Positions 1 through 64,000 of a stretch of DNA of 64,000 nucleotides are shown here, in pieces. The stretch lies in contig JAQMWT010000028.1 in assembly GCA_029834535.1 (NCBI GenBank), forward strand, positions 326,624-390,623, given 5' to 3'. This stretch comes from Chrysophaeum taylorii (lineage: Eukaryota; Sar; Pelagophyceae; Pelagomonadales; Pelagomonadaceae). Below the pieces are notes generated by a model that ran no database searches, had not been told where the DNA came from, and was given only the letters and a program-made list of their open reading frames with translations. Both the position numbers and the translations under genes were made by a program. How positions within the stretch are numbered: the first letter of the stretch is position 1; every line of letters starts with the position of its first letter.

Positions 1-260
1 AAAAAGGCTACATACCACTCAGCGCCCGACCACACTCTCGGTCACTCTTCTCTTTTGCGGAAAGGAACCCCAAGGGAAATTCGAGGGGGAGCTTAGGACG
101 CCAAAGGGCGGCGGCGAAAACTCTGTTAGTGCCGTGCTCCGAAGGCTTGGCGATGACCACGAGCGATGCCATCGGAACGAAGTTGGCTGGTATGCCATGT
201 ACACAGTTCTTAAGAACGAGTTAAAGTTCATTTCATTGCACAAAACTGGGTACCAGCATT
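1..260. other. Left edge, no gene recognised
   Basis: No convincing coding region is seen here. The stretch lies downstream of the minus-strand zinc-knuckle gene, so it probably holds that gene's 3' untranslated region and part of an unknown neighbour beyond the window. The short open frames lack the codon pattern of the recognised genes. Confidence 0.4.
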
Positions 261-890
261 CTAAGCGTTGTATTTGCCATAGTGGGCTCGTTCCCGTTTT
301 TCCAATAGAGCCTTGTCATACAGTCGCGCTTCGCGGCCGCGGAGCTGGGATCTATCCTTGGACAGGATGTCTTGTTCTTCATCGCGCTTGCCGTGATTTT
401 TGGCGTTTTGTGGGCAGTCACGAGACCAGTGGCCAAGCTGGCCGCAGCGAAAGCAGGTCGACTGCGAGCGGGGGATGTAACCCCGCTCGCTGATGGTCTT
501 AAGGTCGGAGATGGGGACGGACTCAGCGAGCGTGCCGCCCCACTTCTCGCGAATACGCCGTTCCTCTTTTTGTTCGTCTGTCAGCAGGTCCTCGGGGATG
601 TCGTCCTTCTTGTACTCGCCCTGTGCCCCGGGCAGCGTTTTGAGGTCAGACCACCAAGAAGGATTATTCTCCTGCGCAACGGCGGGCTCGCCGGCTCTTC
701 GCGACTTCTCGGCTTCCCATGCAGCGAGGCGCGCCTTGCGCTGCTCCTCCGCTTCAATACGGCGGTCCTGAAGCGTCTTGAACCCGCGTGCTCTGAGCTT
801 GCTGATTACCCAGTCGTACTCCTCGGCGCCTCCCGATTTGACTGCCGTCGACGCGGCGTAAAAGTGCTGCTGTTGCTGCTGCTGCATCAT
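261..890 (-). CDS. CCHC zinc-knuckle protein
   Basis: A 209-residue protein beginning with a Met-Met-polyGln tract. The only recognisable domain is one CCHC zinc knuckle near residue 145 (CFRCGQLGHWSRDC), a C-x2-C-x4-H-x4-C motif typical of single-stranded nucleic-acid binding proteins. The rest is charged and probably helical, with a DEQKEERRIREKW-type stretch before the knuckle and a basic tail after it. A nuclear RNA-binding role is inferred from the knuckle only. The ATG at 890 is divergent from the K+ channel ATG at 1035, leaving a 144-bp shared upstream region. A retroelement Gag origin is possible for any zinc knuckle, but nothing around it supports that. Confidence 0.75.
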   Translation of the reverse strand: MMQQQQQQHFYAASTAVKSGGAEEYDWVISKLRARGFKTLQDRRIEAEEQRKARLAAWEAEKSRRAGEPAVAQENNPSWWSDLKTLPGAQGEYKKDDIPEDLLTDEQKEERRIREKWGGTLAESVPISDLKTISERGYIPRSQSTCFRCGQLGHWSRDCPQNAKNHGKRDEEQDILSKDRSQLRGREARLYDKALLEKRERAHYGKYNA

Positions 891-1034
891 CCCACAATCT
901 CAAATCACTTCCTCGCGTTCTATAGCGCGACTAATAACGAGGCGATGCTGCGGACTTGCGCAAGAATTCGCGACCTTTCCGGTGACCGTTCAATGACCGT
1001 TGGGATGGTGTAACGACCCCGAAAAAGAGAGCCT
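891..1034. promoter_or_regulatory. Shared upstream region of divergent genes
   Basis: 144 bp separate the start codons of the zinc-knuckle gene (minus) and the K+ channel gene (plus). By position it must hold both 5' untranslated regions and probably a bidirectional promoter. I see no TATA box or other clear core element. Confidence 0.4.
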
Positions 1035-2828
1035 ATGTCTGACGAGGAGATTTCTTGTTCGGAGCCAGAGCGGCAGCCGCAGCAGCTCGAGGAGGGAAAC
1101 GCAGCTCGAAATGAACGTTTCTCTTCAGGCGATCAGCAGGTGCTCGGAAGAAGCACGGACGAGCAGCAGGCACTCGGGAGCACCAAGGTAATGCCCGATC
1201 TTGAGGGCAACGCCTCGATCGCGCGGATGCTGGGCATCGCGCGGCTCATTCGCAAGATGCGGGAGCTCGCACAGCTGGCTCGCAGCAAGCGCGCCGAGCG
1301 GTTGGGGTGGGGCTTGTGCAGCACGGTCACGACGTACGAATTCAAGGGCGAGACGCGGCCCTTGTGGCTCGCGTACGCGTCGGCGGTGTGCGTGAGCGTC
1401 GTCGCTCTCTACGGCCTCGCCAAGCACTACCGCCTCGTTGCGCGAGACGTCAGAACAGGCGTGCGATGCGCGCCGTGTACGTTTGAGCCGGCGACCTATT
1501 TTGGGACGATCGCCGCGACGGGATTTGTGCTCTGGGCCATCTCCCTTGGCGGCTCGCATTTTATGACGAGACAGACGCACAATTGGGGATTCTTGGGTGC
1601 CCACGAGTGCGAGGGACGGTTTGTGTACCGCATCAAGAGCTGGCAGTGCTGTATCGTGTACGAAATCGTCCAGTTCGCCGTCACGATCGTTGGCATCGTC
1701 AGCTGGTCGATCGGCGTCCACAATGTCGCGCTCATCGATATCCCGCACGATCGCATGCATCTCATGTACATTCACTACGGGCACCCTAACTTTAGCAAAG
1801 AACATCCGTCGCCGCGGCACGGTGACCACAACCCGCTCGGCGTGCGCGGAGGGGAACTCGGCGTGTTTCACGGGCTCGAGTTCTTCGTCATGTCGTCGGT
1901 CGCGCTACACGCCGTCACGTCGACGGCGTGGCGTATCGTGTGCGACCGCACGATGTACAAAGCCAAGCTGTGGATGCTGTTGGACGTCGCCGAGATCGGC
2001 ATGCTCGTCAGCTGCGCGTACCCTCGAATTTTCGACCATTGGCGTTGGTATGGAAGCAAGATGAACGGCTACTCGCCGTTTATTTTGTTCGGGTTCTTTC
2101 GCTTCTTGCGCATGATCCGATTCGAGCGCCTTGTTTACCTCCTCTTTTCCTACGACGGCCTCAAGCTCCCATTTTTTCAGTGCAACGGGACCTACGTGCG
2201 GTACTACATGCTCCTTCTCAAGCTCTTCGTCGGGCTCGCGAGTATCGGCGCAGTGGTATGCGCAGTCGAATACCCGTGCGAGCCCAACGCCATTCGTCTC
2301 GACAAGCCGCTCCAGCTCGAAGAGTGCAACGACTGGTTCAAACGCTACGACCAGTGCATTTATTTTTTGGTCGTCACTATGGCGACAATCGGCTTCGGCG
2401 ACATGTACCCGGCGACGATCGAGGGCCGAGTCCTGATGATCCTCATTCTCCTCTTCGTCTTGTCGATTTTTCCAGCACTCTCGGCGCACCTTCGCGAGCT
2501 CTCCGACGGCGACGACATGTCTCAGGAAGACTACATTATCTCGTGTGTCGTCGCGATTTGGGAGGAGCTCGCGCACGTCAATACCAAGCTCGGGGAGATC
2601 ATTACCAAGTTCAAGTCGGCAGCGATGACAACCGCCGTGCTTGCGAACCAACACGGCGCGCTCGTAGACCAGAGCGATATTACGGCCGAAATTTTTGACC
2701 CTAACACGCTTCGGGACCTCCAAACTAGCGGCGACCAGATCGACGAGGCCTTCCGTATCCTCGACCACATCGACGCACGCCTCGCAAATTTCGAAGCCGA
2801 CGACGACGCCCACGCCGTTCTCCGATGA
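1035..2828 (+). CDS. Slo/KCNT-like potassium channel without RCK domains
   Basis: A 597-residue multi-pass membrane protein. The selectivity filter is TIGFGD at residues 451-456, in the context of a pore helix and a following membrane segment, as in the BK (Slo) and KCNT families. Hydrophobic segments lie near residues 112-132, 154-172, 207-230, 275-300, 315-335 and 395-415, then the pore loop and a last segment near 468-490. An arginine-bearing FGFFRFLRMIRFERL stretch near 355-370 could be the S4 region. Family members normally carry two large cytoplasmic RCK domains; here only about 105 residues follow the last membrane segment, so Ca2+/Na+ gating through RCK domains is not possible as predicted. 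The first ~90 residues are polar. No intron is needed. Membrane compartment is unknown. Confidence 0.85.
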   Translation: MSDEEISCSEPERQPQQLEEGNAARNERFSSGDQQVLGRSTDEQQALGSTKVMPDLEGNASIARMLGIARLIRKMRELAQLARSKRAERLGWGLCSTVTTYEFKGETRPLWLAYASAVCVSVVALYGLAKHYRLVARDVRTGVRCAPCTFEPATYFGTIAATGFVLWAISLGGSHFMTRQTHNWGFLGAHECEGRFVYRIKSWQCCIVYEIVQFAVTIVGIVSWSIGVHNVALIDIPHDRMHLMYIHYGHPNFSKEHPSPRHGDHNPLGVRGGELGVFHGLEFFVMSSVALHAVTSTAWRIVCDRTMYKAKLWMLLDVAEIGMLVSCAYPRIFDHWRWYGSKMNGYSPFILFGFFRFLRMIRFERLVYLLFSYDGLKLPFFQCNGTYVRYYMLLLKLFVGLASIGAVVCAVEYPCEPNAIRLDKPLQLEECNDWFKRYDQCIYFLVVTMATIGFGDMYPATIEGRVLMILILLFVLSIFPALSAHLRELSDGDDMSQEDYIISCVVAIWEELAHVNTKLGEIITKFKSAAMTTAVLANQHGALVDQSDITAEIFDPNTLRDLQTSGDQIDEAFRILDHIDARLANFEADDDAHAVLR

Positions 2829-3480
2829 CCGCTAGCATGTTGTATTTCCTTTATGATAATTATCGCCCGGGTCAATTTTTGTGCGTGCACAATTACCGCA
2901 TAATAATACTATTTTCTTTCTTGCCAATCTTGGTGTCTGTCATAAATGCGATTTTGTTGCACACAATTCACAAGTCTTGCGTGAATGCAATAAAGTGTTA
3001 ATCAATTTGAAACGCGGGGTGTGGCAGCAGCCTTTGAGTGATTCCTGGCATGTTAAGCCACACTTTACACACCCAAAATGTTTTTCCTGATCGTAAGCGC
3101 GCAGGCGAGCCACGTTTCTACACATTGATGACTTGATCTGCGGCTTATTCCGTCTACATTGCGCAGGATTCTTTTCACGAGCAGCCCATTCTTTGATTTC
3201 GAAGCCGAACTAGAGAGTTTCGGGGTGAAGTGGCGTCGATCCTTATCTCCAAGCAACGCAGGTTTTGCGAGCAACAAACTCTCGAAGAAGAGAGCAGTCG
3301 CTTTAGCGTGGCACTCATTTATTCAGCATACACCACGGTGTACGACGAGGATATTCCTCAATGAAGCGGCGCGCTTTCGCCGTGATTCAAGCGCTAACTA
3401 TTTGAACTGGGTAGTAAAAAAAATTCAGCCATGATTTTAACGACCACGACCGAAATCCCGCACCGGCGGCGTTCTAATAA

Positions 3481-3631
3481 CGAGAGGCCAGCCCAGTGTA
3501 TGGGGCGTAGGCTTATCCCAGCCCCGTGGCGCGTGGGATCAGAGTAACTGGGCGTTCTGACGGGGGGGTTAGAAAGTGAGGGCGAGTTGATGGTCTGTCG
3601 CCACTTGACCCGTTTTTTGAGCGAGGGAGTA
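3481..3631 (-). repeat. Dispersed repeat, copy 1
   Basis: Read on the minus strand, this ~150-bp segment aligns with 18441-18622 on the plus strand. Shared blocks include GCCTACGCCCCAT, CTGGG next to a GC-rich CGCGCC block, and an ACAGACCA-x-CAACTCGC-x-CTCA block. Divergence of roughly 25-30% suggests two old copies of one transposable element. No coding capacity or terminal repeats were recognised. Confidence 0.6.
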
Positions 3632-3867
3632 CCAGGTCTCCGGCGGTGTATCCAGAATGTGGTTTCTTATCATAAGATGAACAGCAGCAGCAACAGCACT
3701 AGCCCCGTCGTCGTGCCCCTTCGCCAAGCCAGAATGCTCTTCCCGACCGTCAATGGACGCAAGTGGGCGTGCGACCCGGCGAAATACACCTCGAGGCACA
3801 TGTGCTGTGTAGTAAAGATCTTGACTAAGAGAGAAACGGTCGCGATGGGTTCGCGCGCGCGAGGGAT

Positions 3868-3872
<5 letters not shown>

Positions 3873-3906
<34 letters not shown>
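3873..3906. repeat. (CT)n microsatellite
   Basis: Uninterrupted CT dinucleotide run of about 17 units within intergenic DNA. Confidence 0.95.
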
Positions 3907-3911
<5 letters not shown>

Positions 3912-4030
3912 CTCTCTACGTAGCGGTGGTGCCCAGGAGGCCTTCATAGGGGGTGGGCACCAGGAACAACAAGCACGACCGATTTAGATGAAGGTTGAAG
4001 GAGCCCGAACGGGAGAAGACGAAGAAGAAA

Positions 4031-4104
4031 ACCGCGCTTGCGCGTGAAATAGGACGGCTGCTTAAAAAACCGCTCTTGCGCGTGAAATAGGACGGCTGCT
4101 TACA
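4031..4104. repeat. 38-bp tandem duplication
   Basis: Two nearly identical copies, starting at 4031 and 4069, each containing TTGCGCGTGAAATAGGACGG. They end about 35 bp before the stop codon of the transporter gene, so they probably lie in its 3' untranslated region. Confidence 0.85.
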
Positions 4105-4139
4105 CGTTAAACGCCGCCCAGAAAAGGAACTAAAGAAGA

Positions 4140-5309
4140 TTATTTCTGGGCGTCGGCGTTGACGAGGGGGAGTTGCTTCTTGTCGTCGGCGAGGGCGGTG
4201 GACTTATTCGCGGGATCCGGTGGTGGTCGGAGGAGGCCGCAGCAGGTGGCACGCTCGCCGTAGAGGAAGACGGCGTAGATGACGGCGGCGATGCCAAGGG
4301 CGATAAGGGAGTTGATCTGAAAGTCGAAGAGAAAGATCGAAACGACGGAGCTGAGGACGATCGAGCAGCCGAGCGCGACGTCCTTGAGGACGGCGTCGGC
4401 GTAGCGTATTACGGTGCCAACCAGGAGGCCGCCGAAGGCGTTGAGTGCGATGCAGGCCCAGGTCACGCGGGTGTAGCCGTGAAAGAAGGTGGTTTGACCT
4501 TTGCGTATATCGGCGCCGGGTTTCGAGGCGACGAGGTTGGCATACCCCACGATCACCGAGTAGGCCGCGAGCTGGAGGTTTCGCGTCCAGAGGCCGACCT
4601 TGGCCCCTTTGAGGATCTTCTCGAAGTAGACCCCGGCGAGCGCGGAGACAACGGCGGCGGAGATTACGGAGGTCATGCCGAGGAGACGGGCAGCGTAGGC
4701 CACATCGGCGGTCGCCGCGGAGGGCTGGTTGCCGTCGAGCTGAACGCAGGCGACACCAAAGGCGAGGAGCGCGATGCCGAGCCACTTGTGTTTGGAGAGG
4801 CGGCGGCCGAGGAGCGCGACCGAGAGCGCGCCGCTCCAGACGATCTTGGTCTGGTACGAGACGGTGTAGGTCGCCGCATCCAAGTAGGTCACCGCGACGT
4901 ACTGGAGGTTGTTCTGGACGAGGTAGAGGAGCGCGGGCACGCTCGTCTTGAGGGCCTCGCGCGGGTGCTCCCAGGCCGAGCCGATCGAGCCCTGCTCGCG
5001 CAAAAGGAGGAGCGCGCAGGCGAGGCCCTTCAAGCACTCCTGCATTAAGACGGCCGTCTGCGTGATGAATTCATTTTCCCCCGGCATCGATCGCGTGTAC
5101 CGCATCAATATGACGGCCCCCGTGTTTTGCACCACGAGGAGGCAGCAGACGAGATACTTAACCTCGACGCACTGGACGCCGCCGCGGCGCTTCTTCTCCT
5201 TTTCCGCGGGCGGGGCGACGGCAGGCGCCTGGAGACTTCTCTCGACGTCGCTCGAGACGGGGATGATCGGCGCGTCTTCCTCCGGCGCACGCTCTCGGCG
5301 CGAAGACAT
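4140..5309 (-). CDS. Nucleotide-sugar transporter (SLC35A-like)
   Basis: A 389-residue multi-pass protein of the UDP-galactose/CMP-sialate transporter family (Golgi/ER antiporters exchanging nucleotide sugar for nucleoside monophosphate). The family signature is seen near residues 135-165: LVQNNLQYVAVTYLDAATYT followed by SYQTKIVW. About ten hydrophobic segments follow a ~50-residue polar cytoplasmic N-terminus. Substrate cannot be told by eye. I chose the ATG at 5309 because an in-frame upstream extension to 5477 would overlap the signal peptide of the divergent methyltransferase gene and has a low-complexity sequence. The start codons of the two genes are then only 55 bp apart. Both products probably act in the secretory pathway. 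Confidence 0.88.
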   Translation of the reverse strand: MSSRRERAPEEDAPIIPVSSDVERSLQAPAVAPPAEKEKKRRGGVQCVEVKYLVCCLLVVQNTGAVILMRYTRSMPGENEFITQTAVLMQECLKGLACALLLLREQGSIGSAWEHPREALKTSVPALLYLVQNNLQYVAVTYLDAATYTVSYQTKIVWSGALSVALLGRRLSKHKWLGIALLAFGVACVQLDGNQPSAATADVAYAARLLGMTSVISAAVVSALAGVYFEKILKGAKVGLWTRNLQLAAYSVIVGYANLVASKPGADIRKGQTTFFHGYTRVTWACIALNAFGGLLVGTVIRYADAVLKDVALGCSIVLSSVVSIFLFDFQINSLIALGIAAVIYAVFLYGERATCCGLLRPPPDPANKSTALADDKKQLPLVNADAQK

Positions 5310-5364
5310 GATGGCCGACACCTTTGGTGCTGCCAGCTCGAAATTTTCGGATTTCCGTTGCAAG
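5310..5364. promoter_or_regulatory. 55-bp divergent intergenic space
   Basis: The whole distance between the transporter start (minus) and the methyltransferase start (plus), if both chosen ATGs are right. Core promoter elements must then lie inside the opposite gene's 5' end, or transcripts overlap. No motif is evident. Confidence 0.4.
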
Positions 5365-6678
5365 ATGTCGTTGTGGTGTTTAACGACCCTCGTCGTCGTC
5401 GTCTTCGTTCGGGGCGACGACGCGGCGCGCCCCCCAAGGGGCGGCGCTCGGTCGTCGTCGTCCGTGGCCGCGCTCAATGATCTGTGGGTCGCGGCGGTGG
5501 AGAATCGCGAGACGGCGACCGAGCTGTCGTCTGCCGTCTACGGTGCCGCGCGCCAGGCCGAGATCGCAGCGAAGACCGCCGCCCTCATCGCGCTCGACGG
5601 CACGCCCGCACCGGCGCCACTCGAGGCGCGCGCCGACTTTGACGACGGGTCCTTCGTCACGGTTCGAGCGAACGGAACGTACGTCGTCGAGGCGCGGCCG
5701 CCGCAGCCGCCGCCGCGGGACGCCGCCGCGTCGATCATGGACCTCGAGTACGGGCGCGAGCTCTGCGACATGCCCGGCATGGACTCGACGCGGCGCGCGC
5801 CGAGCGCCGAAGAGCGCTACGTCGACGTCGTGAAGCGCCGGGCCCTGGGCTACGACGGGCGCGGGAGGTGGGACATATGGTACGAGCGCGTCGCGACCGG
5901 CGGAGCCGCGCGCTGGCACCTCGCGGATCCGACCGTGCTCTCGTTCGCGCACCTGGGTTCCCTCAACCTCCTCGAGGTTGCGATCAAAGATTTGGTGCGC
6001 TCGGTCCCGGGCGACGTCGCCGAATGCGGCGTCTTTCGCGGCGGCACGGCCCTCGTCGCCGCCGCCGCGCTCGAGGCCTACGATCACGGTTCGCGCCTCG
6101 TGTGGGCATTGGATACCTTCGACGGCGTCCCCGACACGGACGAGCACACCAAGGCCTGGCCCGAGCGCTCCTACGCCGCGCCCGAGGACGACGTGCGCCG
6201 AAATTTCGGCACCGTCGGCCTCGAACGCCGCCTGCGCACCGTGCGAGGCCAATTCGGCCACCTCGTCGACTCCAACGCCTCCCTGCCCGCGCGGCTCGCC
6301 CTCCTGCGCGTCGACGCCGACACCTACCAAGGCACGCTCGACGCGCTCCGCCTCCTCTATGACGCGGTCTCGCCGCGCGGCGTCGTCATCGTCGACGACC
6401 ACCACCTCGGCGGATGCCGGCGCGCCGTCCGCGACTTCCGCGCCGAGCGAAACATCACAGCGCCGCTCCTTCCCGCCCCGATCGACTACGTCCTCGGCTG
6501 CCCCCTCGACCACCGCCGCACCCGGTGGCTCGCCGAGGACCTCCTCTTCTTCTCCTCCTCAAAACAACAACAACAACAACAACAACAACGCGCCGCCCAA
6601 AGTAGTAGTCCGAGACGACGCATCCTCACCGAGCCCATGTATGTCGCCCAAAACGTCTACTGGCGAAAAAAAAATTAA
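5365..6678 (+). CDS. TylF-type O-methyltransferase, secreted/ER
   Basis: A 437-residue protein with a hydrophobic N-terminal signal (MSLWCLTTLVVVVFVRGDDA) and a macrocin-O-methyltransferase (TylF) domain at about residues 175-390. Visible motifs are the SAM-binding GDVAECGVFRGGTA, the DTFDGVP strand, LRVDADTYQGT and the acidic metal-site motif VIVDDHHLGGCRRAV, all typical of TylF enzymes that methylate a sugar hydroxyl. With the adjacent nucleotide-sugar transporter this suggests glycan methylation in the secretory pathway (inference). A (CAA)n run near 6564-6590 encodes polyGln close to the C-terminus. In-frame codons continue upstream to 4948 through the transporter gene, but the signal peptide favours the ATG at 5365. 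The stop is one base from the stop of the convergent downstream gene. Confidence 0.85.
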   Translation: MSLWCLTTLVVVVFVRGDDAARPPRGGARSSSSVAALNDLWVAAVENRETATELSSAVYGAARQAEIAAKTAALIALDGTPAPAPLEARADFDDGSFVTVRANGTYVVEARPPQPPPRDAAASIMDLEYGRELCDMPGMDSTRRAPSAEERYVDVVKRRALGYDGRGRWDIWYERVATGGAARWHLADPTVLSFAHLGSLNLLEVAIKDLVRSVPGDVAECGVFRGGTALVAAAALEAYDHGSRLVWALDTFDGVPDTDEHTKAWPERSYAAPEDDVRRNFGTVGLERRLRTVRGQFGHLVDSNASLPARLALLRVDADTYQGTLDALRLLYDAVSPRGVVIVDDHHLGGCRRAVRDFRAERNITAPLLPAPIDYVLGCPLDHRRTRWLAEDLLFFSSSKQQQQQQQQRAAQSSSPRRRILTEPMYVAQNVYWRKKN

Positions 6679-6679
6679 T

Positions 6680-7603
6680 TTAAACCCGTGGCGGCTGCTG
6701 CTGGAGCTGGAAGGTGTGGACGACCTCGTCCTCGCGGACCTCGGTCGCGAGGGAAACGACGGCGACGCGTTTTGGACGGAGATAGGCGCGGAGGAGCTTG
6801 AGTTCAAAGTCGTTCTTCGCCGCCGCAGGGGCTTCGGCAAGAAGAAGAAAGGTCCGCGTCGACCACAAGTTGGCCGGAGCCTTGAGCGCGCACTTGAACG
6901 CGCGACCCTCGGAATCGACCGAAACCGAAACGCAAAAGCCCGCGCGACGCAGGCAATCGAAAAGGTGGCGCAGCGAGCCCGCCGCGTCCCTCGCGCTAAA
7001 GGACCGCAGCTTGTACCGCGTTCTGAGGTCGGCGAACATGGCCTTCCCGACGGCGTGCGCGTGTTCCTCGACGTCAGAAACAAAATCCGAGATCGCCGCG
7101 TACTGCGCCCAACTTATGTAATCGAAGAAATAGGGGTCGGCGAAGTCGCCGCGCTGCACCTCGGTGCGAAGCCCCGCGGCAAACGCCTCCCAGTGAACCT
7201 CGCGGATCTCGGCGAGCCGCGCTCGAAACTCCTCAACCCTCGACATCAACTTCTCCGCCGCGACGTTCGACGCCCGCATAAGCAACACCGCCACGTCCTT
7301 CTCGAGGCGCGGCCGCCCCTCCACCCACGGCTCGACCACAAACGTCGCAACCTTTGTTGTTGCTTTCGTCGACGACTCGTCGGAGGGCGCGCTGCTCGGC
7401 CGCGACGACGACGACGACATTGTTGATCCCGCGCCGCGCGCGCCCGCCTTGGCGCGCTTCCACGCGCGCTCGAGCGCCATCAGCGTGATCGATCCAGACC
7501 GGTCCGCCTCAAGCTCGCACTCCACATCCCACCCCATCCGCGCGAGCCGCCGCGCGTCGGGGGGCCGCCCGCGCGGCGCGACCACCACAACCCGGCTCGG
7601 CAT
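6680..7603 (-). CDS. Hypothetical protein
   Basis: A 307-residue protein that I do not recognise. It starts MPSRVVVVAP at the ATG at 7603, has a Ser-rich low-complexity stretch near residues 63-80 and then a globular region with several aromatic residues (DPYFFDYISWAQYAAISDF). It ends in a short Gln tract. Codon use is as GC-rich as its neighbours, which supports a real gene. It is tail-to-tail with the methyltransferase gene, the two stop codons being separated by a single base, so the 3' untranslated regions must overlap the opposite coding sequence. An old repeat relic begins about 50 bp upstream of its start. Confidence 0.65.
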   Translation of the reverse strand: MPSRVVVVAPRGRPPDARRLARMGWDVECELEADRSGSITLMALERAWKRAKAGARGAGSTMSSSSSRPSSAPSDESSTKATTKVATFVVEPWVEGRPRLEKDVAVLLMRASNVAAEKLMSRVEEFRARLAEIREVHWEAFAAGLRTEVQRGDFADPYFFDYISWAQYAAISDFVSDVEEHAHAVGKAMFADLRTRYKLRSFSARDAAGSLRHLFDCLRRAGFCVSVSVDSEGRAFKCALKAPANLWSTRTFLLLAEAPAAAKNDFELKLLRAYLRPKRVAVVSLATEVREDEVVHTFQLQQQPPRV

Positions 7604-7649
7604 GCTCTCCCTCGGCCTTCGCAACCTCCAGTCGACTTTTTTAAACCCT

Positions 7650-7890
7650 CGAATCGGGCAGCCTTACCGCGCCCAGCAGGTCGTCACACTTCGTCATCGG
7701 CGGCAGCATGCGTACGACGACCTAAGGGCGGGGCCCGTCGTCCTTCGCCTCCCCCGCGGCTCGGCGATGACCCCGACTAGGCCCCCGGAGACGCCCCGCC
7801 CGCCTTTCAAGCATCCTCTCTCTACCTCCCCGCACAACCCACCAAAGCCCTTCAACGCGCGTGCCCCCCCCTCTACGACGACTTTCATTT
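7650..7890 (+). repeat. Relic of the satellite-associated element
   Basis: This stretch aligns with 57655-57900. Shared blocks include AGCATGCGTACGAC, GGGCGGGGCCCG, TCGGCGATGACCCCGACTAG and a downstream CCACAA/CCACC/CCTTCA series ending in a pyrimidine-rich block before a TTTAAA-like sequence. It is the most distant and most diverged relative of the repeat family at the right side of the window. Confidence 0.65.
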
Positions 7891-7974
7891 ATTTTTCGCG
7901 CTGGGGGGAAGGAGCACGTCCTCGTGCCTGGCGTCGCCGTTTGAAAAAGCCCAGCGCGGCGACTACCGCGTCAT

Positions 7975-9290
7975 CAAGGTCGACCTGTGTCGCGCGGTGG
8001 TTTTCTTGACGAATATTTCTGCTTCTCGCTTGTAGATGAAGGCGCGATAAACGCGGCCACCGACATGCAGAGGATATTCACTGTCATCAGCAACGAAGTA
8101 ACAATGTGGTCTGGAAGAGCCAGATGGAAGCTGATTTCAACTCGAAGAGGAGTGAAGACTTCCCCGTTGTGGCGTACATTCTCGAGTTTGGGGTGGTCAT
8201 CAGGAGCCAGCGGCGAGGCGATAAAGGATATGTACGTGGGTTTGTCGGCTGCCACCTTGTCGTACAGCGAGTGCCAACGCCATGTAAGCGGGATTTTGTT
8301 GCCAACAGTGTCCTGTTCGGTATACGGGTCCATGATACCAAGTTTTACGGCCTTATCTTTCGCCTTAACGTCCTCTTGATAGACTCGTCAATATGGCGTT
8401 CGTGAAATCGATACGGATCCTTCGCTGGGTCGATCCAGCTCTCCAATTCGATGATGACGCGCGGATCCGTGATGACAGTCGTAGTTCCGTCGCTGGTTGA
8501 GATTTCGGACATTACAATGGCCTCCATACCTTCGCGCGTTGGAGACCTTCGCGGTCGTATAGGTAAAACCGCACATGATTGCTCACAGTCAGATTGACGT
8601 CGTTGTCCCAAACGGCGTCCGATCCGAGCGCGAATATAAAGTGTCGAGCCGCCTCTTCAAATTCCTTTCAACCAGACCACGAAACTCCTCGGCCTTTACC
8701 TTGCTCATAAAATATAGGTCCGCAACGAGATTGCTAGTTGCCGACCATCATCTTCGTAGCCAATGATTCCGCATCGTTCACCGTCGCGTCCTTCTCCATA
8801 ATACGCGCATGCGTCGTACGCCAAGCCGAACATCATTTCGCGGAGACCAGCAAGCGTGGCGCCTCTCGGAACGCGAAGATTGAGGTGCCATGCGTCGGGT
8901 TTAAGCTGCGTCAAGCCGTCGACAACGTCCTCGTCCACTGGTACGCCAGAACGCGCGCGACTCGCCAAGGTTCGCGCCCGCTTCTCGCTCCGCGCCGCCC
9001 GTTCGCGCTCCTCGTATCGATGGACGAACCGCTGCGACACATCGCGTTCTTCGGGTCTAACGTTGGCCGTTCGCAACAGGGCGTTGTTGTCGGCGTCGTA
9101 CACCTGCTCCTCGTCCTCGGGATCCTTCGTCACACGGAAACGATGGCCTCCCACAGTTCGACGATCTTCGACCGCTTCGTCACCTCCTCGGCCGGGTCGC
9201 AGTCAAGCGCGTATTGCATGAGCCGCGCGATCCGTTCGCGACGACGACGCGGTTCTTATCGTGCTTGGCTACAGACATTTTATTACATTT
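7975..9290 (-). pseudogene. Frameshifted pseudogene of unknown family
   Basis: On the minus strand several coherent protein-like pieces follow one another in different frames. The first runs 9240-9130 (RERIARLMQYALDCDPAEEV). The next is 9130-8705 (KDPEDEEQVYDADNNALL onward), followed by short pieces at 8760-8610 and a piece at 8560-8390 ending DPYRFHERHIDE. The last is at 8385-7975 (VYQEDVKAKDKAVKLGIMDP onward). Reading through needs at least four frame changes, and the joins lack good GT-AG intron signals. I therefore call it a decayed gene, though poor local sequence quality would look the same. Base composition at 8.0-8.7 kb is less GC-rich than in neighbouring genes, which could point to foreign origin. 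The family is not recognised, so no function is given. Confidence 0.5.
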
Positions 9291-9463
9291 ACCCTACAGT
9301 CGGCTTTTGGAGAGCCTTAATTGAACTCACACACGGCCCACCCCCCGCTTCGTAATCGACTTTTAATGACCCTCTCTGCGTACTCCTACACGCTCTGCGT
9401 GCTCACCGTCGATCGAGCACTCGTCCTTCACCTTTCTTAGCAGTCGAACCTTGAATCCCCTCT

Positions 9464-10920
9464 CTACAACTCGGGACGAAGAATTGACTGGGCGGCGCCG
9501 AGCCAGGATCGGCGTTCCGGCCACATGTCCAACCCGAGGTTTTTCTCGAACATGCTGGAAAGGTGGTCGCGGCGCTTCGACGAAGGCCCGTCCTTGTACG
9601 CTTCGAGCTTGGCCCAGGCCGTGCCGTGGCCCGTGCCGAGGGGCGCAAAGGAGGCTAGGAGGGTGCGTGCTCGGGCGACGACGTCGAATACTCGAGCCCC
9701 GACGTGGACGACGGGGATCGTGATGTTGTTGCCGGCCCAGCGAGGGCTGCACGAGGCCCGCACAAGCGGGTCCGTGGCGCCCGCGTTGGCCACCACGACA
9801 GCCCGCGCGCCAGCGGCTTGCGCATGCTGTGCCTTTTCCAGGAACCCACACCCCCCGCGGCGAACCACCAACGCCGCCGCGGTCGTTGGTTGCACGGGCC
9901 CGCAGGCGTCTTGGGGCTCGGCCATCGCCAGCAACGCGTCCATCGCTCGAGGCTCTGAACCCGCCCCCGCCGCGGGCACAGCGGTCCCAAACGCCGCGAG
10001 CAGGTACTCGTAGGATTCGTCGCCGATCCGAAGCGCGCCGCCGTCGATCAGCTCGTTTTCGACAAAGTCACGGTCTCGCGTGGTGATGACCTCGCACAGC
10101 GAGTTGGTCGCCGTCCGCGTCTCCGAATGCTCAATGCAGTTCACTGGAACAAACGTGCCGTTGACAGCACCCTGCGGCCGCCGTCGCAGTTCGGCCACCA
10201 CGTGCTCGCCCTCGGCCTGCGCGATCATCGCGACCGATATCCGGACGTCGTGCGCGTCTGGTCCGGGCGCGTGCATCACGCCCGGCTCGTTGTTGACCAG
10301 CAACAACGCCGAGCCGGACGAAACGCTCCCCAGCGACTCGCTCGTCTTGTTGGCCTTGGTCCCAAACGTGCACGTGCCGCGCATTGCGACGACGATTGCC
10401 GGTGCTCCTCTGCTGCCAACTTCCGCGGCGTTGTGCAGGTACCCGCAGGCCTCGCTTGGCTCGGCGAGAAATATTGGCAGGCGGTGTGTGGTCGGCGTCT
10501 CCTCGCCAAAATGCGCTCTAAGGTACTGGATCGGCTGCGGCCAGCCGTCGACGTAGAGCCGACCCCAATGCGACCGCGCGCACAGCGTTTCCTCGGCCCG
10601 CACGTCCCCCGGCGGCGCGTGGTCCTTCGGCTCGAAGTCTAGCTTCGACATCACCTCGGGTAGCATTTGGACCTCGTCGCCAACCTGCCCAACGTGGTCA
10701 TGACACCACCGCGGACGACCACCACCTTGAAGAAATTCTTCCATCTGCCCCCATCGTCGATGAGCCTCTCGTTGCGGACGACCTCTTCCGCAGCGCTTCG
10801 GAACTCGAGGGGGTCCACGGCACGCCTGTAGTCCGGTCGCGCGGCCTTCACCACCACGTCGTACACGGTCGCCAGCGCGAACGCCACTGCTACGACTCCT
10901 CCGACACGCGTGCACAGCAT
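9464..10920 (-). CDS. Secreted protein with two PA domains (spliced)
   Basis: Join of 10726-10920 and 9464-10684 (minus) across a 41-bp GT-AG intron (10685-10725, phase 0) gives 471 residues. Exon 1 encodes an N-terminal signal (MLCTRVGGVVAVAFALATVY). Two protease-associated (PA) domains are visible: around residues 110-240 (AIVVAMRGTCTFGTKANKTS, then LLLVNNEPG) and around 330-430 (ALVVRRGGCGFLEKAQHAQA, then AVVVANAGA). Each has the RG-x-C-x-F-x-x-KA motif. PA domains act as lid or interaction modules in vacuolar sorting receptors, ER EDEM-like mannosidases and proteases. No catalytic domain follows, so a lumenal adaptor role is inferred. The donor (AG|GTGGTG) is weak, so a frameshift remains an alternative to the intron. 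Confidence 0.72.
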
Positions 10921-11072
10921 TTCTTTCTTCTTGTTCGGCGTTGGCCCAACGGCCCACAAAACACTAACGGCCATCTTCTTGTCCCCAACGACCTTTTTTT
11001 TTGGGGGGGGGGGGGCTCGTCCGTCCAGTGGTAGTCCCACCCACACAGGGTGCCGACAGGCACGAATGCTCG

Positions 11073-13014
11073 TCAGTCGTTGGGTGGCGCGAAGAGCGAG
11101 AGAAACTCCTGCACAGTACAAGCACCACAGAACTGCCGTAAAAAAAGCACGGTGGGGAGGAAAGGACTGACTGACCTCTCCAATGTTAGTTTCGAGTAGG
11201 GAGTCGTGGGGCTCGACGCGGAGGTGGCCCAAAGGACCGTCGTCTTCGCCAAAGGACGATTCCGAGGCGGTATCAAAAAGATCGTAGTCTTCGTCGCTGA
11301 TGTAGTCGCTGCTGGAGTTTGCGAGATGATGATCGGACGTGTACGGTTCCAAAGGCCTCGTCGCTAGCGCCGGCGCGTTCCTCGCCAGCGCCGGCGCGTT
11401 CCTCGCCAGCGCCGGCGCGTTCCTCGCCGGGCCGTGCGGCTCCGAAGACCTTCCCGGCAGCACCGACGTCCCCAGCGCTTTCCTCGCCGAGCCGTGCGGC
11501 TCCGAAGACCTTCCCGGCAGCGCCGACTGCAGCTTGCGGGAGTAGTAGCTGGAGTGGTAGGTCGAGGGCGAGGCGCTCTCAGGCCGCATTGAAGCGGGCC
11601 CGCGGATGGAGGCGCCGAGCCGACGCTTCGCGGAGCGCCGCTGGTCGCTCGTCGTCGTCTTTAGATTGTTGTTGGTCGCGGACACCACCGAGTCCTCGCC
11701 AGGCCTGTCAATGCGCATGGAAGACTTGGCGGCGACGGCCCCGAGGTCCTTGAGCTGAAGCGGTGACCCATCGTTTGGCGTGACCTGGATTTTGAACGGA
11801 CATGGAGCGAGCTCGTCGAGCGCTGCAAAGCCGTCTGCCTCTGGGTCGTGCATCTGTTCCATGTCGACGCGGCGCTGCTCCCAAGACTCGGTCGACTCAT
11901 AAGAATCTTCGAGCTCTGAAGTCAAGGGCGATGAGTGAGACAATTGTTCGCGTCGCTCCTCGGGTCTTCTGCGCGCTGCGGACGTCATGCAACGAGGCGA
12001 CGATCGCAGCATGATTCGAGGCGGGGCCACCGCTTCATCCTCTGGTTCGTCGTCCATGTGCTTGGGAAAAGCCTCCTTTTGCCGCGACGGTGGTCGATCT
12101 ACGTCGAACGCCGACCACCCGTCGTCGAGGCTGTGAAGACGATGGATGGGGGAACACCGCGGCTTCTCGTCCAACGCTTTTCCACGAATCGCGAGAGGCT
12201 CTCGAGCATGCCGCTGTGCCGCGGATGCCGAGACAGTCTTCTCCCGCTTCGAGGGGTTCGTCGTCGTCCGAGAGCTGTGCGCCGACGTGGCTCGAACTTT
12301 TGCTTTGGCGCTCAGTTCGACGGCAGCCGCCTCGTCATCCTCTTCCAACGTTGCGTCGAGCGAACGTTGCCTCAAAACGGGTGGACGGCGCAGCGGCAGC
12401 TTGCTGATGTGCTTGCCGGATTCTTCGTCATCGCGCGAATCATAAGGTTGCGTTGACCGCAAACATTCCATTCCCACGAAGGACTCCTTACTACTTCGCC
12501 GCTCGCGCTCGCGAACGCCTAAAGGCCGGAACGCGCCGTGCACTACTGACGTGGAATCGCGGGCCGCGGGAGCGGCCGTCCATTGATTGCTGCTACGCAC
12601 AAACGGCTGAGGCCGGCACCATGTCGGGGCCTCTACCGGCGGCTCTGCGAAGAACTGCGACCAATTGGTGTTGCTCTGCACCTCGTCGTCGGTGCTCCCC
12701 AGCGTATCGACGCTGTCTCGCAGCCGCGATGATGCATCGTCGTGAACACGAACGCGGCCAACAGACGGCGACGGTCGCATCCCGCCGGCGGAACGTCGAT
12801 CGGCGCGGAGAGCACGGTTCAGTTCCGCCAAGTCCGAGCCCTGGCGGCAAAGGAGATTAGCCGCGCGTGGAGCATTTTCTCACTCACGTACCGAATTGTC
12901 TCTTGTCCGGGGTCTAAGTCCGAATTCGTCGTCCAAACCGACCAGGTCGTCGGCATCGCCCGTGGGCGTCGGCGCCGTCCCACTGCGGACCTCGAACATT
13001 GACTGGGCATGCAT
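11073..13014 (-). CDS. Disordered protein, three exons
   Basis: Join of 12892-13014, 11176-12840 and 11073-11108 (minus) gives 607 residues. Intron 1 (12841-12891, 51 bp) has donor GTACGTGAGT and acceptor CCGCCAG; intron 2 (11109-11175, 67 bp) has donor GTCAGT and acceptor CTGTGCAG; both are phase 0. The last exon encodes only EFLSLFAPPND. The product is Ser/Arg/Pro/Glu-rich and probably disordered, with no recognised domain. Internal repeats occur near residues 465-505: NAPALAR three times and LPGRSSEPHG twice. The open frame continues past the proposed stop into the PA-domain gene's signal peptide, which is why I favour splicing to 11073. Function unknown. It is divergent from DRC4, 129 bp between start codons. 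Confidence 0.65.
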
Positions 13015-13143
13015 GGTCGCGACGCTGTCGGTTACAGGGCTCGGGGAGATGCTGAGTTTTGCGCTACTTCAACATATCCAAAGGTATCCTATCTTTCCTT
13101 AGAGAACCAGTAAAACGCCTCCCCCCTTCTTTCGTGGCAGGCG
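13015..13143. promoter_or_regulatory. Divergent promoter region of disordered protein/DRC4
   Basis: 129 bp between the two start codons; presumably a bidirectional promoter. No TATA box is evident. Confidence 0.35.
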
Positions 13144-14703
13144 ATGGCGCCGAAGAAGGCCAGGGGCGGCAAGGGTGATAAGGCCGGGAAAAAAAAGAAG
13201 GAGGACGGGGGCGGCGGCGGCGGGGAAGTGAACGAGATTGAGGAGACAGAACGCAAGCTTAAGGCGGCCAAGGCGTATGGGTACTTCAAGGAAACCCAAA
13301 AGGAGGAGCGTGACTTCAACGAGTTCCAGCAGCAGCGCGAGAAGCTCAACTACTTTTGGATCGTCGAGAAGAAGAAGCTCGAGGATTGCAAGGCCGAGCT
13401 GCGGAATAAAGAACGGGAGCTGCAGGATCTCGAAGAAAAGCACAAGGTCGAGATCAAGGTCTACAAGCAGCGGGTGAAGCACCTGTTGTACGAGAACCAA
13501 AATGAACTAACCGAAAAGAAGACCATCGCTGAGACGTTGCTCAAAGCCAAGCAGGACGATCACCGCAAGGAAGAGATCTATCACAAGGACGATCGTCGAG
13601 CGCTCAAGTTGGAGTTGAAGGAGATGGAGTTGTCGCACGACGACTTTAAGAAATCGCTTAAGCAAGGCCACGACCGTAACATCACATATTTGAGACACGA
13701 GTTCGAGCGGCGAGCGTCCGAGGTCCAGCGGAACTACGAGAAGAAGACCAAGGGTGTCCGCGAGAGCCTCGAGGAGCGACGCAAACGCGAGACGGCTGCC
13801 ATCGAACACAGCAAGAACGTCCACATCGAGGCGCTCATGGCGTCGCACACGAAAGCCTTCGCGGAAATTAAGAATTACTACAACGACATCACGCACAACA
13901 ACCTGGACCTCATAAAATCGTTAAAGGAGGAAGTGAGCGAAATGCGACGCAAGGAGCAGCAGGACGAGAAACAAATGGAACACATCGCCCAGGAGAACCG
14001 GCGGATGTCCGAGCCATTCAAAAAGGCTAAAGCAGACGTCGAAGAGCTCAGATCAGAGCTCGAGCGCTACGAGAAGGAAAAATCCGACTTGAGGGCTGCC
14101 AAGGCGAGGCTCCTCGTCGTCGAATCAAAGCATCGCGCGCTCAAGTGGGAGCACGAGGTGCTGAGGCAGCGCCACAGCGATATTGTCTCGCAGCGGGATG
14201 CGCTGCGATCGCGGTTCACCCAGGTGGCAGGCGAAGTCAAGCAAAAGGCGCAATTCAAGGCGCTGCTGCTCGAGAAGAAGCTCGACGCCGTCTCCGAAAA
14301 GCTCGAGGCTCGCGATGCGCAGCTCGACGACGCCCTCGCCCGAGCCAACGTCGACATCTCGGCACTCGGGGTCCAAGCTCAGCACAACAAGACGCACAAC
14401 GTCGTGGAGCGCAAGGCCACCGAGCTCGCCGATCTACGTTTGGAGCTCAGCCGAATCGCGACCGCACACGCCGCCCTCGTCGACGCGGTTACATCAAAAA
14501 TGACCGAACTGGGTGTCCCGACCCCCGAGCTCGGCTTCACTCCCCTCGACGTGCAATCCCAGCTCCGCGGGAAAATTGCCCGCGATTCTCAAAAACCGCT
14601 GCGCGCCTCTCCTTCGAACGCCATCTCGCCGCCACCGGATGGCCCCGTGGTCCACCACCAGCCCCCCATGGTTCTACGCACCACCGCTCAAGTTGGGGTT
14701 TGA
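13144..14703 (+). CDS. DRC4: Dynein regulatory complex subunit 4 (GAS8/DRC4)
   Basis: A 519-residue, almost entirely coiled-coil protein starting MAPKKARGGKGDKAGKKKK, the Lys/Gly-rich N-terminus typical of GAS8/DRC4. The GAS8 core is recognisable across residues 120-330, for example LRHEFERRASEVQRNYEKK, KNVHIEALMASHTKAFAEIK, YYNDITHNNLDLIKSLKEEV and LKWEHEVLRQRHSDI. Length is slightly above that of the human protein (about 480 residues), because of a Pro-rich C-terminal tail. DRC4 is part of the nexin-dynein regulatory complex that links outer doublets in motile axonemes, so the organism should have a motile flagellated stage. No intron is required. The start is supported by the conserved MAPK beginning. 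Confidence 0.92.
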   Translation: MAPKKARGGKGDKAGKKKKEDGGGGGGEVNEIEETERKLKAAKAYGYFKETQKEERDFNEFQQQREKLNYFWIVEKKKLEDCKAELRNKERELQDLEEKHKVEIKVYKQRVKHLLYENQNELTEKKTIAETLLKAKQDDHRKEEIYHKDDRRALKLELKEMELSHDDFKKSLKQGHDRNITYLRHEFERRASEVQRNYEKKTKGVRESLEERRKRETAAIEHSKNVHIEALMASHTKAFAEIKNYYNDITHNNLDLIKSLKEEVSEMRRKEQQDEKQMEHIAQENRRMSEPFKKAKADVEELRSELERYEKEKSDLRAAKARLLVVESKHRALKWEHEVLRQRHSDIVSQRDALRSRFTQVAGEVKQKAQFKALLLEKKLDAVSEKLEARDAQLDDALARANVDISALGVQAQHNKTHNVVERKATELADLRLELSRIATAHAALVDAVTSKMTELGVPTPELGFTPLDVQSQLRGKIARDSQKPLRASPSNAISPPPDGPVVHHQPPMVLRTTAQVGV

Positions 14704-14990
14704 GCGTTCGCGTGGACTCGGAGGAGCATATGCGTCCTTTCTCCATCTGGGGGACACGCTCCAATGCTTTGCCATACTATTTGGTATCTGCACACGTCGA
14801 ACTTTTGTGCGATGTAACAGAGCATAGTTAAACATCGTCGCATGTCCCCCCCGCCTGTCAGGGAAGGGGGTCATATCGTCAAAAGCTACGAACCAGCGAT
14901 CCACTCTGGGTGCCCAGCAAGCCTTTGCATAGATCCAGGGGGTCGACGACGCAAATCTTAGGGTAAGGGCGTCTACCCAGTTACAACAGG

Positions 14991-15035
14991 GTTTAGGAGT
15001 AAGCTCAAAGGTTAGCGAACTGTGCGTTGATCCCA
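14991..15035 (+). repeat. Possible diverged fragment of the right-end repeat family
   Basis: A short stretch around AGTAAGCTCAAAGGTTAGCG resembles 28533-28577 (AGTAAACTCAAAGGTTAGCG followed by GTGTGCGGATC-like sequence) of the repeat units. It lies immediately upstream of the small membrane protein start. The match is short, so chance cannot be excluded. Confidence 0.35.
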
Positions 15036-15052
15036 ATTTGAGGGTTAGTATA

Positions 15053-15271
15053 ATGAGCGTTACGACTTTGATCTTGGTCGCTGTCGTCGCGGCGACGGTG
15101 CTGGCCGCGACGTTCGTGCTCTACGTGTGCCTCAGCGACAGCCGCGAGGCGCGCGTCTATCGACGAAAGTGGAAAGAGTTCCGCCTTAAGCACCGGGGTC
15201 GTTCGACGACGAGGTACAAGGGCACGACAGCTGGCGTCGGGGCCTCCGCGAAAGACAAACGAAAAGGATAG
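15053..15271 (+). CDS. Small single-pass membrane protein
   Basis: A 72-residue frame starting MSVTTLILVAVVAATVLAAT: a strong hydrophobic segment (residues 3-28) followed by a short basic, Lys/Arg-rich tail ending KDKRKG. This fits a type III or tail-exposed small membrane protein. Codon usage is GC3-rich like the neighbouring genes. No family is recognised. Its 5' flank resembles part of the dispersed repeat family. It could still be a chance frame. Confidence 0.4.
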   Translation: MSVTTLILVAVVAATVLAATFVLYVCLSDSREARVYRRKWKEFRLKHRGRSTTRYKGTTAGVGASAKDKRKG

Positions 15272-15924
15272 CGCCTGCGGTGTGTCCCCAGAATCGTTTT
15301 CTCCTTGGGATTGGGGCGAATCGCTGGGAATATCGCGTGAGCTCGGGCCTAAGCATAGTATTCGGCGACTGCTCCGATGGGCGTGTCCATTATCACAATT
15401 AAGATCATGAGAAAAAACTTGGAGATTCACCAGGTCAGGAACTGTGCGTATGAGGCCGCGTATCACAACGCTGTCGCGCGAACAATTCTCGGCGGGAATT
15501 GAGACAGCTGGGTGAAGATGGGGGTGGGGTACAATCATATGCATTGCCAGCCTTAGCGCGGGAGAGTTGCGATTGAGGAAGCGTAAATCCAATGACTTTA
15601 TTATCCCTGATGTCCCATAGCTATTCATTCAACGCCCGTGCGTCGTAGTAGGTAGGCCGTATAATCAAGTGCGTAATCGAGGCGTGCGCATCTGCGCATT
15701 CTCTGTGCTGCCATATAATATGTGCCTCGGTGACGCGGAGTTTCACCGCAGGTTCGTAAAACTACCGTCTTAGTAAAACTACCCTCTCAAGAGGATGGTC
15801 AAATCCAAGATGCGTTTACAACACGCCGCCAGGTTTCGCAAGAAATCTGATTCCCTCCTACAAAAACGAGCCGTTGGGGCGACCGAGACTACTTTGGTCA
15901 ACGCCTGAGAATAAAGAAAGAATA
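15272..15924. other. Intergenic stretch, no gene seen
   Basis: About 650 bp between the small membrane protein and the thiolase gene. A minus-strand open frame of 207 codons exists here and overlaps the small membrane protein, but its composition is not gene-like. No RNA gene or repeat was recognised; the last part must hold the thiolase promoter. Confidence 0.4.
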
Positions 15925-17167
15925 ATGGTCGTCGCGATCGTCTCGACCGCACGGACCGGCCTCGCCAAGTCTTACCGCGGGGGGTTCAACATGACTCACG
16001 GCGCTGCCATGCTCGGGCACACGATCAAGGAAGCCTTGGCGAAGGCGGGAATTGCGCCGGCGGAGGTCGACGACGTGACCGCGGGGTGCGGATTTCCCGA
16101 AGGCGCGACCGGAATGAATATTGGGCGCAACGCGGCGATATGGGCGGGGTGCCCGTCGTCGACGGCGGGCAACACGGTCAACCGGTTCTGCTCGAGTGGG
16201 CTCCAGGCGATCGCGAACGCAGCGTATCACGTCGGTGCCACGAAGACTATCGCCGTCGGGTGCGGCGTCGAGTCGATCAGCCTCGTGCAGCCAGTGGTCG
16301 CCAAAACAACGGTGACCGAGGAGTACTTGATGGAGACGATGCCGGCGCTCTGGATGCCGATGATTGAGACGGCCGACATCCTCGCCAAACGGTTCGGCGT
16401 GAGCCGAGAAGACCAGGACGAATACGCGGTCGAGTCCCAGCGACGCACGGCCGCGGCCCAGGAACGAGGCGTGTTTGCCGACGAGATTGTGCCGATGAAG
16501 GTCCGAATGAAGGTCCAAGATAAGGAGACCAAGGAGGTCTCGGAGGTCGACTACGTGGTCTCGAAGGACGAGTGCAACCGGCCCGGCACGACCTACGACG
16601 CCGTCGCGAAGCTCGCGCCCGTGCGCCTCGACGACGATCCCGACGCGACCGTCACGGCCGGGAACGCCTCGCAGCTCAGCGACGGTGCCGCGAGCTGCGT
16701 GCTCATGGATGCCGACGCGGCGGCCAAGCGCGGCGCCCCCGTTCTTGGCCTCTTCAGGGGCTTTGCCGTCGCCGGTTGCGACCCGGACGTCATGGGCATC
16801 GGTCCCGTTCACGCGGTACCCAAGCTCCTCGACGCGCACGGGCTCAAGATCCACGACATCGATCTCTGGGAAATCAACGAGGCCTTCGGCTGCGTCCCGC
16901 TCTACGCCATGCGGGAGCTCGGCGTTGACCCCGCGTTGACCAACGTCAACGGTGGCTCCATCGCCGTTGGCCATCCGTAAGCGGTGGTATCTTTGGCAAG
17001 TTTTATAACATTTCGTCGCAACGCGCAGGTTCGGCATGACCGGCGCGAGGATGGTCGGCCACCTTCTCCTCGAAGGCCAACGCCGCAAGGCCAAGAACGT
17101 GGTTGTCACTATGTGTATCGGCGGCGGTATGGGAGCGGCCGGCTTATTTGAGGTCGTCACGCCATAG
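15925..17167 (+). CDS. Acetyl-CoA C-acyltransferase (thiolase), two exons
   Basis: Join of 15925-16976 and 17029-17167 across a 52-bp intron (donor GTAAGC, acceptor CGCGCAG) gives 396 residues, the normal thiolase length. Catalytic features are all present: nucleophilic Cys89 in NRFCSSGLQ, the NEAFG motif, His350 in SIAVGHPFGMTGAR (created across the splice junction) and Cys380 in CIGGGMGA. The enzyme cleaves 3-ketoacyl-CoA or condenses acyl-CoAs, as in beta-oxidation or acetoacetyl-CoA synthesis. No clear mitochondrial presequence precedes the domain and the C-terminus (VTP) is not a peroxisomal PTS1, so location is open. The start at 15925 ([12 protein letters not shown]) matches the family N-terminus. 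Confidence 0.93.
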
Positions 17168-17450
17168 GAAGGTGATCAACTTCAAGGCTTCTAATTTTTA
17201 GTCCCGCGTCGCAATATACCTAGGATCCGCCGACTACAATATCATCATTGTGTGATCTTGGTATCAAGCACCTAGGTTGTACGACTGTGGGAAATGATAT
17301 CGATCGATCCTGCGCACCGGTCTCGTTGTTGGTTGCCCGGATAAAGCAGCAGCACCCACGGAGGGACCAGCCGACTGGTGGCGCCTTCTCTCGAAGTGCG
17401 CAGGAGCCAACTCGAGCATGCTCGGTGGATTGGATAGTCCAAGGCGCGAG

Positions 17451-17498
17451 ATGGACCGAGATGGACCGAGATGGACCGAGATGGACCGAGATGGACCG
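17451..17498. repeat. 10-bp tandem repeat ATGGACCGAG
   Basis: Five consecutive copies of ATGGACCGAG, the last ending in C instead of AG. It sits about 20 bp before the hairpin at 17519. Confidence 0.95.
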
Positions 17499-17518
17499 CA
17501 AGCCTGGACTCCAAGATA

Positions 17519-17570
17519 TGTTGTACTTCGCCCCCGTGAGGGTGGAGTCTCACGGGGGCGAAGTACAACA
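17519..17570. repeat. Perfect inverted repeat (22-bp arms, 8-nt loop)
   Basis: Arms 17519-17540 and 17549-17570 are exact reverse complements around the loop GGTGGAGT. The stem core is GTACTTCGCCCCCGTGAG. A transcript of either strand would fold into a very stable hairpin. It is not followed by a T-run. It could be a miniature transposon remnant, a small-RNA precursor or a structural boundary element. Confidence 0.9.
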
Positions 17571-18440
17571 GGCCGGGATAGTAGATGGCGCGGTTCATGT
17601 CGCGGAGCATCTTGGGGCCGACGGCGTTTGTTTCGTCGCACAAGCCGTCACGCGACGCATAATGGACCTCGATCACCGCGCCTGTTTGGGCGCTTGCGCA
17701 TTGCGACGGCAGACGTCGTGTTGAGGATTGCGTGGGTAGCAGTAACGCTGAGGTGTAGTCGGCCATTAACGATGGTCTGGTGAGGCGCACGAGCCCTTCG
17801 TGCACCGGAAGTGAGGGCAGAACGAGTAGGCACTTGTCGCGGAAGGACGGCGCGATCGACGCATGGTTTTCGTTACCGTGGTACATCGAGATCGCTTTGG
17901 CGCGAACGATCAAAACGTATCGTTCGTGCCCCAACTCGATGATGGCGCCACACGCACGCGCTCGACCAAATAATATATATATATTCGCACGCCGTCAAGT
18001 TTGAGCATTTTGCGAGTCTCTGAAAGAATCAAACGCTTTGGATAGACCCTCCGTGTTTGTCCGTGTGCGCCAAGCTGACTCGGCGCCGATTAACAGCGTC
18101 CGTCGTCCACTTGGCGGCATCACGCTTTCTCAGTAGCTCTCCGCCTCCTAGTTTCTTTTCCGCCAATGTTAGCATATTAATAATATCATAATTCGTGCCA
18201 AATAATTATCTTTTTTCTTGGTTGTGGAGAGCGCCTTGCCTGGATACTATCGATGTATACACTTCTCGCCGACAACTCCGCTGGGCAAGCTATGTTGCCC
18301 GCATGCCCCGGAACCGCCTCCCTCGGAAGATGCTCACCTTCTGGTGCGCCTCCACTCGTCCTGCGGGTCGGGACCCCACATTTCACGGGCGGCCGGGGTT
18401 TAAACCAGGCGCGCCGCAAATTCCAAATACTGACGGTGTC

Positions 18441-18622
18441 TTGATACTCCCTCCGCCCCCCCCTCCCTTCCTCCATCAAAACGGCGACAACTGGCAACAG
18501 ACCACCAACTCGCTCTCAATCCCTGTTCCAACCCCCCGTCTGAACCCCCAGTGACCCTGGTCCCGCGCGCCGCGGCGCTGGGAATAGCCTACGCCCCATG
18601 CATTATTGGGTTGGCCTATAGT
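18441..18622 (+). repeat. Dispersed repeat, copy 2
   Basis: Aligns in opposite orientation with 3481-3631: same order of blocks, ending in a GGGTTGGCCTATAG-like sequence that matches GGGCTGGCCTCTCG of the other copy. Probably two old copies of an unclassified mobile element. Confidence 0.6.
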
Positions 18623-18935
18623 TGGTTAGTTAATATAGTTAGTGAGTAGAATAATTAAAAGTGGAGAGTATAGTGTGATCTACATCAGGATTCGAATTAT
18701 CACGGCCGCATAGCAGGAGCAACGACCCGCGTGACCATCCATCCCGCAGGTTGCAACTATTATTACAGAAGCTCGATCGCTCGGTCGGTCGGTCGGTCAC
18801 TCAAGAAGAAGAGACGATGGGCATGCTTATATATTTTGCCAACTACAATCACAACTAAACGGGGGTTCTTCTTCGTCGTCTCGAAAAGGAGCCGCAGCAG
18901 CACCATCACCCCAAGAGAGAGGACAGCCACGCCAC

Positions 18936-19625
18936 TTAGGACTTTGCGGAGAGGATAGTCGTGAGGTCGCGACCTTCTCGGATGATCTTAGTCTTCGCGA
19001 CAGGGACCCCATCGAGGCCGAGGTCGTCGACGAATTTAGATATGAGTCCTTCGCCGAGGTGCATGTGCTGCTGCTCGCGGCCTCTGAACTGGATGGCGAG
19101 CTTGACGCGGTTGCCAGCCTGGATGAACTTAGCACCAGCTCGCCGTCGCACCTGGTAGTCGGCGTCGCCAATTTTGTAGCTCATTTTGACCTCCTTGATT
19201 TCGTTTGATTTCATTTTCTTCATCTGCTCCTTCTTCTTCTTTTCCTTAGCGTACCGGAGTTTGCCGTAATTAACGATCTTGCAGACGGGCGGGTCCTTGT
19301 CGGCGATGAGGACGAGGTCAACCCCGAGCTCCTTTGCCTTGGCGAGGGCCTCCTCGCGCGATATGACCCCGAGGGTTTCGTCGGGCTGGTCCCCGCGGTC
19401 GATAATAACGCGGAGCTCGGGGGCGCGGATGTCGGCGTTCATCTTCGGGAGCTCGGGATCCTTGGGGGGCGTCGTCGGAGGGGCTCGGTTCCGAACCGCA
19501 GCGGGGGAGAGGAGGTTTGGCGGGGGGCGCCGGACGTTGATGTGCCTAACAATCATCGACGACCGGAACGACGCGCCGATCCGCGCCCCGAGCGCGAGCA
19601 TCACCGCAGAACGCCACCACCGCAT
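18936..19625 (-). CDS. infC: Translation initiation factor IF-3, plastid-type
   Basis: A 229-residue protein with a bacterial IF-3 core from about residue 55. The N-terminal domain is marked by NADIRAPELRVIIDRGDQPD and LVLIADKDPPVCKIVNYGKL, then the Lys-rich linker (KEKKKKEQMKKMK), then the C-terminal domain (VKMSYKIGDADYQVR, RVKLAIQFRGREQQH). IF-3 promotes subunit dissociation and start-codon proofreading in bacterial-type ribosomes. The N-terminus is a hydrophobic signal ending in an IGASFRSS stretch, which resembles the ASAF-like motif of bipartite plastid targeting in algae with secondary red plastids. Plastid location is inferred from that. The ATG at 19625 is 90 bp from the divergent ATG of the ABC protein; in-frame codons upstream would run into that gene. 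Confidence 0.9.
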   Translation of the reverse strand: MRWWRSAVMLALGARIGASFRSSMIVRHINVRRPPPNLLSPAAVRNRAPPTTPPKDPELPKMNADIRAPELRVIIDRGDQPDETLGVISREEALAKAKELGVDLVLIADKDPPVCKIVNYGKLRYAKEKKKKEQMKKMKSNEIKEVKMSYKIGDADYQVRRRAGAKFIQAGNRVKLAIQFRGREQQHMHLGEGLISKFVDDLGLDGVPVAKTKIIREGRDLTTILSAKS

Positions 19626-19715
19626 CGACTGGGGGAACAACCAAAAACACCTCGCCCGCGAGCCGTCCGTTGGGAGATCCCCGAAACGGGACTCGCGAGA
19701 TTCGTTCTCGTCCGC
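19626..19715. promoter_or_regulatory. Divergent promoter region of IF-3/eEF3-like genes
   Basis: 90 bp between the two start codons. By position a bidirectional promoter; no recognisable core motif. Confidence 0.35.
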
Positions 19716-21947
19716 ATGAGCGAAACGGCGACGGCGACAGAGTGCCTGTCGCTCCTCGAGGAGGCTGTCGAAGAGGTCGCGCCAGGCTCGTCGGCGCTGC
19801 GGCATCGCGAGACGGCCGCGCCGACGCTCGCGTACGTCGCGGACATCGCGCGCTTCTTGTGCGAGCTCAAGTCGTGGTCCAAGGAGGTATGGCGCGATTC
19901 GGTGGTGGCGTACCTCGAGGGGGTCGACGCGAGCCACTGGGAGGCTGTCGGGGCGCGGTTCAAGGCGCTGTGCGAGGCGCGGTTCAAGGAGAAGGCCCTG
20001 GACACGTGGGGCGAGGACGAGGACCCCGAGCTCAAGACGGCGTGCGACGTGGAATTTTCGCTCGCGTACGGCGGCAAGCTCCTCCTGCACAACACGCGGT
20101 TGTTTTTAAAGTGCGGTCGGCGGTACGGGATTTGCGGGAAGAACGGCGTCGGGAAGACGACGCTCATGCGCAACGTCGCCAACGGCAAAATCGAGGGCTT
20201 TGATCCGGGGCTGTGCGCGGTATACGTCGAGTCGCACGCGGACGACGAGGGCGACGAGGGCGAGTTGCCGGTGCAGGAGTGGGTGATGAGGCGACCGCAG
20301 CTCGCCGCGCGCGGCAAGGTCGACGATCCGAGCGATGCGCTCTCGCTGCTGCGCGGCGTCAAGTTTTCGGACGAGTTGCTCGGGGCGCCGGTGAGCTCGT
20401 TGTCGGGCGGCTGGCGCATGAAGCTGAGCCTCGTCGTCGCGGCGCTCATGGACGCCGACATCCTGCTCCTCGACGAACCCACGAACCATCTCGACCACAA
20501 ATCTGTCCAGTGGCTCACCCAGTACCTCAAGACGTGCCGCGCGTGCTGCATGATCGTCTCGCACGACACGAAATTCCTCGACGACGTGTGCACCGACATC
20601 GTCCACTACGAAAACAAAAAGCTCGTGAGATATCGGGGGAATCTCAGCATGTTCGTCGAGAAGGTGCCCGCAGCCATGTCCTACTACAAGCTCGAGGATA
20701 CCCACGTCAAGTTCGCCTTTCCCCAGCCCGGACGCCTCGAGGGCATCAATACGACCACGAAGGCGGTGTTGCGGCTCGACGGCGCGACGTTCACGTGGCC
20801 CGGCCGCGACGTCCCGACGCTCAGCGACGTCAACGTCAAGCTCTCGTTGGGATCGCGAGTGGTGGTCCTCGGCGCCAACGGCGCGGGCAAGTCAACCCTG
20901 ATTAAACTCATCGTCGGCGAGAACGGACCCGACAACGGCGAATGTCTGTGGCGACACCACAACCTGCGGATCGCCTACGTCGCGCAACACAGCTTTCATC
21001 ACATCGAAGAACACCTCGACGAGAGCCCCGTCAACTACCTCCAGTGGCGCTTCGGCAAAATCATCGACCTCGAGTACCTCAACCAGCGCCTGGCAGAGCT
21101 CAAGCGACGAAACGAAATACGCGGATTCGAGAAGGCGCCCGACGCCCGTCCGCTCCCTTTTTCCTTCGAGAAAATCATGGGCCGGCGCGAAAAAGCGGGC
21201 GTCATCGAATACGAGGTCAAGTTCGTCGATCGCCCCGAGCGCCAAAACCTCTACATCGACAAGGACCGCCTCGACGCCGTCGGCCTTACGCGCCAGACGA
21301 TAGAGTTCGACATGCTCGTCGCCGCGCGCGCCGCCGGCATCGACCTCATCCCGTGTACGACGACCGAACTCCAGGCCCACCTCGACGAGTTCCAGCTCCC
21401 GCGCGAATTCGGGACCTACGGCCGCATCCGCGGCCTCTCGGGCGGCCAAAAAGTTAAACTCGTCCTCGCCGCCGCCATGTGGAACCGCCCCCACGTGCTC
21501 ATCCTCGACGAACCCACCAACTACCTCGACCGAGACTCGCTCGGCGCGCTCGCGAATTCGATTCGCGACTTTGGCGGCGGCGTCATCATGATTTCCCACG
21601 CCGAGGAATTCTACAAGCCCCTCTGCAACGAGACGTGGTGGGTTAAAGACGGCGAGGTCGCCGTTTCTGGCGAGGCCGCCAACAAGGAACTCAAGGTCGG
21701 CAAGAAAAAACGCGCGACCAAGGCCAAGGAGGAACAAAAATCCACGGGCTCCACCAACGAGGAAATCAAGATTGTCGTCCCGAAGGACTTTTGGGGAAAG
21801 TCCCTATCCAAGAAGGACGCCCGATCCTACGAGAAGGCCGCCAAAAAGAGAGACGTCGCCCTCATGCGCAAAATCCTCCAGGTCCCCAGAGGCAAAACCA
21901 TGCCGGGAGCCCCCGAGCTCGGCGATGGTTCCGTCGATGGCAGCTGA
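19716..21947 (+). CDS. eEF3-like ABC ATPase lacking HEAT repeats
   Basis: A 743-residue twin-ATPase of the eEF3 branch of ABCF-like translation factors. An abbreviated four-helix region is followed by ABC1 with Walker A GKNGVGKT (141-148), signature LSGGWRMKL and LLLDEPTNHLD. ABC2 has Walker A GANGAGKS (386-393), signature LSGGQKVKL and LILDEPTNYLD. The chromodomain-like insert specific to eEF3 sits inside ABC2 (GRREKAGVIEYEVKF). Fungal eEF3 is about 1,040 residues because of an N-terminal HEAT solenoid of roughly 300 residues, which is absent here. A Lys-rich tail follows ABC2. eEF3 helps release tRNA from the ribosomal E site; this shorter form probably also works on cytosolic ribosomes (inference). 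Confidence 0.92.
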   Translation: MSETATATECLSLLEEAVEEVAPGSSALRHRETAAPTLAYVADIARFLCELKSWSKEVWRDSVVAYLEGVDASHWEAVGARFKALCEARFKEKALDTWGEDEDPELKTACDVEFSLAYGGKLLLHNTRLFLKCGRRYGICGKNGVGKTTLMRNVANGKIEGFDPGLCAVYVESHADDEGDEGELPVQEWVMRRPQLAARGKVDDPSDALSLLRGVKFSDELLGAPVSSLSGGWRMKLSLVVAALMDADILLLDEPTNHLDHKSVQWLTQYLKTCRACCMIVSHDTKFLDDVCTDIVHYENKKLVRYRGNLSMFVEKVPAAMSYYKLEDTHVKFAFPQPGRLEGINTTTKAVLRLDGATFTWPGRDVPTLSDVNVKLSLGSRVVVLGANGAGKSTLIKLIVGENGPDNGECLWRHHNLRIAYVAQHSFHHIEEHLDESPVNYLQWRFGKIIDLEYLNQRLAELKRRNEIRGFEKAPDARPLPFSFEKIMGRREKAGVIEYEVKFVDRPERQNLYIDKDRLDAVGLTRQTIEFDMLVAARAAGIDLIPCTTTELQAHLDEFQLPREFGTYGRIRGLSGGQKVKLVLAAAMWNRPHVLILDEPTNYLDRDSLGALANSIRDFGGGVIMISHAEEFYKPLCNETWWVKDGEVAVSGEAANKELKVGKKKRATKAKEEQKSTGSTNEEIKIVVPKDFWGKSLSKKDARSYEKAAKKRDVALMRKILQVPRGKTMPGAPELGDGSVDGS

Positions 21948-22378
21948 TTTATTATTATTCTTAAACCAATCCGCCTGCCGCACGATATCCGTCTTCCTCG
22001 AAGCGCACCACACTCTCTCGCTCCCGACCCTTCCTTCCCGTTCCTTTCCTTTCCAATCCAATCCAATCCAATCCAATCCAATCCATCAGGCTGTGTAAGT
22101 GTCCTCCCTCTCGCGCCCTTTCTTTTCCCGAGCATCCACCGCCGCCGCCGCTAAAAATGGCGGGCCCCTTTCGTCGTTCCCCCGCCCCCCCCCCGCCTTT
22201 GTGGTTTCGTTTCGGAACAGAGTCTAGAAGAGGGTCACGGACTCCTGCTCGGATGTGGTCATCAATCCCCAATCCGGAAACTTCGCGCCGACGACGATAA
22301 GCTTGTCGGCGGCGCGAGCGAATCATCAGAGACTCGTCGCACACCAGAGTTTGTTTGTTGGCCCTCGACCACCAATCA
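21948..22378. other. Intergenic stretch with CCAAT repeat
   Basis: 430 bp between two plus-strand genes, with homopyrimidine tracts and a CCAAT pentamer array (listed). The right part must hold the methyltransferase promoter. Confidence 0.45.
22053..22086. repeat. (CCAAT)n tandem repeat
   Basis: Six to seven consecutive CCAAT pentamers, about 300 bp upstream of the RNA methyltransferase start. CCAAT is the NF-Y binding core, but an array at exact 5-bp spacing is more likely a microsatellite. Confidence 0.9.
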
Positions 22379-23707
22379 ATGAGCTCGAGCCTGAAGCGGC
22401 GCATCGAGGCCTTGTCTCGGGGCCTCCAGCACAAAGGGAGGAAACGGAAGGACGATTGTGTGCGTCCTCCGAAAGAGAGGAAGAGTGACCCGAGCGCGGC
22501 GTACGATCCGCCAACTTGTGCGCCAATCGTGACTGCGTGGACGCGTTTCTTCGCGGGCAGGGAGGCGCGGGTGTTCGTAGGCGCGAGGCGAGGGTATCGC
22601 ACGGTGGCAAAGCTGTGCGCGCGACGCCAGGACGGGAAGCGATGCGTGGTGGGTCTTTTCGCGCCACGAACGCATCGCGTACTCGAGGATACGGCGACGT
22701 CCGACGCGCAGAGCGACGTTCTCAATCGCGCGATTCGCGTCGTAATCGCGGCGATCGACGAGCACGATGTCCTCGGGTATGGTAACGGCGAGGCCGCCGG
22801 CGCGGGGTCGTTGAACTACGTGTGTCTCATGGAGGAACGAGCGAGTCGCACGGTTTCCGTCGCATTAGTGGCAAACGCGGCCGACGATCGCGCGGTTGGT
22901 TTAACCGGCGTCGCCGCGCGTCTCGGGGAGCACCGCGCGATCGTCCACTCGGTCCACGCGCTCTACCGGCCCGCCGACCCGCACGACAACTCGATTCTTG
23001 GCAGAGGCGACGGGCGGTGGGCTCAGTTGTACCCCGCGGCAGAGGTCCGCGGAACGACGTGGCCGTCGTCCGGTCTCGTCGAAGATCGGTTGTTCGCGGG
23101 CGGACCCACGCTCTACTACGCGCCACCGTGCTTCAGGCAAGCCAATCTCGACCAGTTCCGGGCGATCGTCTCGCGCATCCAAAAGGCAGTACCGCGCGGC
23201 GCGAGCGTTCTCGAGCTCTACGCGGGCGTCGGCCTAATCGGCGCCCACCTCGACGCTGCCGTCCGCGCCTCGGACGAAAACCCTTGGAACAAGGCCTGCG
23301 TCGAGCGCGCGGGTATGGCTGGCCTCTACGAAACGGCGCCGGCGGCGATCGTCGCGGCGCGGGGGGATATGTCGAATGCCGACGTCGTCGTCGTCGACCC
23401 CCCGAGAAGAGGCCTCTGCGACGCGGTGCGTGACGCGCTCCTCGCTCCCCCTCGAGCCCGACCGAACTTGCTCGTCTATGTCTCCTGCGGCTTCGACGCC
23501 TTCCAGCGGGACTGCACGCGCCTCCTCGAAACGGCCTGGAGCCTTGATCACGTCGAAGGCCACCTCCTCTTCCCCGGCGCCGACCACATCGAGACCCTTG
23601 CCATATTTAGCAGGCGACAGCGGCGGGGGACTGCCGCCGCTGCTGCTGCTGCTGCTCCTCCGACTAAAAGGAAGAGACGCCGCGCGTGTTCTGTTCTGCC
23701 TGACTGA
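22379..23707 (+). CDS. RNA (uracil-5-)-methyltransferase, TrmA/RlmD-like
   Basis: A 442-residue SAM-dependent methyltransferase of the m5U family. Motif I is SVLELYAGVGLIGAHL, motif IV DVVVVDPPRRGL, and the nucleophile motif LLVYVSCGFDAFQRD contains the catalytic Cys. It is followed by HLLFPGADHIETLAIFSR with the conserved general-base Glu. These enzymes methylate uridine C5 in tRNA or rRNA. The N-terminal part is basic and could be an RNA-binding extension or organelle signal; it lacks an obvious Cys4 Fe-S motif. An Ala run encoded by GCT repeats and a basic PTKRKRRRA near the C-terminus might be a nuclear signal. The start is the ATG at 22379. It converges with the SDR gene, 39 bp between stops. 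Confidence 0.88.
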   Translation: MSSSLKRRIEALSRGLQHKGRKRKDDCVRPPKERKSDPSAAYDPPTCAPIVTAWTRFFAGREARVFVGARRGYRTVAKLCARRQDGKRCVVGLFAPRTHRVLEDTATSDAQSDVLNRAIRVVIAAIDEHDVLGYGNGEAAGAGSLNYVCLMEERASRTVSVALVANAADDRAVGLTGVAARLGEHRAIVHSVHALYRPADPHDNSILGRGDGRWAQLYPAAEVRGTTWPSSGLVEDRLFAGGPTLYYAPPCFRQANLDQFRAIVSRIQKAVPRGASVLELYAGVGLIGAHLDAAVRASDENPWNKACVERAGMAGLYETAPAAIVAARGDMSNADVVVVDPPRRGLCDAVRDALLAPPRARPNLLVYVSCGFDAFQRDCTRLLETAWSLDHVEGHLLFPGADHIETLAIFSRRQRRGTAAAAAAAAPPTKRKRRRACSVLPD

Positions 23708-23735
23708 CTGACTGACTGACTGACTGACTGACTAC
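23700..23735. repeat. (GACT)n microsatellite
   Basis: About eight GACT tetramers lying over the 3' end of the methyltransferase gene, between two convergent genes. Confidence 0.95.
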
Positions 23736-23746
23736 GCCGCTCTCAG

Positions 23747-24875
23747 TCAGTTGATCCCTCCGGTGATCTGGATGTCGACGCCGGTGAGGTAGGACGCGTC
23801 GTCCGAGAAGAGGAAGAGGACAGGGCCCACGACCTCGTCGATGGTGCCTGGTGGTCATGTCGGTTAACAGATGTGCTTCCCCGGCCACACCGTAACGCTT
23901 GAGCGGCGTGCAGTCGATCATCTGCCGCGCCACGACGGCGGGGTCGGGGTCGTAGTAGATAGAGCCAGCGGCTGCTTGAAGTTCGATTTGGCGCGTCCAC
24001 ATGAAGCCTAACAAATGGCGCCGAAAGTAGTAAAATCACCAAGACAGCGCGTTTTATTACGCACCCGGCCCAATAAATGCCGGACTGACGGAGTTCACGC
24101 GAATGTCGAACGGCGCGAGGTCCTTGGAGGCCGCCTTGGTGAGCTGATCGACGGCCGCCTTGCTCGCGGCGTAGCTAGGACGCCGTCCCGAGAGACACTC
24201 AAGCAAGCGTCACTCACGCCGGCATGTTCGGGGGCGCGGAGTGACCGGCCATCGACGCCGTTTGCACGATGCAGCCACCCCGCGGCGTCTGCGATTGCAT
24301 CGCGTTGGCCGCCGCCTTGAGGACGTTAAAGCACCCTATTGTTCTTCATCCCTTCTGAGAGCACAAAGGCGCTCACCGTTGAGATTGACGTCGGTGACGC
24401 GCCGAAAGTCTTCGGTGTCGTAGCGGTCGACCGGGAGGAAGTCTCCCTGATATCCGGCGTTGTTAAACGCGTAGTCGAGGCGGCCGTGCGACGCGACGAC
24501 GTCGGCCACCGCAGCCTCCACCGAACCAAAGTCGGTCACGTCGACGACGTGCGACGTGAAGTTTTGTTGGTCGTGCTCGGCGTCGAGCTCGGACCGCACC
24601 TCGTCGGGCGACCGGATATCGAACAGCGCGACCGACGCGCCCTCCGCGGCGAAGCGCCGCGCGCACGCGGCGCCAAAGGTCCCGGCGGCACCGGTCACGA
24701 TGGCGACCTTGCCGGCGAAGCGCCCAAAGGCGACCGTCGTCGACTCCCCACGTTCGCAGAACCCCCCCGGAACCTCGTACGTTTCGTCGCTTAGAGAGTC
24801 GTTCTCGTACAGCGCCGACCGCGTCGTCAGCGACGGCGCCGCCAAACCGAGTTGAAGCACGCGCGCGAGGATCAT
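23747..24875 (-). CDS. Short-chain dehydrogenase/reductase, five exons
   Basis: Join on minus of 24377-24875, 24218-24335, 24065-24174, 23891-24007 and 23747-23847 gives 314 residues in one frame. The four introns are 41, 43, 57 and 43 bp, all GT-AG. The SDR fold is complete: cofactor motif TGAAGTFG, NNAG motif, Ser/Tyr/Lys triad (QTASMAG; YAASK reconstituted at the exon 2/3 junction), and the C-terminal FLFSDDASYLTGVDIQITGG typical of classical SDRs. The oxidoreductase substrate is unknown. A ~60-residue N-terminal extension (MILARVLQLGLAAPS onward) may be an organelle signal. Splicing is strongly supported because each junction restores a conserved SDR motif. Confidence 0.9.
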
Positions 24876-25306
24876 CTCTCCTACTGGGAGGGCACCACTA
24901 ACTTCGACCGCGACGCCAACGTAATAATCTTTCAATAACGCGCGAATCTGGGAAATCCTCCACCACAGAAATTATTGATTGTACCGGGAACAAAACGAAA
25001 TGAGACAGGCGCGACTAGATTTTATGTGGTCAACTAAGAAGGGAGCCTCTCTCTCCCCAGAAGTGATATCGGCCGTCGCACTCTGGCGCAAATGCACCCT
25101 CGTGCGTGAGTCCCGGCGGGGAGCGTTCGACGCCGGTTCGCGCGACGTGAGCGGGCAGCAATGTCATGAGGACGGCCGAGAATAATGTCGGGTTGTTTGT
25201 TGGATACCGGGCGAACTCAACGGATCATTACTGGGCTGTGAAGGATGTCTTGTCGTTCTGCGTTGTAGTAGGGTCGATAGATCAGATCATTTGGCGTCGG
25301 CAAGAG
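24876..25306. other. Divergent intergenic stretch
   Basis: 430 bp between the SDR (minus) and SEC14-like (plus) starts. No RNA gene or repeat recognised; promoters of both genes should be here. An upstream exon of the SEC14-like gene is possible because its frame stays open to 25166. Confidence 0.4.
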
Positions 25307-26218
25307 ATGGACTTGACGACGCTCCGGGAGGTGTCGAGCACCTGGCGGCGCGAGGTGAAGAGCAGCGGGCTCGTGCGGAGTCTGCTGACGAAAAAGAGGG
25401 TCAAGGGTGTGCCCGCTCTGTACGTCGAAGAGTGCGGACCGCAGGAGGCCGCACGGCGGTGGGAGCAGACGGTCGCGTTCCGGAAGGAACACGGGATCGA
25501 CGAAATCTTGGAGGAGCCGCAGCCGGACTTCGAAGCGATCAAACGGACATACCCGCACTTTCTGCGCGGCCGGACCTCGGACGGGAGCGTGCTGGTCGTC
25601 GAGCAACTCGGGAAGCTCGACATCTCTCAGCTGCCTGCGACCGCCGACGTCACGCGCCATTTCTGCTGGATCCACGAGTATCTCGCGCGCCGCTACGACG
25701 GCGAGGACACGAGGATCTTGAGCGTCGTCGACGTCAGCGGCCTCGAGTGGTCGCAGCTCGTATCCTCCAAAGCGCTCCAGCTCCTTCGGGCCGCAACCGC
25801 CGTCCAGGATAAGCTGGTGCCCTTCCGCACGCGCCACCTCATTATCGCCAACGCGCCCTCGTGGTTCGCCGCCGCGTTTCGCATCCTTCCGCTCCCGGCG
25901 AATCTTAAGAGGAAGGTCCGCGTCGTCGACGACTTTTCCGGCGTCTTTTCGGGGGATCGCCTGCCGACGACCCATGAGCTCGAGAACCATCCCGACGAAC
26001 TCGAGCTCCGCGAAGCTGTTCAGCGCGATGGCACCTTTTCCGAACAAGAAGACGAGGAGGCCGACGACGACGACGACGACTTTTTCTCCACCGCCGACTC
26101 CGAAGATGCTTTCTTCCTCGATGCGAGGGCCCACCTACGCCCGGGCGAACTCGACGAGGAGGAGGAGTCACCCGACGACCATGCTTCGCTCTGGTGGTTC
26201 CAGCGCATCTTTTCGTGA
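25307..26218 (+). CDS. SEC14-like (CRAL-TRIO) lipid-transfer protein
   Basis: A 303-residue protein with a CRAL-TRIO lipid-binding fold at about residues 70-225. Visible landmarks are a VLVVEQLGKLDISQL strand, the ILSVVDVSGLEW segment (equivalent to the family's D-x-xG motif), and the final TRHLIIANAPSWFAAAFRIL, which matches the family's 'NAP-x-x-F-x-x-x-W/F' signature. SEC14 proteins move phosphatidylinositol and other lipids between membranes or present them to kinases. After the domain comes an acidic low-complexity tail with an Asp run and a Trp-rich end (LWWFQRIFS). The ATG at 25307 begins a helical region fitting a CRAL-TRIO N-lobe. Confidence 0.8.
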   Translation: MDLTTLREVSSTWRREVKSSGLVRSLLTKKRVKGVPALYVEECGPQEAARRWEQTVAFRKEHGIDEILEEPQPDFEAIKRTYPHFLRGRTSDGSVLVVEQLGKLDISQLPATADVTRHFCWIHEYLARRYDGEDTRILSVVDVSGLEWSQLVSSKALQLLRAATAVQDKLVPFRTRHLIIANAPSWFAAAFRILPLPANLKRKVRVVDDFSGVFSGDRLPTTHELENHPDELELREAVQRDGTFSEQEDEEADDDDDDFFSTADSEDAFFLDARAHLRPGELDEEEESPDDHASLWWFQRIFS

Positions 26219-26552
26219 CTGAAGACTCATCTCCCCCCGCTCAAATCGACTTATTACTCCGCCAGAAAAAACCGACTATGACATTGTGCGCGCATAAACA
26301 AACCATTGTCTGTTTGTTTGTCTTTAAATGTCGACTGCTAAGAGGGGGGTGTGTGGGGGGAGCATGAAGGATGTGGGTGGGTGTGTGGGGTAGGAGGGAT
26401 GTGCCCGACGCGCGGAGATAAGTGTTTGTCTTTAAATGCCGACTGCTAAGAGGGGGGTGTGTGTGGGGAGCATGAAGGATGTGGGTGGGTTTGTGGGGTA
26501 GGAGGGATGTGCCTGACGGGGTTGAGATTGTTTGTCTTTAAATGTCGACAAG
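26219..26552. repeat. ~107-bp tandem modules flanking the repeat unit
   Basis: After the SEC14-like gene come two and a partial third copy of a module that starts TTTGTCTTTAAATGTCGACT and continues with a G-rich GGGGGGTGTGTGGGG stretch and a GTGGGTGGG block. Copies start at about 26318, 26426 and 26531, a period of 106-108 bp. The same module occurs in reverse orientation near 27630-27700, 57820-57900 and 61170-61245, so it belongs to the repeat family. Confidence 0.8.
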
Positions 26553-27535
26553 TGCAGGCCAGTAAGTTCGCCAGTAAGTTCACCTGGTCCCAATCTCTAA
26601 CCCCAGTAAGTTCACCTGGTCCCAGTAAGTTCACCTAGTCCCAATCTCTAACCCCAGTAAGTTCGGCGTGAGCCCACTCGTGCTCACATCCACTCACCCC
26701 ACTCTCCTTCGAGCTCGTCGCTCTCACCTCCGCCAATCTAAGCTGCTTTGATCCGTACACGCCGCTAGCCCTTGCGTTCACTCTAAAAACCCCAGTAAGT
26801 TCACTTGGTCCCAGTAAGTTCACCTGGTCACTTAGTTCACCTAGTCCCAATCTCAAACCTTAGTAAGTTCACGTGGTCCCAGTAAGTTCACCTACCGTGC
26901 GCGTGTAGACGCCGGGAGGGGGCTTATCGGTATTGCGCAGCACGTGTGGGGTAGGGTGGAGTCGTCGACCCAGATGAGTATATCTCCTCGGGGTTGCCGA
27001 TCGACAGGGAGCCACGTAGAGCTGGACGTGGCAGAATACGGGCTTGTGGGCAAGAGGACGCCGACCTCGCAGGGCGTCTGGCCCTGGCTCTTGGTGATCG
27101 TTTGGCGTCGGCGGGCCTTAAGGGATACAGGTTGGAGGAGCCTCGGTGACACGACACGATCGATCATGTATCTGGTACCGTTGCAGTGGCCGTGCGACGG
27201 GTCGAGGTTGCGAAGACATTAAGCTCGCGATCAAAGTCAGCATGCCGTTGGTTGTCAGGGAGTTGAAAACTCGACTGTAAAGAGAGAGGCGTCGTCTTCC
27301 GACCCAGCCTAGTCAGCCGAAAAGAACTCCGACGCCTCGTCTCCGGGAAAAAAAGGCCGCGGTCATGCGCGCGTTGTCAGCATCGACAACATCGTTTCGA
27401 CGGGGCGTGAGAATGGCGCGCTGAAAGAGCCGCCGCGGGTCGCGGAAATAGTCTGCGAGGTCGCCGTAGACGGCTTGGTGGATCACTGTCTGGCTCTCGC
27501 GCCTACCTGATCCTTACCTTAAATCGGGTATTTTA
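26553..27535 (-). mobile_element. Helitron-derived repeat unit A
   Basis: On the minus strand (27500 down to about 26910) this encodes a decayed C-terminal fragment of a Helitron/PIF1-family helicase. It holds a FQRAILTPRRNDVVDADNAR-like piece, then LNSLTTNGM, then in another frame LRNLDPSHGHCNGTRYMI, TITKSQGQTP and QLYVALCRSA. These correspond in order to the family's 'RAILTP', 'LNSLTPSGMP', 'LRNLDP-x-x-G-x-CNGTR', 'TINKSQGQT' and 'QLYVALSRV' motifs. The remaining ~350 bp (26553-26900) is the AGTAAGTTCACCTGG block. It forms an inverted repeat with unit B. Confidence 0.8.
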
Positions 27536-27759
27536 AAAAAACAATCTCTGTTCATAAGGTGAGGGTAGGAATGTAGGAATGCCGGTCCTGGTGTGTGCGA
27601 GTGCCCGGGGCTATATATACCCCTGTGCCGTTGCCTACCCCACAAAACCCACCCACATCCTTCATGCTCCCCACACGCACCCCCCTCTTAGCAGTCCTAA
27701 CTACTAATCGACAGATGTTTGTCTGTCTGTCTGTCTGTTTGTCTGTTTGTCCCTCGATT
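27536..27759. other. Spacer of the large inverted repeat
   Basis: Unique and simple sequence between inverted units A and B: a TATATATA block at 27613, one reversed copy of the TTTAAATGTCGAC-associated module, the recurring TAACTACTAATCGACAGATG boundary motif and a (GTCT)n run at 27716-27750. Confidence 0.6.
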
Positions 27760-28745
27760 TAGGGTAAGGATCAGGTAGGCGCGAGAGTAAGGATCAGGTA
27801 GGCGCGAAAGCAAGACAGTGATCCTCCAAGCCGTCTACGGCGACCTCGCAGACTATTTCCACGAGCCGCGGCGGCTCTTTCAGCGCGCCATTCTCACGCC
27901 CCGTCGAAACGATGTTGTCGATGCTGACAACGCGCGCATGACCGCGGCCTTTTTCCCGGAGACGAGGCGTCGGAGTTCTTTTCGGCTGACTAGGCTGGGT
28001 CGGAAGACGACGCCTCTCTCTTTACAGTCGAGTTTTCAACTCCCTGACAACCAACGGCATGCTGACTTTGATCGCGAGCTTAATGTCTTCGCAACCTCGA
28101 CCCGTCGCACGGCCACTGCAACGGTACCAGATACATGATCGATCGTGTCGTGTCACCGAGGCTCCTCCAACCTGTATCCCTTAAGGCCCGCCGACGCCAA
28201 ACGATCACCAAGAGCCAGGGCCAGACGCCCTGCGAGGTCGGCGTCCTCTTGCCCACAAGCCCGTATTCTGCCACGTCCAGCTCTACGTGGCTCTCTGTCG
28301 ATCGGCAACCCCGAGGATACCCTCTTCTGGGTCGACGACTCCACCCTACCCCACACCTGCTGCGCAATACCGATAAGCCCCCTCCCGGCGTCTACACGCG
28401 CACTATAGGTGAACTTACTGGGACCACGTGAACTTACTGGAACCAGGTGAACTTAAGGAGGTTAGAGATTGGGACTAGGGAAATTTAGTGACCAGGCGAA
28501 CTTACGGGGACCAAGTGAACTTACTGGGGTTTTTAGAGTAAACTCAAAGGTTAGCGGCGTGTGCGGATCAAAGCAGCTTAGGTTGGCGGGGGTGAGAGCG
28601 ACGAGTTCAAATGAGAGTGGGGTGAGTGGATGTGAGCACGAGTGGGTTTACGTCGAGCTTACTGAGGTTAGAGATTGGGACTAGGTGAACTTAACGGGAA
28701 CAGGTGAACTTACTGGGGTTAGAGATTGGGACTAGGTGAACTTAT
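27760..28745 (+). mobile_element. Helitron-derived repeat unit B (inverted)
   Basis: Reverse-orientation copy of unit A. The helicase fragment reads on the plus strand from about 27820 to 28400 with the same motifs and the same frame change between the LNSLT and LRNLD motifs. It is followed by a block with TAGGTGAACTTACTGG motifs and the conserved segment around GATCAAAGCAGCTTAG. Together A and B form inverted arms of nearly 1 kb around a ~220-bp spacer. Confidence 0.8.
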
Positions 28746-28934
28746 TGGCTGCACTTATGGCCCCTTTTTATGATCCGATTCGGATCACTCCATACAGGGT
28801 AAGTAATAAGAGCGTGGTACCGTTTTGTTCCGCGTGGCGTCGTCCGGGTTAATCAAGAGTACCATCCATTTTGGCGCGAGGCCTCGACCTCAAGCGCGTT
28901 GAAATCTTGAGAAAAAGGCATCGGAGCCAGGCTC

Positions 28935-30461
28935 ATGGCCATTCCCCCGGATTCTGAGCTCGCAGTAGGCGGGAATCTCCAGCGCGCCGTCGCCACCCAC
29001 TACGATCCCCGTTCGTCGTTCAGCGTCGCGTATCATCCGCGGTGGCCCGGCGTCAAACTCATGACGCGCGGACGTTGCGTTGCGTTAGAGGCGGTGGTGC
29101 TCGACGAGGACGCCTGGCGACCGGCGACCGAGGCTTTGACGGCCGCGCGCGTCGCCGAGGCCGCGCTCCGGGCGGGGTACGCGTTGTATGACGGCAGGGA
29201 GCTGTACTTTTGGGCGACGGGTGAACGTGTATTCTGCGTGGACGAAAAGGTCCCCGGCGCGGTGTCTTTTACGTACGCGCGCGGTCAGTGGCGGCGCAAC
29301 CGGCCGTTGTCGCGAGAGGAACTTCGGGCCAAGCGACTCGCGCGCTTGGGCGAGAAGACCGCAGCGCCGCCGCGCGACGACCGGTGTGCCGTCGACGGCT
29401 GCGACAGGACGAGCAGAGCGCCGCGCGGGCTGTGCGCGGAGCACCGCCGCGACGCGACGGGCGAACTGCTGGCACTCGACGACGCTAACGTCGCGGCGGG
29501 CCCCGCCGAGCGGCGCCTCGGAGAGCTGCGCGTTGCTGCCGCCCGCGGGCAACACCCGGAGGCGGCGGCCGATTTTCTCCGCGTGCTCTCGAGTGGCGCG
29601 GGCTTCCTGGTGCATCCCGGCTCGCGGTCGGGGGTCGGCAAGGGCGAGTCGGTTACGTTCGCAGTCGCCACCCTCGGCGCGACGAAGTGGGCGTGGTGGA
29701 AGGATGAGGCCTTGTCGAAACACGACTCGGGCCGCGAGACTCTTGTGGTTCGGAGCGTCGGCCTCGACGACGCCGGCACCTACGTTTGTCGCGCGCTCGT
29801 CGGCGGCGCCTGGCTACGCTCCGAGCCGGCGCGGCTCTTGCTCGACCCCGACGTCGAGAAGCGCGAGCGACGCAAGCAATTCCTTCAAGTTGCGACGGCC
29901 GACGAGGCGACGTGCGTCGAGGCGCTGCGGCTCGACCCCGACGACGACCGCTTCGCCGGCGCCGTGCTGGCGCGCCTCGCCGCATTGGCGTGGGGCCGCG
30001 GCGACCGTGTCAAGGCCCTCTACTATGCGAGCGACGCCGCGGTGCGCGGCTCGCCCGACGTCTGCGGCGTCCACGCCAAGGCCGCCGCGAGCCTCGGCTT
30101 CTTCGACGAGGCTCTCGGGGCGCTCGACGGCGCCAGACGCCTTCGCCGGACCGAGAAATGGCACGCGCCTTTCCGCGAGGACGTCCTGCGGCGCATGCGC
30201 GACAAGGAGACCACCGCGGTTCCTCCTTCTCCTCAAAATCATCCTCCTCCGAAGCAAGAAAAGCAGCAGCGCGCCAACGGCGAGTGTCATCAGAAAGCCC
30301 TGGACGCTCTCGGGTTGACGCGGCTCCCCGCCCGCGCCGACCTCCGGAAGAGGTACTTTGAGCTGGCGCGTCAGCATCATCCCGACAAGGGCGGAGACCA
30401 TGCGGCTTTTCTGGTGATCCAGGCCGCCTACGAAAGACTGCACCAACAGCTCGCCGCGTAA
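28935..30461 (+). CDS. Zinc-finger / Ig-like / J-domain protein
   Basis: A 508-residue protein with an unusual domain order. A small Cys/His cluster near residues 150-172 (CAVDGCDRTSRAPRGLCAEH) resembles WRKY19-type zinc-finger repeats. An immunoglobulin-like segment follows at about 215-300, with a tryptophan (WAWWKD) and the hallmark D-x-G-x-Y-x-C (D279-C285, DAGTYVC). A helical, TPR-like region lies at about 330-410, and a C-terminal J domain at about 445-508 has HPD at residues 482-484 (RQHHPDKGGD), expected to stimulate Hsp70 ATPase. No signal peptide is seen, so it is probably cytosolic or nuclear and the Ig-like domain would be intracellular. The role is best guessed as a co-chaperone with a client-binding module. 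Confidence 0.8.
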   Translation: MAIPPDSELAVGGNLQRAVATHYDPRSSFSVAYHPRWPGVKLMTRGRCVALEAVVLDEDAWRPATEALTAARVAEAALRAGYALYDGRELYFWATGERVFCVDEKVPGAVSFTYARGQWRRNRPLSREELRAKRLARLGEKTAAPPRDDRCAVDGCDRTSRAPRGLCAEHRRDATGELLALDDANVAAGPAERRLGELRVAAARGQHPEAAADFLRVLSSGAGFLVHPGSRSGVGKGESVTFAVATLGATKWAWWKDEALSKHDSGRETLVVRSVGLDDAGTYVCRALVGGAWLRSEPARLLLDPDVEKRERRKQFLQVATADEATCVEALRLDPDDDRFAGAVLARLAALAWGRGDRVKALYYASDAAVRGSPDVCGVHAKAAASLGFFDEALGALDGARRLRRTEKWHAPFREDVLRRMRDKETTAVPPSPQNHPPPKQEKQQRANGECHQKALDALGLTRLPARADLRKRYFELARQHHPDKGGDHAAFLVIQAAYERLHQQLAA

Positions 30462-30622
30462 GCGCGGCTTTTATAATAATTATGATAGAGGGTTGAATCC
30501 TTCTTTCCTTTTCCTTCCTCAAGCGTGTAGTGGCAAATATGAGGGGACGTTGCTGCGGAAGCGGGAAGACGGACGCACTGTAGATGGAGTAGTAGGATCC
30601 TCGTGCGACCAAGGCCAGGCAG

Positions 30623-33600
30623 ATGAAGAAAGTGGTCAACAAGAGCGCGGAGGAGCGGCGGCGGCGGCGGCAGCGACGCGAGTCAGCTCGGCGCGAGGCG
30701 GAGAGCAGCGACAGCAGCTCGAACGAGGAGCTCCCGGCGAAGCCGACGTTGGTGACCGAGGATGAGGTGGAGCGCGAGGCGCAGGCATTCGTCGAACGGA
30801 TCACGATGCGGCTCGAGCGACGCAAGTCGGAGGTTGCGTCGCCGGTGGTGCACCAGGGACGATCGAACTCGAGCGGCAAGCTTTTGGAGATCACGCCAGA
30901 ACACCTGGAAAAATGGGACGCGTCGACGAGCGACTCGTCGCTGAGCGACGTCGACCTCGGCCCGCCGACCTGGAACACGTCTCAGGGCTTTGCGGAGGAC
31001 TTGGAGCGGACCGTCCTCAAGCGCGACGACGTGGCGACGCCCAAGAAGCCCCGCTTCTCGGCGGGCAGGCTCTCGTTCCTTTTCTCGCCCAAGACGACGA
31101 CGACGAAGAAAAACGACGAAGAACCGTGGCGACCGCCACCGCCCCCGAACACCAAGGCCCCTCGCCGCGCCACGCTCCAGGCCCACCCGCCGGCCGTCGT
31201 CCCGCCCCCGCCGCAGGACCCGCGCGTCCCGCCCGACCAGGTCCGTCGTGCGTCGCGCGCCCACCTCGCTTCGTTCGCAGCCAATAACGAGGACCCGGAA
31301 CAGACGCTCGCCCAGATCATCGAGGAGACGGCCGACGAAAATCACGACAACCCGCCGCAGGAAGAGGCGGTAGTGTCGGAGGCGTCGGACGCGTCGCTCG
31401 AGCAAAACGCGCTCGCGGGCGGCGGGCCTCCGCTAGCCGACGCAGGCGGTGGCGCGCGCCGCCGCTCCTCCATCGACCAAGGTGTTGGCCGCCGCGCGTC
31501 AGTAGCGGACGAGATCAAGGTTGCGACGGACGGTGCGATTGAAGGTGTCTTCTTGGAGAACCCGACCGACGAGGTCGTGGAGGAGGTGGTTCTGTTTGAC
31601 GCGAGCAAAACCTCCTCTCAGCCTGTTGAGTCAAAGGAAGGTGATCCCTCCCCATCAACTCGCGTTGCATTGCCCCACACGCCGACGTCGTCGCCGAATG
31701 AAGAGGGGGCAGCTCCCGTTGCCGCCAAGCCGCCGGTGCCGCGGGACGAAAGTACTACGAGCGTTGTCTTTCAACCGCCGTCTCCAGACGCAGCGCCTGC
31801 GCAGCCATCACTGCGCGGCGAGGGCGTGTGTCGTCAAAGTAGCGACGCTGATAACGTCGAAGAGGCGCCGCAAGGTGCCGACGACTTTAGCGACGACGAC
31901 GACGAAAAGACGGCGCTGCCGTATCCTCTTTCTCGAGAAGAGTGCGCCCACAAAGAGCAGCCTTTAGCGCATGGCGAGCTTGCGGTCTCGCCAAGTGTTC
32001 TGACGCCTTCGAACATCGAGGTGCACGACGGTTCGCCGACGCCAAGTCGCCGAGTCTTTAGCGAACAGGACGACGACGACGACGAAGATACGTTCGATGC
32101 CAACGAATTCAAGACGCTCAAGCGCATATTTACCCCAGGAGAAGACGACCTGGAAGATCCATTCTCTTCGCTTCCAAATAGCCTCGACGACAGACTCGAG
32201 CCGATTCCCGAGGGCGACGAGGAGACGATCGAGTCGACGGTGACATCAATCACACATGAAACGGAATTTTCTCACAGTCGAGGCGCGAATCCGAGCGACG
32301 ATGGGAGTCACACTATGGATGGCAGCCTTGAAGAGGGCGAAGCTGAGCAATTATCGGCGGAGACCATCCTTGAGACCACAGTCGGTAGCTGCGGTGGCAC
32401 TTTCGAGGAAGAGACAGCTGTGCAGACAGAAGCGAGGGTGGTGCAAACGAACGCCGACCTCTTCGGCGAGGAATGCGAGGTCGTTCAGACTCGAGCTATC
32501 ATGGAACAGACGAAGGCCGGAGTTGCTGCCCGCATCGTCAATGAAAACGAGCTAGAAGAAGTGAGATTGGAGGAGACGAGGGCTAACGGAACCATCGAGG
32601 AAGAGGTAGCCATGCCGACAAAAGCGAGGAAAGAGCAGAAGGATGCAGCGGCTGTCTACGGCACTATCCAGAAAGACGAAGCTGTGCCGACAGCCACTAG
32701 AGTGGAGTTGGCGAACGCCGCAGGTGCTGACGGCATCGTCCAGGTAGCTACGCAGACAGATGCGAGAGTGGAACACAAGAACGCCGACAGCACTCCCTTC
32801 GAGGTAGCCGTGCAGACCGAAGCGAATCTGGAGCGGGAAGAGGTAGCCGTGCAGACAGAATCGGGGTTGATTACGGCAAACGCCGACAGGATCGTCGACG
32901 ACGAGGTGGCCGTGCAAACCAATGCGATCGCGGAGCAATCGGAAACGGCAACTACCAACGATACTAACAACGTTGGCGTATCCGTGCAGACAGAATTGAG
33001 TATGGAGCAGATGAACACCAAATGTAGTGTCGAAGTGGTAGCCGTGAAAACTGAAGAGTGGCTGGAGCTGGAAGAGGTAGCCGTGCAGACGGAAGTTGAG
33101 GCTGAGCAAACGAATGCCGACGGCGCGGTCACTAAGACCGAGATAGCTGTGCAGACGGAAGTTGAGGCGGATCAGATGAATGCCGAAGGAGTGGTCAAAA
33201 AGACCGAGATAGCCGTGCAGACAGAAGTTGAGGCGGATAAGATGAATGCCGACGGCGCTGTCAAGAACGAGGTAGCTGTGCAGACAGAAGTTGAGGCGGA
33301 GCAAACGAACGCCGACGGAGCGGTCAAGACCGAGATAGGCCTGCAGACGGAAGTTGAGGCAGAGCACGCGAATGCCGACGGCGCAATCAAGAACGAGGTA
33401 GCCGTGCAGACGGAAGCGGAGGTGGAAATGACGGACGCCGACGGTGTCGTCGATGAAGATGCAGCCACGCAAGCAGAGGTGAGGCTTGAGCAGGCGAGCG
33501 ACGTTTTAATTGGCATCTCCGAGGCGAATACGACGACGACCAATGACAATTTCACGGTCGAGGCCCAACAACAACAACAACATCGACGAACGGACAACAG

Positions 33601-34788
33601 CTACGAGTACGAATCAAGGTTGGCTGTGGAGCGCAAGCTAATGACAGAAACACTCGAGGTGGCGCTGGCGGAGTTGTCTGAGCAGTGTCGCGTGGAATTC
33701 GTGCAAATGCAACAAGGCTATGAGTCGAGACTAGCGGATGAGGCACTGCAGTCCGCGCAGGTGATCCGGCGACTGCAAGTTCAGATCGAAGAGCTGGAGG
33801 CGTCGCTCCACGCAAGGGTGCGCGAGTGCGAGGAGCTTCATCGCACGATCGGGTCGACCCGCGTCGCCGCAAAAATTAGCGACGAAGCGGAGATAGCGCA
33901 CGCTGTCGAGATTAAAGTGCGAGAGAAGGAGCGCGAACACAAGGCCGTGTTGTCGGCCGCGCTGCTCGGCCAAGCCACCGATTTTCAACAACGCGAGACC
34001 CAGCTCGTCACACAGTACCAGGCGGCGATTTTCGAGCAAAAGGAGGCGCTCGCGCGGGCCCGGGTAGCGTCGGCTCGATTCGATGCTGTCGAAGCGGATC
34101 TTTACGCAAAGCACGCCGACGAGCGCGCGGCATGCCAGGCGGCGTTCGACGCTAAGCTCGACGCGGTAAAGCAAAAGACCGACTTCGAGATCGGTCGTGT
34201 CACGCGCCGCCTCTCGGCCGACGAGACTCGCAAGCGCGAGTTAGCCCTCGACGGGCTTCGCGGCGAGTACGAACGGCGACTCACGATGGAGCTCGCAGAG
34301 CAGCGTGCCGAGCTAGAAGCTACCCAGGAGAAGGCCATCGCGACCCTCGAGTCCCAGCACAACAATCGCCTCAGCACTGTCGTGCAGCGCCTGTGCGAAG
34401 AGAAGGACCGCCACCACGCCGAGCAGCTGGCCATTGCGCTCGCAAGGAACAACGACGACCATGCGAGACGCCGCGAGGCCTTTGCCTCAGACATCGCCAA
34501 CAAGATGGAACGCCAGCGCAAGCGTAGCGAGCAAGCTTATGCACAAGCCTCCCGCCGGTGAGTATGCGAGTTGTGCTTCCTTTGGTGACACGCTTGGCGC
34601 GCAGCTACGACGATATGCGTACTACGCTTGAACTGGCCGCGAGCTTGGTGCAGACCGGAAATGGTGACGCCGCCTTGCTAAGCGTCCTGCCGACGCCGGC
34701 GAACACGTGGTCTACGTCGACACCAGCCGCTACCAAAACCAAACGAAAGAAAGACATCGTTCACCACTACGCCAGTGGCCTCCAATGA
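30623..34788 (+). CDS. Large coiled-coil protein with VQTE repeats
   Basis: Join of 30623-34557 and 34605-34788 across a 47-bp intron (donor GTGAGT, acceptor GCGCGCAG) gives 1,372 residues. The N-terminal third is basic then Pro/Ser-rich and disordered, with acidic runs. About residues 590-960 hold many degenerate repeats of roughly 20-24 residues centred on AVQTE (for example VAVQTEVEAEQTNADGA), encoded at 32.4-33.5 kb. From about residue 985 to the end is a long coiled coil. A QQQQQ tract precedes it. No motor or enzymatic motif is seen; a cytoskeletal, centriolar or flagellar scaffold is plausible but unproven. The intron call rests on the clean splice signals and the continued coiled-coil-like sequence in exon 2. 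Confidence 0.78.
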
Positions 34789-34879
34789 GAATGAGGAGGC
34801 TCCCCAACCGCTCCCTAGCCTTTTTAATTCTAAACTCCGAAAACTTCTGTGTGGGAGTTCTTAGTTTTTTGCAAGCGCG

Positions 34880-35251
34880 ATGAGCTTGGTGCTGGTTTTC
34901 GCAATAGTCGCCACAACTGCGAACGCGTTGCGATGCGACGTCGTGTTGAGTTCGGGGTTCATGTGCTTCAGTTCGAATTGCGGGCTCCTCGACGCCCTGC
35001 ACGAGGCGCAGATTAAGCCGAGCGCGTTGGTCGGGACGAGCAGTGGAGCGCTCACAGCAAGTCTGGTGGCCGCGGGCCACTCGACGGCGCGAGTGGCGGC
35101 CGAGTTCTTCACGCGCGCGCCCATCTGGGATTGCCGGCCTTACCTGACGCCGTGGCGAGGCATTTTGTCGCTCGCGCAACTCGAGACTCGCCTGGCATCG
35201 TTGCTTCCAGCGACCTTCGAGGAGCTCGATGAAGAGCGAAGATCATGGTGA
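34880..35251 (+). pseudogene. Truncated patatin-like phospholipase
   Basis: 123 codons starting with a signal peptide (MSLVLVFAIVATTANA) and the N-terminal part of a patatin-like hydrolase: CDVVLSSGFMCFSSNCGLLD, then the nucleophile elbow GTSSG (Ser in VGTSSGALTASLVAAGHS) and the following helix. Patatin domains need about 180-250 residues and a later catalytic Asp (DG[AG] motif), neither of which is present before the stop. Downstream sequence at 35445-35560 (LRVGVCKNLVARIPDELAVN) might be a displaced continuation in another frame. I therefore treat it as a broken gene. A real short secreted protein or unrecognised introns remain possible. Confidence 0.55.
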
Positions 35252-35557
35252 CGACTCGATTGCTGGGACCGTACGCCAACGACAACGCCGACGGCGCTTG
35301 TTGGCTCTACCCCTTCTTGCACAAGGCGGCCGAGAACGTTGGCAAGAAGCTCGGGAACTGGCTCAAGGACCTTCTGGTTGGCAGCGACTGCAGACTCCAC
35401 CAGGACTGGTAGTTCCGGTGTTTGCCAATCAACATCTCAGCTGCGAGTTTGCGCGTCGGCGTATGCAAGAATCTCGTGGCGCGGATCCCTGACGAGCTCG
35501 CTGTCAACATCACGGGCAACGACCTGCTCGGAGTCAGCGCCTTCAACGAGTACCTCA

Positions 35558-35713
35558 GGGCAGACATCGCCGTCCTCATGCCCGGCGCCACCGTCCTCGC
35601 TGGCTGGCAGGGCAGACATCGCCGTCCTCATGCCCGGCGCCACCGTCCTCGCTGGCTGGCAGGGCAGACATCGCCGTCCTCATACCCGGCGCCACCGTCC
35701 TCGCTTGCTGGCC
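35558..35713. repeat. 52-bp tandem repeat, three copies
   Basis: Three near-identical units beginning GGGCAGACATCGCCGTCCTC at 35558, 35610 and 35662. Because 52 is not a multiple of three, each unit is read in a different frame, so this is unlikely to be a functional coding repeat. Confidence 0.92.
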
Positions 35714-36699
35714 GACGTACGGTTCTTGCGGCACTGGTCCGAATCCCGCCTCGATTGTGATCCTCATCACCACCCTCGGCGTGGACGAGGCTAGGCTCCG
35801 CTGCGTGGTCATCGACATGCTCCAACTCGACAGTTCCAGTCCGGCCGAATTCCTGCCGGCTGGCTGGCGACCATCTTCGCGACTCTTGTCCTCTGGTACG
35901 AGCAGTGCGAGCGGGCGGGGTAGGCATCGTCGGTCATCGAGGTCACCTCGTTCGCTCCCCCCTCCCGCACCACCTCAGTTGGTGGATCGTATGTCCTACG
36001 AGTACCTTGTCATTCAAAACTCGCAGCACGGGAGAGGGGTCTTCCAACTTCCTTCCATAGGAGGGCGGCGCGGAGATGACCGTCTTCGGCTCGGCGGATC
36101 CCGTCTCTGGAGACGACTGCGGTTGGTCAACAGCGCGCGTCAGACCCGCGCGCGCACGTCCGGGAGCGTCTTGACCGGCAGCGTCGTGGCGCCGATCCGC
36201 CTCCGTCCCCCGCAGGTGGACGCCTCGCAGAATTCTGTCGCTGCGCACGGCCCTTCGATCGCTAACCATATGGTTGCGATGGAGGACGGCGCCTAACACG
36301 CTTGCTCCCTGCAGCGGCCCCGGCCGTCCCGGAGTGAGACGGTGCCTGCTCGCCTCCCGGGCTGGCCGGTTAGTACCCGGAAAGCCCGCGCTGGGATGGA
36401 TGGGGTTCGCGCGGTTAAGCAGAACGCGACGGACAGGTCGATTGTTCGTGGACTAACACGTTCGCGGCCTGCGACGTTTTTGTACGACCTCGCACAAGAC
36501 CGTTGTGCAGTGGCGGTCCGCCATCAACACTCCTCGCCCCTCGTCTCTGCCCCAACTGCGTGATTTCCCTCTGAGATCCCGTACCGGCTCCTGCCGGTCC
36601 GGCCTGGCTCCCATGCTCGCCCGCCTGCGTCTGGCCCTCGAAGCTGCCTGTGATGGTCCAGTGGCAAAAAGGGTCCGCCTCCGGCGAAGCTTTCGGTCT

Positions 36700-37310
36700 C
36701 GGCGGTATATTCAAGGAAAATCGGAATCAAAGAACATCTGGGGGCCGAGTCGAAGCCAGTACGAAAGTTCAACTCGAAGACGTCGACGGCAGCTGCTGAG
36801 AAGAAGCGGCGTGCGCAGCAGATCTTCGGGGAAACCGTCAAGTACTGTCAGGAGAACGGCGTCGGAGCGAAGAGGTGCTCTTGACCAAGCACCAGGAGTG
36901 GCAGGCAGGGCGTCGTCACTGCGAAGCAGCTCCAGGACCGGCTCAAGGGGCGAATGGTCTTCCTTGCCGACGCCGAGATGCACGTGCGCCGGGACCACCA
37001 ATCGCTCCTCACTGAGATCGAAAAGAACGCGCTGGTGGACTGCGTGCTCGAGATGAACCGGGTGCGGGATGCGGTCAGCGACAAGGAGATCGGCGTCGAG
37101 TTGCGCCAAATTTTAAAGACGAGGCGGGTTCAGGACAGCAAGGGTGGCCGCGAGCGCGTGAGCCTCAACTACGCAGCCACGAGATCCTCTGCGACAAGAT
37201 GCCCTCGCACACTTTCTTTACCGGCTTTTATGCGCGGCATTCGAATACGCTCACCAAGAAGGTCCAGCAGCGAGGACGACCCCGAGGAGGCGAGTGTCCT
37301 GGACGCGACC
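36700..37310 (+). pseudogene. Possible pogo/CENP-B-type transposase remnant
   Basis: Protein-like pieces on the plus strand in shifting frames. One at 36745-36880 reads EKKRRAQQIFGETVKYCQEN. A second at about 36915-37150 carries LLTEIEKNALVDCVLEMNRV and SDKEIGVELRQIL, similar to the CENP-B-type helix-turn-helix of pogo transposases. A third near 37185-37260 reads PSHTFFTGFYARHSNTLTKK, like the family's 'PS-x-x-W-x-x-F-x-x-RH' segment. No DDE catalytic region is recognised downstream. At least two frame changes make it non-functional. Confidence 0.45.
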
Positions 37311-38106
37311 TAGCCAATCAGGAAGACACGTGACGTGTCCCACATTGAGATTACCGACAGGTTTCGGCCAAACTGTCGGACTCCCTTGGCAAGCGCATAA
37401 GCCTGGGAAGCTGCTCGTGCCCAGTTAAGGACGCGGACTTCGCCCGGCGGCTCTTTGTCGGTCGCCTCAGGACCTTCCGATCTTCGTGGAGGCTTGCACC
37501 ACCGCCTCATCAGGCGCGACAGTTGTGGGGACTTGAAGAAGAAGAAGAAGTTCAAAGCAGGACGCGAAGCGGGCGCTGCCAGCGACGGGCTCGGCGGCGA
37601 CCCCAACCAACTCTAGTGGGCGACCATCTCGACTTTCGCCCGGCCCTAAACACTTGGCACTCCAACGCCCAGCGGACGTCGGTCAACCCTGCGGCGCGCA
37701 GTTCCCTTCGCCCGTGGGGTGACTCTCCTCATTGCTAGCACCACCACCTTAGAGGAACAACGCCCCGCTGCTGAAACCGTGTAATTAACTTGTGGCGTAG
37801 TTCCAATACCTCCTCTCGTCGGACAGGCGTGGTCCTATCCTCGCTGCTCCGGGCCATGGTGCGGGGGGGAGTCCTGAACACTACGGGTCTCTTCTTCGAA
37901 CGGGTGCGCCGGCGGGCCCCACGACTGCTGGTACGCGCGCGCCGCCGTGTCGGGTATATGTGGAACGTCGTGTTTCTCGGCGTGTGATCCCACCACCTCT
38001 ACTGCCCGAGGATCACAACACTGGACCCGTGGTCTCTCCTCGAGTGTCGTCGACATGTCATCCGACGGCCGTGTGTCGACGCTGTACAGTGACATCAGTA
38101 GAGGCG

Positions 38107-40362
38107 TTATGCCGAGCCGATCGCCCCGCCAAAGCGCGAGGAGCCCGCGTTTCCCCCGTAGACGACGCCACTGCCGCCGACGCGGCGTTCTGGTCGCGCG
38201 GCGAGCTTGAAAGCTGCTGATCTGGTGTCGTCGATGTGGCGAGGCTGCGAAGCCGGAGGCGGTGCGTCGAGCGGCGGTGCGCGGGCGGAGGTATCTGCGG
38301 GAAGCTTGTGAACCACTCGGCGCGGTGGTGGTGGCGAGGAACCACAACTCATTTCGTCGTCCTCCGAGGTTACGGGAATAATACCGTCGTCGTCGTCGCC
38401 CATGGCTAGCGCCGACGTCGCGTTCGGGGAGGAGAGCGCTGTGAGTGTTGCGGCTAGCGTCGTGAGAGCTATCTGGGCATCGCGCGCGTCGCCGAAGGGC
38501 TCGGGGGTGACGGGCAGGCCGCTTGTCTTATTGGGACCGTATATCCAGACGACGGGGGTGGTGGAGACGTTGGTGCACTCGAGGAGCACGCAGTCGGCGA
38601 AATAGAGCGAGGCGCCGGCCTGCGCGAGAGCGGGGGCTACCCCCGGCGCGAAGGCTTCGATTGCCGCGCGGAGCGGCCCGTCGTCGCCCACGAACACGAC
38701 GACGCGGGTGCCGGTGGTAGCGTTGGTCACCGCCGCGAGGTCGTCCACCGGCCTCACGAGCAAGGAGAGCGACCACATGTGACGCGCGCGCCTGGCGAAG
38801 TCGAGCAGATCGGGCGCGAGGTTTTGAGCTCGTATCGAAGGGAAGGAGAGGCGCCACGACCGAGCGCGCGGCGCTGACGCGTCCTCGACTAGAGCGACGA
38901 CAGTTGGAAATTCGGTGAATCCCGGCGCGAGGAGCGAGCAGAGCGTATCCTTGAATACAGACCCAAAGTCGGTGCTCTTGTGTTCGGCCCAGGTTCCGCA
39001 CGCGAAGGCGCCAAAGCTCGCGTCGTACGCCGCGCGCGCGGCGAGCCGGAACAACGGCGCGACAGCGCGCGACATCGAACAACGAGGGGAGTATAGCATC
39101 ACCACCCACACGGTGGCCGTCTCGCTTGTCGTCGTCGTGTTGAGCCGCAGAGCACCGCTGGATACCTGAAAATTGGACGGCTCGAGTTCGACGACAAAAC
39201 TTCCGCCGCGAAAGAGAAGCTCGCCGGTCTCGGCTTTGACGCGGAACGACTCGCGGGCTCGCTCGTCCTGGGCCCTGCCGAGATTTTCGTATGCCGCGTG
39301 CGCCTGGTTGAAGATTGCGTCGAGCTTGTCGGTCGGCTGGTTCCTAAAGTGCAAATCCCTTTTGTCCGCGTGCAGGAGTCGCGAGACCTCTCTGAACGCG
39401 GCCTTCACCTCCTTTAACGCGGCGCTGCGGTCGACCCCGAGGATTGTCCAAGGTGCGATCGAGGCCAACCCTTGTGCTGTCGTCGTCGAATCCAAAAGTG
39501 CTTCGAGTCGCGCCTTGGTATCGACTTCCGCTGCCCCCGCGCCGCATTCGACCTCGAACATCTTCGACGGGAAGTGGTCGAAGTTCGGGTCTGAACATCG
39601 GACCCACTCGGGACGAATGAAGTCGGCCTTGGCGAACCTCCCACCAACAAGACACCGATATCCGGCGCGGATCGTCACGACCCGGCGCCACGCCTCGACC
39701 TCGGCGTCGAACGCGCTCTCCAACACGACTTTTCCGGATGCGGTCGTCGACGTCGTCTCCTCGGCCCTGCCGCCGCCGTACACGCTCGCGTTGTTGCTCC
39801 TCAAGTGCCCGTCAGCGTATTCCCAGACGGCAGCCTCCGAGCACCCGCGGAGTTCCAGACGTTCTTCTTTTTTACCCGCTCTCGCGTTGACCTCCAGCTT
39901 AACGAAAACTCTCTTACGGTTGACCAGAACTTCGTACGCGACACCGGCGCGCGGCCGCACTTTCGACACGACGCCCGCAACCCATCGCTGCCGCAGGTAC
40001 GGGTGACGCACCTCGACGGCCGCGCCCTCGGCGAACGGCTCGTTTGTCCCCGAGCCGCCCCCGCACGCGCAGCACTCGTCTCTCGCGCTCCCGAATCCGC
40101 CGTCGATGTGGCCGTACTTCGCGCACCACTCCTCCCCTAACTCCTCGTGCTGCGCGTACTTATCGCACCCATTCGTCCCATCGCTCCAGCCCTTCGTGTC
40201 CTCGCACCGCCGCACCACCTCGCGCCGCACGTGAAGGCATTTCCTTTCGTTCGACCCGAGATATCCAAGCACGAACGAAGGGCACAACTCCGACCCGCGC
40301 AACTCGCGCGCTGCGACCTGGACGACTACGAACATCGTCGCCATCGGCGCGACACACCACAT
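38107..40362 (-). CDS. ER-type J protein with thioredoxin-like region, HPD altered to HAD
   Basis: A 751-residue protein with a signal peptide (MWCVAPMATMFVVVQVAARE). A Cys-rich N-terminal segment (CLHVRREVVRRC, CDKYAQHEELGEEWC, CCACGGG) precedes a J domain at about residues 295-360 (APWTILGVDRSAALKEVKAA). The catalytic HPD is HAD here (331-333), so Hsp70 stimulation may be weakened or lost. After it comes a thioredoxin-like region in which the active-site position reads RCSMS (C428-x-x-S431): one cysteine only, unable to perform a two-cysteine redox cycle. The layout recalls ERdj5/DNAJC10 or DNAJC16. The C-terminal ~120 residues are low-complexity. Best reading: an ER lumenal co-chaperone relative with degenerate J and Trx motifs. 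The start is the ATG at 40362. Confidence 0.78.
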   Translation of the reverse strand: MWCVAPMATMFVVVQVAARELRGSELCPSFVLGYLGSNERKCLHVRREVVRRCEDTKGWSDGTNGCDKYAQHEELGEEWCAKYGHIDGGFGSARDECCACGGGSGTNEPFAEGAAVEVRHPYLRQRWVAGVVSKVRPRAGVAYEVLVNRKRVFVKLEVNARAGKKEERLELRGCSEAAVWEYADGHLRSNNASVYGGGRAEETTSTTASGKVVLESAFDAEVEAWRRVVTIRAGYRCLVGGRFAKADFIRPEWVRCSDPNFDHFPSKMFEVECGAGAAEVDTKARLEALLDSTTTAQGLASIAPWTILGVDRSAALKEVKAAFREVSRLLHADKRDLHFRNQPTDKLDAIFNQAHAAYENLGRAQDERARESFRVKAETGELLFRGGSFVVELEPSNFQVSSGALRLNTTTTSETATVWVVMLYSPRCSMSRAVAPLFRLAARAAYDASFGAFACGTWAEHKSTDFGSVFKDTLCSLLAPGFTEFPTVVALVEDASAPRARSWRLSFPSIRAQNLAPDLLDFARRARHMWSLSLLVRPVDDLAAVTNATTGTRVVVFVGDDGPLRAAIEAFAPGVAPALAQAGASLYFADCVLLECTNVSTTPVVWIYGPNKTSGLPVTPEPFGDARDAQIALTTLAATLTALSSPNATSALAMGDDDDGIIPVTSEDDEMSCGSSPPPPRRVVHKLPADTSARAPPLDAPPPASQPRHIDDTRSAAFKLAARPERRVGGSGVVYGGNAGSSRFGGAIGSA

Positions 40363-41502
40363 CCAGAAGATGCGAGGTCGCGAGGCCAAATCTCTGGGAT
40401 TCCTGGACGATGATCGTGTTGACTCGCGGCAGATCCCCTCCTCGACCCTATACGTTCAAACTATGACATCACCTATCCAATATCCCTAACGATGGGTGGG
40501 CTTGATTACGAATTGATGAAATGAATCGCGCAGGTTGTTAAAGGGATCGATCGATCAGGGTATAAACCAGGGTCACTGAACATAGCGCGCGACGAAGTCG
40601 ACCAATCCTGGGGAGTCCGTCAATTATGAGCCACCATTACTTTTGGTTAGCAGCTCCCAGGCTCAAGAGCCAGAATGGATGGTCGCTCAAAGGAAGAGAA
40701 ACGACGAAAAAGGAGAGAAGACCAAAGACGATCTTAGCGGAAGGCGATGGAGAAAGCAAAAACGGCAAAGCAGACGGGACAAGGCCGGAAGAGTCGTTGA
40801 CGCAGTGAGAAGCATATGGTGGGAGCAACAAAAAGAGCGCATGGTGGGATGAGGCGCAAGAGAGGTAGAACGGAGGGAACAGCAAAAGAAGCGCATTGTG
40901 GGAGGAGGCTAGCGCAAGAGAGGCGAAGCAGAACGTGACGCTATGGGGGCGAGGACTTTGTGGTCGAGGAGAGAGATGGGTTCAAAGGCAGGGCCGCACA
41001 ACCGCCGTTGTCGACGCTACCACCCGGGGAGATGGGACAGTCCAAGGCCGTAGCAGGATCGATAGCGGGAGAGCGATCACGCGCAGCGCGTGTGGCGAGC
41101 GATGAAAAGGAGAAAAAAACACACCAAGACAGGGGCGGGGGTGTTTGTTCGAGGGCAGGAAAGGGAACCCGCTCAGCGCGTGTGAGAGAGGGGAAATTTC
41201 GTATAGCACAAGAAGTGGCCCGCATATTTATTAAATTTCTCTGGACGTACTCACACGTGGGATCAGAGGTCTGCTGACAAGGGGCGCCGAAAGGTGACTT
41301 GGCGTAGAGTGATCATCGGGCATGTCACCGCGCGAACCGGAGACCGCGATGTGACTGACTGACTGGCAGCCAAAAGTCGTCGTCGAAAACGCTCCGTCTG
41401 CGCCCCCAGGCCATACCTCGTCCCAATACGAACGTCCCGGCTTCCAACCGGCCCGCCCGGGAGGCGAACAGGCAAAACACACACATCATAGCGACTGAAT
41501 TA
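40363..41502. other. Intergenic stretch with a helicase-gene fragment
   Basis: About 1.1 kb between the J-protein start and the stop of the Mfd-like gene, both minus strand. Holds the duplicated helicase fragment at 40369-40435 and an imperfect ~57-bp tandem duplication at 40815-40930 (GTGGGA-x-GAGGC and GCAAGAGAGG blocks). No gene is recognised. Confidence 0.5.
40369..40435 (-). repeat. 67-bp duplicate of part of the Mfd-like gene
   Basis: 63 of 67 bases match 42342-42408 of the neighbouring helicase gene, without gaps and in the same orientation. Translated, it still reads LPRVNTIIVQESQRFGLAT, the helicase motif around residues 605-625 of the source gene. It ends only 7 bp upstream of the J-protein ATG, so it must be part of that gene's promoter or 5' untranslated region. 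Confidence 0.92.
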
Positions 41503-44220
41503 TTAGATACCGACGAGGGCGGACTCATTGACGACGTCGGCCGAGTCGAGGTCGTCGACGTCGCCGTGGATGTGCTGAACTCGCTCGAGGAAGGTGGCCA
41601 TGTGCATAAAGACTTCGAGGAGGAAGTCGAGCTGCTTGGGCGGGGGGAGGGCCCCGAGGCGGACGACCTCGACCCGCTGGTTAGGCTCGTCAAAGCGGAG
41701 ATTGGACCTCAAGGCATCAGGGACCTCCCGGCAGAGAGTTGCCCAGGAGGGTGCATTGAGGTTTGGGGCCGAGACGATGGCAGAGGCAGGCACGTCCGAG
41801 GTCGACGCTTGTAGTTGTTGTTGTTGTTGTTGTTCGAGGCGTATGGCGTCGAAGCCGAGGCGGGCGGCGTTGCACTCGAGCATTCTGAGCTTGACGGCGA
41901 GTTTGAGGTTTGGGGCGAGGGGGGCCTCTTGTCGCCAGGTGTTGATTAGGTGAATGACGGCCGGGAGGTCGTCGGCACGATGGAGGGCGTCGAGGTCGTC
42001 GGGGTCGACGTCGAAAATCTGGTCTCTAACGGGCAAGCGAGCTCTGCACTCGTCGACGGGGGCGATGTCGAGGGCTCTGAGGCGATGGAGTTCGTCGTTG
42101 AGCATGCGCGTGTAGAGGTCGCCACCGACGTAGCGCGCCACTCTTCCCGACTGGCGCGTCCCAAACAAGGCGCCGGCGCCGCGTATTTCGAGGTCCTTCT
42201 TAGCGAGTTGGGGTCCGCCGTGTCGCGTGGAAGTTTCTATCGCGGCGAGCCGGGCGTACGCGTTTCGCGACAAGGTTTCTCGCGGGTGCAGGAAGCAGGC
42301 GACGGCGGGGCGGTCGCTGCGACCGACGCGGCCGCGGAGCTGATGCAAGGTCGCGAGGCCAAATCTCTGGGATTCCTGGATGATGATCGTGTTAACGCGC
42401 GGCAGATCGAGTCCGTTCTCGACGAGAGTCGTCGCGACGAGAACGGGACGCGTCAAGTTCGTCCCCGCAGCGAAGTCGGCCATGATACTCGCGACGTTGG
42501 GCAAGTTGCCGTGCGCGAAGACGACGTTGGGGGCGACGTCGGCGCGGCCCGTGTTGCCCAGCAGCCTCTTGACCCGGTTGATCGCGGGGTCGATGTCGAT
42601 GATGTGAGGGACGACGTAGAAGCACTGGCCGCCGCGCGAGAGCTCGCGGTTAAAGAGGGCGGCGATGCGCGCGTCGTCCCCGGTAGTGCCGGGCGAGTCG
42701 GGCATGACGTACGTCACGGTTTCGCCGCGACCGGGAGGGGGTTGCGGCAGCTCGGAGACGTCGCGAATACCCGACAAAGCCGCGCCGAGCGTGCGGGGTA
42801 TGGGCGTCGCCGAGAGCGTCAGGACGTCGACGTCCACGCACATCTCCTTGAGCTGCTCCTTTTGGGTGACGCCGAAGCGCTGCTCCTCGTCGATGATCAA
42901 CAGCCCGAGACGGCGCCAGTTCTGCCGTCGCGAGAGCAGCGCGTGAGTGCCGACGGCGACGTCGCATTCGCCGGACGCGATCGCCACGCGAACGCGGTTG
43001 TACTCTGCGCGGGGCTTGAGCGGCGGCGGATTGGTCGTCGCGTCCTTGCGCGGCCGTCCGCGCGCCGGCGGGTCGTTGTCTCGCGACTGCTCGCGCTCGA
43101 ACGCCTTCAGCACGAGCCTCCCCGACTCGGCCTGGTTCGCCCCCGTCTTGGACATGCCCAACAGCAGCTCGACGCGGATCCCGAGGGGGCCGAGCCGCTC
43201 CCGAAGCGTGTTGTAGTGCTGCGTGGCGAGGATCGTCGTCGGCGCGACGATCGCCGCCTGCTTGCCCGACTTGACGGCGATCGCCAGAGCGCGCATCGCC
43301 ACTTCCGTCTTGCCGTAGCCCACGTCCCCAAACACCAAGCGGTCCATGGGATGCGCGCGCCGGCACATGTCCTCCTCGATGTCGAAAATCGTCTTTTTCT
43401 GGCCCTCGGTGAGCTCGAACCCGAGACCCTCTTCGAGCAACCGCTGGTCCTCCTCCGACAGCGGCATCGACGGCGGCCGCTCCCGACTGCTGCGCGCCGC
43501 CGCGAGCGCGACGAGCTCGCGCGCGTGTTGGCGCGACGCCTCGACCGCGCGCTTGCGCCGGTTGAGCCACGTCATCGTTTGACTCAACTTTGAGAGTTTT
43601 GGCATCCCCGCGTCGTCATCAAATTGGTCCTTCTCGCCAGTCAACTTGAGCCCCCGCAACGTGGGCATGGAAGCGTCGTCGAGCGGAACCGAGTCGTCGA
43701 CGACGTCGTCGCGAAGCTTTGGCCCCGGCTGCAGCCCCGCGACGCGTCGCTGCTCGCCCAACGTCTCGCTCCCTCGTCGGAGCAGCGTCAACACCTTGGC
43801 GGCGTCGGCGGCCGAGACCGAAACTACGCGATCGGCGAATCGCAGCAGCACGGGCCAGTCGTCCTCCTCGCCTTCCGCGTGCCACCGACCCGCGTACGTG
43901 CACACGCCGCGATCGTAGTGAACGACGTAGTCGCCCTCGTACACAACCGTCGCATCGAGGCCCCGCCCGCCGATTCGCAACGGTACCACCTTGCGCTCGA
44001 TCTCCTCGTTGGAGGCCTCGTCGTAGTACTTCCTCTCCCGCACCTTATCTTTCTTCTTCTTCGGCGGCCCAAAACGCGTCACCCACGCGCGCGTCTCCGC
44101 CCCTCGAGCCGCCACCGCCGCTCGGGACGACGACAACCCATGAAGCGATTGGAAGCCGTCGCCGACGCGCAGCGACAGAGCGCTGACGACAGCGACGACG
44201 ACTCCACGGTATTGTTGCAT
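41503..44220 (-). CDS. Mfd-like transcription-repair coupling helicase, plastid-type
   Basis: A 905-residue SF2 helicase of the Mfd (TRCF) branch. Residues 90-165 form the RNA-polymerase-interacting CarD/RID-like domain (GDYVVHYDRGVCTYAGRW). The helicase core has Walker A GDVGYGKTE from Gly298, DEEQRFG, SATPIPRTL, the Mfd/RecG-type SGIRDVSELPQPPPGR, and motif VI around HQLRGRVGRSDRPA. Bacterial Mfd is about 1,150 residues; the N-terminal UvrB-homology module that recruits UvrA is absent here. The C-terminal ~200 residues are diverged, with a polyGln insert. The N-terminus is a signal-like MQQYRGVVVAVVSALSLRVG followed by DGF, which fits a bipartite presequence with Phe at the transit-peptide start. 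It may remove stalled plastid RNA polymerase (inference). Confidence 0.9.
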   Translation of the reverse strand: MQQYRGVVVAVVSALSLRVGDGFQSLHGLSSSRAAVAARGAETRAWVTRFGPPKKKKDKVRERKYYDEASNEEIERKVVPLRIGGRGLDATVVYEGDYVVHYDRGVCTYAGRWHAEGEEDDWPVLLRFADRVVSVSAADAAKVLTLLRRGSETLGEQRRVAGLQPGPKLRDDVVDDSVPLDDASMPTLRGLKLTGEKDQFDDDAGMPKLSKLSQTMTWLNRRKRAVEASRQHARELVALAAARSSRERPPSMPLSEEDQRLLEEGLGFELTEGQKKTIFDIEEDMCRRAHPMDRLVFGDVGYGKTEVAMRALAIAVKSGKQAAIVAPTTILATQHYNTLRERLGPLGIRVELLLGMSKTGANQAESGRLVLKAFEREQSRDNDPPARGRPRKDATTNPPPLKPRAEYNRVRVAIASGECDVAVGTHALLSRRQNWRRLGLLIIDEEQRFGVTQKEQLKEMCVDVDVLTLSATPIPRTLGAALSGIRDVSELPQPPPGRGETVTYVMPDSPGTTGDDARIAALFNRELSRGGQCFYVVPHIIDIDPAINRVKRLLGNTGRADVAPNVVFAHGNLPNVASIMADFAAGTNLTRPVLVATTLVENGLDLPRVNTIIIQESQRFGLATLHQLRGRVGRSDRPAVACFLHPRETLSRNAYARLAAIETSTRHGGPQLAKKDLEIRGAGALFGTRQSGRVARYVGGDLYTRMLNDELHRLRALDIAPVDECRARLPVRDQIFDVDPDDLDALHRADDLPAVIHLINTWRQEAPLAPNLKLAVKLRMLECNAARLGFDAIRLEQQQQQQLQASTSDVPASAIVSAPNLNAPSWATLCREVPDALRSNLRFDEPNQRVEVVRLGALPPPKQLDFLLEVFMHMATFLERVQHIHGDVDDLDSADVVNESALVGI

Positions 44221-44879
44221 CGAGGGCCGCGAAGAAGGGTTAAGCGCGAAGAAGGGTTAAGCGTGAGCGGTGAGCAGCAAGTTTCGCTTTCGGGTTCCTT
44301 CTGACTTGCACGCGTGGTCGTACCACAAATGGCGGGCGGGGGGAGGACCCGGAGGAGGCGGCGGCGGCGGCTTTTATTACAATAGATTTTTTTCTGGATG
44401 ATGATGATGATAATATCGGACGCGAACTGTTCTGGTGCTTGAAGGCACGACACTTCGCGCAGGGGGGGGGGCGCGCGAGCTGTTTCGCACGACTCGCGCG
44501 AGGCAAACAATTCGCGCGCGGGGTGAGACTATGCGGTGCAAGAGAGGGAAATGAGTCCAGCATCTTGAGGCGACGCGAGGGGGGCTGTGCGCGCGCGCGA
44601 TTCAGGGTGGTCAACTACGCACACAAGGAGAAAGAAGCGTGGGAGGAAGGGAGTCGGTGCGACGCGACGAGACGAGCGCGCGGCGCGAGCATCATCGCGC
44701 CATCCATGTCACGACGATACGACGCAGGTGCGCTTTCAAGGTGCTAGATGGGGCGTGCGTGCGTGCGTGCGTGCGTCGTCAGGGCGCGAAGCGTGGTGTG
44801 TTGGTCGTAGAAGGAGAGTCGTCCGTTATGGCTGATGGCACGACGAAAAGACGACGAAGAAGAGAAAAGAAAACGGCGG
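44221..44879. other. Intergenic stretch between myosin and Mfd-like genes
   Basis: About 660 bp. Both neighbours are on the minus strand, so it contains the myosin 3' untranslated region and the helicase promoter. A GTGCGTGCGTGCGTGCGT run (44756-44777) and a G10 homopolymer near 44462 are the only marked features. Confidence 0.45.
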
Positions 44880-47800
44880 TTAGCCGAGGCAGATAGAGAC
44901 GGCGAGAGAAAAGGCAGAGAGAGGTGTAAAAGGCGGACTGAAGTCTAAGTGGAAGCGGTTCGCGGAGACTTTGCAAAACTGGAGGACAACGGCCTCGTCG
45001 TCAGCGTGGTCGATCGACTCGCGGAGCGCGTCCTTGGCGGCGGCGACGAGCTGAAAGTTCTTGCCCGAGGCGACGCGGCCGCGACCGCGGAAGTTGAGGA
45101 GGTACATGCCGTCGCGAATGACGGGATCGCGCTGGACGAAGACGGGGATCGAGGGGTCGACCGTATCTTGCTGGAGGGCGTGAGCGCTGAGCGAGGGTAT
45201 CGCGCTGGCCTCGGCTCCGTAGGCGTGGGGCGCCAGAAGGACACAGATCTCGCGGGGCATCGAGCCGTTGGGCCTTTCCTGGCCGAAAATGGCGATCTCG
45301 CCGCTCGAGGGCGAGGTCGTCGCGGCCGAGTGGCGGTCGTCGCCCGCGACAGAATTCGACTCCTTGAGGCGAGCGATGACGCGCTTCGGAAAGTTGGTGC
45401 GACTCGATGTCGGCGCCGAGACAGTTTGGTCGTAGACGATGTAGTTGGAGCTCCCCGAGGCGGGGCGCCGCGCCGTGAGAAGCATCTTGGTCGGCTCGGC
45501 CGAGAGGAAGAGCTCGAATTGGTACGACGACATCATGCCGACGGCCTTGCGCTTGACGATCGTGTGGAGCAGCGGGAGCCGCGGGTCGTCGGGCGTCACG
45601 TCGAGGGGCGTCGCGTTGAGTCCGCGGTACGCCATGTCGCGGAGCGACGACGGCGACGACGGGTCTGAGTCTCCCAAGTTTTGCGCGGCGGTCCTGCTGG
45701 CGCGAACGGACGACGACAATCCAGACTGGGCCGACTTGGGGGCGAAGGTCTTGGGCTTGTTTGCTTCGTCCCAGAGCTTCTCGAGGATGAACCAGCGCCT
45801 GAGCCGTCTGATGCGCGTCGAGAGCCGGTCGCGCGAGATCTTCGACGGCTCGCGGACCAACGCCGGCGGCATTTCCTTGTTTTCCATGTCGATGGCCGCC
45901 GTGTCCTCGTCCTCCTCGTCCTCCTGGTCGCCGCCGTCGGTCTTGTTATTGAATTGCCCGTTGTTGTTGTTGCGCGCTCGCGCCGCCGCGTCCTCCTCGT
46001 TGGATAATACCGGATCCTCCGGCGGCTCGTCGTTGCCCGAAGACGGTCCCGCCTCGCCTCCCTGTTTTGGTCGCTCGTCGTAGGCGCTCCGCGCGTCGCG
46101 CTTTTCTTTTGCTTCTCGCTGCGCGCGCCGCTCGGCCTCCTGCGCGGCGAGCTCGGCCTCCTTGGCTTTCCGCTCGGCCTCCTTCCGCTCGGCCTCCTTC
46201 CGCGCGGCCTCTTCGCGCTTCCGCTGCTCCTCGGCATCCTTTTCCTTTTGTTCCTCGGCGAACGTGTCGGCCTGGCCGCTCGCCTCGATCGCCGCCTCGG
46301 CCTCGACTTCGGCGCTCTCGAGGCACGAGCGGACGTCGCCGAGGCCCTGGCGCAGGGCCTTGAGCGGCTCGGTGGCCCAGAGGACGAGGATCGCCTCGAT
46401 TTCTTCCTTGAGGCGCGCGAGTTTGGTTTCGGCTACGTCGGCGTGCGCGCGGATCTTCTCGCCTTCGGCGTTGGTCTCGGCGATGGCGAGGCGGCGAGCG
46501 GCCGCCTCGGCGCGCACGCAGATGCGCTCGGCCGAGCGCATCTCGTCTTGAGTTTTGGTGACTTCCCTGCGCGTTTCGTCGGTGCGCTCTTTGGCACTCG
46601 TGACGCTCGCCGCGTATCGCGCGACGTCCTCGGCGAGGCGCTTGGCCGTCGCGGCGTGCTCGGCCGCCGCCGTCGCCTTGCTCGTCGCCAGGTCTGCCGC
46701 TTCGCGCGCCGGTGCGCAGTGCGGGATCTCGTCGGCCGCCTTGGTCGCCGACGTTGCGACGCGCGCGGCCTGCGTGGCCGCGTTCGTCGCGAGCGTCGCA
46801 TTCTTCCTGGCCTCGCCCGTCGAGGTCGCGGCGTCTTCGCCACCTTCGTCGATCTCGGCGAGCGGGAGCGCGTCGAGCGCGAGGGCCGCCTGCTTGGCGG
46901 CGTCGCGCGCGCGCGAGTTCTGGGCGTGCACGTCCTCGAGCAACTTGCTCGCCGCCTGGGCCGACTCCTTGGCCTCGACGAGGCGACGCGCGATCACGGT
47001 CGCGCGCTCGGGGTCGGCGGCCTCGTCGAAAGTGAGGGCCTCGTTGATGCGCGCGAGGGCCGAAGCGGGAAAAAAGACGCGCGTCATGCCGAGCTTGTAG
47101 GCATCCGCGGGCACCTCGAACGCCTGGAGGATGCAGGCGACGACGAGGTCGTTGGGCGCGTTCTCGAACACGGACCTCGCGCTCTGCGGCATGAGCTTGA
47201 CGAGGTTGGCGTACTTGACGCGGTGCGGGAGGCCGACGCGCAGGACCTCGGTTGCCGCGACAATGCCGAGGGCGCGCAGCTGCTCGGAGACGTAGGCGCG
47301 GTCGAAGACCCCCGGCACCATCTTGGGCGTGGGCTTGATGCACCGGACGAATCCGCAGTCGGTCGCCTTGAGCGTCGCGCTGAGCGCCGTCATCGACGAG
47401 ACGAAGCGGCCGGCGACCGTCTGCGCCGAGCGTCGCCGCATCGAGGCGCGGCCCTCGGGCATCGCCTCCAGAGCCTCGGCCTCCTGCTGGTCGCCGAGGG
47501 CCGCGACGAACGGGGACGTCGACTCGGCGACGAGCGCCTGGAGGCCGTCGGGAACGGCGTCGAGGTTCGTGACGACCCATCCGTCGGTGTCCTTCTTGAT
47601 GACGGTGTACCCGACGATTCCAGCGTAATGTTTGACGTGGAACATGTGTCGGCGATCCTGAGCGCGCGTCTTGGCGAGGACGCGCCCGTGCTCTCGGCCG
47701 ACGTTCGAGAGAAACGAGGCGTCGCGCCTATCGTCGGAAAGCGCCGTCGCCCCCGCGTTGCCCGTCATGCACTGCGCGTCGAGGATCCGCAAAATCCCCG

Positions 47801-48081
47801 GGTTGAGGCCCTTGCCCGCGAGCAACTCGAGCGTCGCGCGCGAGTCGGGGGGTTTGAGGTCGCGGAGGCCGTCGAGCAAGATTCCCTCGGCCTCGTAGAG
47901 CTCGAGCTCGGCCGCGAACACCGAATCGCAAAACAGCTGCTGCAGCGCCTCGTTCGCGTAGTTTATCAGGAGCGTCTCGAGCCCGTTCCCGCCGTCGAGG
48001 GTCTCGAACCCAAAGATGTCGAGGATCCCGATGTACCGCGCCTTGGGCGGCGGGGGCGGTCTGTTGCTTTCGTCCTTTTTT

Positions 48082-48115
<34 letters not shown>

Positions 48116-49256
48116 GGAGGGCCTTGTTGCACTGGGAGACGAGGGCGCCGAAGAGCGCGCCGTAGAGCCAGCGGCACGCGGCGTCGCGCGCCGTCGCGGC
48201 GTCCGAGGGCGAGCGCGGGACCTCGAGCTTATCGTCCCTGGTGACGACGACGCGGCGCGCGAGCGTGTTGACGACGCGCGAGAGATGGACGTTTCCGAGG
48301 TGCAGCAACTTAGCCGCCGTCGCGAGCGGCGTGTCGGGGGCTTCGCTGAGCGAAGCGATCTGCTCGCAGGACACCGAGTCCTCGGTCGCACCGACCTCGA
48401 CGTCGGCGAGCGTCGCGATGGCGCCGAGCACGCACCACGTCGCCTCGGCCTGGTCACGTCCTATCCCGATGGCCGCCATCGCGCGCTGGACGGCCTCGAA
48501 GGCGGGAATCGACCAGTGGGACCTGTTGTCGACCTTTTCGCTGTCCTCGACGAGGTCCTCGGCGGCGCTCGAGGGCATGCAGCGGTGTTTGTGGTCGGGC
48601 GGCGCGAGGAGCGACGCGAGAAGCGGCGCGGGACGGTGCTTGAGCATCATGTGGACCGCGTGGAAGTTGCGCTCGCCGAGGTTTTGGCGCACGACCCGCG
48701 ACTTTTCGAGGAGGTACGTCTCGAGCTCGCCGCCCCGAAGCCGGCCCGAGACCCCGCGCGGATCGAAAAGCAACTTGACAAAGCGCCCGAAGCGCGACGA
48801 GTTCGCGTTCCTGTGCGTGCTCGCGTTCCCAAAGGCCTCGAGCACGGGCGAGATGGCGACGATGCGCGCGGCGAGGTCGAGGTCGCCGTTCTGGCCCGCG
48901 GCGCGCCGCGTCAGGTACTGGACGACGATCTTGGACGATTCGGTCTTTCCCGCGCCGGACTCGCCGCTCACGACGAGCGACTGGTCGGGCGCGCGGCCTC
49001 CGCGGATTCGCTGGTACGCGAGTTCGGCGAGGGCGTTGGGGTGTGGCAGGCTCGGATCGAAGGGCGCGTCGCAAAACGTCTCGAACCCCAGGCCCTCTAC
49101 CTTTTGCAAAGGGTTGACGGCGACCAGCACCGTCGACACGTAGGTGTACGGCTCCTTCGCCTTGAGTAGCCGCGTTTCGAGGTTTTCGAGCATCGACGCC
49201 TCGTCTAGATGCTCGAGCGCCGTCATGTCGGGCACCGACGACTCCTCCTCCCCCAT
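44880..49256 (-). CDS. Myosin motor fused to a C-terminal Tubby domain
   Basis: A 1,458-residue intronless gene. Residues 1-740 are a myosin head without the N-terminal SH3-like fold: P-loop GESGAGKT (98-105), switch I NANSSRFGRF (150-159), switch II DIFGFE (413-418), actin-interface FVRCIKP, and converter LGMTRVFF. An Asp run (from a GTC repeat at 48084-48116) lengthens a surface loop. No canonical IQ motif follows; instead residues 755-1080 are Ala/Lys/Glu-rich helix, then a strongly charged KEAERKEAERKAKEAE coil (about 1040-1090) and an acidic linker. Residues from about 1225 to the end form a Tubby domain: YQFELFLSAEPTKMLLTARR, YLLNFRGRGRVASGKNFQLV, VLQFCKV and a final FSPPFTPLSAFSLAVSICLG. 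Tubby domains bind PI(4,5)P2, so a membrane-tethered motor is inferred. Confidence 0.9.
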
Positions 49257-49748
49257 GACTGTGCTGGTGCCGCCGCCTCAAGTAGTCTGTTCTATATGAT
49301 GGCCTCCTCTCTCACCCCGCCGGCAGAATAAATTGTTGGAAAAACCCGCGAGGACGACGACAACTCACCCAGCAGACCCAGTTCGTCACTGGTTATTTTT
49401 ATTTTGTTTACTGTACACGCGTGGAAGAAGATTTCTGGGGGTCGAGGCCCCAGATTAATTGCCACAAGAGGTTGACGAGCCGTTGGTGTGTACACAGACG
49501 CCCGTTTCATTATTCCAACGGCCCGCGATCATTCCCAGCAGCAGGAACCTTGATGGATGACTCACTGGCAAGATCAACTGTAGATGTAGGCCCGTGTCAC
49601 GTCAACTTGGGGTTCCAGAACCTGAGCTTACGTCAGAGGCGTCAGTCATCAGTACTTTAATATTACTATCGCATCCTGCTGCTGTGGGGTGGGTCTCTCT
49701 TATCGCACCTTTTGGTGAGGAGAGCCGCCGCCGCCGCTGCCGCCTCCA
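49257..49748. promoter_or_regulatory. Divergent region between myosin and glutamate synthase
   Basis: 492 bp between the two start codons. AT-richer around 49380-49460. Promoters and 5' untranslated regions of both genes should lie here; no specific element is recognised. Confidence 0.4.
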
Positions 49749-52700
49749 ATGCTCGTCCGTCGCGCCGCCGGCCAACTGAGGCGCCGCGATGTGGTCGGGC
49801 ACGCGCGCGCGCTGGGGACCTGGACCACGCCCAAGAAACCTGTGGGACTCTACGATCCCGCGCAGGAGCGCGACAGTTGCGGCGTCGGTCTCGTGGCCAA
49901 GCTCAACAAGGAGCCGAGCCGGCAGATCGTGCTCGACTGCAACGAGATGCTCGTACGGATGTCGCACCGCGGAGGGTGCGGGTGCGACCCGGCGTCGGGC
50001 GACGGCGCGGGCATGCTCGTCGGCATGCCCGACTCGTTCATGCGATCTAGCGTCAAGGAAACGCTCGGTGTCGAGCTCCCGCCGCTCGGCCAGTACGCCG
50101 TGGGCATGAGCTTCTTGCCGCAGGACGAGACCCTCGCCTCGGAGTGGCGCACCTCTCTCGAGCGCATCGCCAAGCGCCGCGGCCTCGAGGTGCTCGGGTG
50201 GCGCGTTGTCCCGACCGACAACTCGGACATCGGCGAGGCGCCGCGCGCGACGGAGCCGATTTCTGAACAGCTGTTCCTGCAGCGCCCCCCGACCTGGGAC
50301 GACAAGACCTTCGAGCGCGAGCTCTACAGGGTCCAGCGCACCGCCGAACTCGAGGCCGAGGCGGCAAAGGTGGAGAGAGGCCTGGACGATACGCAGGTCC
50401 TCTACTTGAGCTCGCTGAGCCCGTACTCGGTCACGTACAAGGGCCAGCTCACGCCCGAGCAAGTGATGGACTACTTCACGGGGGATCTCAAGAGCGACGA
50501 TTTCAAGACGCACGTCGCTCTCGTCCACTCGCGATTCTCGACCAACACTTTTCCGTCTTGGAGCCGAGCGCAGCCGCTCCGGCTCATGTGCCACAACGGC
50601 GAGATCAACACGCTCCGCGGAAACAAGAACTGGATGCGCGCGCGGTCGCCGCTGCTGCAGTCAAAGTACTACGGCTACGAGACCTCGATGCTGCTCCCGG
50701 TTACCTCGGACGAGATGTCGGACTCGGGGAACTTTGACGGCGTGATGCAGCTCCTGACGCAGGCCTCGAACCGCTCGCTCCCCGAGGCGGCGATGATGAT
50801 GGTGCCCGAGGCGTGGCAGGACAACGACATGCTGACGCCCACGAAGAAGGCCTTCTACGAGTACAACTCGTGTTTGATGGAGCCCTGGGACGGCCCCGCG
50901 CTGATTGCGTTCACCGACGCCAACAAGTACTGCGGCGCGACCCTCGACCGTAACGGCCTCCGTCCGGCGCGCTACTACGTCACGCACGACGGCCGCGTCT
51001 TGGTGAGCTCCGAGGTCGGCGTGCTGCCGCGCGTCGACAACTCGGAGATCGCGCAGCGCTCGCGGCTCGAACCTGGCAAGATGTTTCTCATCGACTTCGA
51101 GGAAGGCCGCATCGTGCCCGACAACGAAATCAAGGAGAAGGTCGCGTCCGTGCTGCCGTACCAGAAGTACCTCGACGAGCGCCGCGTCTTTTTGAGCGAC
51201 TGGAGGGGCGACAAGGAGGCCGCGTTAAAATTCCCCCGCGGCGATGGCAACGACGGCGGCGACCCCACCGTCACGACCCGACGCCTCATCATGCACGGCT
51301 ACACCACGGAGACGATGGAGACGCTGCTCGCCCCGATGGCCATCGGCGCCAAGGAGGGCCTCGGCTCGATGGGCAACGACGCCGCGCTCGCTGTCCTCTC
51401 TCACGAACCGCGCCCACCGTTCGACTACTTCAAGCAGCTCTTTGCGCAGGTGACGAATCCTCCGATCGATCCGATCCGCGAGGAGCTCGTCATGTCGCTC
51501 GTCTGCCCCGTCGGCCCCGAGGCAAACCTCCTCGATCCGGCGGAAGCCAACTGCTCGCGCCTCGTCGTCGATCACCCCGTCCTCTCCCCCGAGGACCTCG
51601 AGAAGCTGTTGTCGCCGGGCCGCGGCCTCCCCTCGCGCACCGCCGACGGCCGCGCCTGGCGTACGGCGACCCTCGACGCCACCTTCACGGTGACGCCCGA
51701 GACCTCGATGCTCTCGAAGCGCGGCGGCGGCGCCGAGACGGCGTCGTCAAACGTCCACAGCAACACCGTCGTGCGCGCGCTCGAGGACCACCACCACCAC
51801 TACGGCGACGCGCACCCGTCGGCCCTCGAGACCGCGCTCCGCGAACTCTGCGAGCACGCCTCGGCCGCCGTCTCGGGCTCGTTGCTCCTCGAGCCGGGCT
51901 CGACGCGGCATCATCAACACCAACACCTCGGCGGCGGCTGCGCTGTCTACTCGTCCGACGGCCAGGACGGCGCGTCCATCCTAGTCCTGTCGGACGCCCT
52001 CGCTGGCCCCGACGGCGGCCGCGTGCCCGTGCCATCGCTCCTCGCCGTCGGTGCCGTCCACCAGCACCTCCTGCGCACGGGGCAACGAGGCAAGACGGCG
52101 CTCTTCGTCGACTGCGGCGACGCGCGCGAGGTCCACGACATCGCGCTCCTGCTCGGCTTTGGCGCCGACGGCGTCTGCCCGCGCGTCGCGTACGAGGCCC
52201 TTGCCAAGCTCCGCGCCGACGGCCTCGTCGCCGCGCGCATGCGCAACATGGTTCAGTCGCCCGACGAGGTCCCCGACGACGCCGCCCTCGCGCGCGCCTA
52301 CCGCAAGGCCGTTGCCAAGGGCCTCCTCAAGGTCATGTCGAAGATGGGCATCTCGACGCTCCAGTCCTACAAAGGCGCGCAAATATTCGAAGCCGTCGGG
52401 CTCCACCCTGACGTCGTCGACCTCTGCTTCACGGGCACCCCGAGCCGCATCGGGGGCGCCTCGTTCGACGCCTTCCAGGCCGACGCCGAGTACCTCCACG
52501 CGGCGGCCTGGCAGGGCTACGCCGTGAGTGGCGCGCCCGGACTCGCGCTCGACTCGGGCACGCCGCGCCTCCCGAACCCCGGCCAGTTCCACTACCGCAA
52601 CGGCGGCGAGGCCCATCTCAACACGCCTAACGGCATGGTCCAGCTCCAAGAGTCGGCGCGCAGGAACTCGCGCGAGGCCTTCGTCAAGTACTCGGAGGAG

Positions 52701-54925
52701 GTCAACCTCGCGAACAGTGCGTGCACGCTCCGCGGTCTCCTCCGGTGGCGGCCAGAGGCCCTCGCGCGCGGCGCCCGCTCGGGAGTCAAGCTCGACGACG
52801 TCGAACCCGCGTCGAGCATCGTCAAGCGATTTGTTACGGGCGCCATGTCGCTCGGGTCCATCTCCCAGGAAGCACACGAGGCGCTCGCCGTCGCGATGAA
52901 CCACCTCGGCGGCAGGTCCAACACGGGCGAAGGTGGCGAAGATCCGATTCGCTTCGACGACAACCGCCGCAGCTCGATCAAGCAGGTCGCCTCCGGCCGT
53001 TTCGGCGTCACGTCGCACTACCTCGCCAACTCGGACCAGGTCCAGATCAAGATGGCCCAGGGTGCCAAGCCAGGCGAAGGCGGCGAGCTCCCTGGCTACA
53101 AGGTCTCGGACTACATTGCCTCGTGCCGCGGCACGACGCCGGGCGTCGGTCTCATCTCGCCGCCGCCGCACCACGACATCTACTCCATCGAAGACCTGGC
53201 GCAGCTGATCTACGATTTGAAGTGCGCCAACCCCGAGGGCGACGTGTCCGTCAAGCTCGTCTCGGAGGTCGGCGTCGGCGTCGTCGCCGCCGGCGTCGCC
53301 AAGGCCAAGGCCGACCACATCGTCGTCAGTGGCGGCGACGGCGGCACGGGCGCTGCCGCTTGGACCGGCATCAAGTGCGCCGGCCTTCCCTGGGAGCTCG
53401 GCGTCGCCGAAACCCAGCAGACCCTCGTCCTTAATGGTCTCCGCGATCGCGTGCGCCTGCAGACGGATGGCCAGCTCAAGACGGCGCGCGACGTCGCCAT
53501 CGCTGCCGCGCTGGGCGCCGAAGAATATGCCTTCTCGACCGGTCCGCTCATCGCGCTCGGATGCATCATGATGCGAAAATGGTACGTGCTTTATCTGTAA
53601 TAGGTAAAACCTTGTCGTCGTCGTCGTCGTCGTCGTTTTGTTGTTGTAGTCGATCCAACGTGACGTTGTTGGACGCAGTCACTTAAATACGTGCCCGGTG
53701 GGCATTGCGACTCAAGATCCAGAGTTGCGCGCCAAGTTTGAGGGCCAGCCTGAGCACGTCATCAACTTCTTCTGGTTGCTCGCCGAGGAGTTGCGGACCA
53801 CCCTCGCGTCGCTCGGGATGAAAACGATGGACGAGCTCGTTGGCATCGGAGTCTGAAATTTAGCCTTCTCTCGTGTGTTTATAGTTTACGCAGGTCGGTG
53901 CGGCGGGCGAGGTCCTCGAGGTGGATCCCGCGGCACTACGCAAGAACGGGCGGCCGGACAAGACGCGCGGCCTCGACCTTGCCCCTCTCCTGCAGCCCGC
54001 GCGCGAGCTCAATCCCACGGAACCGATGATAAAAACGCGAGTTCAGGACCACGAGCTCGAGAAGAAGGCCGACAACCGGCTCATCGAGGCGGCGACCCCG
54101 CTCATCGAGTCGTACGTCGGCGACCCTTCCAAACCCGTCGAACCGCTCGATCTCTCGCTTACCCTCACCAACGTCGACCGTACGTTCGGAACCATGCTCT
54201 CGTCGCTCATTTCTAAGAAGTGCGGCAAGCCGGGCTTGCCCGACGACAGCATCACCATCAACCTAAACTCGTCGACGGGCCAGTCGCTCGGCTTCACGCT
54301 CGCGCCTGGCGTCACCATCAGCGTCAAGGGTGACGCCAACGACGGCTGCGGCAAGGGTCTCTCGGGTGGCCGCGTCATCGTTCGACCAGCCGACAGCCAG
54401 CTTGCCGACCCGGCGTTCGTCTCGTCCGACAACGTCATTGTCGGCAACGTCGCCTGTTATGGCGCGACTGCTGGCCAGGCCTTTTTCCGGGGTAAGGCGG
54501 GGGAGCGGTTTTGCGTGCGCAACAGCGGCGCACTCGCCGTTGCGGAGGGCCTCGGCGACCACGGCTGCGAGTACATGACCGGAGGTCGCGTCGTTGTTCT
54601 TGGTGACACCGGGCGCAACTTTGCCGCCGGTATGTCGGGTGGTATCGCCTACGTTTATGACCCGATGGGTGTCTTTCCCGACAAGTGTAACATGGGCATG
54701 GTTGGTCTTGGTAAGGTCGAAGCCCCCGAAGAACAGGAGCTACTCAAGAGCTACATCGAGCAGCACAAGGACGCCACCAACTCGGACCGTGCTGCCTTGA
54801 TCCTTGGCGACTGGCAAGCCTCTCTTGACAAGTTCGTCCGGGTAATGCCCTCAGACTACGATCGGGTCCTCAAGGAACAAGCTGCGAAGGCCAACGATGA
54901 GGACGACGTCGCGATGGCTGCATAA
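49749..54925 (+). CDS. Glutamate synthase (GOGAT) large subunit, three exons
   Basis: Exons 49749-53581, 53679 to about 53838 (or 53850) and 53894-54925 give about 1,674-1,678 residues. Intron 1 is 97 bp (GTACGT...CGCAG); the second donor is ambiguous (GTTGGC at 53839 or GTCTGA at 53851). The class II glutaminase domain starts at Cys44 ([11 protein letters not shown]) after a basic 43-residue presequence suggesting organelle import. The FMN/Fe-S synthase domain has GDGGTGAA and the 3Fe-4S cysteines in the [13 protein letters not shown] region, reconstituted by intron 1 removal. A C-terminal GXGXG helix domain follows. The enzyme makes two glutamates from glutamine and 2-oxoglutarate. The Fe-S motif resembles the NAD(P)H/bacterial alpha type, yet no ~500-residue beta domain follows. 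A His-rich insert occurs near residues 660-730. Confidence 0.93.
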
Positions 54926-56608
54926 CGGCCGCCCTTTCAGTCACCCACCCAAGCAGCCGCCACGGCGACGCTTGTACGTCGCCCATGTGTATACAGTCCA
55001 CGCTACAGCCAACCTCAGTAATACCAGGTTGCGCAGCTTCCCACAGCTCCTTGCCATATAACGCGGCCTACCTTCCCTCTCTGCGACTCCAGCGGATCCT
55101 CATGCTCCGGGTGCTTTCTGATCTCTTCTGGTTTTCTCTGCCACACAATTTCTGCCCCTCTCCTGTGTCCGTAAGGAGAGCAAGCCACCCCCGTCAGTCT
55201 TTAGCGCACCGTCCCCTTGTTGCACTAGGAGTTCGTGGTGGTGGTGGCTTGAAATTAAGGAGGTCGTGCCGTTGGCGCGACACCGCGGGCGAGGTCCAGT
55301 GCGTAGCGCACTGCCCTCGAACCCTAAATAAAGGGTCTCTTTCATGCACCCCCTGCGGCCTTTCCCATTGTCGGTCGGCTCTAAGGGCGGTCCATTCTCT
55401 CGGGGTGCCCGCCCTTAGTGCCCTCCAGCTGCCCGCTTTCGTTTCCTCTTCCCTCCGACGGCACTCCGCGCTACCGCACCCCTCACATTTAGCAACCAGC
55501 TTTTAAGGGCTTCCTCCGAAAACACGGCGATGATCCAAGCGCGACTCCTCCGGGCGGCGACAGAATAGCCCTCCAGGTGTGTGTTGCCGCATCGATAGAC
55601 AAGCCACATCATAGTGCTTTCGTGCGCTGGCTTGTTTGTGAGATTTCGACACGCGTGAGCAAAGTTGGACGTCGCAACGCAGCGCGGAGTGCCGTGTGGG
55701 TGAAACTCCACCGTGCGAGGACATTAAAGCGGGCACCTGCGGGTTGACCCCGCGAAGCGTGCATTGCACATATAACCCGCATAGCCATCATTAAAATTCG
55801 CGACGAATCGTGCCAGCTTCGTGACGGCGTAGTGGCGAAGAAAGGGAAGAGGACGTCTCGAAGGAGGAGATTCATCCCGGCTGAGAAGTAGTGCGATGGA
55901 AAAATATCGTCATAATCTGTGAAGACCTGAGGGCCTTTGCGCCGGGCCGACCGAGGATGTCCCTTGGTGCGCGTGAGAAAAAAGAGCGTTGACATGTCGC
56001 CACATCCAGTTTCAAGACACTGACAAAGAGGCAACCTTGCAGGCTTACTCATCGCAGAGCGGCGATGGTAAATGCGGATGCTAACATCACCCTCGGCTCG
56101 CGTTCTGCCACTCGCCCGTAAGTAGATTGGCTGTCATCGGCGCAGTTGGAAGAAAGAAAGAGTGGGACTGATCCTAACGACAGATCGTAGTAAGTTCCGG
56201 ACTTTCAAATTGGTCGTGACTCTAACCAAAGAGCTAGATTCGAACTGGTGGTCCACTTTCGTCGTGGCTGCTCTTTCCATGGGCACATCCACCGGCTCAG
56301 CCAACCGAAGCGAGCGCTTGACGCACCACCAACGAAAAAAAGTAGACTTGAATTGCCGGTCCGGTTCGGTGCGGAGCAGGCAAGGGTCGCGAAGTTGCCG
56401 AACAAACAACTGTTACGGAAGGTTGTGCAAAGTATCGGAGCTGCGTGACACCTTCACGACGATGCCAATCCGGACAGAATGGTCATTCACGCTGCAGGAA
56501 AGGCTTCGTGGTAGTCGCAAGTAGAGAGCAGAAACTATCCTCGCGTAAGCCAGCCGCACGTCCTCTGAGCTTGTGCATGACTCGCTGGGTGCATAAGCTT
56601 TCTTCTTA
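54926..56608. other. Gene-poor stretch
   Basis: About 1.7 kb with no recognisable gene. Composition is more balanced than in the gene region. Small open frames on both strands (for example minus 56052-55609) show no known motif. It separates the last gene from the repeat-rich right end. Confidence 0.45.
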
Positions 56609-56653
56609 ACTACTAATCGACAGATGTTTGTTTGTCTGTCTGTCTGTCTGTCT

Positions 56654-56713
<60 letters not shown>

Positions 56714-56738
56714 TCTGTCGATTAGTAGTTAGGACAAG
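56609..56738. repeat. Palindromic (GTCT)n/(GACA)n block
   Basis: The boundary motif CTAACTACTAATCGACAGAT-like sequence leads into (GTCT)n, which switches at about 56653 into (GACA)n and ends in the reverse-complement boundary motif ACATCTGTCGATTAGTAGTT. The whole is an imperfect palindrome of about 125 bp. Single boundary motifs with (GACA)n recur in the units at 57936, 60145, 62298 and 63398. Confidence 0.85.
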
Positions 56739-57655
56739 TGGAGGCCAGTAAGTTCATCTAGTCCTAATCTCTAACCCCACCTGGTCCCATTAAGTTTCAT
56801 ATAAGTTCACCTCTGGTCAGTAAGTGCACCTAGCTCACACCCACTCCGTTGAGCTCGTCGCTCTCACCCCCGCCAATCCAAGCTACTTTGATCCGCACGC
56901 GCCACCAACCTTTGAGTTTACTCTTAAAACCCCAGTAAGTTCACCTGGTCCCAGTAAGTTCACCTGGTCACTCAGTTCACCTAGTCCCAATCTCAAACCC
57001 CAGTAAGTTCACCTGGCCCAGTAAGCTCACCTACAGTGCGCGTGTAGACGCCGGGAGGGGGCTTATCGATATTGCGCAGCACGTGTGGGGTAGGGTGGAA
57101 TCGTCGACTCAGAAGAGCATATCCTCGGGGTTGCCGATTGACAGAGAGCCACGTAGAGCTGGACGTGACAGAAGACGGGCTTGTGGGCAAGAGGACGCGG
57201 ACCTCGCGGGGCGTCTGCCTCTGGCTCTTGTTGATCGTTTGGCGTCGGTGGGGCTTGAGGGATACAGGTTGGAGGAGCCTCGGTGACACAACACGATCGA
57301 TCAAGTATCGGGTGCCGTTGCAGAGGCCGTACGACGAGTCGAGTTTGCGAAGACTTTAAGCTCGAGATCAAAGTCGGCATGCCGTCGGTTGTCAGGGAGT
57401 TGAAAACTCGACTGTAAAGAGCGAGGCGTCGTCTTCCGACGCACCTAGTCGGCCGAAAAGAACTCCGACGCCTCGTCTCCGGGAAAGGCCGCGGTCATGC
57501 GCGCGTTGTCAGCATCGACGACATCGTTTCGACGGGGCGTGAGAATGGCGCGCTGAAAGAGCCGACGCGAGTCGTGGAAATAGTCTGCGAGGTCGCCGTA
57601 GACGTCTTGGAGGATCAATGTTTGGCTCGCGCGCCTACCTGATCCTTACCCTGGA
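56739..57655 (-). mobile_element. Helitron-derived repeat unit C
   Basis: Same layout as the other units: AGTAAGTTCACCTGG block (56745-57035) and minus-strand helicase fragment (57040-57625), slightly more diverged (for example TINKSQRQTPREV, SSVTSSS). It carries an extra 3' module at 57655-57900 not present in the head-to-tail array. Confidence 0.78.
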
Positions 57656-57956
57656 TCGGGGAGCAATCGCAGCAGGACGTCACCCTTCGTCGCACATACG
57701 TCCGGCGGTAGCATGCGTACGACCTCCGGGCGGGGCCCGCCCTCTCTTCGCCTGCCCCACGACTCGGCGATGACCCCGACTAGGTCCCGCATACTTATCT
57801 CCGCCCGTCCGGCACATCCCTCCTGCCCCACAAATCCACCCACATCCTTCATGCGCCACACACACCCTCCCCTCTTAGCAGTCGACCTTTAAAGACAAAC
57901 AAACAAACAGACAGACAGACAGACAGGCAGACAAACATCCGGCGATTAGTAGTAAG
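57655..57956 (+). repeat. Extra module of unit C, related to 7650-7890
   Basis: Contains AGCATGCGTACGAC and TCGGCGATGACCCCGACTAG, then the reversed TTTAAATGTCGAC-associated G/C-rich module and a (GACA)n run with the boundary motif. Homologous to the relic at 7650-7890, which shows the element family once included this segment elsewhere. Confidence 0.7.
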
Positions 57957-59118
57957 GAAGACAGATACTGTGCAAGCAAGGTTTTATCGGCGTTGTGCAT
58001 TTACTCAAACGTTAGTAAAAAATATTACGAAATTCCTTTACTTTACCTATTTTCCTTTACTTTGCCTAATTTACTCTACTTTACCATTACGTTACAATCG
58101 TTTCAAAATGATGTTAAAGTAATTCTGTTACGTTACAATTGTATCACCACCCATGTCGACGAGTCGAATTGAGCGACGTCGCGGGGACTTGTAGACGATG
58201 TCTGCGTTACGGACCCCGCATGCGACGGCCAGGCCGGCCGAAGCGGAGCAGTCGCCTCCGATGGCATGCCACAACGTGGAGAATGAGATCGAGGGTGGTT
58301 CTGCGACGGTGAGGAGGAGGACGGCAACGCCTTCATGCGACTGCGCCGGCGTCCGACTCAGATGATGATGACGACAACGAGCCCGACTTCTGGGCTGAAG
58401 CCATTCCTCAGCCCGAAGAGCAGCAGCAACCTGATTAATCGGAGGAGGCGATGCCGGACTTCAAGGTGGAGTTCGAACGCATCTTCATGAAGCGGGTCCA
58501 GTACGCTCGCACCATCGAGTGGCTCAAGGAATTTCCTGACGACCTCTCGGATTCCTCAGACGCCTCCAGGATCCCAAGCTCTTGGACATGATGTTGCTCA
58601 ACGTCGGCAAGCTCTACACGCGAATAGAAGGCAACCAGGTGTGCGGCTACCTTCCAGACATCGCACGAGGCTCGAACGGCAATATCGGCGCGCTGCCTGC
58701 TGAGAGCTTCTGCGAGCGCATCATCTCCGCTGCCAACATTTTCATGACTGAGGGCGACACCCTCCTGAGCGACGAGGAGCTTGTGATGCTAGTGAGCCTG
58801 CGCATGAACAAGGAGTTTATTAAGTGGGCTCGAGACAAGTACGGCCACATCCTCAAGAAGTTCGAGTTCAAGTCCGAGATCATTCCCCTTGAAGAAAACA
58901 AAGGAGACGAGACGACTAACCACGAAGATTAGCCATTAAAAGCAAGCGAGTCCGCTCATCACATCGTTGCGTTGTGCTCCGTCTCTGCACGAGGCTGGGG
59001 CCAGAATAGAAATACAGCAAAATTAAATTTTCAGCCCGAGCATGCTGTAGTGCTCGACTTTTACTTTACGAATTACTTTACTCAAAAGGTGTGGTAAGTA
59101 ATGCTCGTTATTACATTA
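57957..59118 (+). mobile_element. hAT-like transposon remnant
   Basis: An AT-rich ~1.15-kb insertion between units C and D. At 58451-58932, across one frame break near 58575, it encodes the C-terminal end of a transposase. The part at 58582-58932 contains GALPAESFCERIISAANIFM, LLSDEELVMLVSLRMNKEFI, matching the hAT dimerisation region ('ipatSapsERvFS-x-ag...LspE-x-v-x-lv-l'). Subterminal DNA on both sides (57990-58140 and 59060-59118) is rich in TTTACTTTAC/GTAATTAC-like sequence, as often seen in hAT elements. Exact terminal inverted repeats and an 8-bp target duplication were not identified. Stop codons upstream of 58440 make it non-autonomous. Confidence 0.6.
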
Positions 59119-59121
59119 CAA

Positions 59122-60174
59122 GTGCAGGCCAGTAAGTTCACCTAGTCCCAATCTCTAACCCCAGTAAGTTCACCTGGTTCCCAGTAAGTTTCATATAAGT
59201 TCACCTGGTCAGTAAGTTCACCTAGCTCACACCAACTCCTTTGAGCTCGTCGCTCTCGCCTCCGCCAATCTAAGCTGCTTCGATCCGCACGCGCCGCCTA
59301 CCTTTGAGTGAGTTTACTCTAAAAACCCTTTGCTCTAAAACCCCAGTATGTTCACCTGGTCCCAGTAAGTTCACCTGGTCACTATATTCACCTATCCCAA
59401 TCTCAAACCCCAGTTAGTTCACCTGGTCCCAGTAAGTTCACCTACAGTGCGCGTGTAGACGCCGGAGGGGGCTTATCGGTATTGCGCAGCACGTGTGAGG
59501 TAGGGTGGAGTGTCGTCGACTCAGAAGAGCATATTCTCCGGGTTGCCGATCGACAGAGAGCCACGTAGAGCTGGACGTGACAGAAGACGGGCTTGTGGGC
59601 AAGAGGACGCCGACCTCGCGGGGCGTCTGGCCCTGGCTCTTGGTGATCGTTTGGCGTCGGCGGGCCTTACGGGATACAGGTTGGAGGAGCCTCGGTGACA
59701 ACGACACGATCGATCATGTATCTGGTACCGTTGCAGTGGCCGTGCGACGGGTCGAGGTTGCGAAGACTTTAAGCTCGCGATCAAAGTCAGCATGCCGTTG
59801 GTTGTCAGGGAGTTCAAAACTCGACTGTAAAGAGCGAGGCGTCGGCTTCCGACCCAACCTAGTCGGCCGAAAAGAACTCCGACGCCTCGTCTTCGGGAAA
59901 AAAAGGCCGCGGTCATGCGCGCGTTGTCAGCATCGACAACATCGTTTCGACGGGGCGTGAGAATGGCGCGCTGAAAGAGCCGCCGCGGGTCGTGGAAATA
60001 GTCTGCGAGGTCGCCGTAGACGGCTTGGAGGATCACTGTCTGGCTCTCGCGCCTACCTGATCCTTACTCTCGCGCCTACCTGATCCTTACCCTAAATCGA
60101 GGGACAAACACACAAACAGACAAACAGACAAACAGACAGACAGACAAACATCTGTCGATTAGTAGTTAGGACAA
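59122..60174 (-). mobile_element. Helitron-derived satellite unit D
   Basis: First unit of the right-end tandem array. Begins at AGTGCAGGCCAGTAAGTTC. AGTAAGTTCACC block to 59440, minus-strand helicase fragment 59445-60036, then (ACAA/GACA)n and the ATCTGTCGATTAGTAGTTAG boundary. Period to unit E is 1,053 bp. Confidence 0.82.
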
Positions 60175-61248
60175 GTGCAGGCCAGTAAGTTCGCCAGTAA
60201 GTTCACCTGGTCCCAATCTCTAACCCCAGTAAGTTCACCTGGTCCCAGTAAGTTCACCTAGTCCCAATCTCTAACCCCAGTAAGTTCGGCGTAAGCCCAC
60301 TCGTGCTCACATCCACTCACCCCACTCTCCTTCGAGCTCGTCGCTCTCACCTCCGCCAATCTAAGCTGCTTTGATCCGTACACGCCGCTAGCCCTTGCGT
60401 TCACTCTAAAAACCCCAGTAAGTTCACTTGGTCCCAGTAAGTTCACCTGGTCACTTAGTTCACCTAGTCCCAATCTCAAACCTCAGTAAGTTCACGTGGT
60501 CCCAGTAAGTTCACCTACCGTGCGCGTGTAGACGCCGGGAGGGGGCTTATCGGTATTGCGCAGCACGTGTGGGGTAGGGTGGAGTCGTCGACCCAGATGA
60601 GCATATCTCCTCGGGGTTGCCGATCGACAGAGAGCCACGTAGAGCTGGACGTGGCAGAATACGGGCTTCGCCAAGAGGACGCCGACCTCGCGGGGCGTCT
60701 GGCCCTGGCTCTTGTTGATCGTTTGGCGTCGGCGGGCCTTAAGGGATACAGGTTGGAGGAGCCTCGGTGACAACGACACGATCGATCATGTATCTGGTAC
60801 CATTGCAGTGGCCGTGCGACAGGTCGAGGTTGCGAAGACTTTAAGCTCGCGATCAAAGTCAGCATGCCGTTGGTTGTCGGGGAGTTCAAAACTCAACTCT
60901 TGAGAGCGAGGCGTCGTCTTCCGACCCAACCTAGTCGGCCGAAAAGAACTCCGACGCCTCGTCTCCGGGAAAAAACGGCCGCGGTCATGCGCGCGGCGTT
61001 GTCAGCATCGACAACATCGTTTCGACGGGGCGTGAGAATGGCGCGCTGAAAGAGCCGCCGCGGGTCGTGGAAACAGTCTGCGAGGTCGCCGTAGACGGCT
61101 TGGAGGATCAATGCCTTCCTGGCTCGCGGGCCTACATGATCCTTACCCTAAATCGAGGGACAACCCTCATACCCCACAAACCCACCCACATCATTCACGC
61201 TCCCCACACACACCCCCCTCTTAGCAGTCGACATTTAAAGACAAACAA
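60175..61248 (-). mobile_element. Helitron-derived satellite unit E
   Basis: Second tandem unit, period 1,074 bp. Its first ~330 bp are almost identical to unit A (26553-26900), including the GCTAGCCCTTGCGTTCACTC variant, which points to recent exchange between the two loci. The helicase fragment is at 60515-61111 (minus). It ends with the TTTAAA-associated module instead of a (GACA)n run. Confidence 0.82.
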
Positions 61249-62396
61249 GTGCAGGCCAGTAAGTTCACCTAGTCCCAATCTCTAACCCCAGTAAGTTCAC
61301 CTGGTCCCAGTAAGCTCACCTGGTCAGTAAGTTCACCTAGTCCAAATCTCTAACCCCAGTAAGTTCGGTGTAAACCCAATCGTGTTCACACACAAACTCC
61401 TTTGAGCTCGTCGCTCTCACCCTCCGCCAATCTAAGCTGCTTTGATCCGCACGCGCCGCCAACCCTTGAGTTTACTCTAAAACCCCGTAACTCACCTGGT
61501 CCCAGTAAGTAAGTTCACCTGGTCCACAAGTCAGCTCACCTAGTCCCAATCTCAAACCCCAGTAAGTTCACCTGGTCCCAGTAAGTTCACCTACAGTGCG
61601 CGTGTAGACGCCGGGAGGGGCTTATCGGTATTGCGCAGCACGTGTGGGGTAGGGTGGAGTCGTCGACCCAGAAGAGGATATCCTCGGGGTTGCCGATCGA
61701 CAGAGAGCCACGTAGAGCTGGACGTGGCAGAAGACGGGCTTCGCCAAGAGGACGCCGACCTCGCGGGGCGTCTGGCCCTGGCTCTTGGTGATCGTTTGGC
61801 GTCGGCGGGCCTCAAGGGATACAGGTTGGAGGAGCCTCGGTGACAACGACACGATCGATCATGTATCTGGTACCGTTGCAGTGGCCGTGCGACGGGTCGA
61901 GGTTGCGAAGACTTTAAGCTCGCGATCAAAGTCAGCATGCCGTTGGTTGTCAGGGAGTTCAAAACTCGACTGTAAGAGCGAGGCGTCGTCTTCCGACCCA
62001 ACCTAGTCGGCCGAAAAGAACTCCGACGCCTCGTCTCCGGGAAAAAAAGGCCGCGGTCATGCGCGCGTTGTCAGCATCGACAACATCGTTTCGACGGGGC
62101 GTGAGAATGGCGCGCTGAAAGAGCCGCCGCGGGTCGTGGAAATAGTCTGCGAGGTCGCCGTAGACGGCTTGGAGGATCACTGTCTGGCTCTCGCGCCTAC
62201 CTGATCCTTACTCTCGCGCCTACCTGATCCTTACTCTCGCGCCTATCTGATCCTTACCCTAAATCGAGGGACAACAAACAACAGACAGACAGACAACATC
62301 TGTCGATTAGTAGTTAGGACAAACATCACAAACCACCCACTCCTTCAGTCCCCAAACACACCCCTCTAGTCGACATTTAAAGTTAAAGACAAACAA
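61249..62396 (-). mobile_element. Helitron-derived satellite unit F
   Basis: Third tandem unit, 1,148 bp, with the helicase fragment at 61591-62180 (minus). A CTCTCGCGCCTACCTGATCCTTA motif is triplicated at its end (62190-62260), versus two copies in unit D and one in unit G, a sign of local slippage. Confidence 0.82.
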
Positions 62397-63423
62397 GTGC
62401 AGGCCAGTAAGTTCACCTAGTCCCAATCCTAACCCCAGCATTTTCACCCATTAAGTTCACCTAGTCCCAATCTCTAACCCCAGTAATTCGGCGTAAACCA
62501 ATCTTTATAGTTCGGCTAAACCCACCCCACTCAACCCCCTCTCCTTTGAGCTCGTCGCTCTCACCCCCGCCAATCAAGCTACTTTGACCCGCACACGCCG
62601 CTAGCCTTTGAGTTTACTCTAAAAACCTCAGTAAGTTCACTTGGTCTCAGTAAGTTCACCTGGTCACAAATTTCACCTAGTATCTAATAACTAACCCCAG
62701 TAAGTTCACCTGGTCCCAGTAAGTTCACTGGTCCCAGTAAGTTCACCTACAGTGCGCGTGTAGACGCCGGGAGGGGGCTTATCGGTATTGCGCAGCACGT
62801 GTGGGGTAGGGTGGAGTCGTCGACCCAGAAGAGGATATCCTCGGGGTTGCCGATCGACAGAGAGCCACGTAGAGCTGGACGTGGCAGAAGACGGGCTTGG
62901 CCAAGAGGACGCCGACCTCGCGGGGCGTCTGGCCCTGGCTCTTGGTGATCGTTTGGCGTCGGCGGGCCTTAAGGGATACAGGTTGGAGGAGCCTCGGTGA
63001 CAACGACACGATCGATCATGTATCTGGTACCGTTGCAGTGGCCGTGCGACGGGTCGAGGTTGCGAAGACTTTAAGCTCGCGATCAAAGTCAGCATGCCGT
63101 TGGTTGTCAGGGAGTTCAAAACTCGACTGTAAAGAGCGAGGCGTCGTCTTCCGACCCAACCTAGTCGGCCGAAAAGAACTCCGACGCCTCGTCTCCGGAA
63201 AAAAGGCCGCGGTCATGCGCGCGTTGTCAGCATCGACAACATCGTTTCGACGGGGCGTGAGAATGGCGCGCTGAAAGAGCCGCCGCGGGTCGTGGAAATA
63301 GTCTGCGAGGTCGCCGTAGACGGCTTGGAGGATCACTGTCTGTCTCGCTCGCGGGCCTACCTGATCCTTACCCTAAATCGAGGGACAAACAAAAGACAAA
63401 CATCTGTCGATTAGTAGTTAGGA
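62397..63423 (-). mobile_element. Helitron-derived satellite unit G
   Basis: Fourth tandem unit, 1,027 bp. Helicase fragment at 62706-63336 (minus) with the same frame change as the other units, then the boundary motif at 63398-63423. Confidence 0.82.
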
Positions 63424-64000
63424 GTGCAGGCCAGTAGTTCACCTAGTCCCAATCTCTAACCCCAGTAGTTTTAGGTCTGGTCCCAGTAAGTTTCATATAG
63501 TTCACCTGTCAGTAAGTTCACCCTACTCACACACAACTCCTTTGAGCTCGTCGCTCTCGCCTCCGCCAATCCAAGCTGCTTTGATCCCCACACGCCGCTA
63601 ATCTTTGAGTTTACTCTAAAACCCCCAGTAAATTCACCTGGTCCCAGTAAGCTCACCTGGTCACTAATTCCCTATTCCCAATCTCAAACCCCAGTAAGTT
63701 CACCTGGTCCCAGTAAGTTCAACTACAGTGCGCGTGTAGACGCCGGGAGGGGGCTTATCGGTATTGCGCAGCACGTGTGTGGTAGGGGGAGTCGTCGACT
63801 CAGAAGAGTATATCTCGGGGTTGCCGATCGACAGAGAGCCACGTAGAGCTGGACGTGGCAGAAGACGGGCTTGGGCAAGAGGACGCCGACCTCGCGGGGC
63901 GTCTGGCCCTGGCTCTTGTTGATCGTTTGGCGTCGGCGGGCCTTACGGATACAGGTTGGAGGAGCCTCGGTGACAACGACACGATCGATCATGTATCTGG
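63424..64000 (-). mobile_element. Helitron-derived satellite unit H (cut by window end)
   Basis: Fifth tandem unit, cut at the window edge inside the helicase fragment. Its frame 63992-63723 shows the motif order without an internal stop: IDRVVVTEAPPTCI, TINKSQGQTPREVG, LPKPVFCHVQLYVALC. The array probably continues to the right. Confidence 0.82.

Follow-up and report, generated by a model that had tools for sequence, protein, structure and literature searches.

Gene model and neighbourhood

The window analysed here is a 64,000-nucleotide stretch of contig JAQMWT010000028.1 from the pelagophyte Chrysophaeum taylorii. On its minus strand, positions 44880-49256 hold a single open frame that runs from ATG to stop over 1458 codons plus the stop codon, with no internal stop, and encodes a 1458-residue protein carrying a myosin motor domain and a C-terminal Tub domain (hereafter myosin-Tub). 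A glutamate synthase gene on the opposite strand starts at 49749, ~490 bases upstream of the myosin-Tub gene, which leaves little space for an additional exon. This neighbour is split over two frames that are probably separated by an intron. A helicase with an N-terminal extension, which we take to resemble bacterial TRCF/Mfd, lies at 41503-44220 (Pfam DEAD, 1.6e-20; Helicase_C, 3.2e-11), and the window also contains an IF-3 gene. Together with DRC4, the glutamate synthase, IF-3, and this bacterial-type helicase indicate a flagellate eukaryote that perhaps has plastids. A 1312-aa ORF at 30623-34561 had no Pfam match at E<=0.001 and encloses a 63-bp minisatellite at 33074-33444. A ~1 kb repeat, with near-full copies ~86-96% identical, occupies 26547-28762 and 56734-64000. 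The 26.5-28.8 kb region has two oppositely oriented copies; the 56.7-64.0 kb region has about six, all oriented alike, of which the last is truncated by the window end. Exact CAGTAAGTTCACCTGG sites number 16 and lie on the + strand in every case.

The initial annotation had read the myosin head and the Tubby domain in the same uninterrupted frame, and the coding signal agreed with this reading. Codon preferences were learned from three genes elsewhere in the window (glutamate synthase, the DEAD/helicase protein, and DRC4). Scored in this way over 28 overlapping 100-codon windows, the ORF frame ranked first among the six frames in all 28, also across the linker. Third-position GC was 0.79-0.96 across all windows. 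Both flanking stretches tested, upstream and downstream, scored below 0 in all six frames. Because the codon scores favour the ORF frame throughout and are negative in the flanks, it is much likelier, judged from sequence, that the head and the Tub domain are encoded by one gene than by two. The uniform signal also makes an intron or a gene boundary inside the frame less likely.

Relatives were searched for in viral and genome contigs. Scanning viral contigs by tblastn with the whole protein, the Tub segment, the head alignment, and the Tub alignment recovered no relative, and none of the 9 loci found there with a P-loop DNA pattern was related to myosin-Tub by tblastn. As a positive control, tblastn recovered the 14 records of the file for L010, a myosin locus described below. 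The whole protein found no match in genome contigs. Of 86 candidate stretches recovered there by a head alignment, 4 were relatives, all in one Verrucomicrobiaceae metagenome-assembled genome (MAG), H1_MAG_00039. This MAG held 19 Myosin_head pieces and no Tub match, but the Tub search was equally blank in control genomes, so its negative does not indicate absence. The scanned viral and genome contigs yielded no Tub-myosin. Loci L010-L013 place several eukaryotic-type myosin genes inside this bacterial MAG, presumably as eukaryotic contamination. The L010 myosin carries PH domains in its tail and was used as the control for IQ detection.

Motor domain, neck, and linker

Residues 9-729 (47070-49232, minus strand) form a myosin motor domain that matched Pfam Myosin_head (PF00063) with E=4.2e-127 and 425.6 bits against a cut-off of 33.3. 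The complete head proposed earlier was recovered, with the P-loop GESGAGKT (residues 98-105; 48942-48965), switch I NANSSRFGRF (residues 150-159; 48780-48809), switch II DIFGFE (residues 413-418; 48003-48020), and the conserved motor motif FVRCIKP (residues 636-642; 47331-47351) all at the expected myosin positions on the minus strand. A complete Myosin_head with P-loop, switch I, and switch II places the protein in the myosin superfamily. Besides Myosin_head and Tub, the Pfam matches of the protein at E<=1 were two sub-threshold AAA matches around the P-loop. At the TEDS site, many myosins carry an acidic or phosphorylatable residue, although this rule is not universal. Here, the acidic D342 (48231-48233, minus strand) occupies the site by alignment with the E of solved myosin 7dhw. 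Relative to 7dhw, the head has a ~19-residue insert before switch II, part of which is a run of ten aspartates (residues 382-391; 48084-48113, minus strand) underlain by a CGT x 10.7 tandem repeat at 48083-48114. This insert could impair the motor half.

At E<=0.001, the head had matches to 150 distinct sequences of known structure. Among the best 60 of these 150, the match started at chain residues 81-105 in class II entries and at 8-12 in class I entries. Class II myosins have an N-terminal SH3-like domain. A match start of at least 81 in class II and of 8-12 in class I indicates that the myosin-Tub head begins directly, without an SH3-like extension. Classing the head by its best solved match was tried and rejected, because 7dhw (265.7 bits, the best), Dictyostelium II (261.9), Ic (256.1), XV (244.9), and VI (238.0) scored too close together.

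Past the motor, residues 749-1059 (46080-47012, minus strand) form a neck and tail of predicted helices. Scanning residues 736-870 with a six-position IQ consensus gave a best score of 3 of 6 positions; across the head, 22 of 700 start positions scored 3 and a further 3 scored 4. The control neck of L010 returned three sites at 5 of 6 positions with the same scan, so that no IQ-like site stood above background in the myosin-Tub neck, in line with the earlier remark that no clear IQ motif was visible. Pfam also found no IQ in the protein; this negative is weak because Pfam likewise listed none in the L010 control. The usual, though not universal, lever of IQ motifs with light chains was therefore not found here.

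AlphaFold2, run for residues 701-1060 on the single sequence without relatives, gave a mean pLDDT of 75, with values below 60 before residue ~750. It predicted helices at residues 749-795, 807-843, 848-929, 933-959, and 965-1059. The lever arm, proposed earlier to be a long Ala/Lys/Glu helix, is thus predicted to be helical but interrupted, with successive Ala-rich and charged helices. Three windows that together cover residues 771-910 had a hydrophobicity period of 3.38-3.44, a signal equalled by 6, 0, and 1 of 500 shuffles. The last predicted helix, residues 965-1059 (46080-46364, minus strand), is highly charged. Single alpha helices place opposite charges at i and i+4, and the second half of this helix resembles them by its charge pattern. 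Residues 981-1050 are 54% charged, with nine E/D-K/R and six K/R-E/D pairs at i, i+4, and had no comparable hydrophobicity period (34% of shuffles as strong). Coding repeats lie at 46119-46211, within this helix. Foldseek with the neck model returned 178 matches at E<=10 and none at E<=0.001. No known fold is assigned to the model, the best 50 of the 178 matches being diverse and mostly helical by title. For this neck, we favour a stiff spacer over a strong coiled coil.

Between the last predicted helix and the Tub domain, residues 1060-1230 (45567-46079, minus strand) form a low-complexity linker that stays in the coding frame by third-position GC and codon score. Among the other windows of residues 736-1260, only that at 1156-1225 stood out, with a period of 3.66 and 3 of 500 shuffles as strong. 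The linker also contains the basic and hydrophobic stretch DRLSTRIRRLRRWFILEKLW (residues 1143-1162; 45771-45830, minus strand), located before the Tub domain. This stretch had only 3 of 6 IQ positions and lay outside the 12 largest hydrophobic moments. The stretch, RIRRLRRWFILEKLW, is a candidate membrane- or calmodulin-binding helix; its use as a calmodulin site is speculation.

Tub domain and probable phosphoinositide site

The extreme C-terminus of the protein, residues 1231-1454 (44895-45566, minus strand), matched Pfam Tub (PF01167) with E=2.8e-21 and 76.8 bits against a cut-off of 27, over profile positions 12-252 of 256. The match exceeds the cut-off and spans the domain, which assigns the segment to the Tub family. 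The motifs KNFQLV (residues 1399-1404), VLQFCKV, and FSLAVSICLG, from which a C-terminal Tubby domain had been proposed, are present. The profile check suggested for Myosin_head and Tub thus came out far over the cut-off for both. Against solved structures, a single-sequence search matched TULP1 (2.9e-7), Tubby (5.9e-5), and TULP3 (9e-4), mainly over the last ~90 residues; a further row of this search was an unrelated oxygen-evolving enhancer protein (E=0.16). In a three-chain profile, only the C-terminal Tub stretch scored well (28.6 bits). With a single sequence or a three-chain profile, only roughly the final third of the domain matches. Aligned by hhalign in global mode with three solved Tubby-family chains, the domain gave 223 columns, 97.5%, and 30% identity, with E=2.2e-11 for that single comparison. 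The Tub fold is a closed beta barrel around a central helix. An AlphaFold2 model of the Tub segment with a few preceding residues, made without relatives, had a mean pLDDT of 30, too low to inform on this fold.

The initial annotation also held that Tubby domains bind PI(4,5)P2 and predicted attachment of this motor to phosphoinositide membrane. We take K330 and R332 of Tubby to be its residues for binding this phosphoinositide, and chain index 90 of Tubby, within IGKLRS, to be residue 330. By hhalign, R1296 and K1298 fall on K330 and R332, so that R1296-L-K1298 (45363-45371, minus strand) aligns with the K-L-R of IGKLRS. MAFFT shifted the register by 4 and placed R1292 and I1294 on the same two residues. 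Since the basic pair aligns in one of the two alignments, a phosphoinositide site in this Tub domain is only probable. The proposed binding is plausible, with the MAFFT register contradicting the hhalign placement of the pair.

Proposed function and relation to known myosins

The likeliest role of myosin-Tub is that of an actin motor or tether anchored to phosphoinositides. We hold a fuller reading with moderate confidence: the protist gene is real and intact, it encodes an unconventional myosin with a Tub cargo end that acts as such a motor or tether, and this myosin is a member or relative of the Tub-bearing myosins. Under this reading, the motor would work on actin without phosphorylation at the TEDS site, and the helical tail would act as a spacer or lever that carries no light chains. 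The Tub domain would bind PI(4,5)P2 at the plasma membrane or at the membrane of the flagellar base. Myosin-Tub would thereby pull or tether actin against a membrane rich in phosphoinositides, and removal of the lipid by phospholipase C would set the protein free. The gene offers a full-length, one-frame example of a little-studied myosin type, with a cargo end that is likely a phosphoinositide sensor and a neck seemingly without light chains. It allows a simple test of whether PI(4,5)P2 alone can place and release a myosin. A bolder version, which we regard as unlikely, would make the protein a distinct subclass of Tubby-myosins without calmodulin-type light chains. In such a subclass, a passive Ala-rich and charged helical lever would join a constantly active motor to an anchor switched by phosphoinositides. 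Lipid signalling instead of calcium would then determine the site of pulling, possibly the flagellar base.

The low-complexity linker and the in-frame Met codons at residues 1124, 1129, 1208, 1241, and 1242 would suit two genes or transcripts, in which the myosin stops within the linker and an independent small Tubby-like protein follows, the joint frame reflecting chance read-through or alternative 3' ends. The 4.4 kb without a stop codon, the preference for the ORF frame in every overlapping window with both tested flanks negative in six frames, and Tub-tailed myosins already in print, in the accessible portion of PMC3942036, make this division of the locus highly improbable. The same portion of that 2014 survey lists IQ, WW, PX, and Tub among the tails of myosin XXI homologs from heterokonts and haptophytes, places myosin XXI in a myosin V-related assemblage, and describes cases of convergent tail acquisition. 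Convergence would allow a head of another class, or an orphan head, to have acquired its Tub domain apart from myosin XXI, and solved myosins of different classes do score similarly against this head (~234-266 bits among the best 60 of 150). Parsimony and the head-Tub combination reported in heterokonts and haptophytes (PMC3942036, as accessible) stand against such an independent fusion, which we consider possible but not the favoured origin. On the same accessible text, the likeliest placement of the fusion is within or near the Tub-bearing heterokont and haptophyte myosins, the myosin XXI of PMC3942036.

The flagellar base is a separate question of placement for the anchored motor or tether. 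The DRC4 gene noted earlier is present in the window (Pfam GAS PF13851, E=1.1e-61), ~30 kb from myosin-Tub. Animal TULP3 carries membrane proteins into cilia, and the N-terminus of animal Tubby-like proteins binds IFT-A. By analogy, the Tub domain of myosin-Tub would pass cargo to cilia as TULP3 does, while the myosin moves it along actin. However, neighbouring genes in eukaryotes rarely share function, and Tub domains are also present where cilia are absent, as in flowering plants. The presence of DRC4 in the organism says nothing about the myosin-Tub protein. The flagellar placement suggested in the initial annotation, drawn from DRC4 and from the animal analogy, thus found no direct support, and we consider a flagellar-base motor improbable.

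Among known systems, class I myosins resemble myosin-Tub in that their match starts near the chain start and, in principle, in having a membrane-binding tail. Myosin-Tub differs in carrying Tub in place of TH1, with no Myosin_TH1 in the protein by Pfam at E<=1, and no IQ was found. Class V and XI myosins have an IQ array and a DIL tail; the protein contains no DIL by Pfam at E<=1 and no IQ by the consensus scan. With the Tubby/TULP core (1I7E, 1C8Z, 1S31, 2FIM, 3C5N, 8FH3), myosin-Tub shares a near-full Tub profile, the C-terminal position of the domain, and the motifs KNFQLV, LNFRGR, and LDF..P....AF. It differs from this core in that its Tub domain is fused to a motor, is divergent in its N-terminal two thirds, has an insert of ~11-12 residues after KNFQLV, and is without the SSFDSKLACE-type ending. 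The absent last residues could impair the Tub half.

The literature holds nearer counterparts. No experimental study of a Tub-tailed myosin turned up in the open-access library searched, where most papers were represented without full text. The word Tub is absent from the main texts of PMC5378345, PMC5583752 (2017), and PMC2375034 (2007), and the accessible part of a chromerid genomes paper mentions Tub proteins separately from myosins. PMC5378345, in the portion available, reports a few myosins without IQ that have single alpha helices right after the motor, including the stramenopile Aplanochytrium Myo31A. Like Myo31A and a Guillardia orphan from that paper, myosin-Tub has no IQ and a charged helix past the motor, but a ~215-residue Ala-rich helical stretch separates its motor from that helix. 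With some members of myosin XXI, as given in the accessible portion of PMC3942036, it shares the pairing of a myosin head with a Tub (PF01167) tail; the tails of that class include IQ, whereas no IQ was detected here. Of the IQ, WW, PX, or Tub tails of the class, Tub was found, with no WW, PX, or IQ by Pfam at E<=1. The number XXI denotes other myosins in other classification schemes. The initial annotation had left undecided whether such a fusion was already described as a myosin class; because this survey lists Tub among the myosin XXI tails, the architecture is not novel. Myosin-Tub adds a further case, one with an unusual neck, to an architecture already published and is not a new kind of motor.
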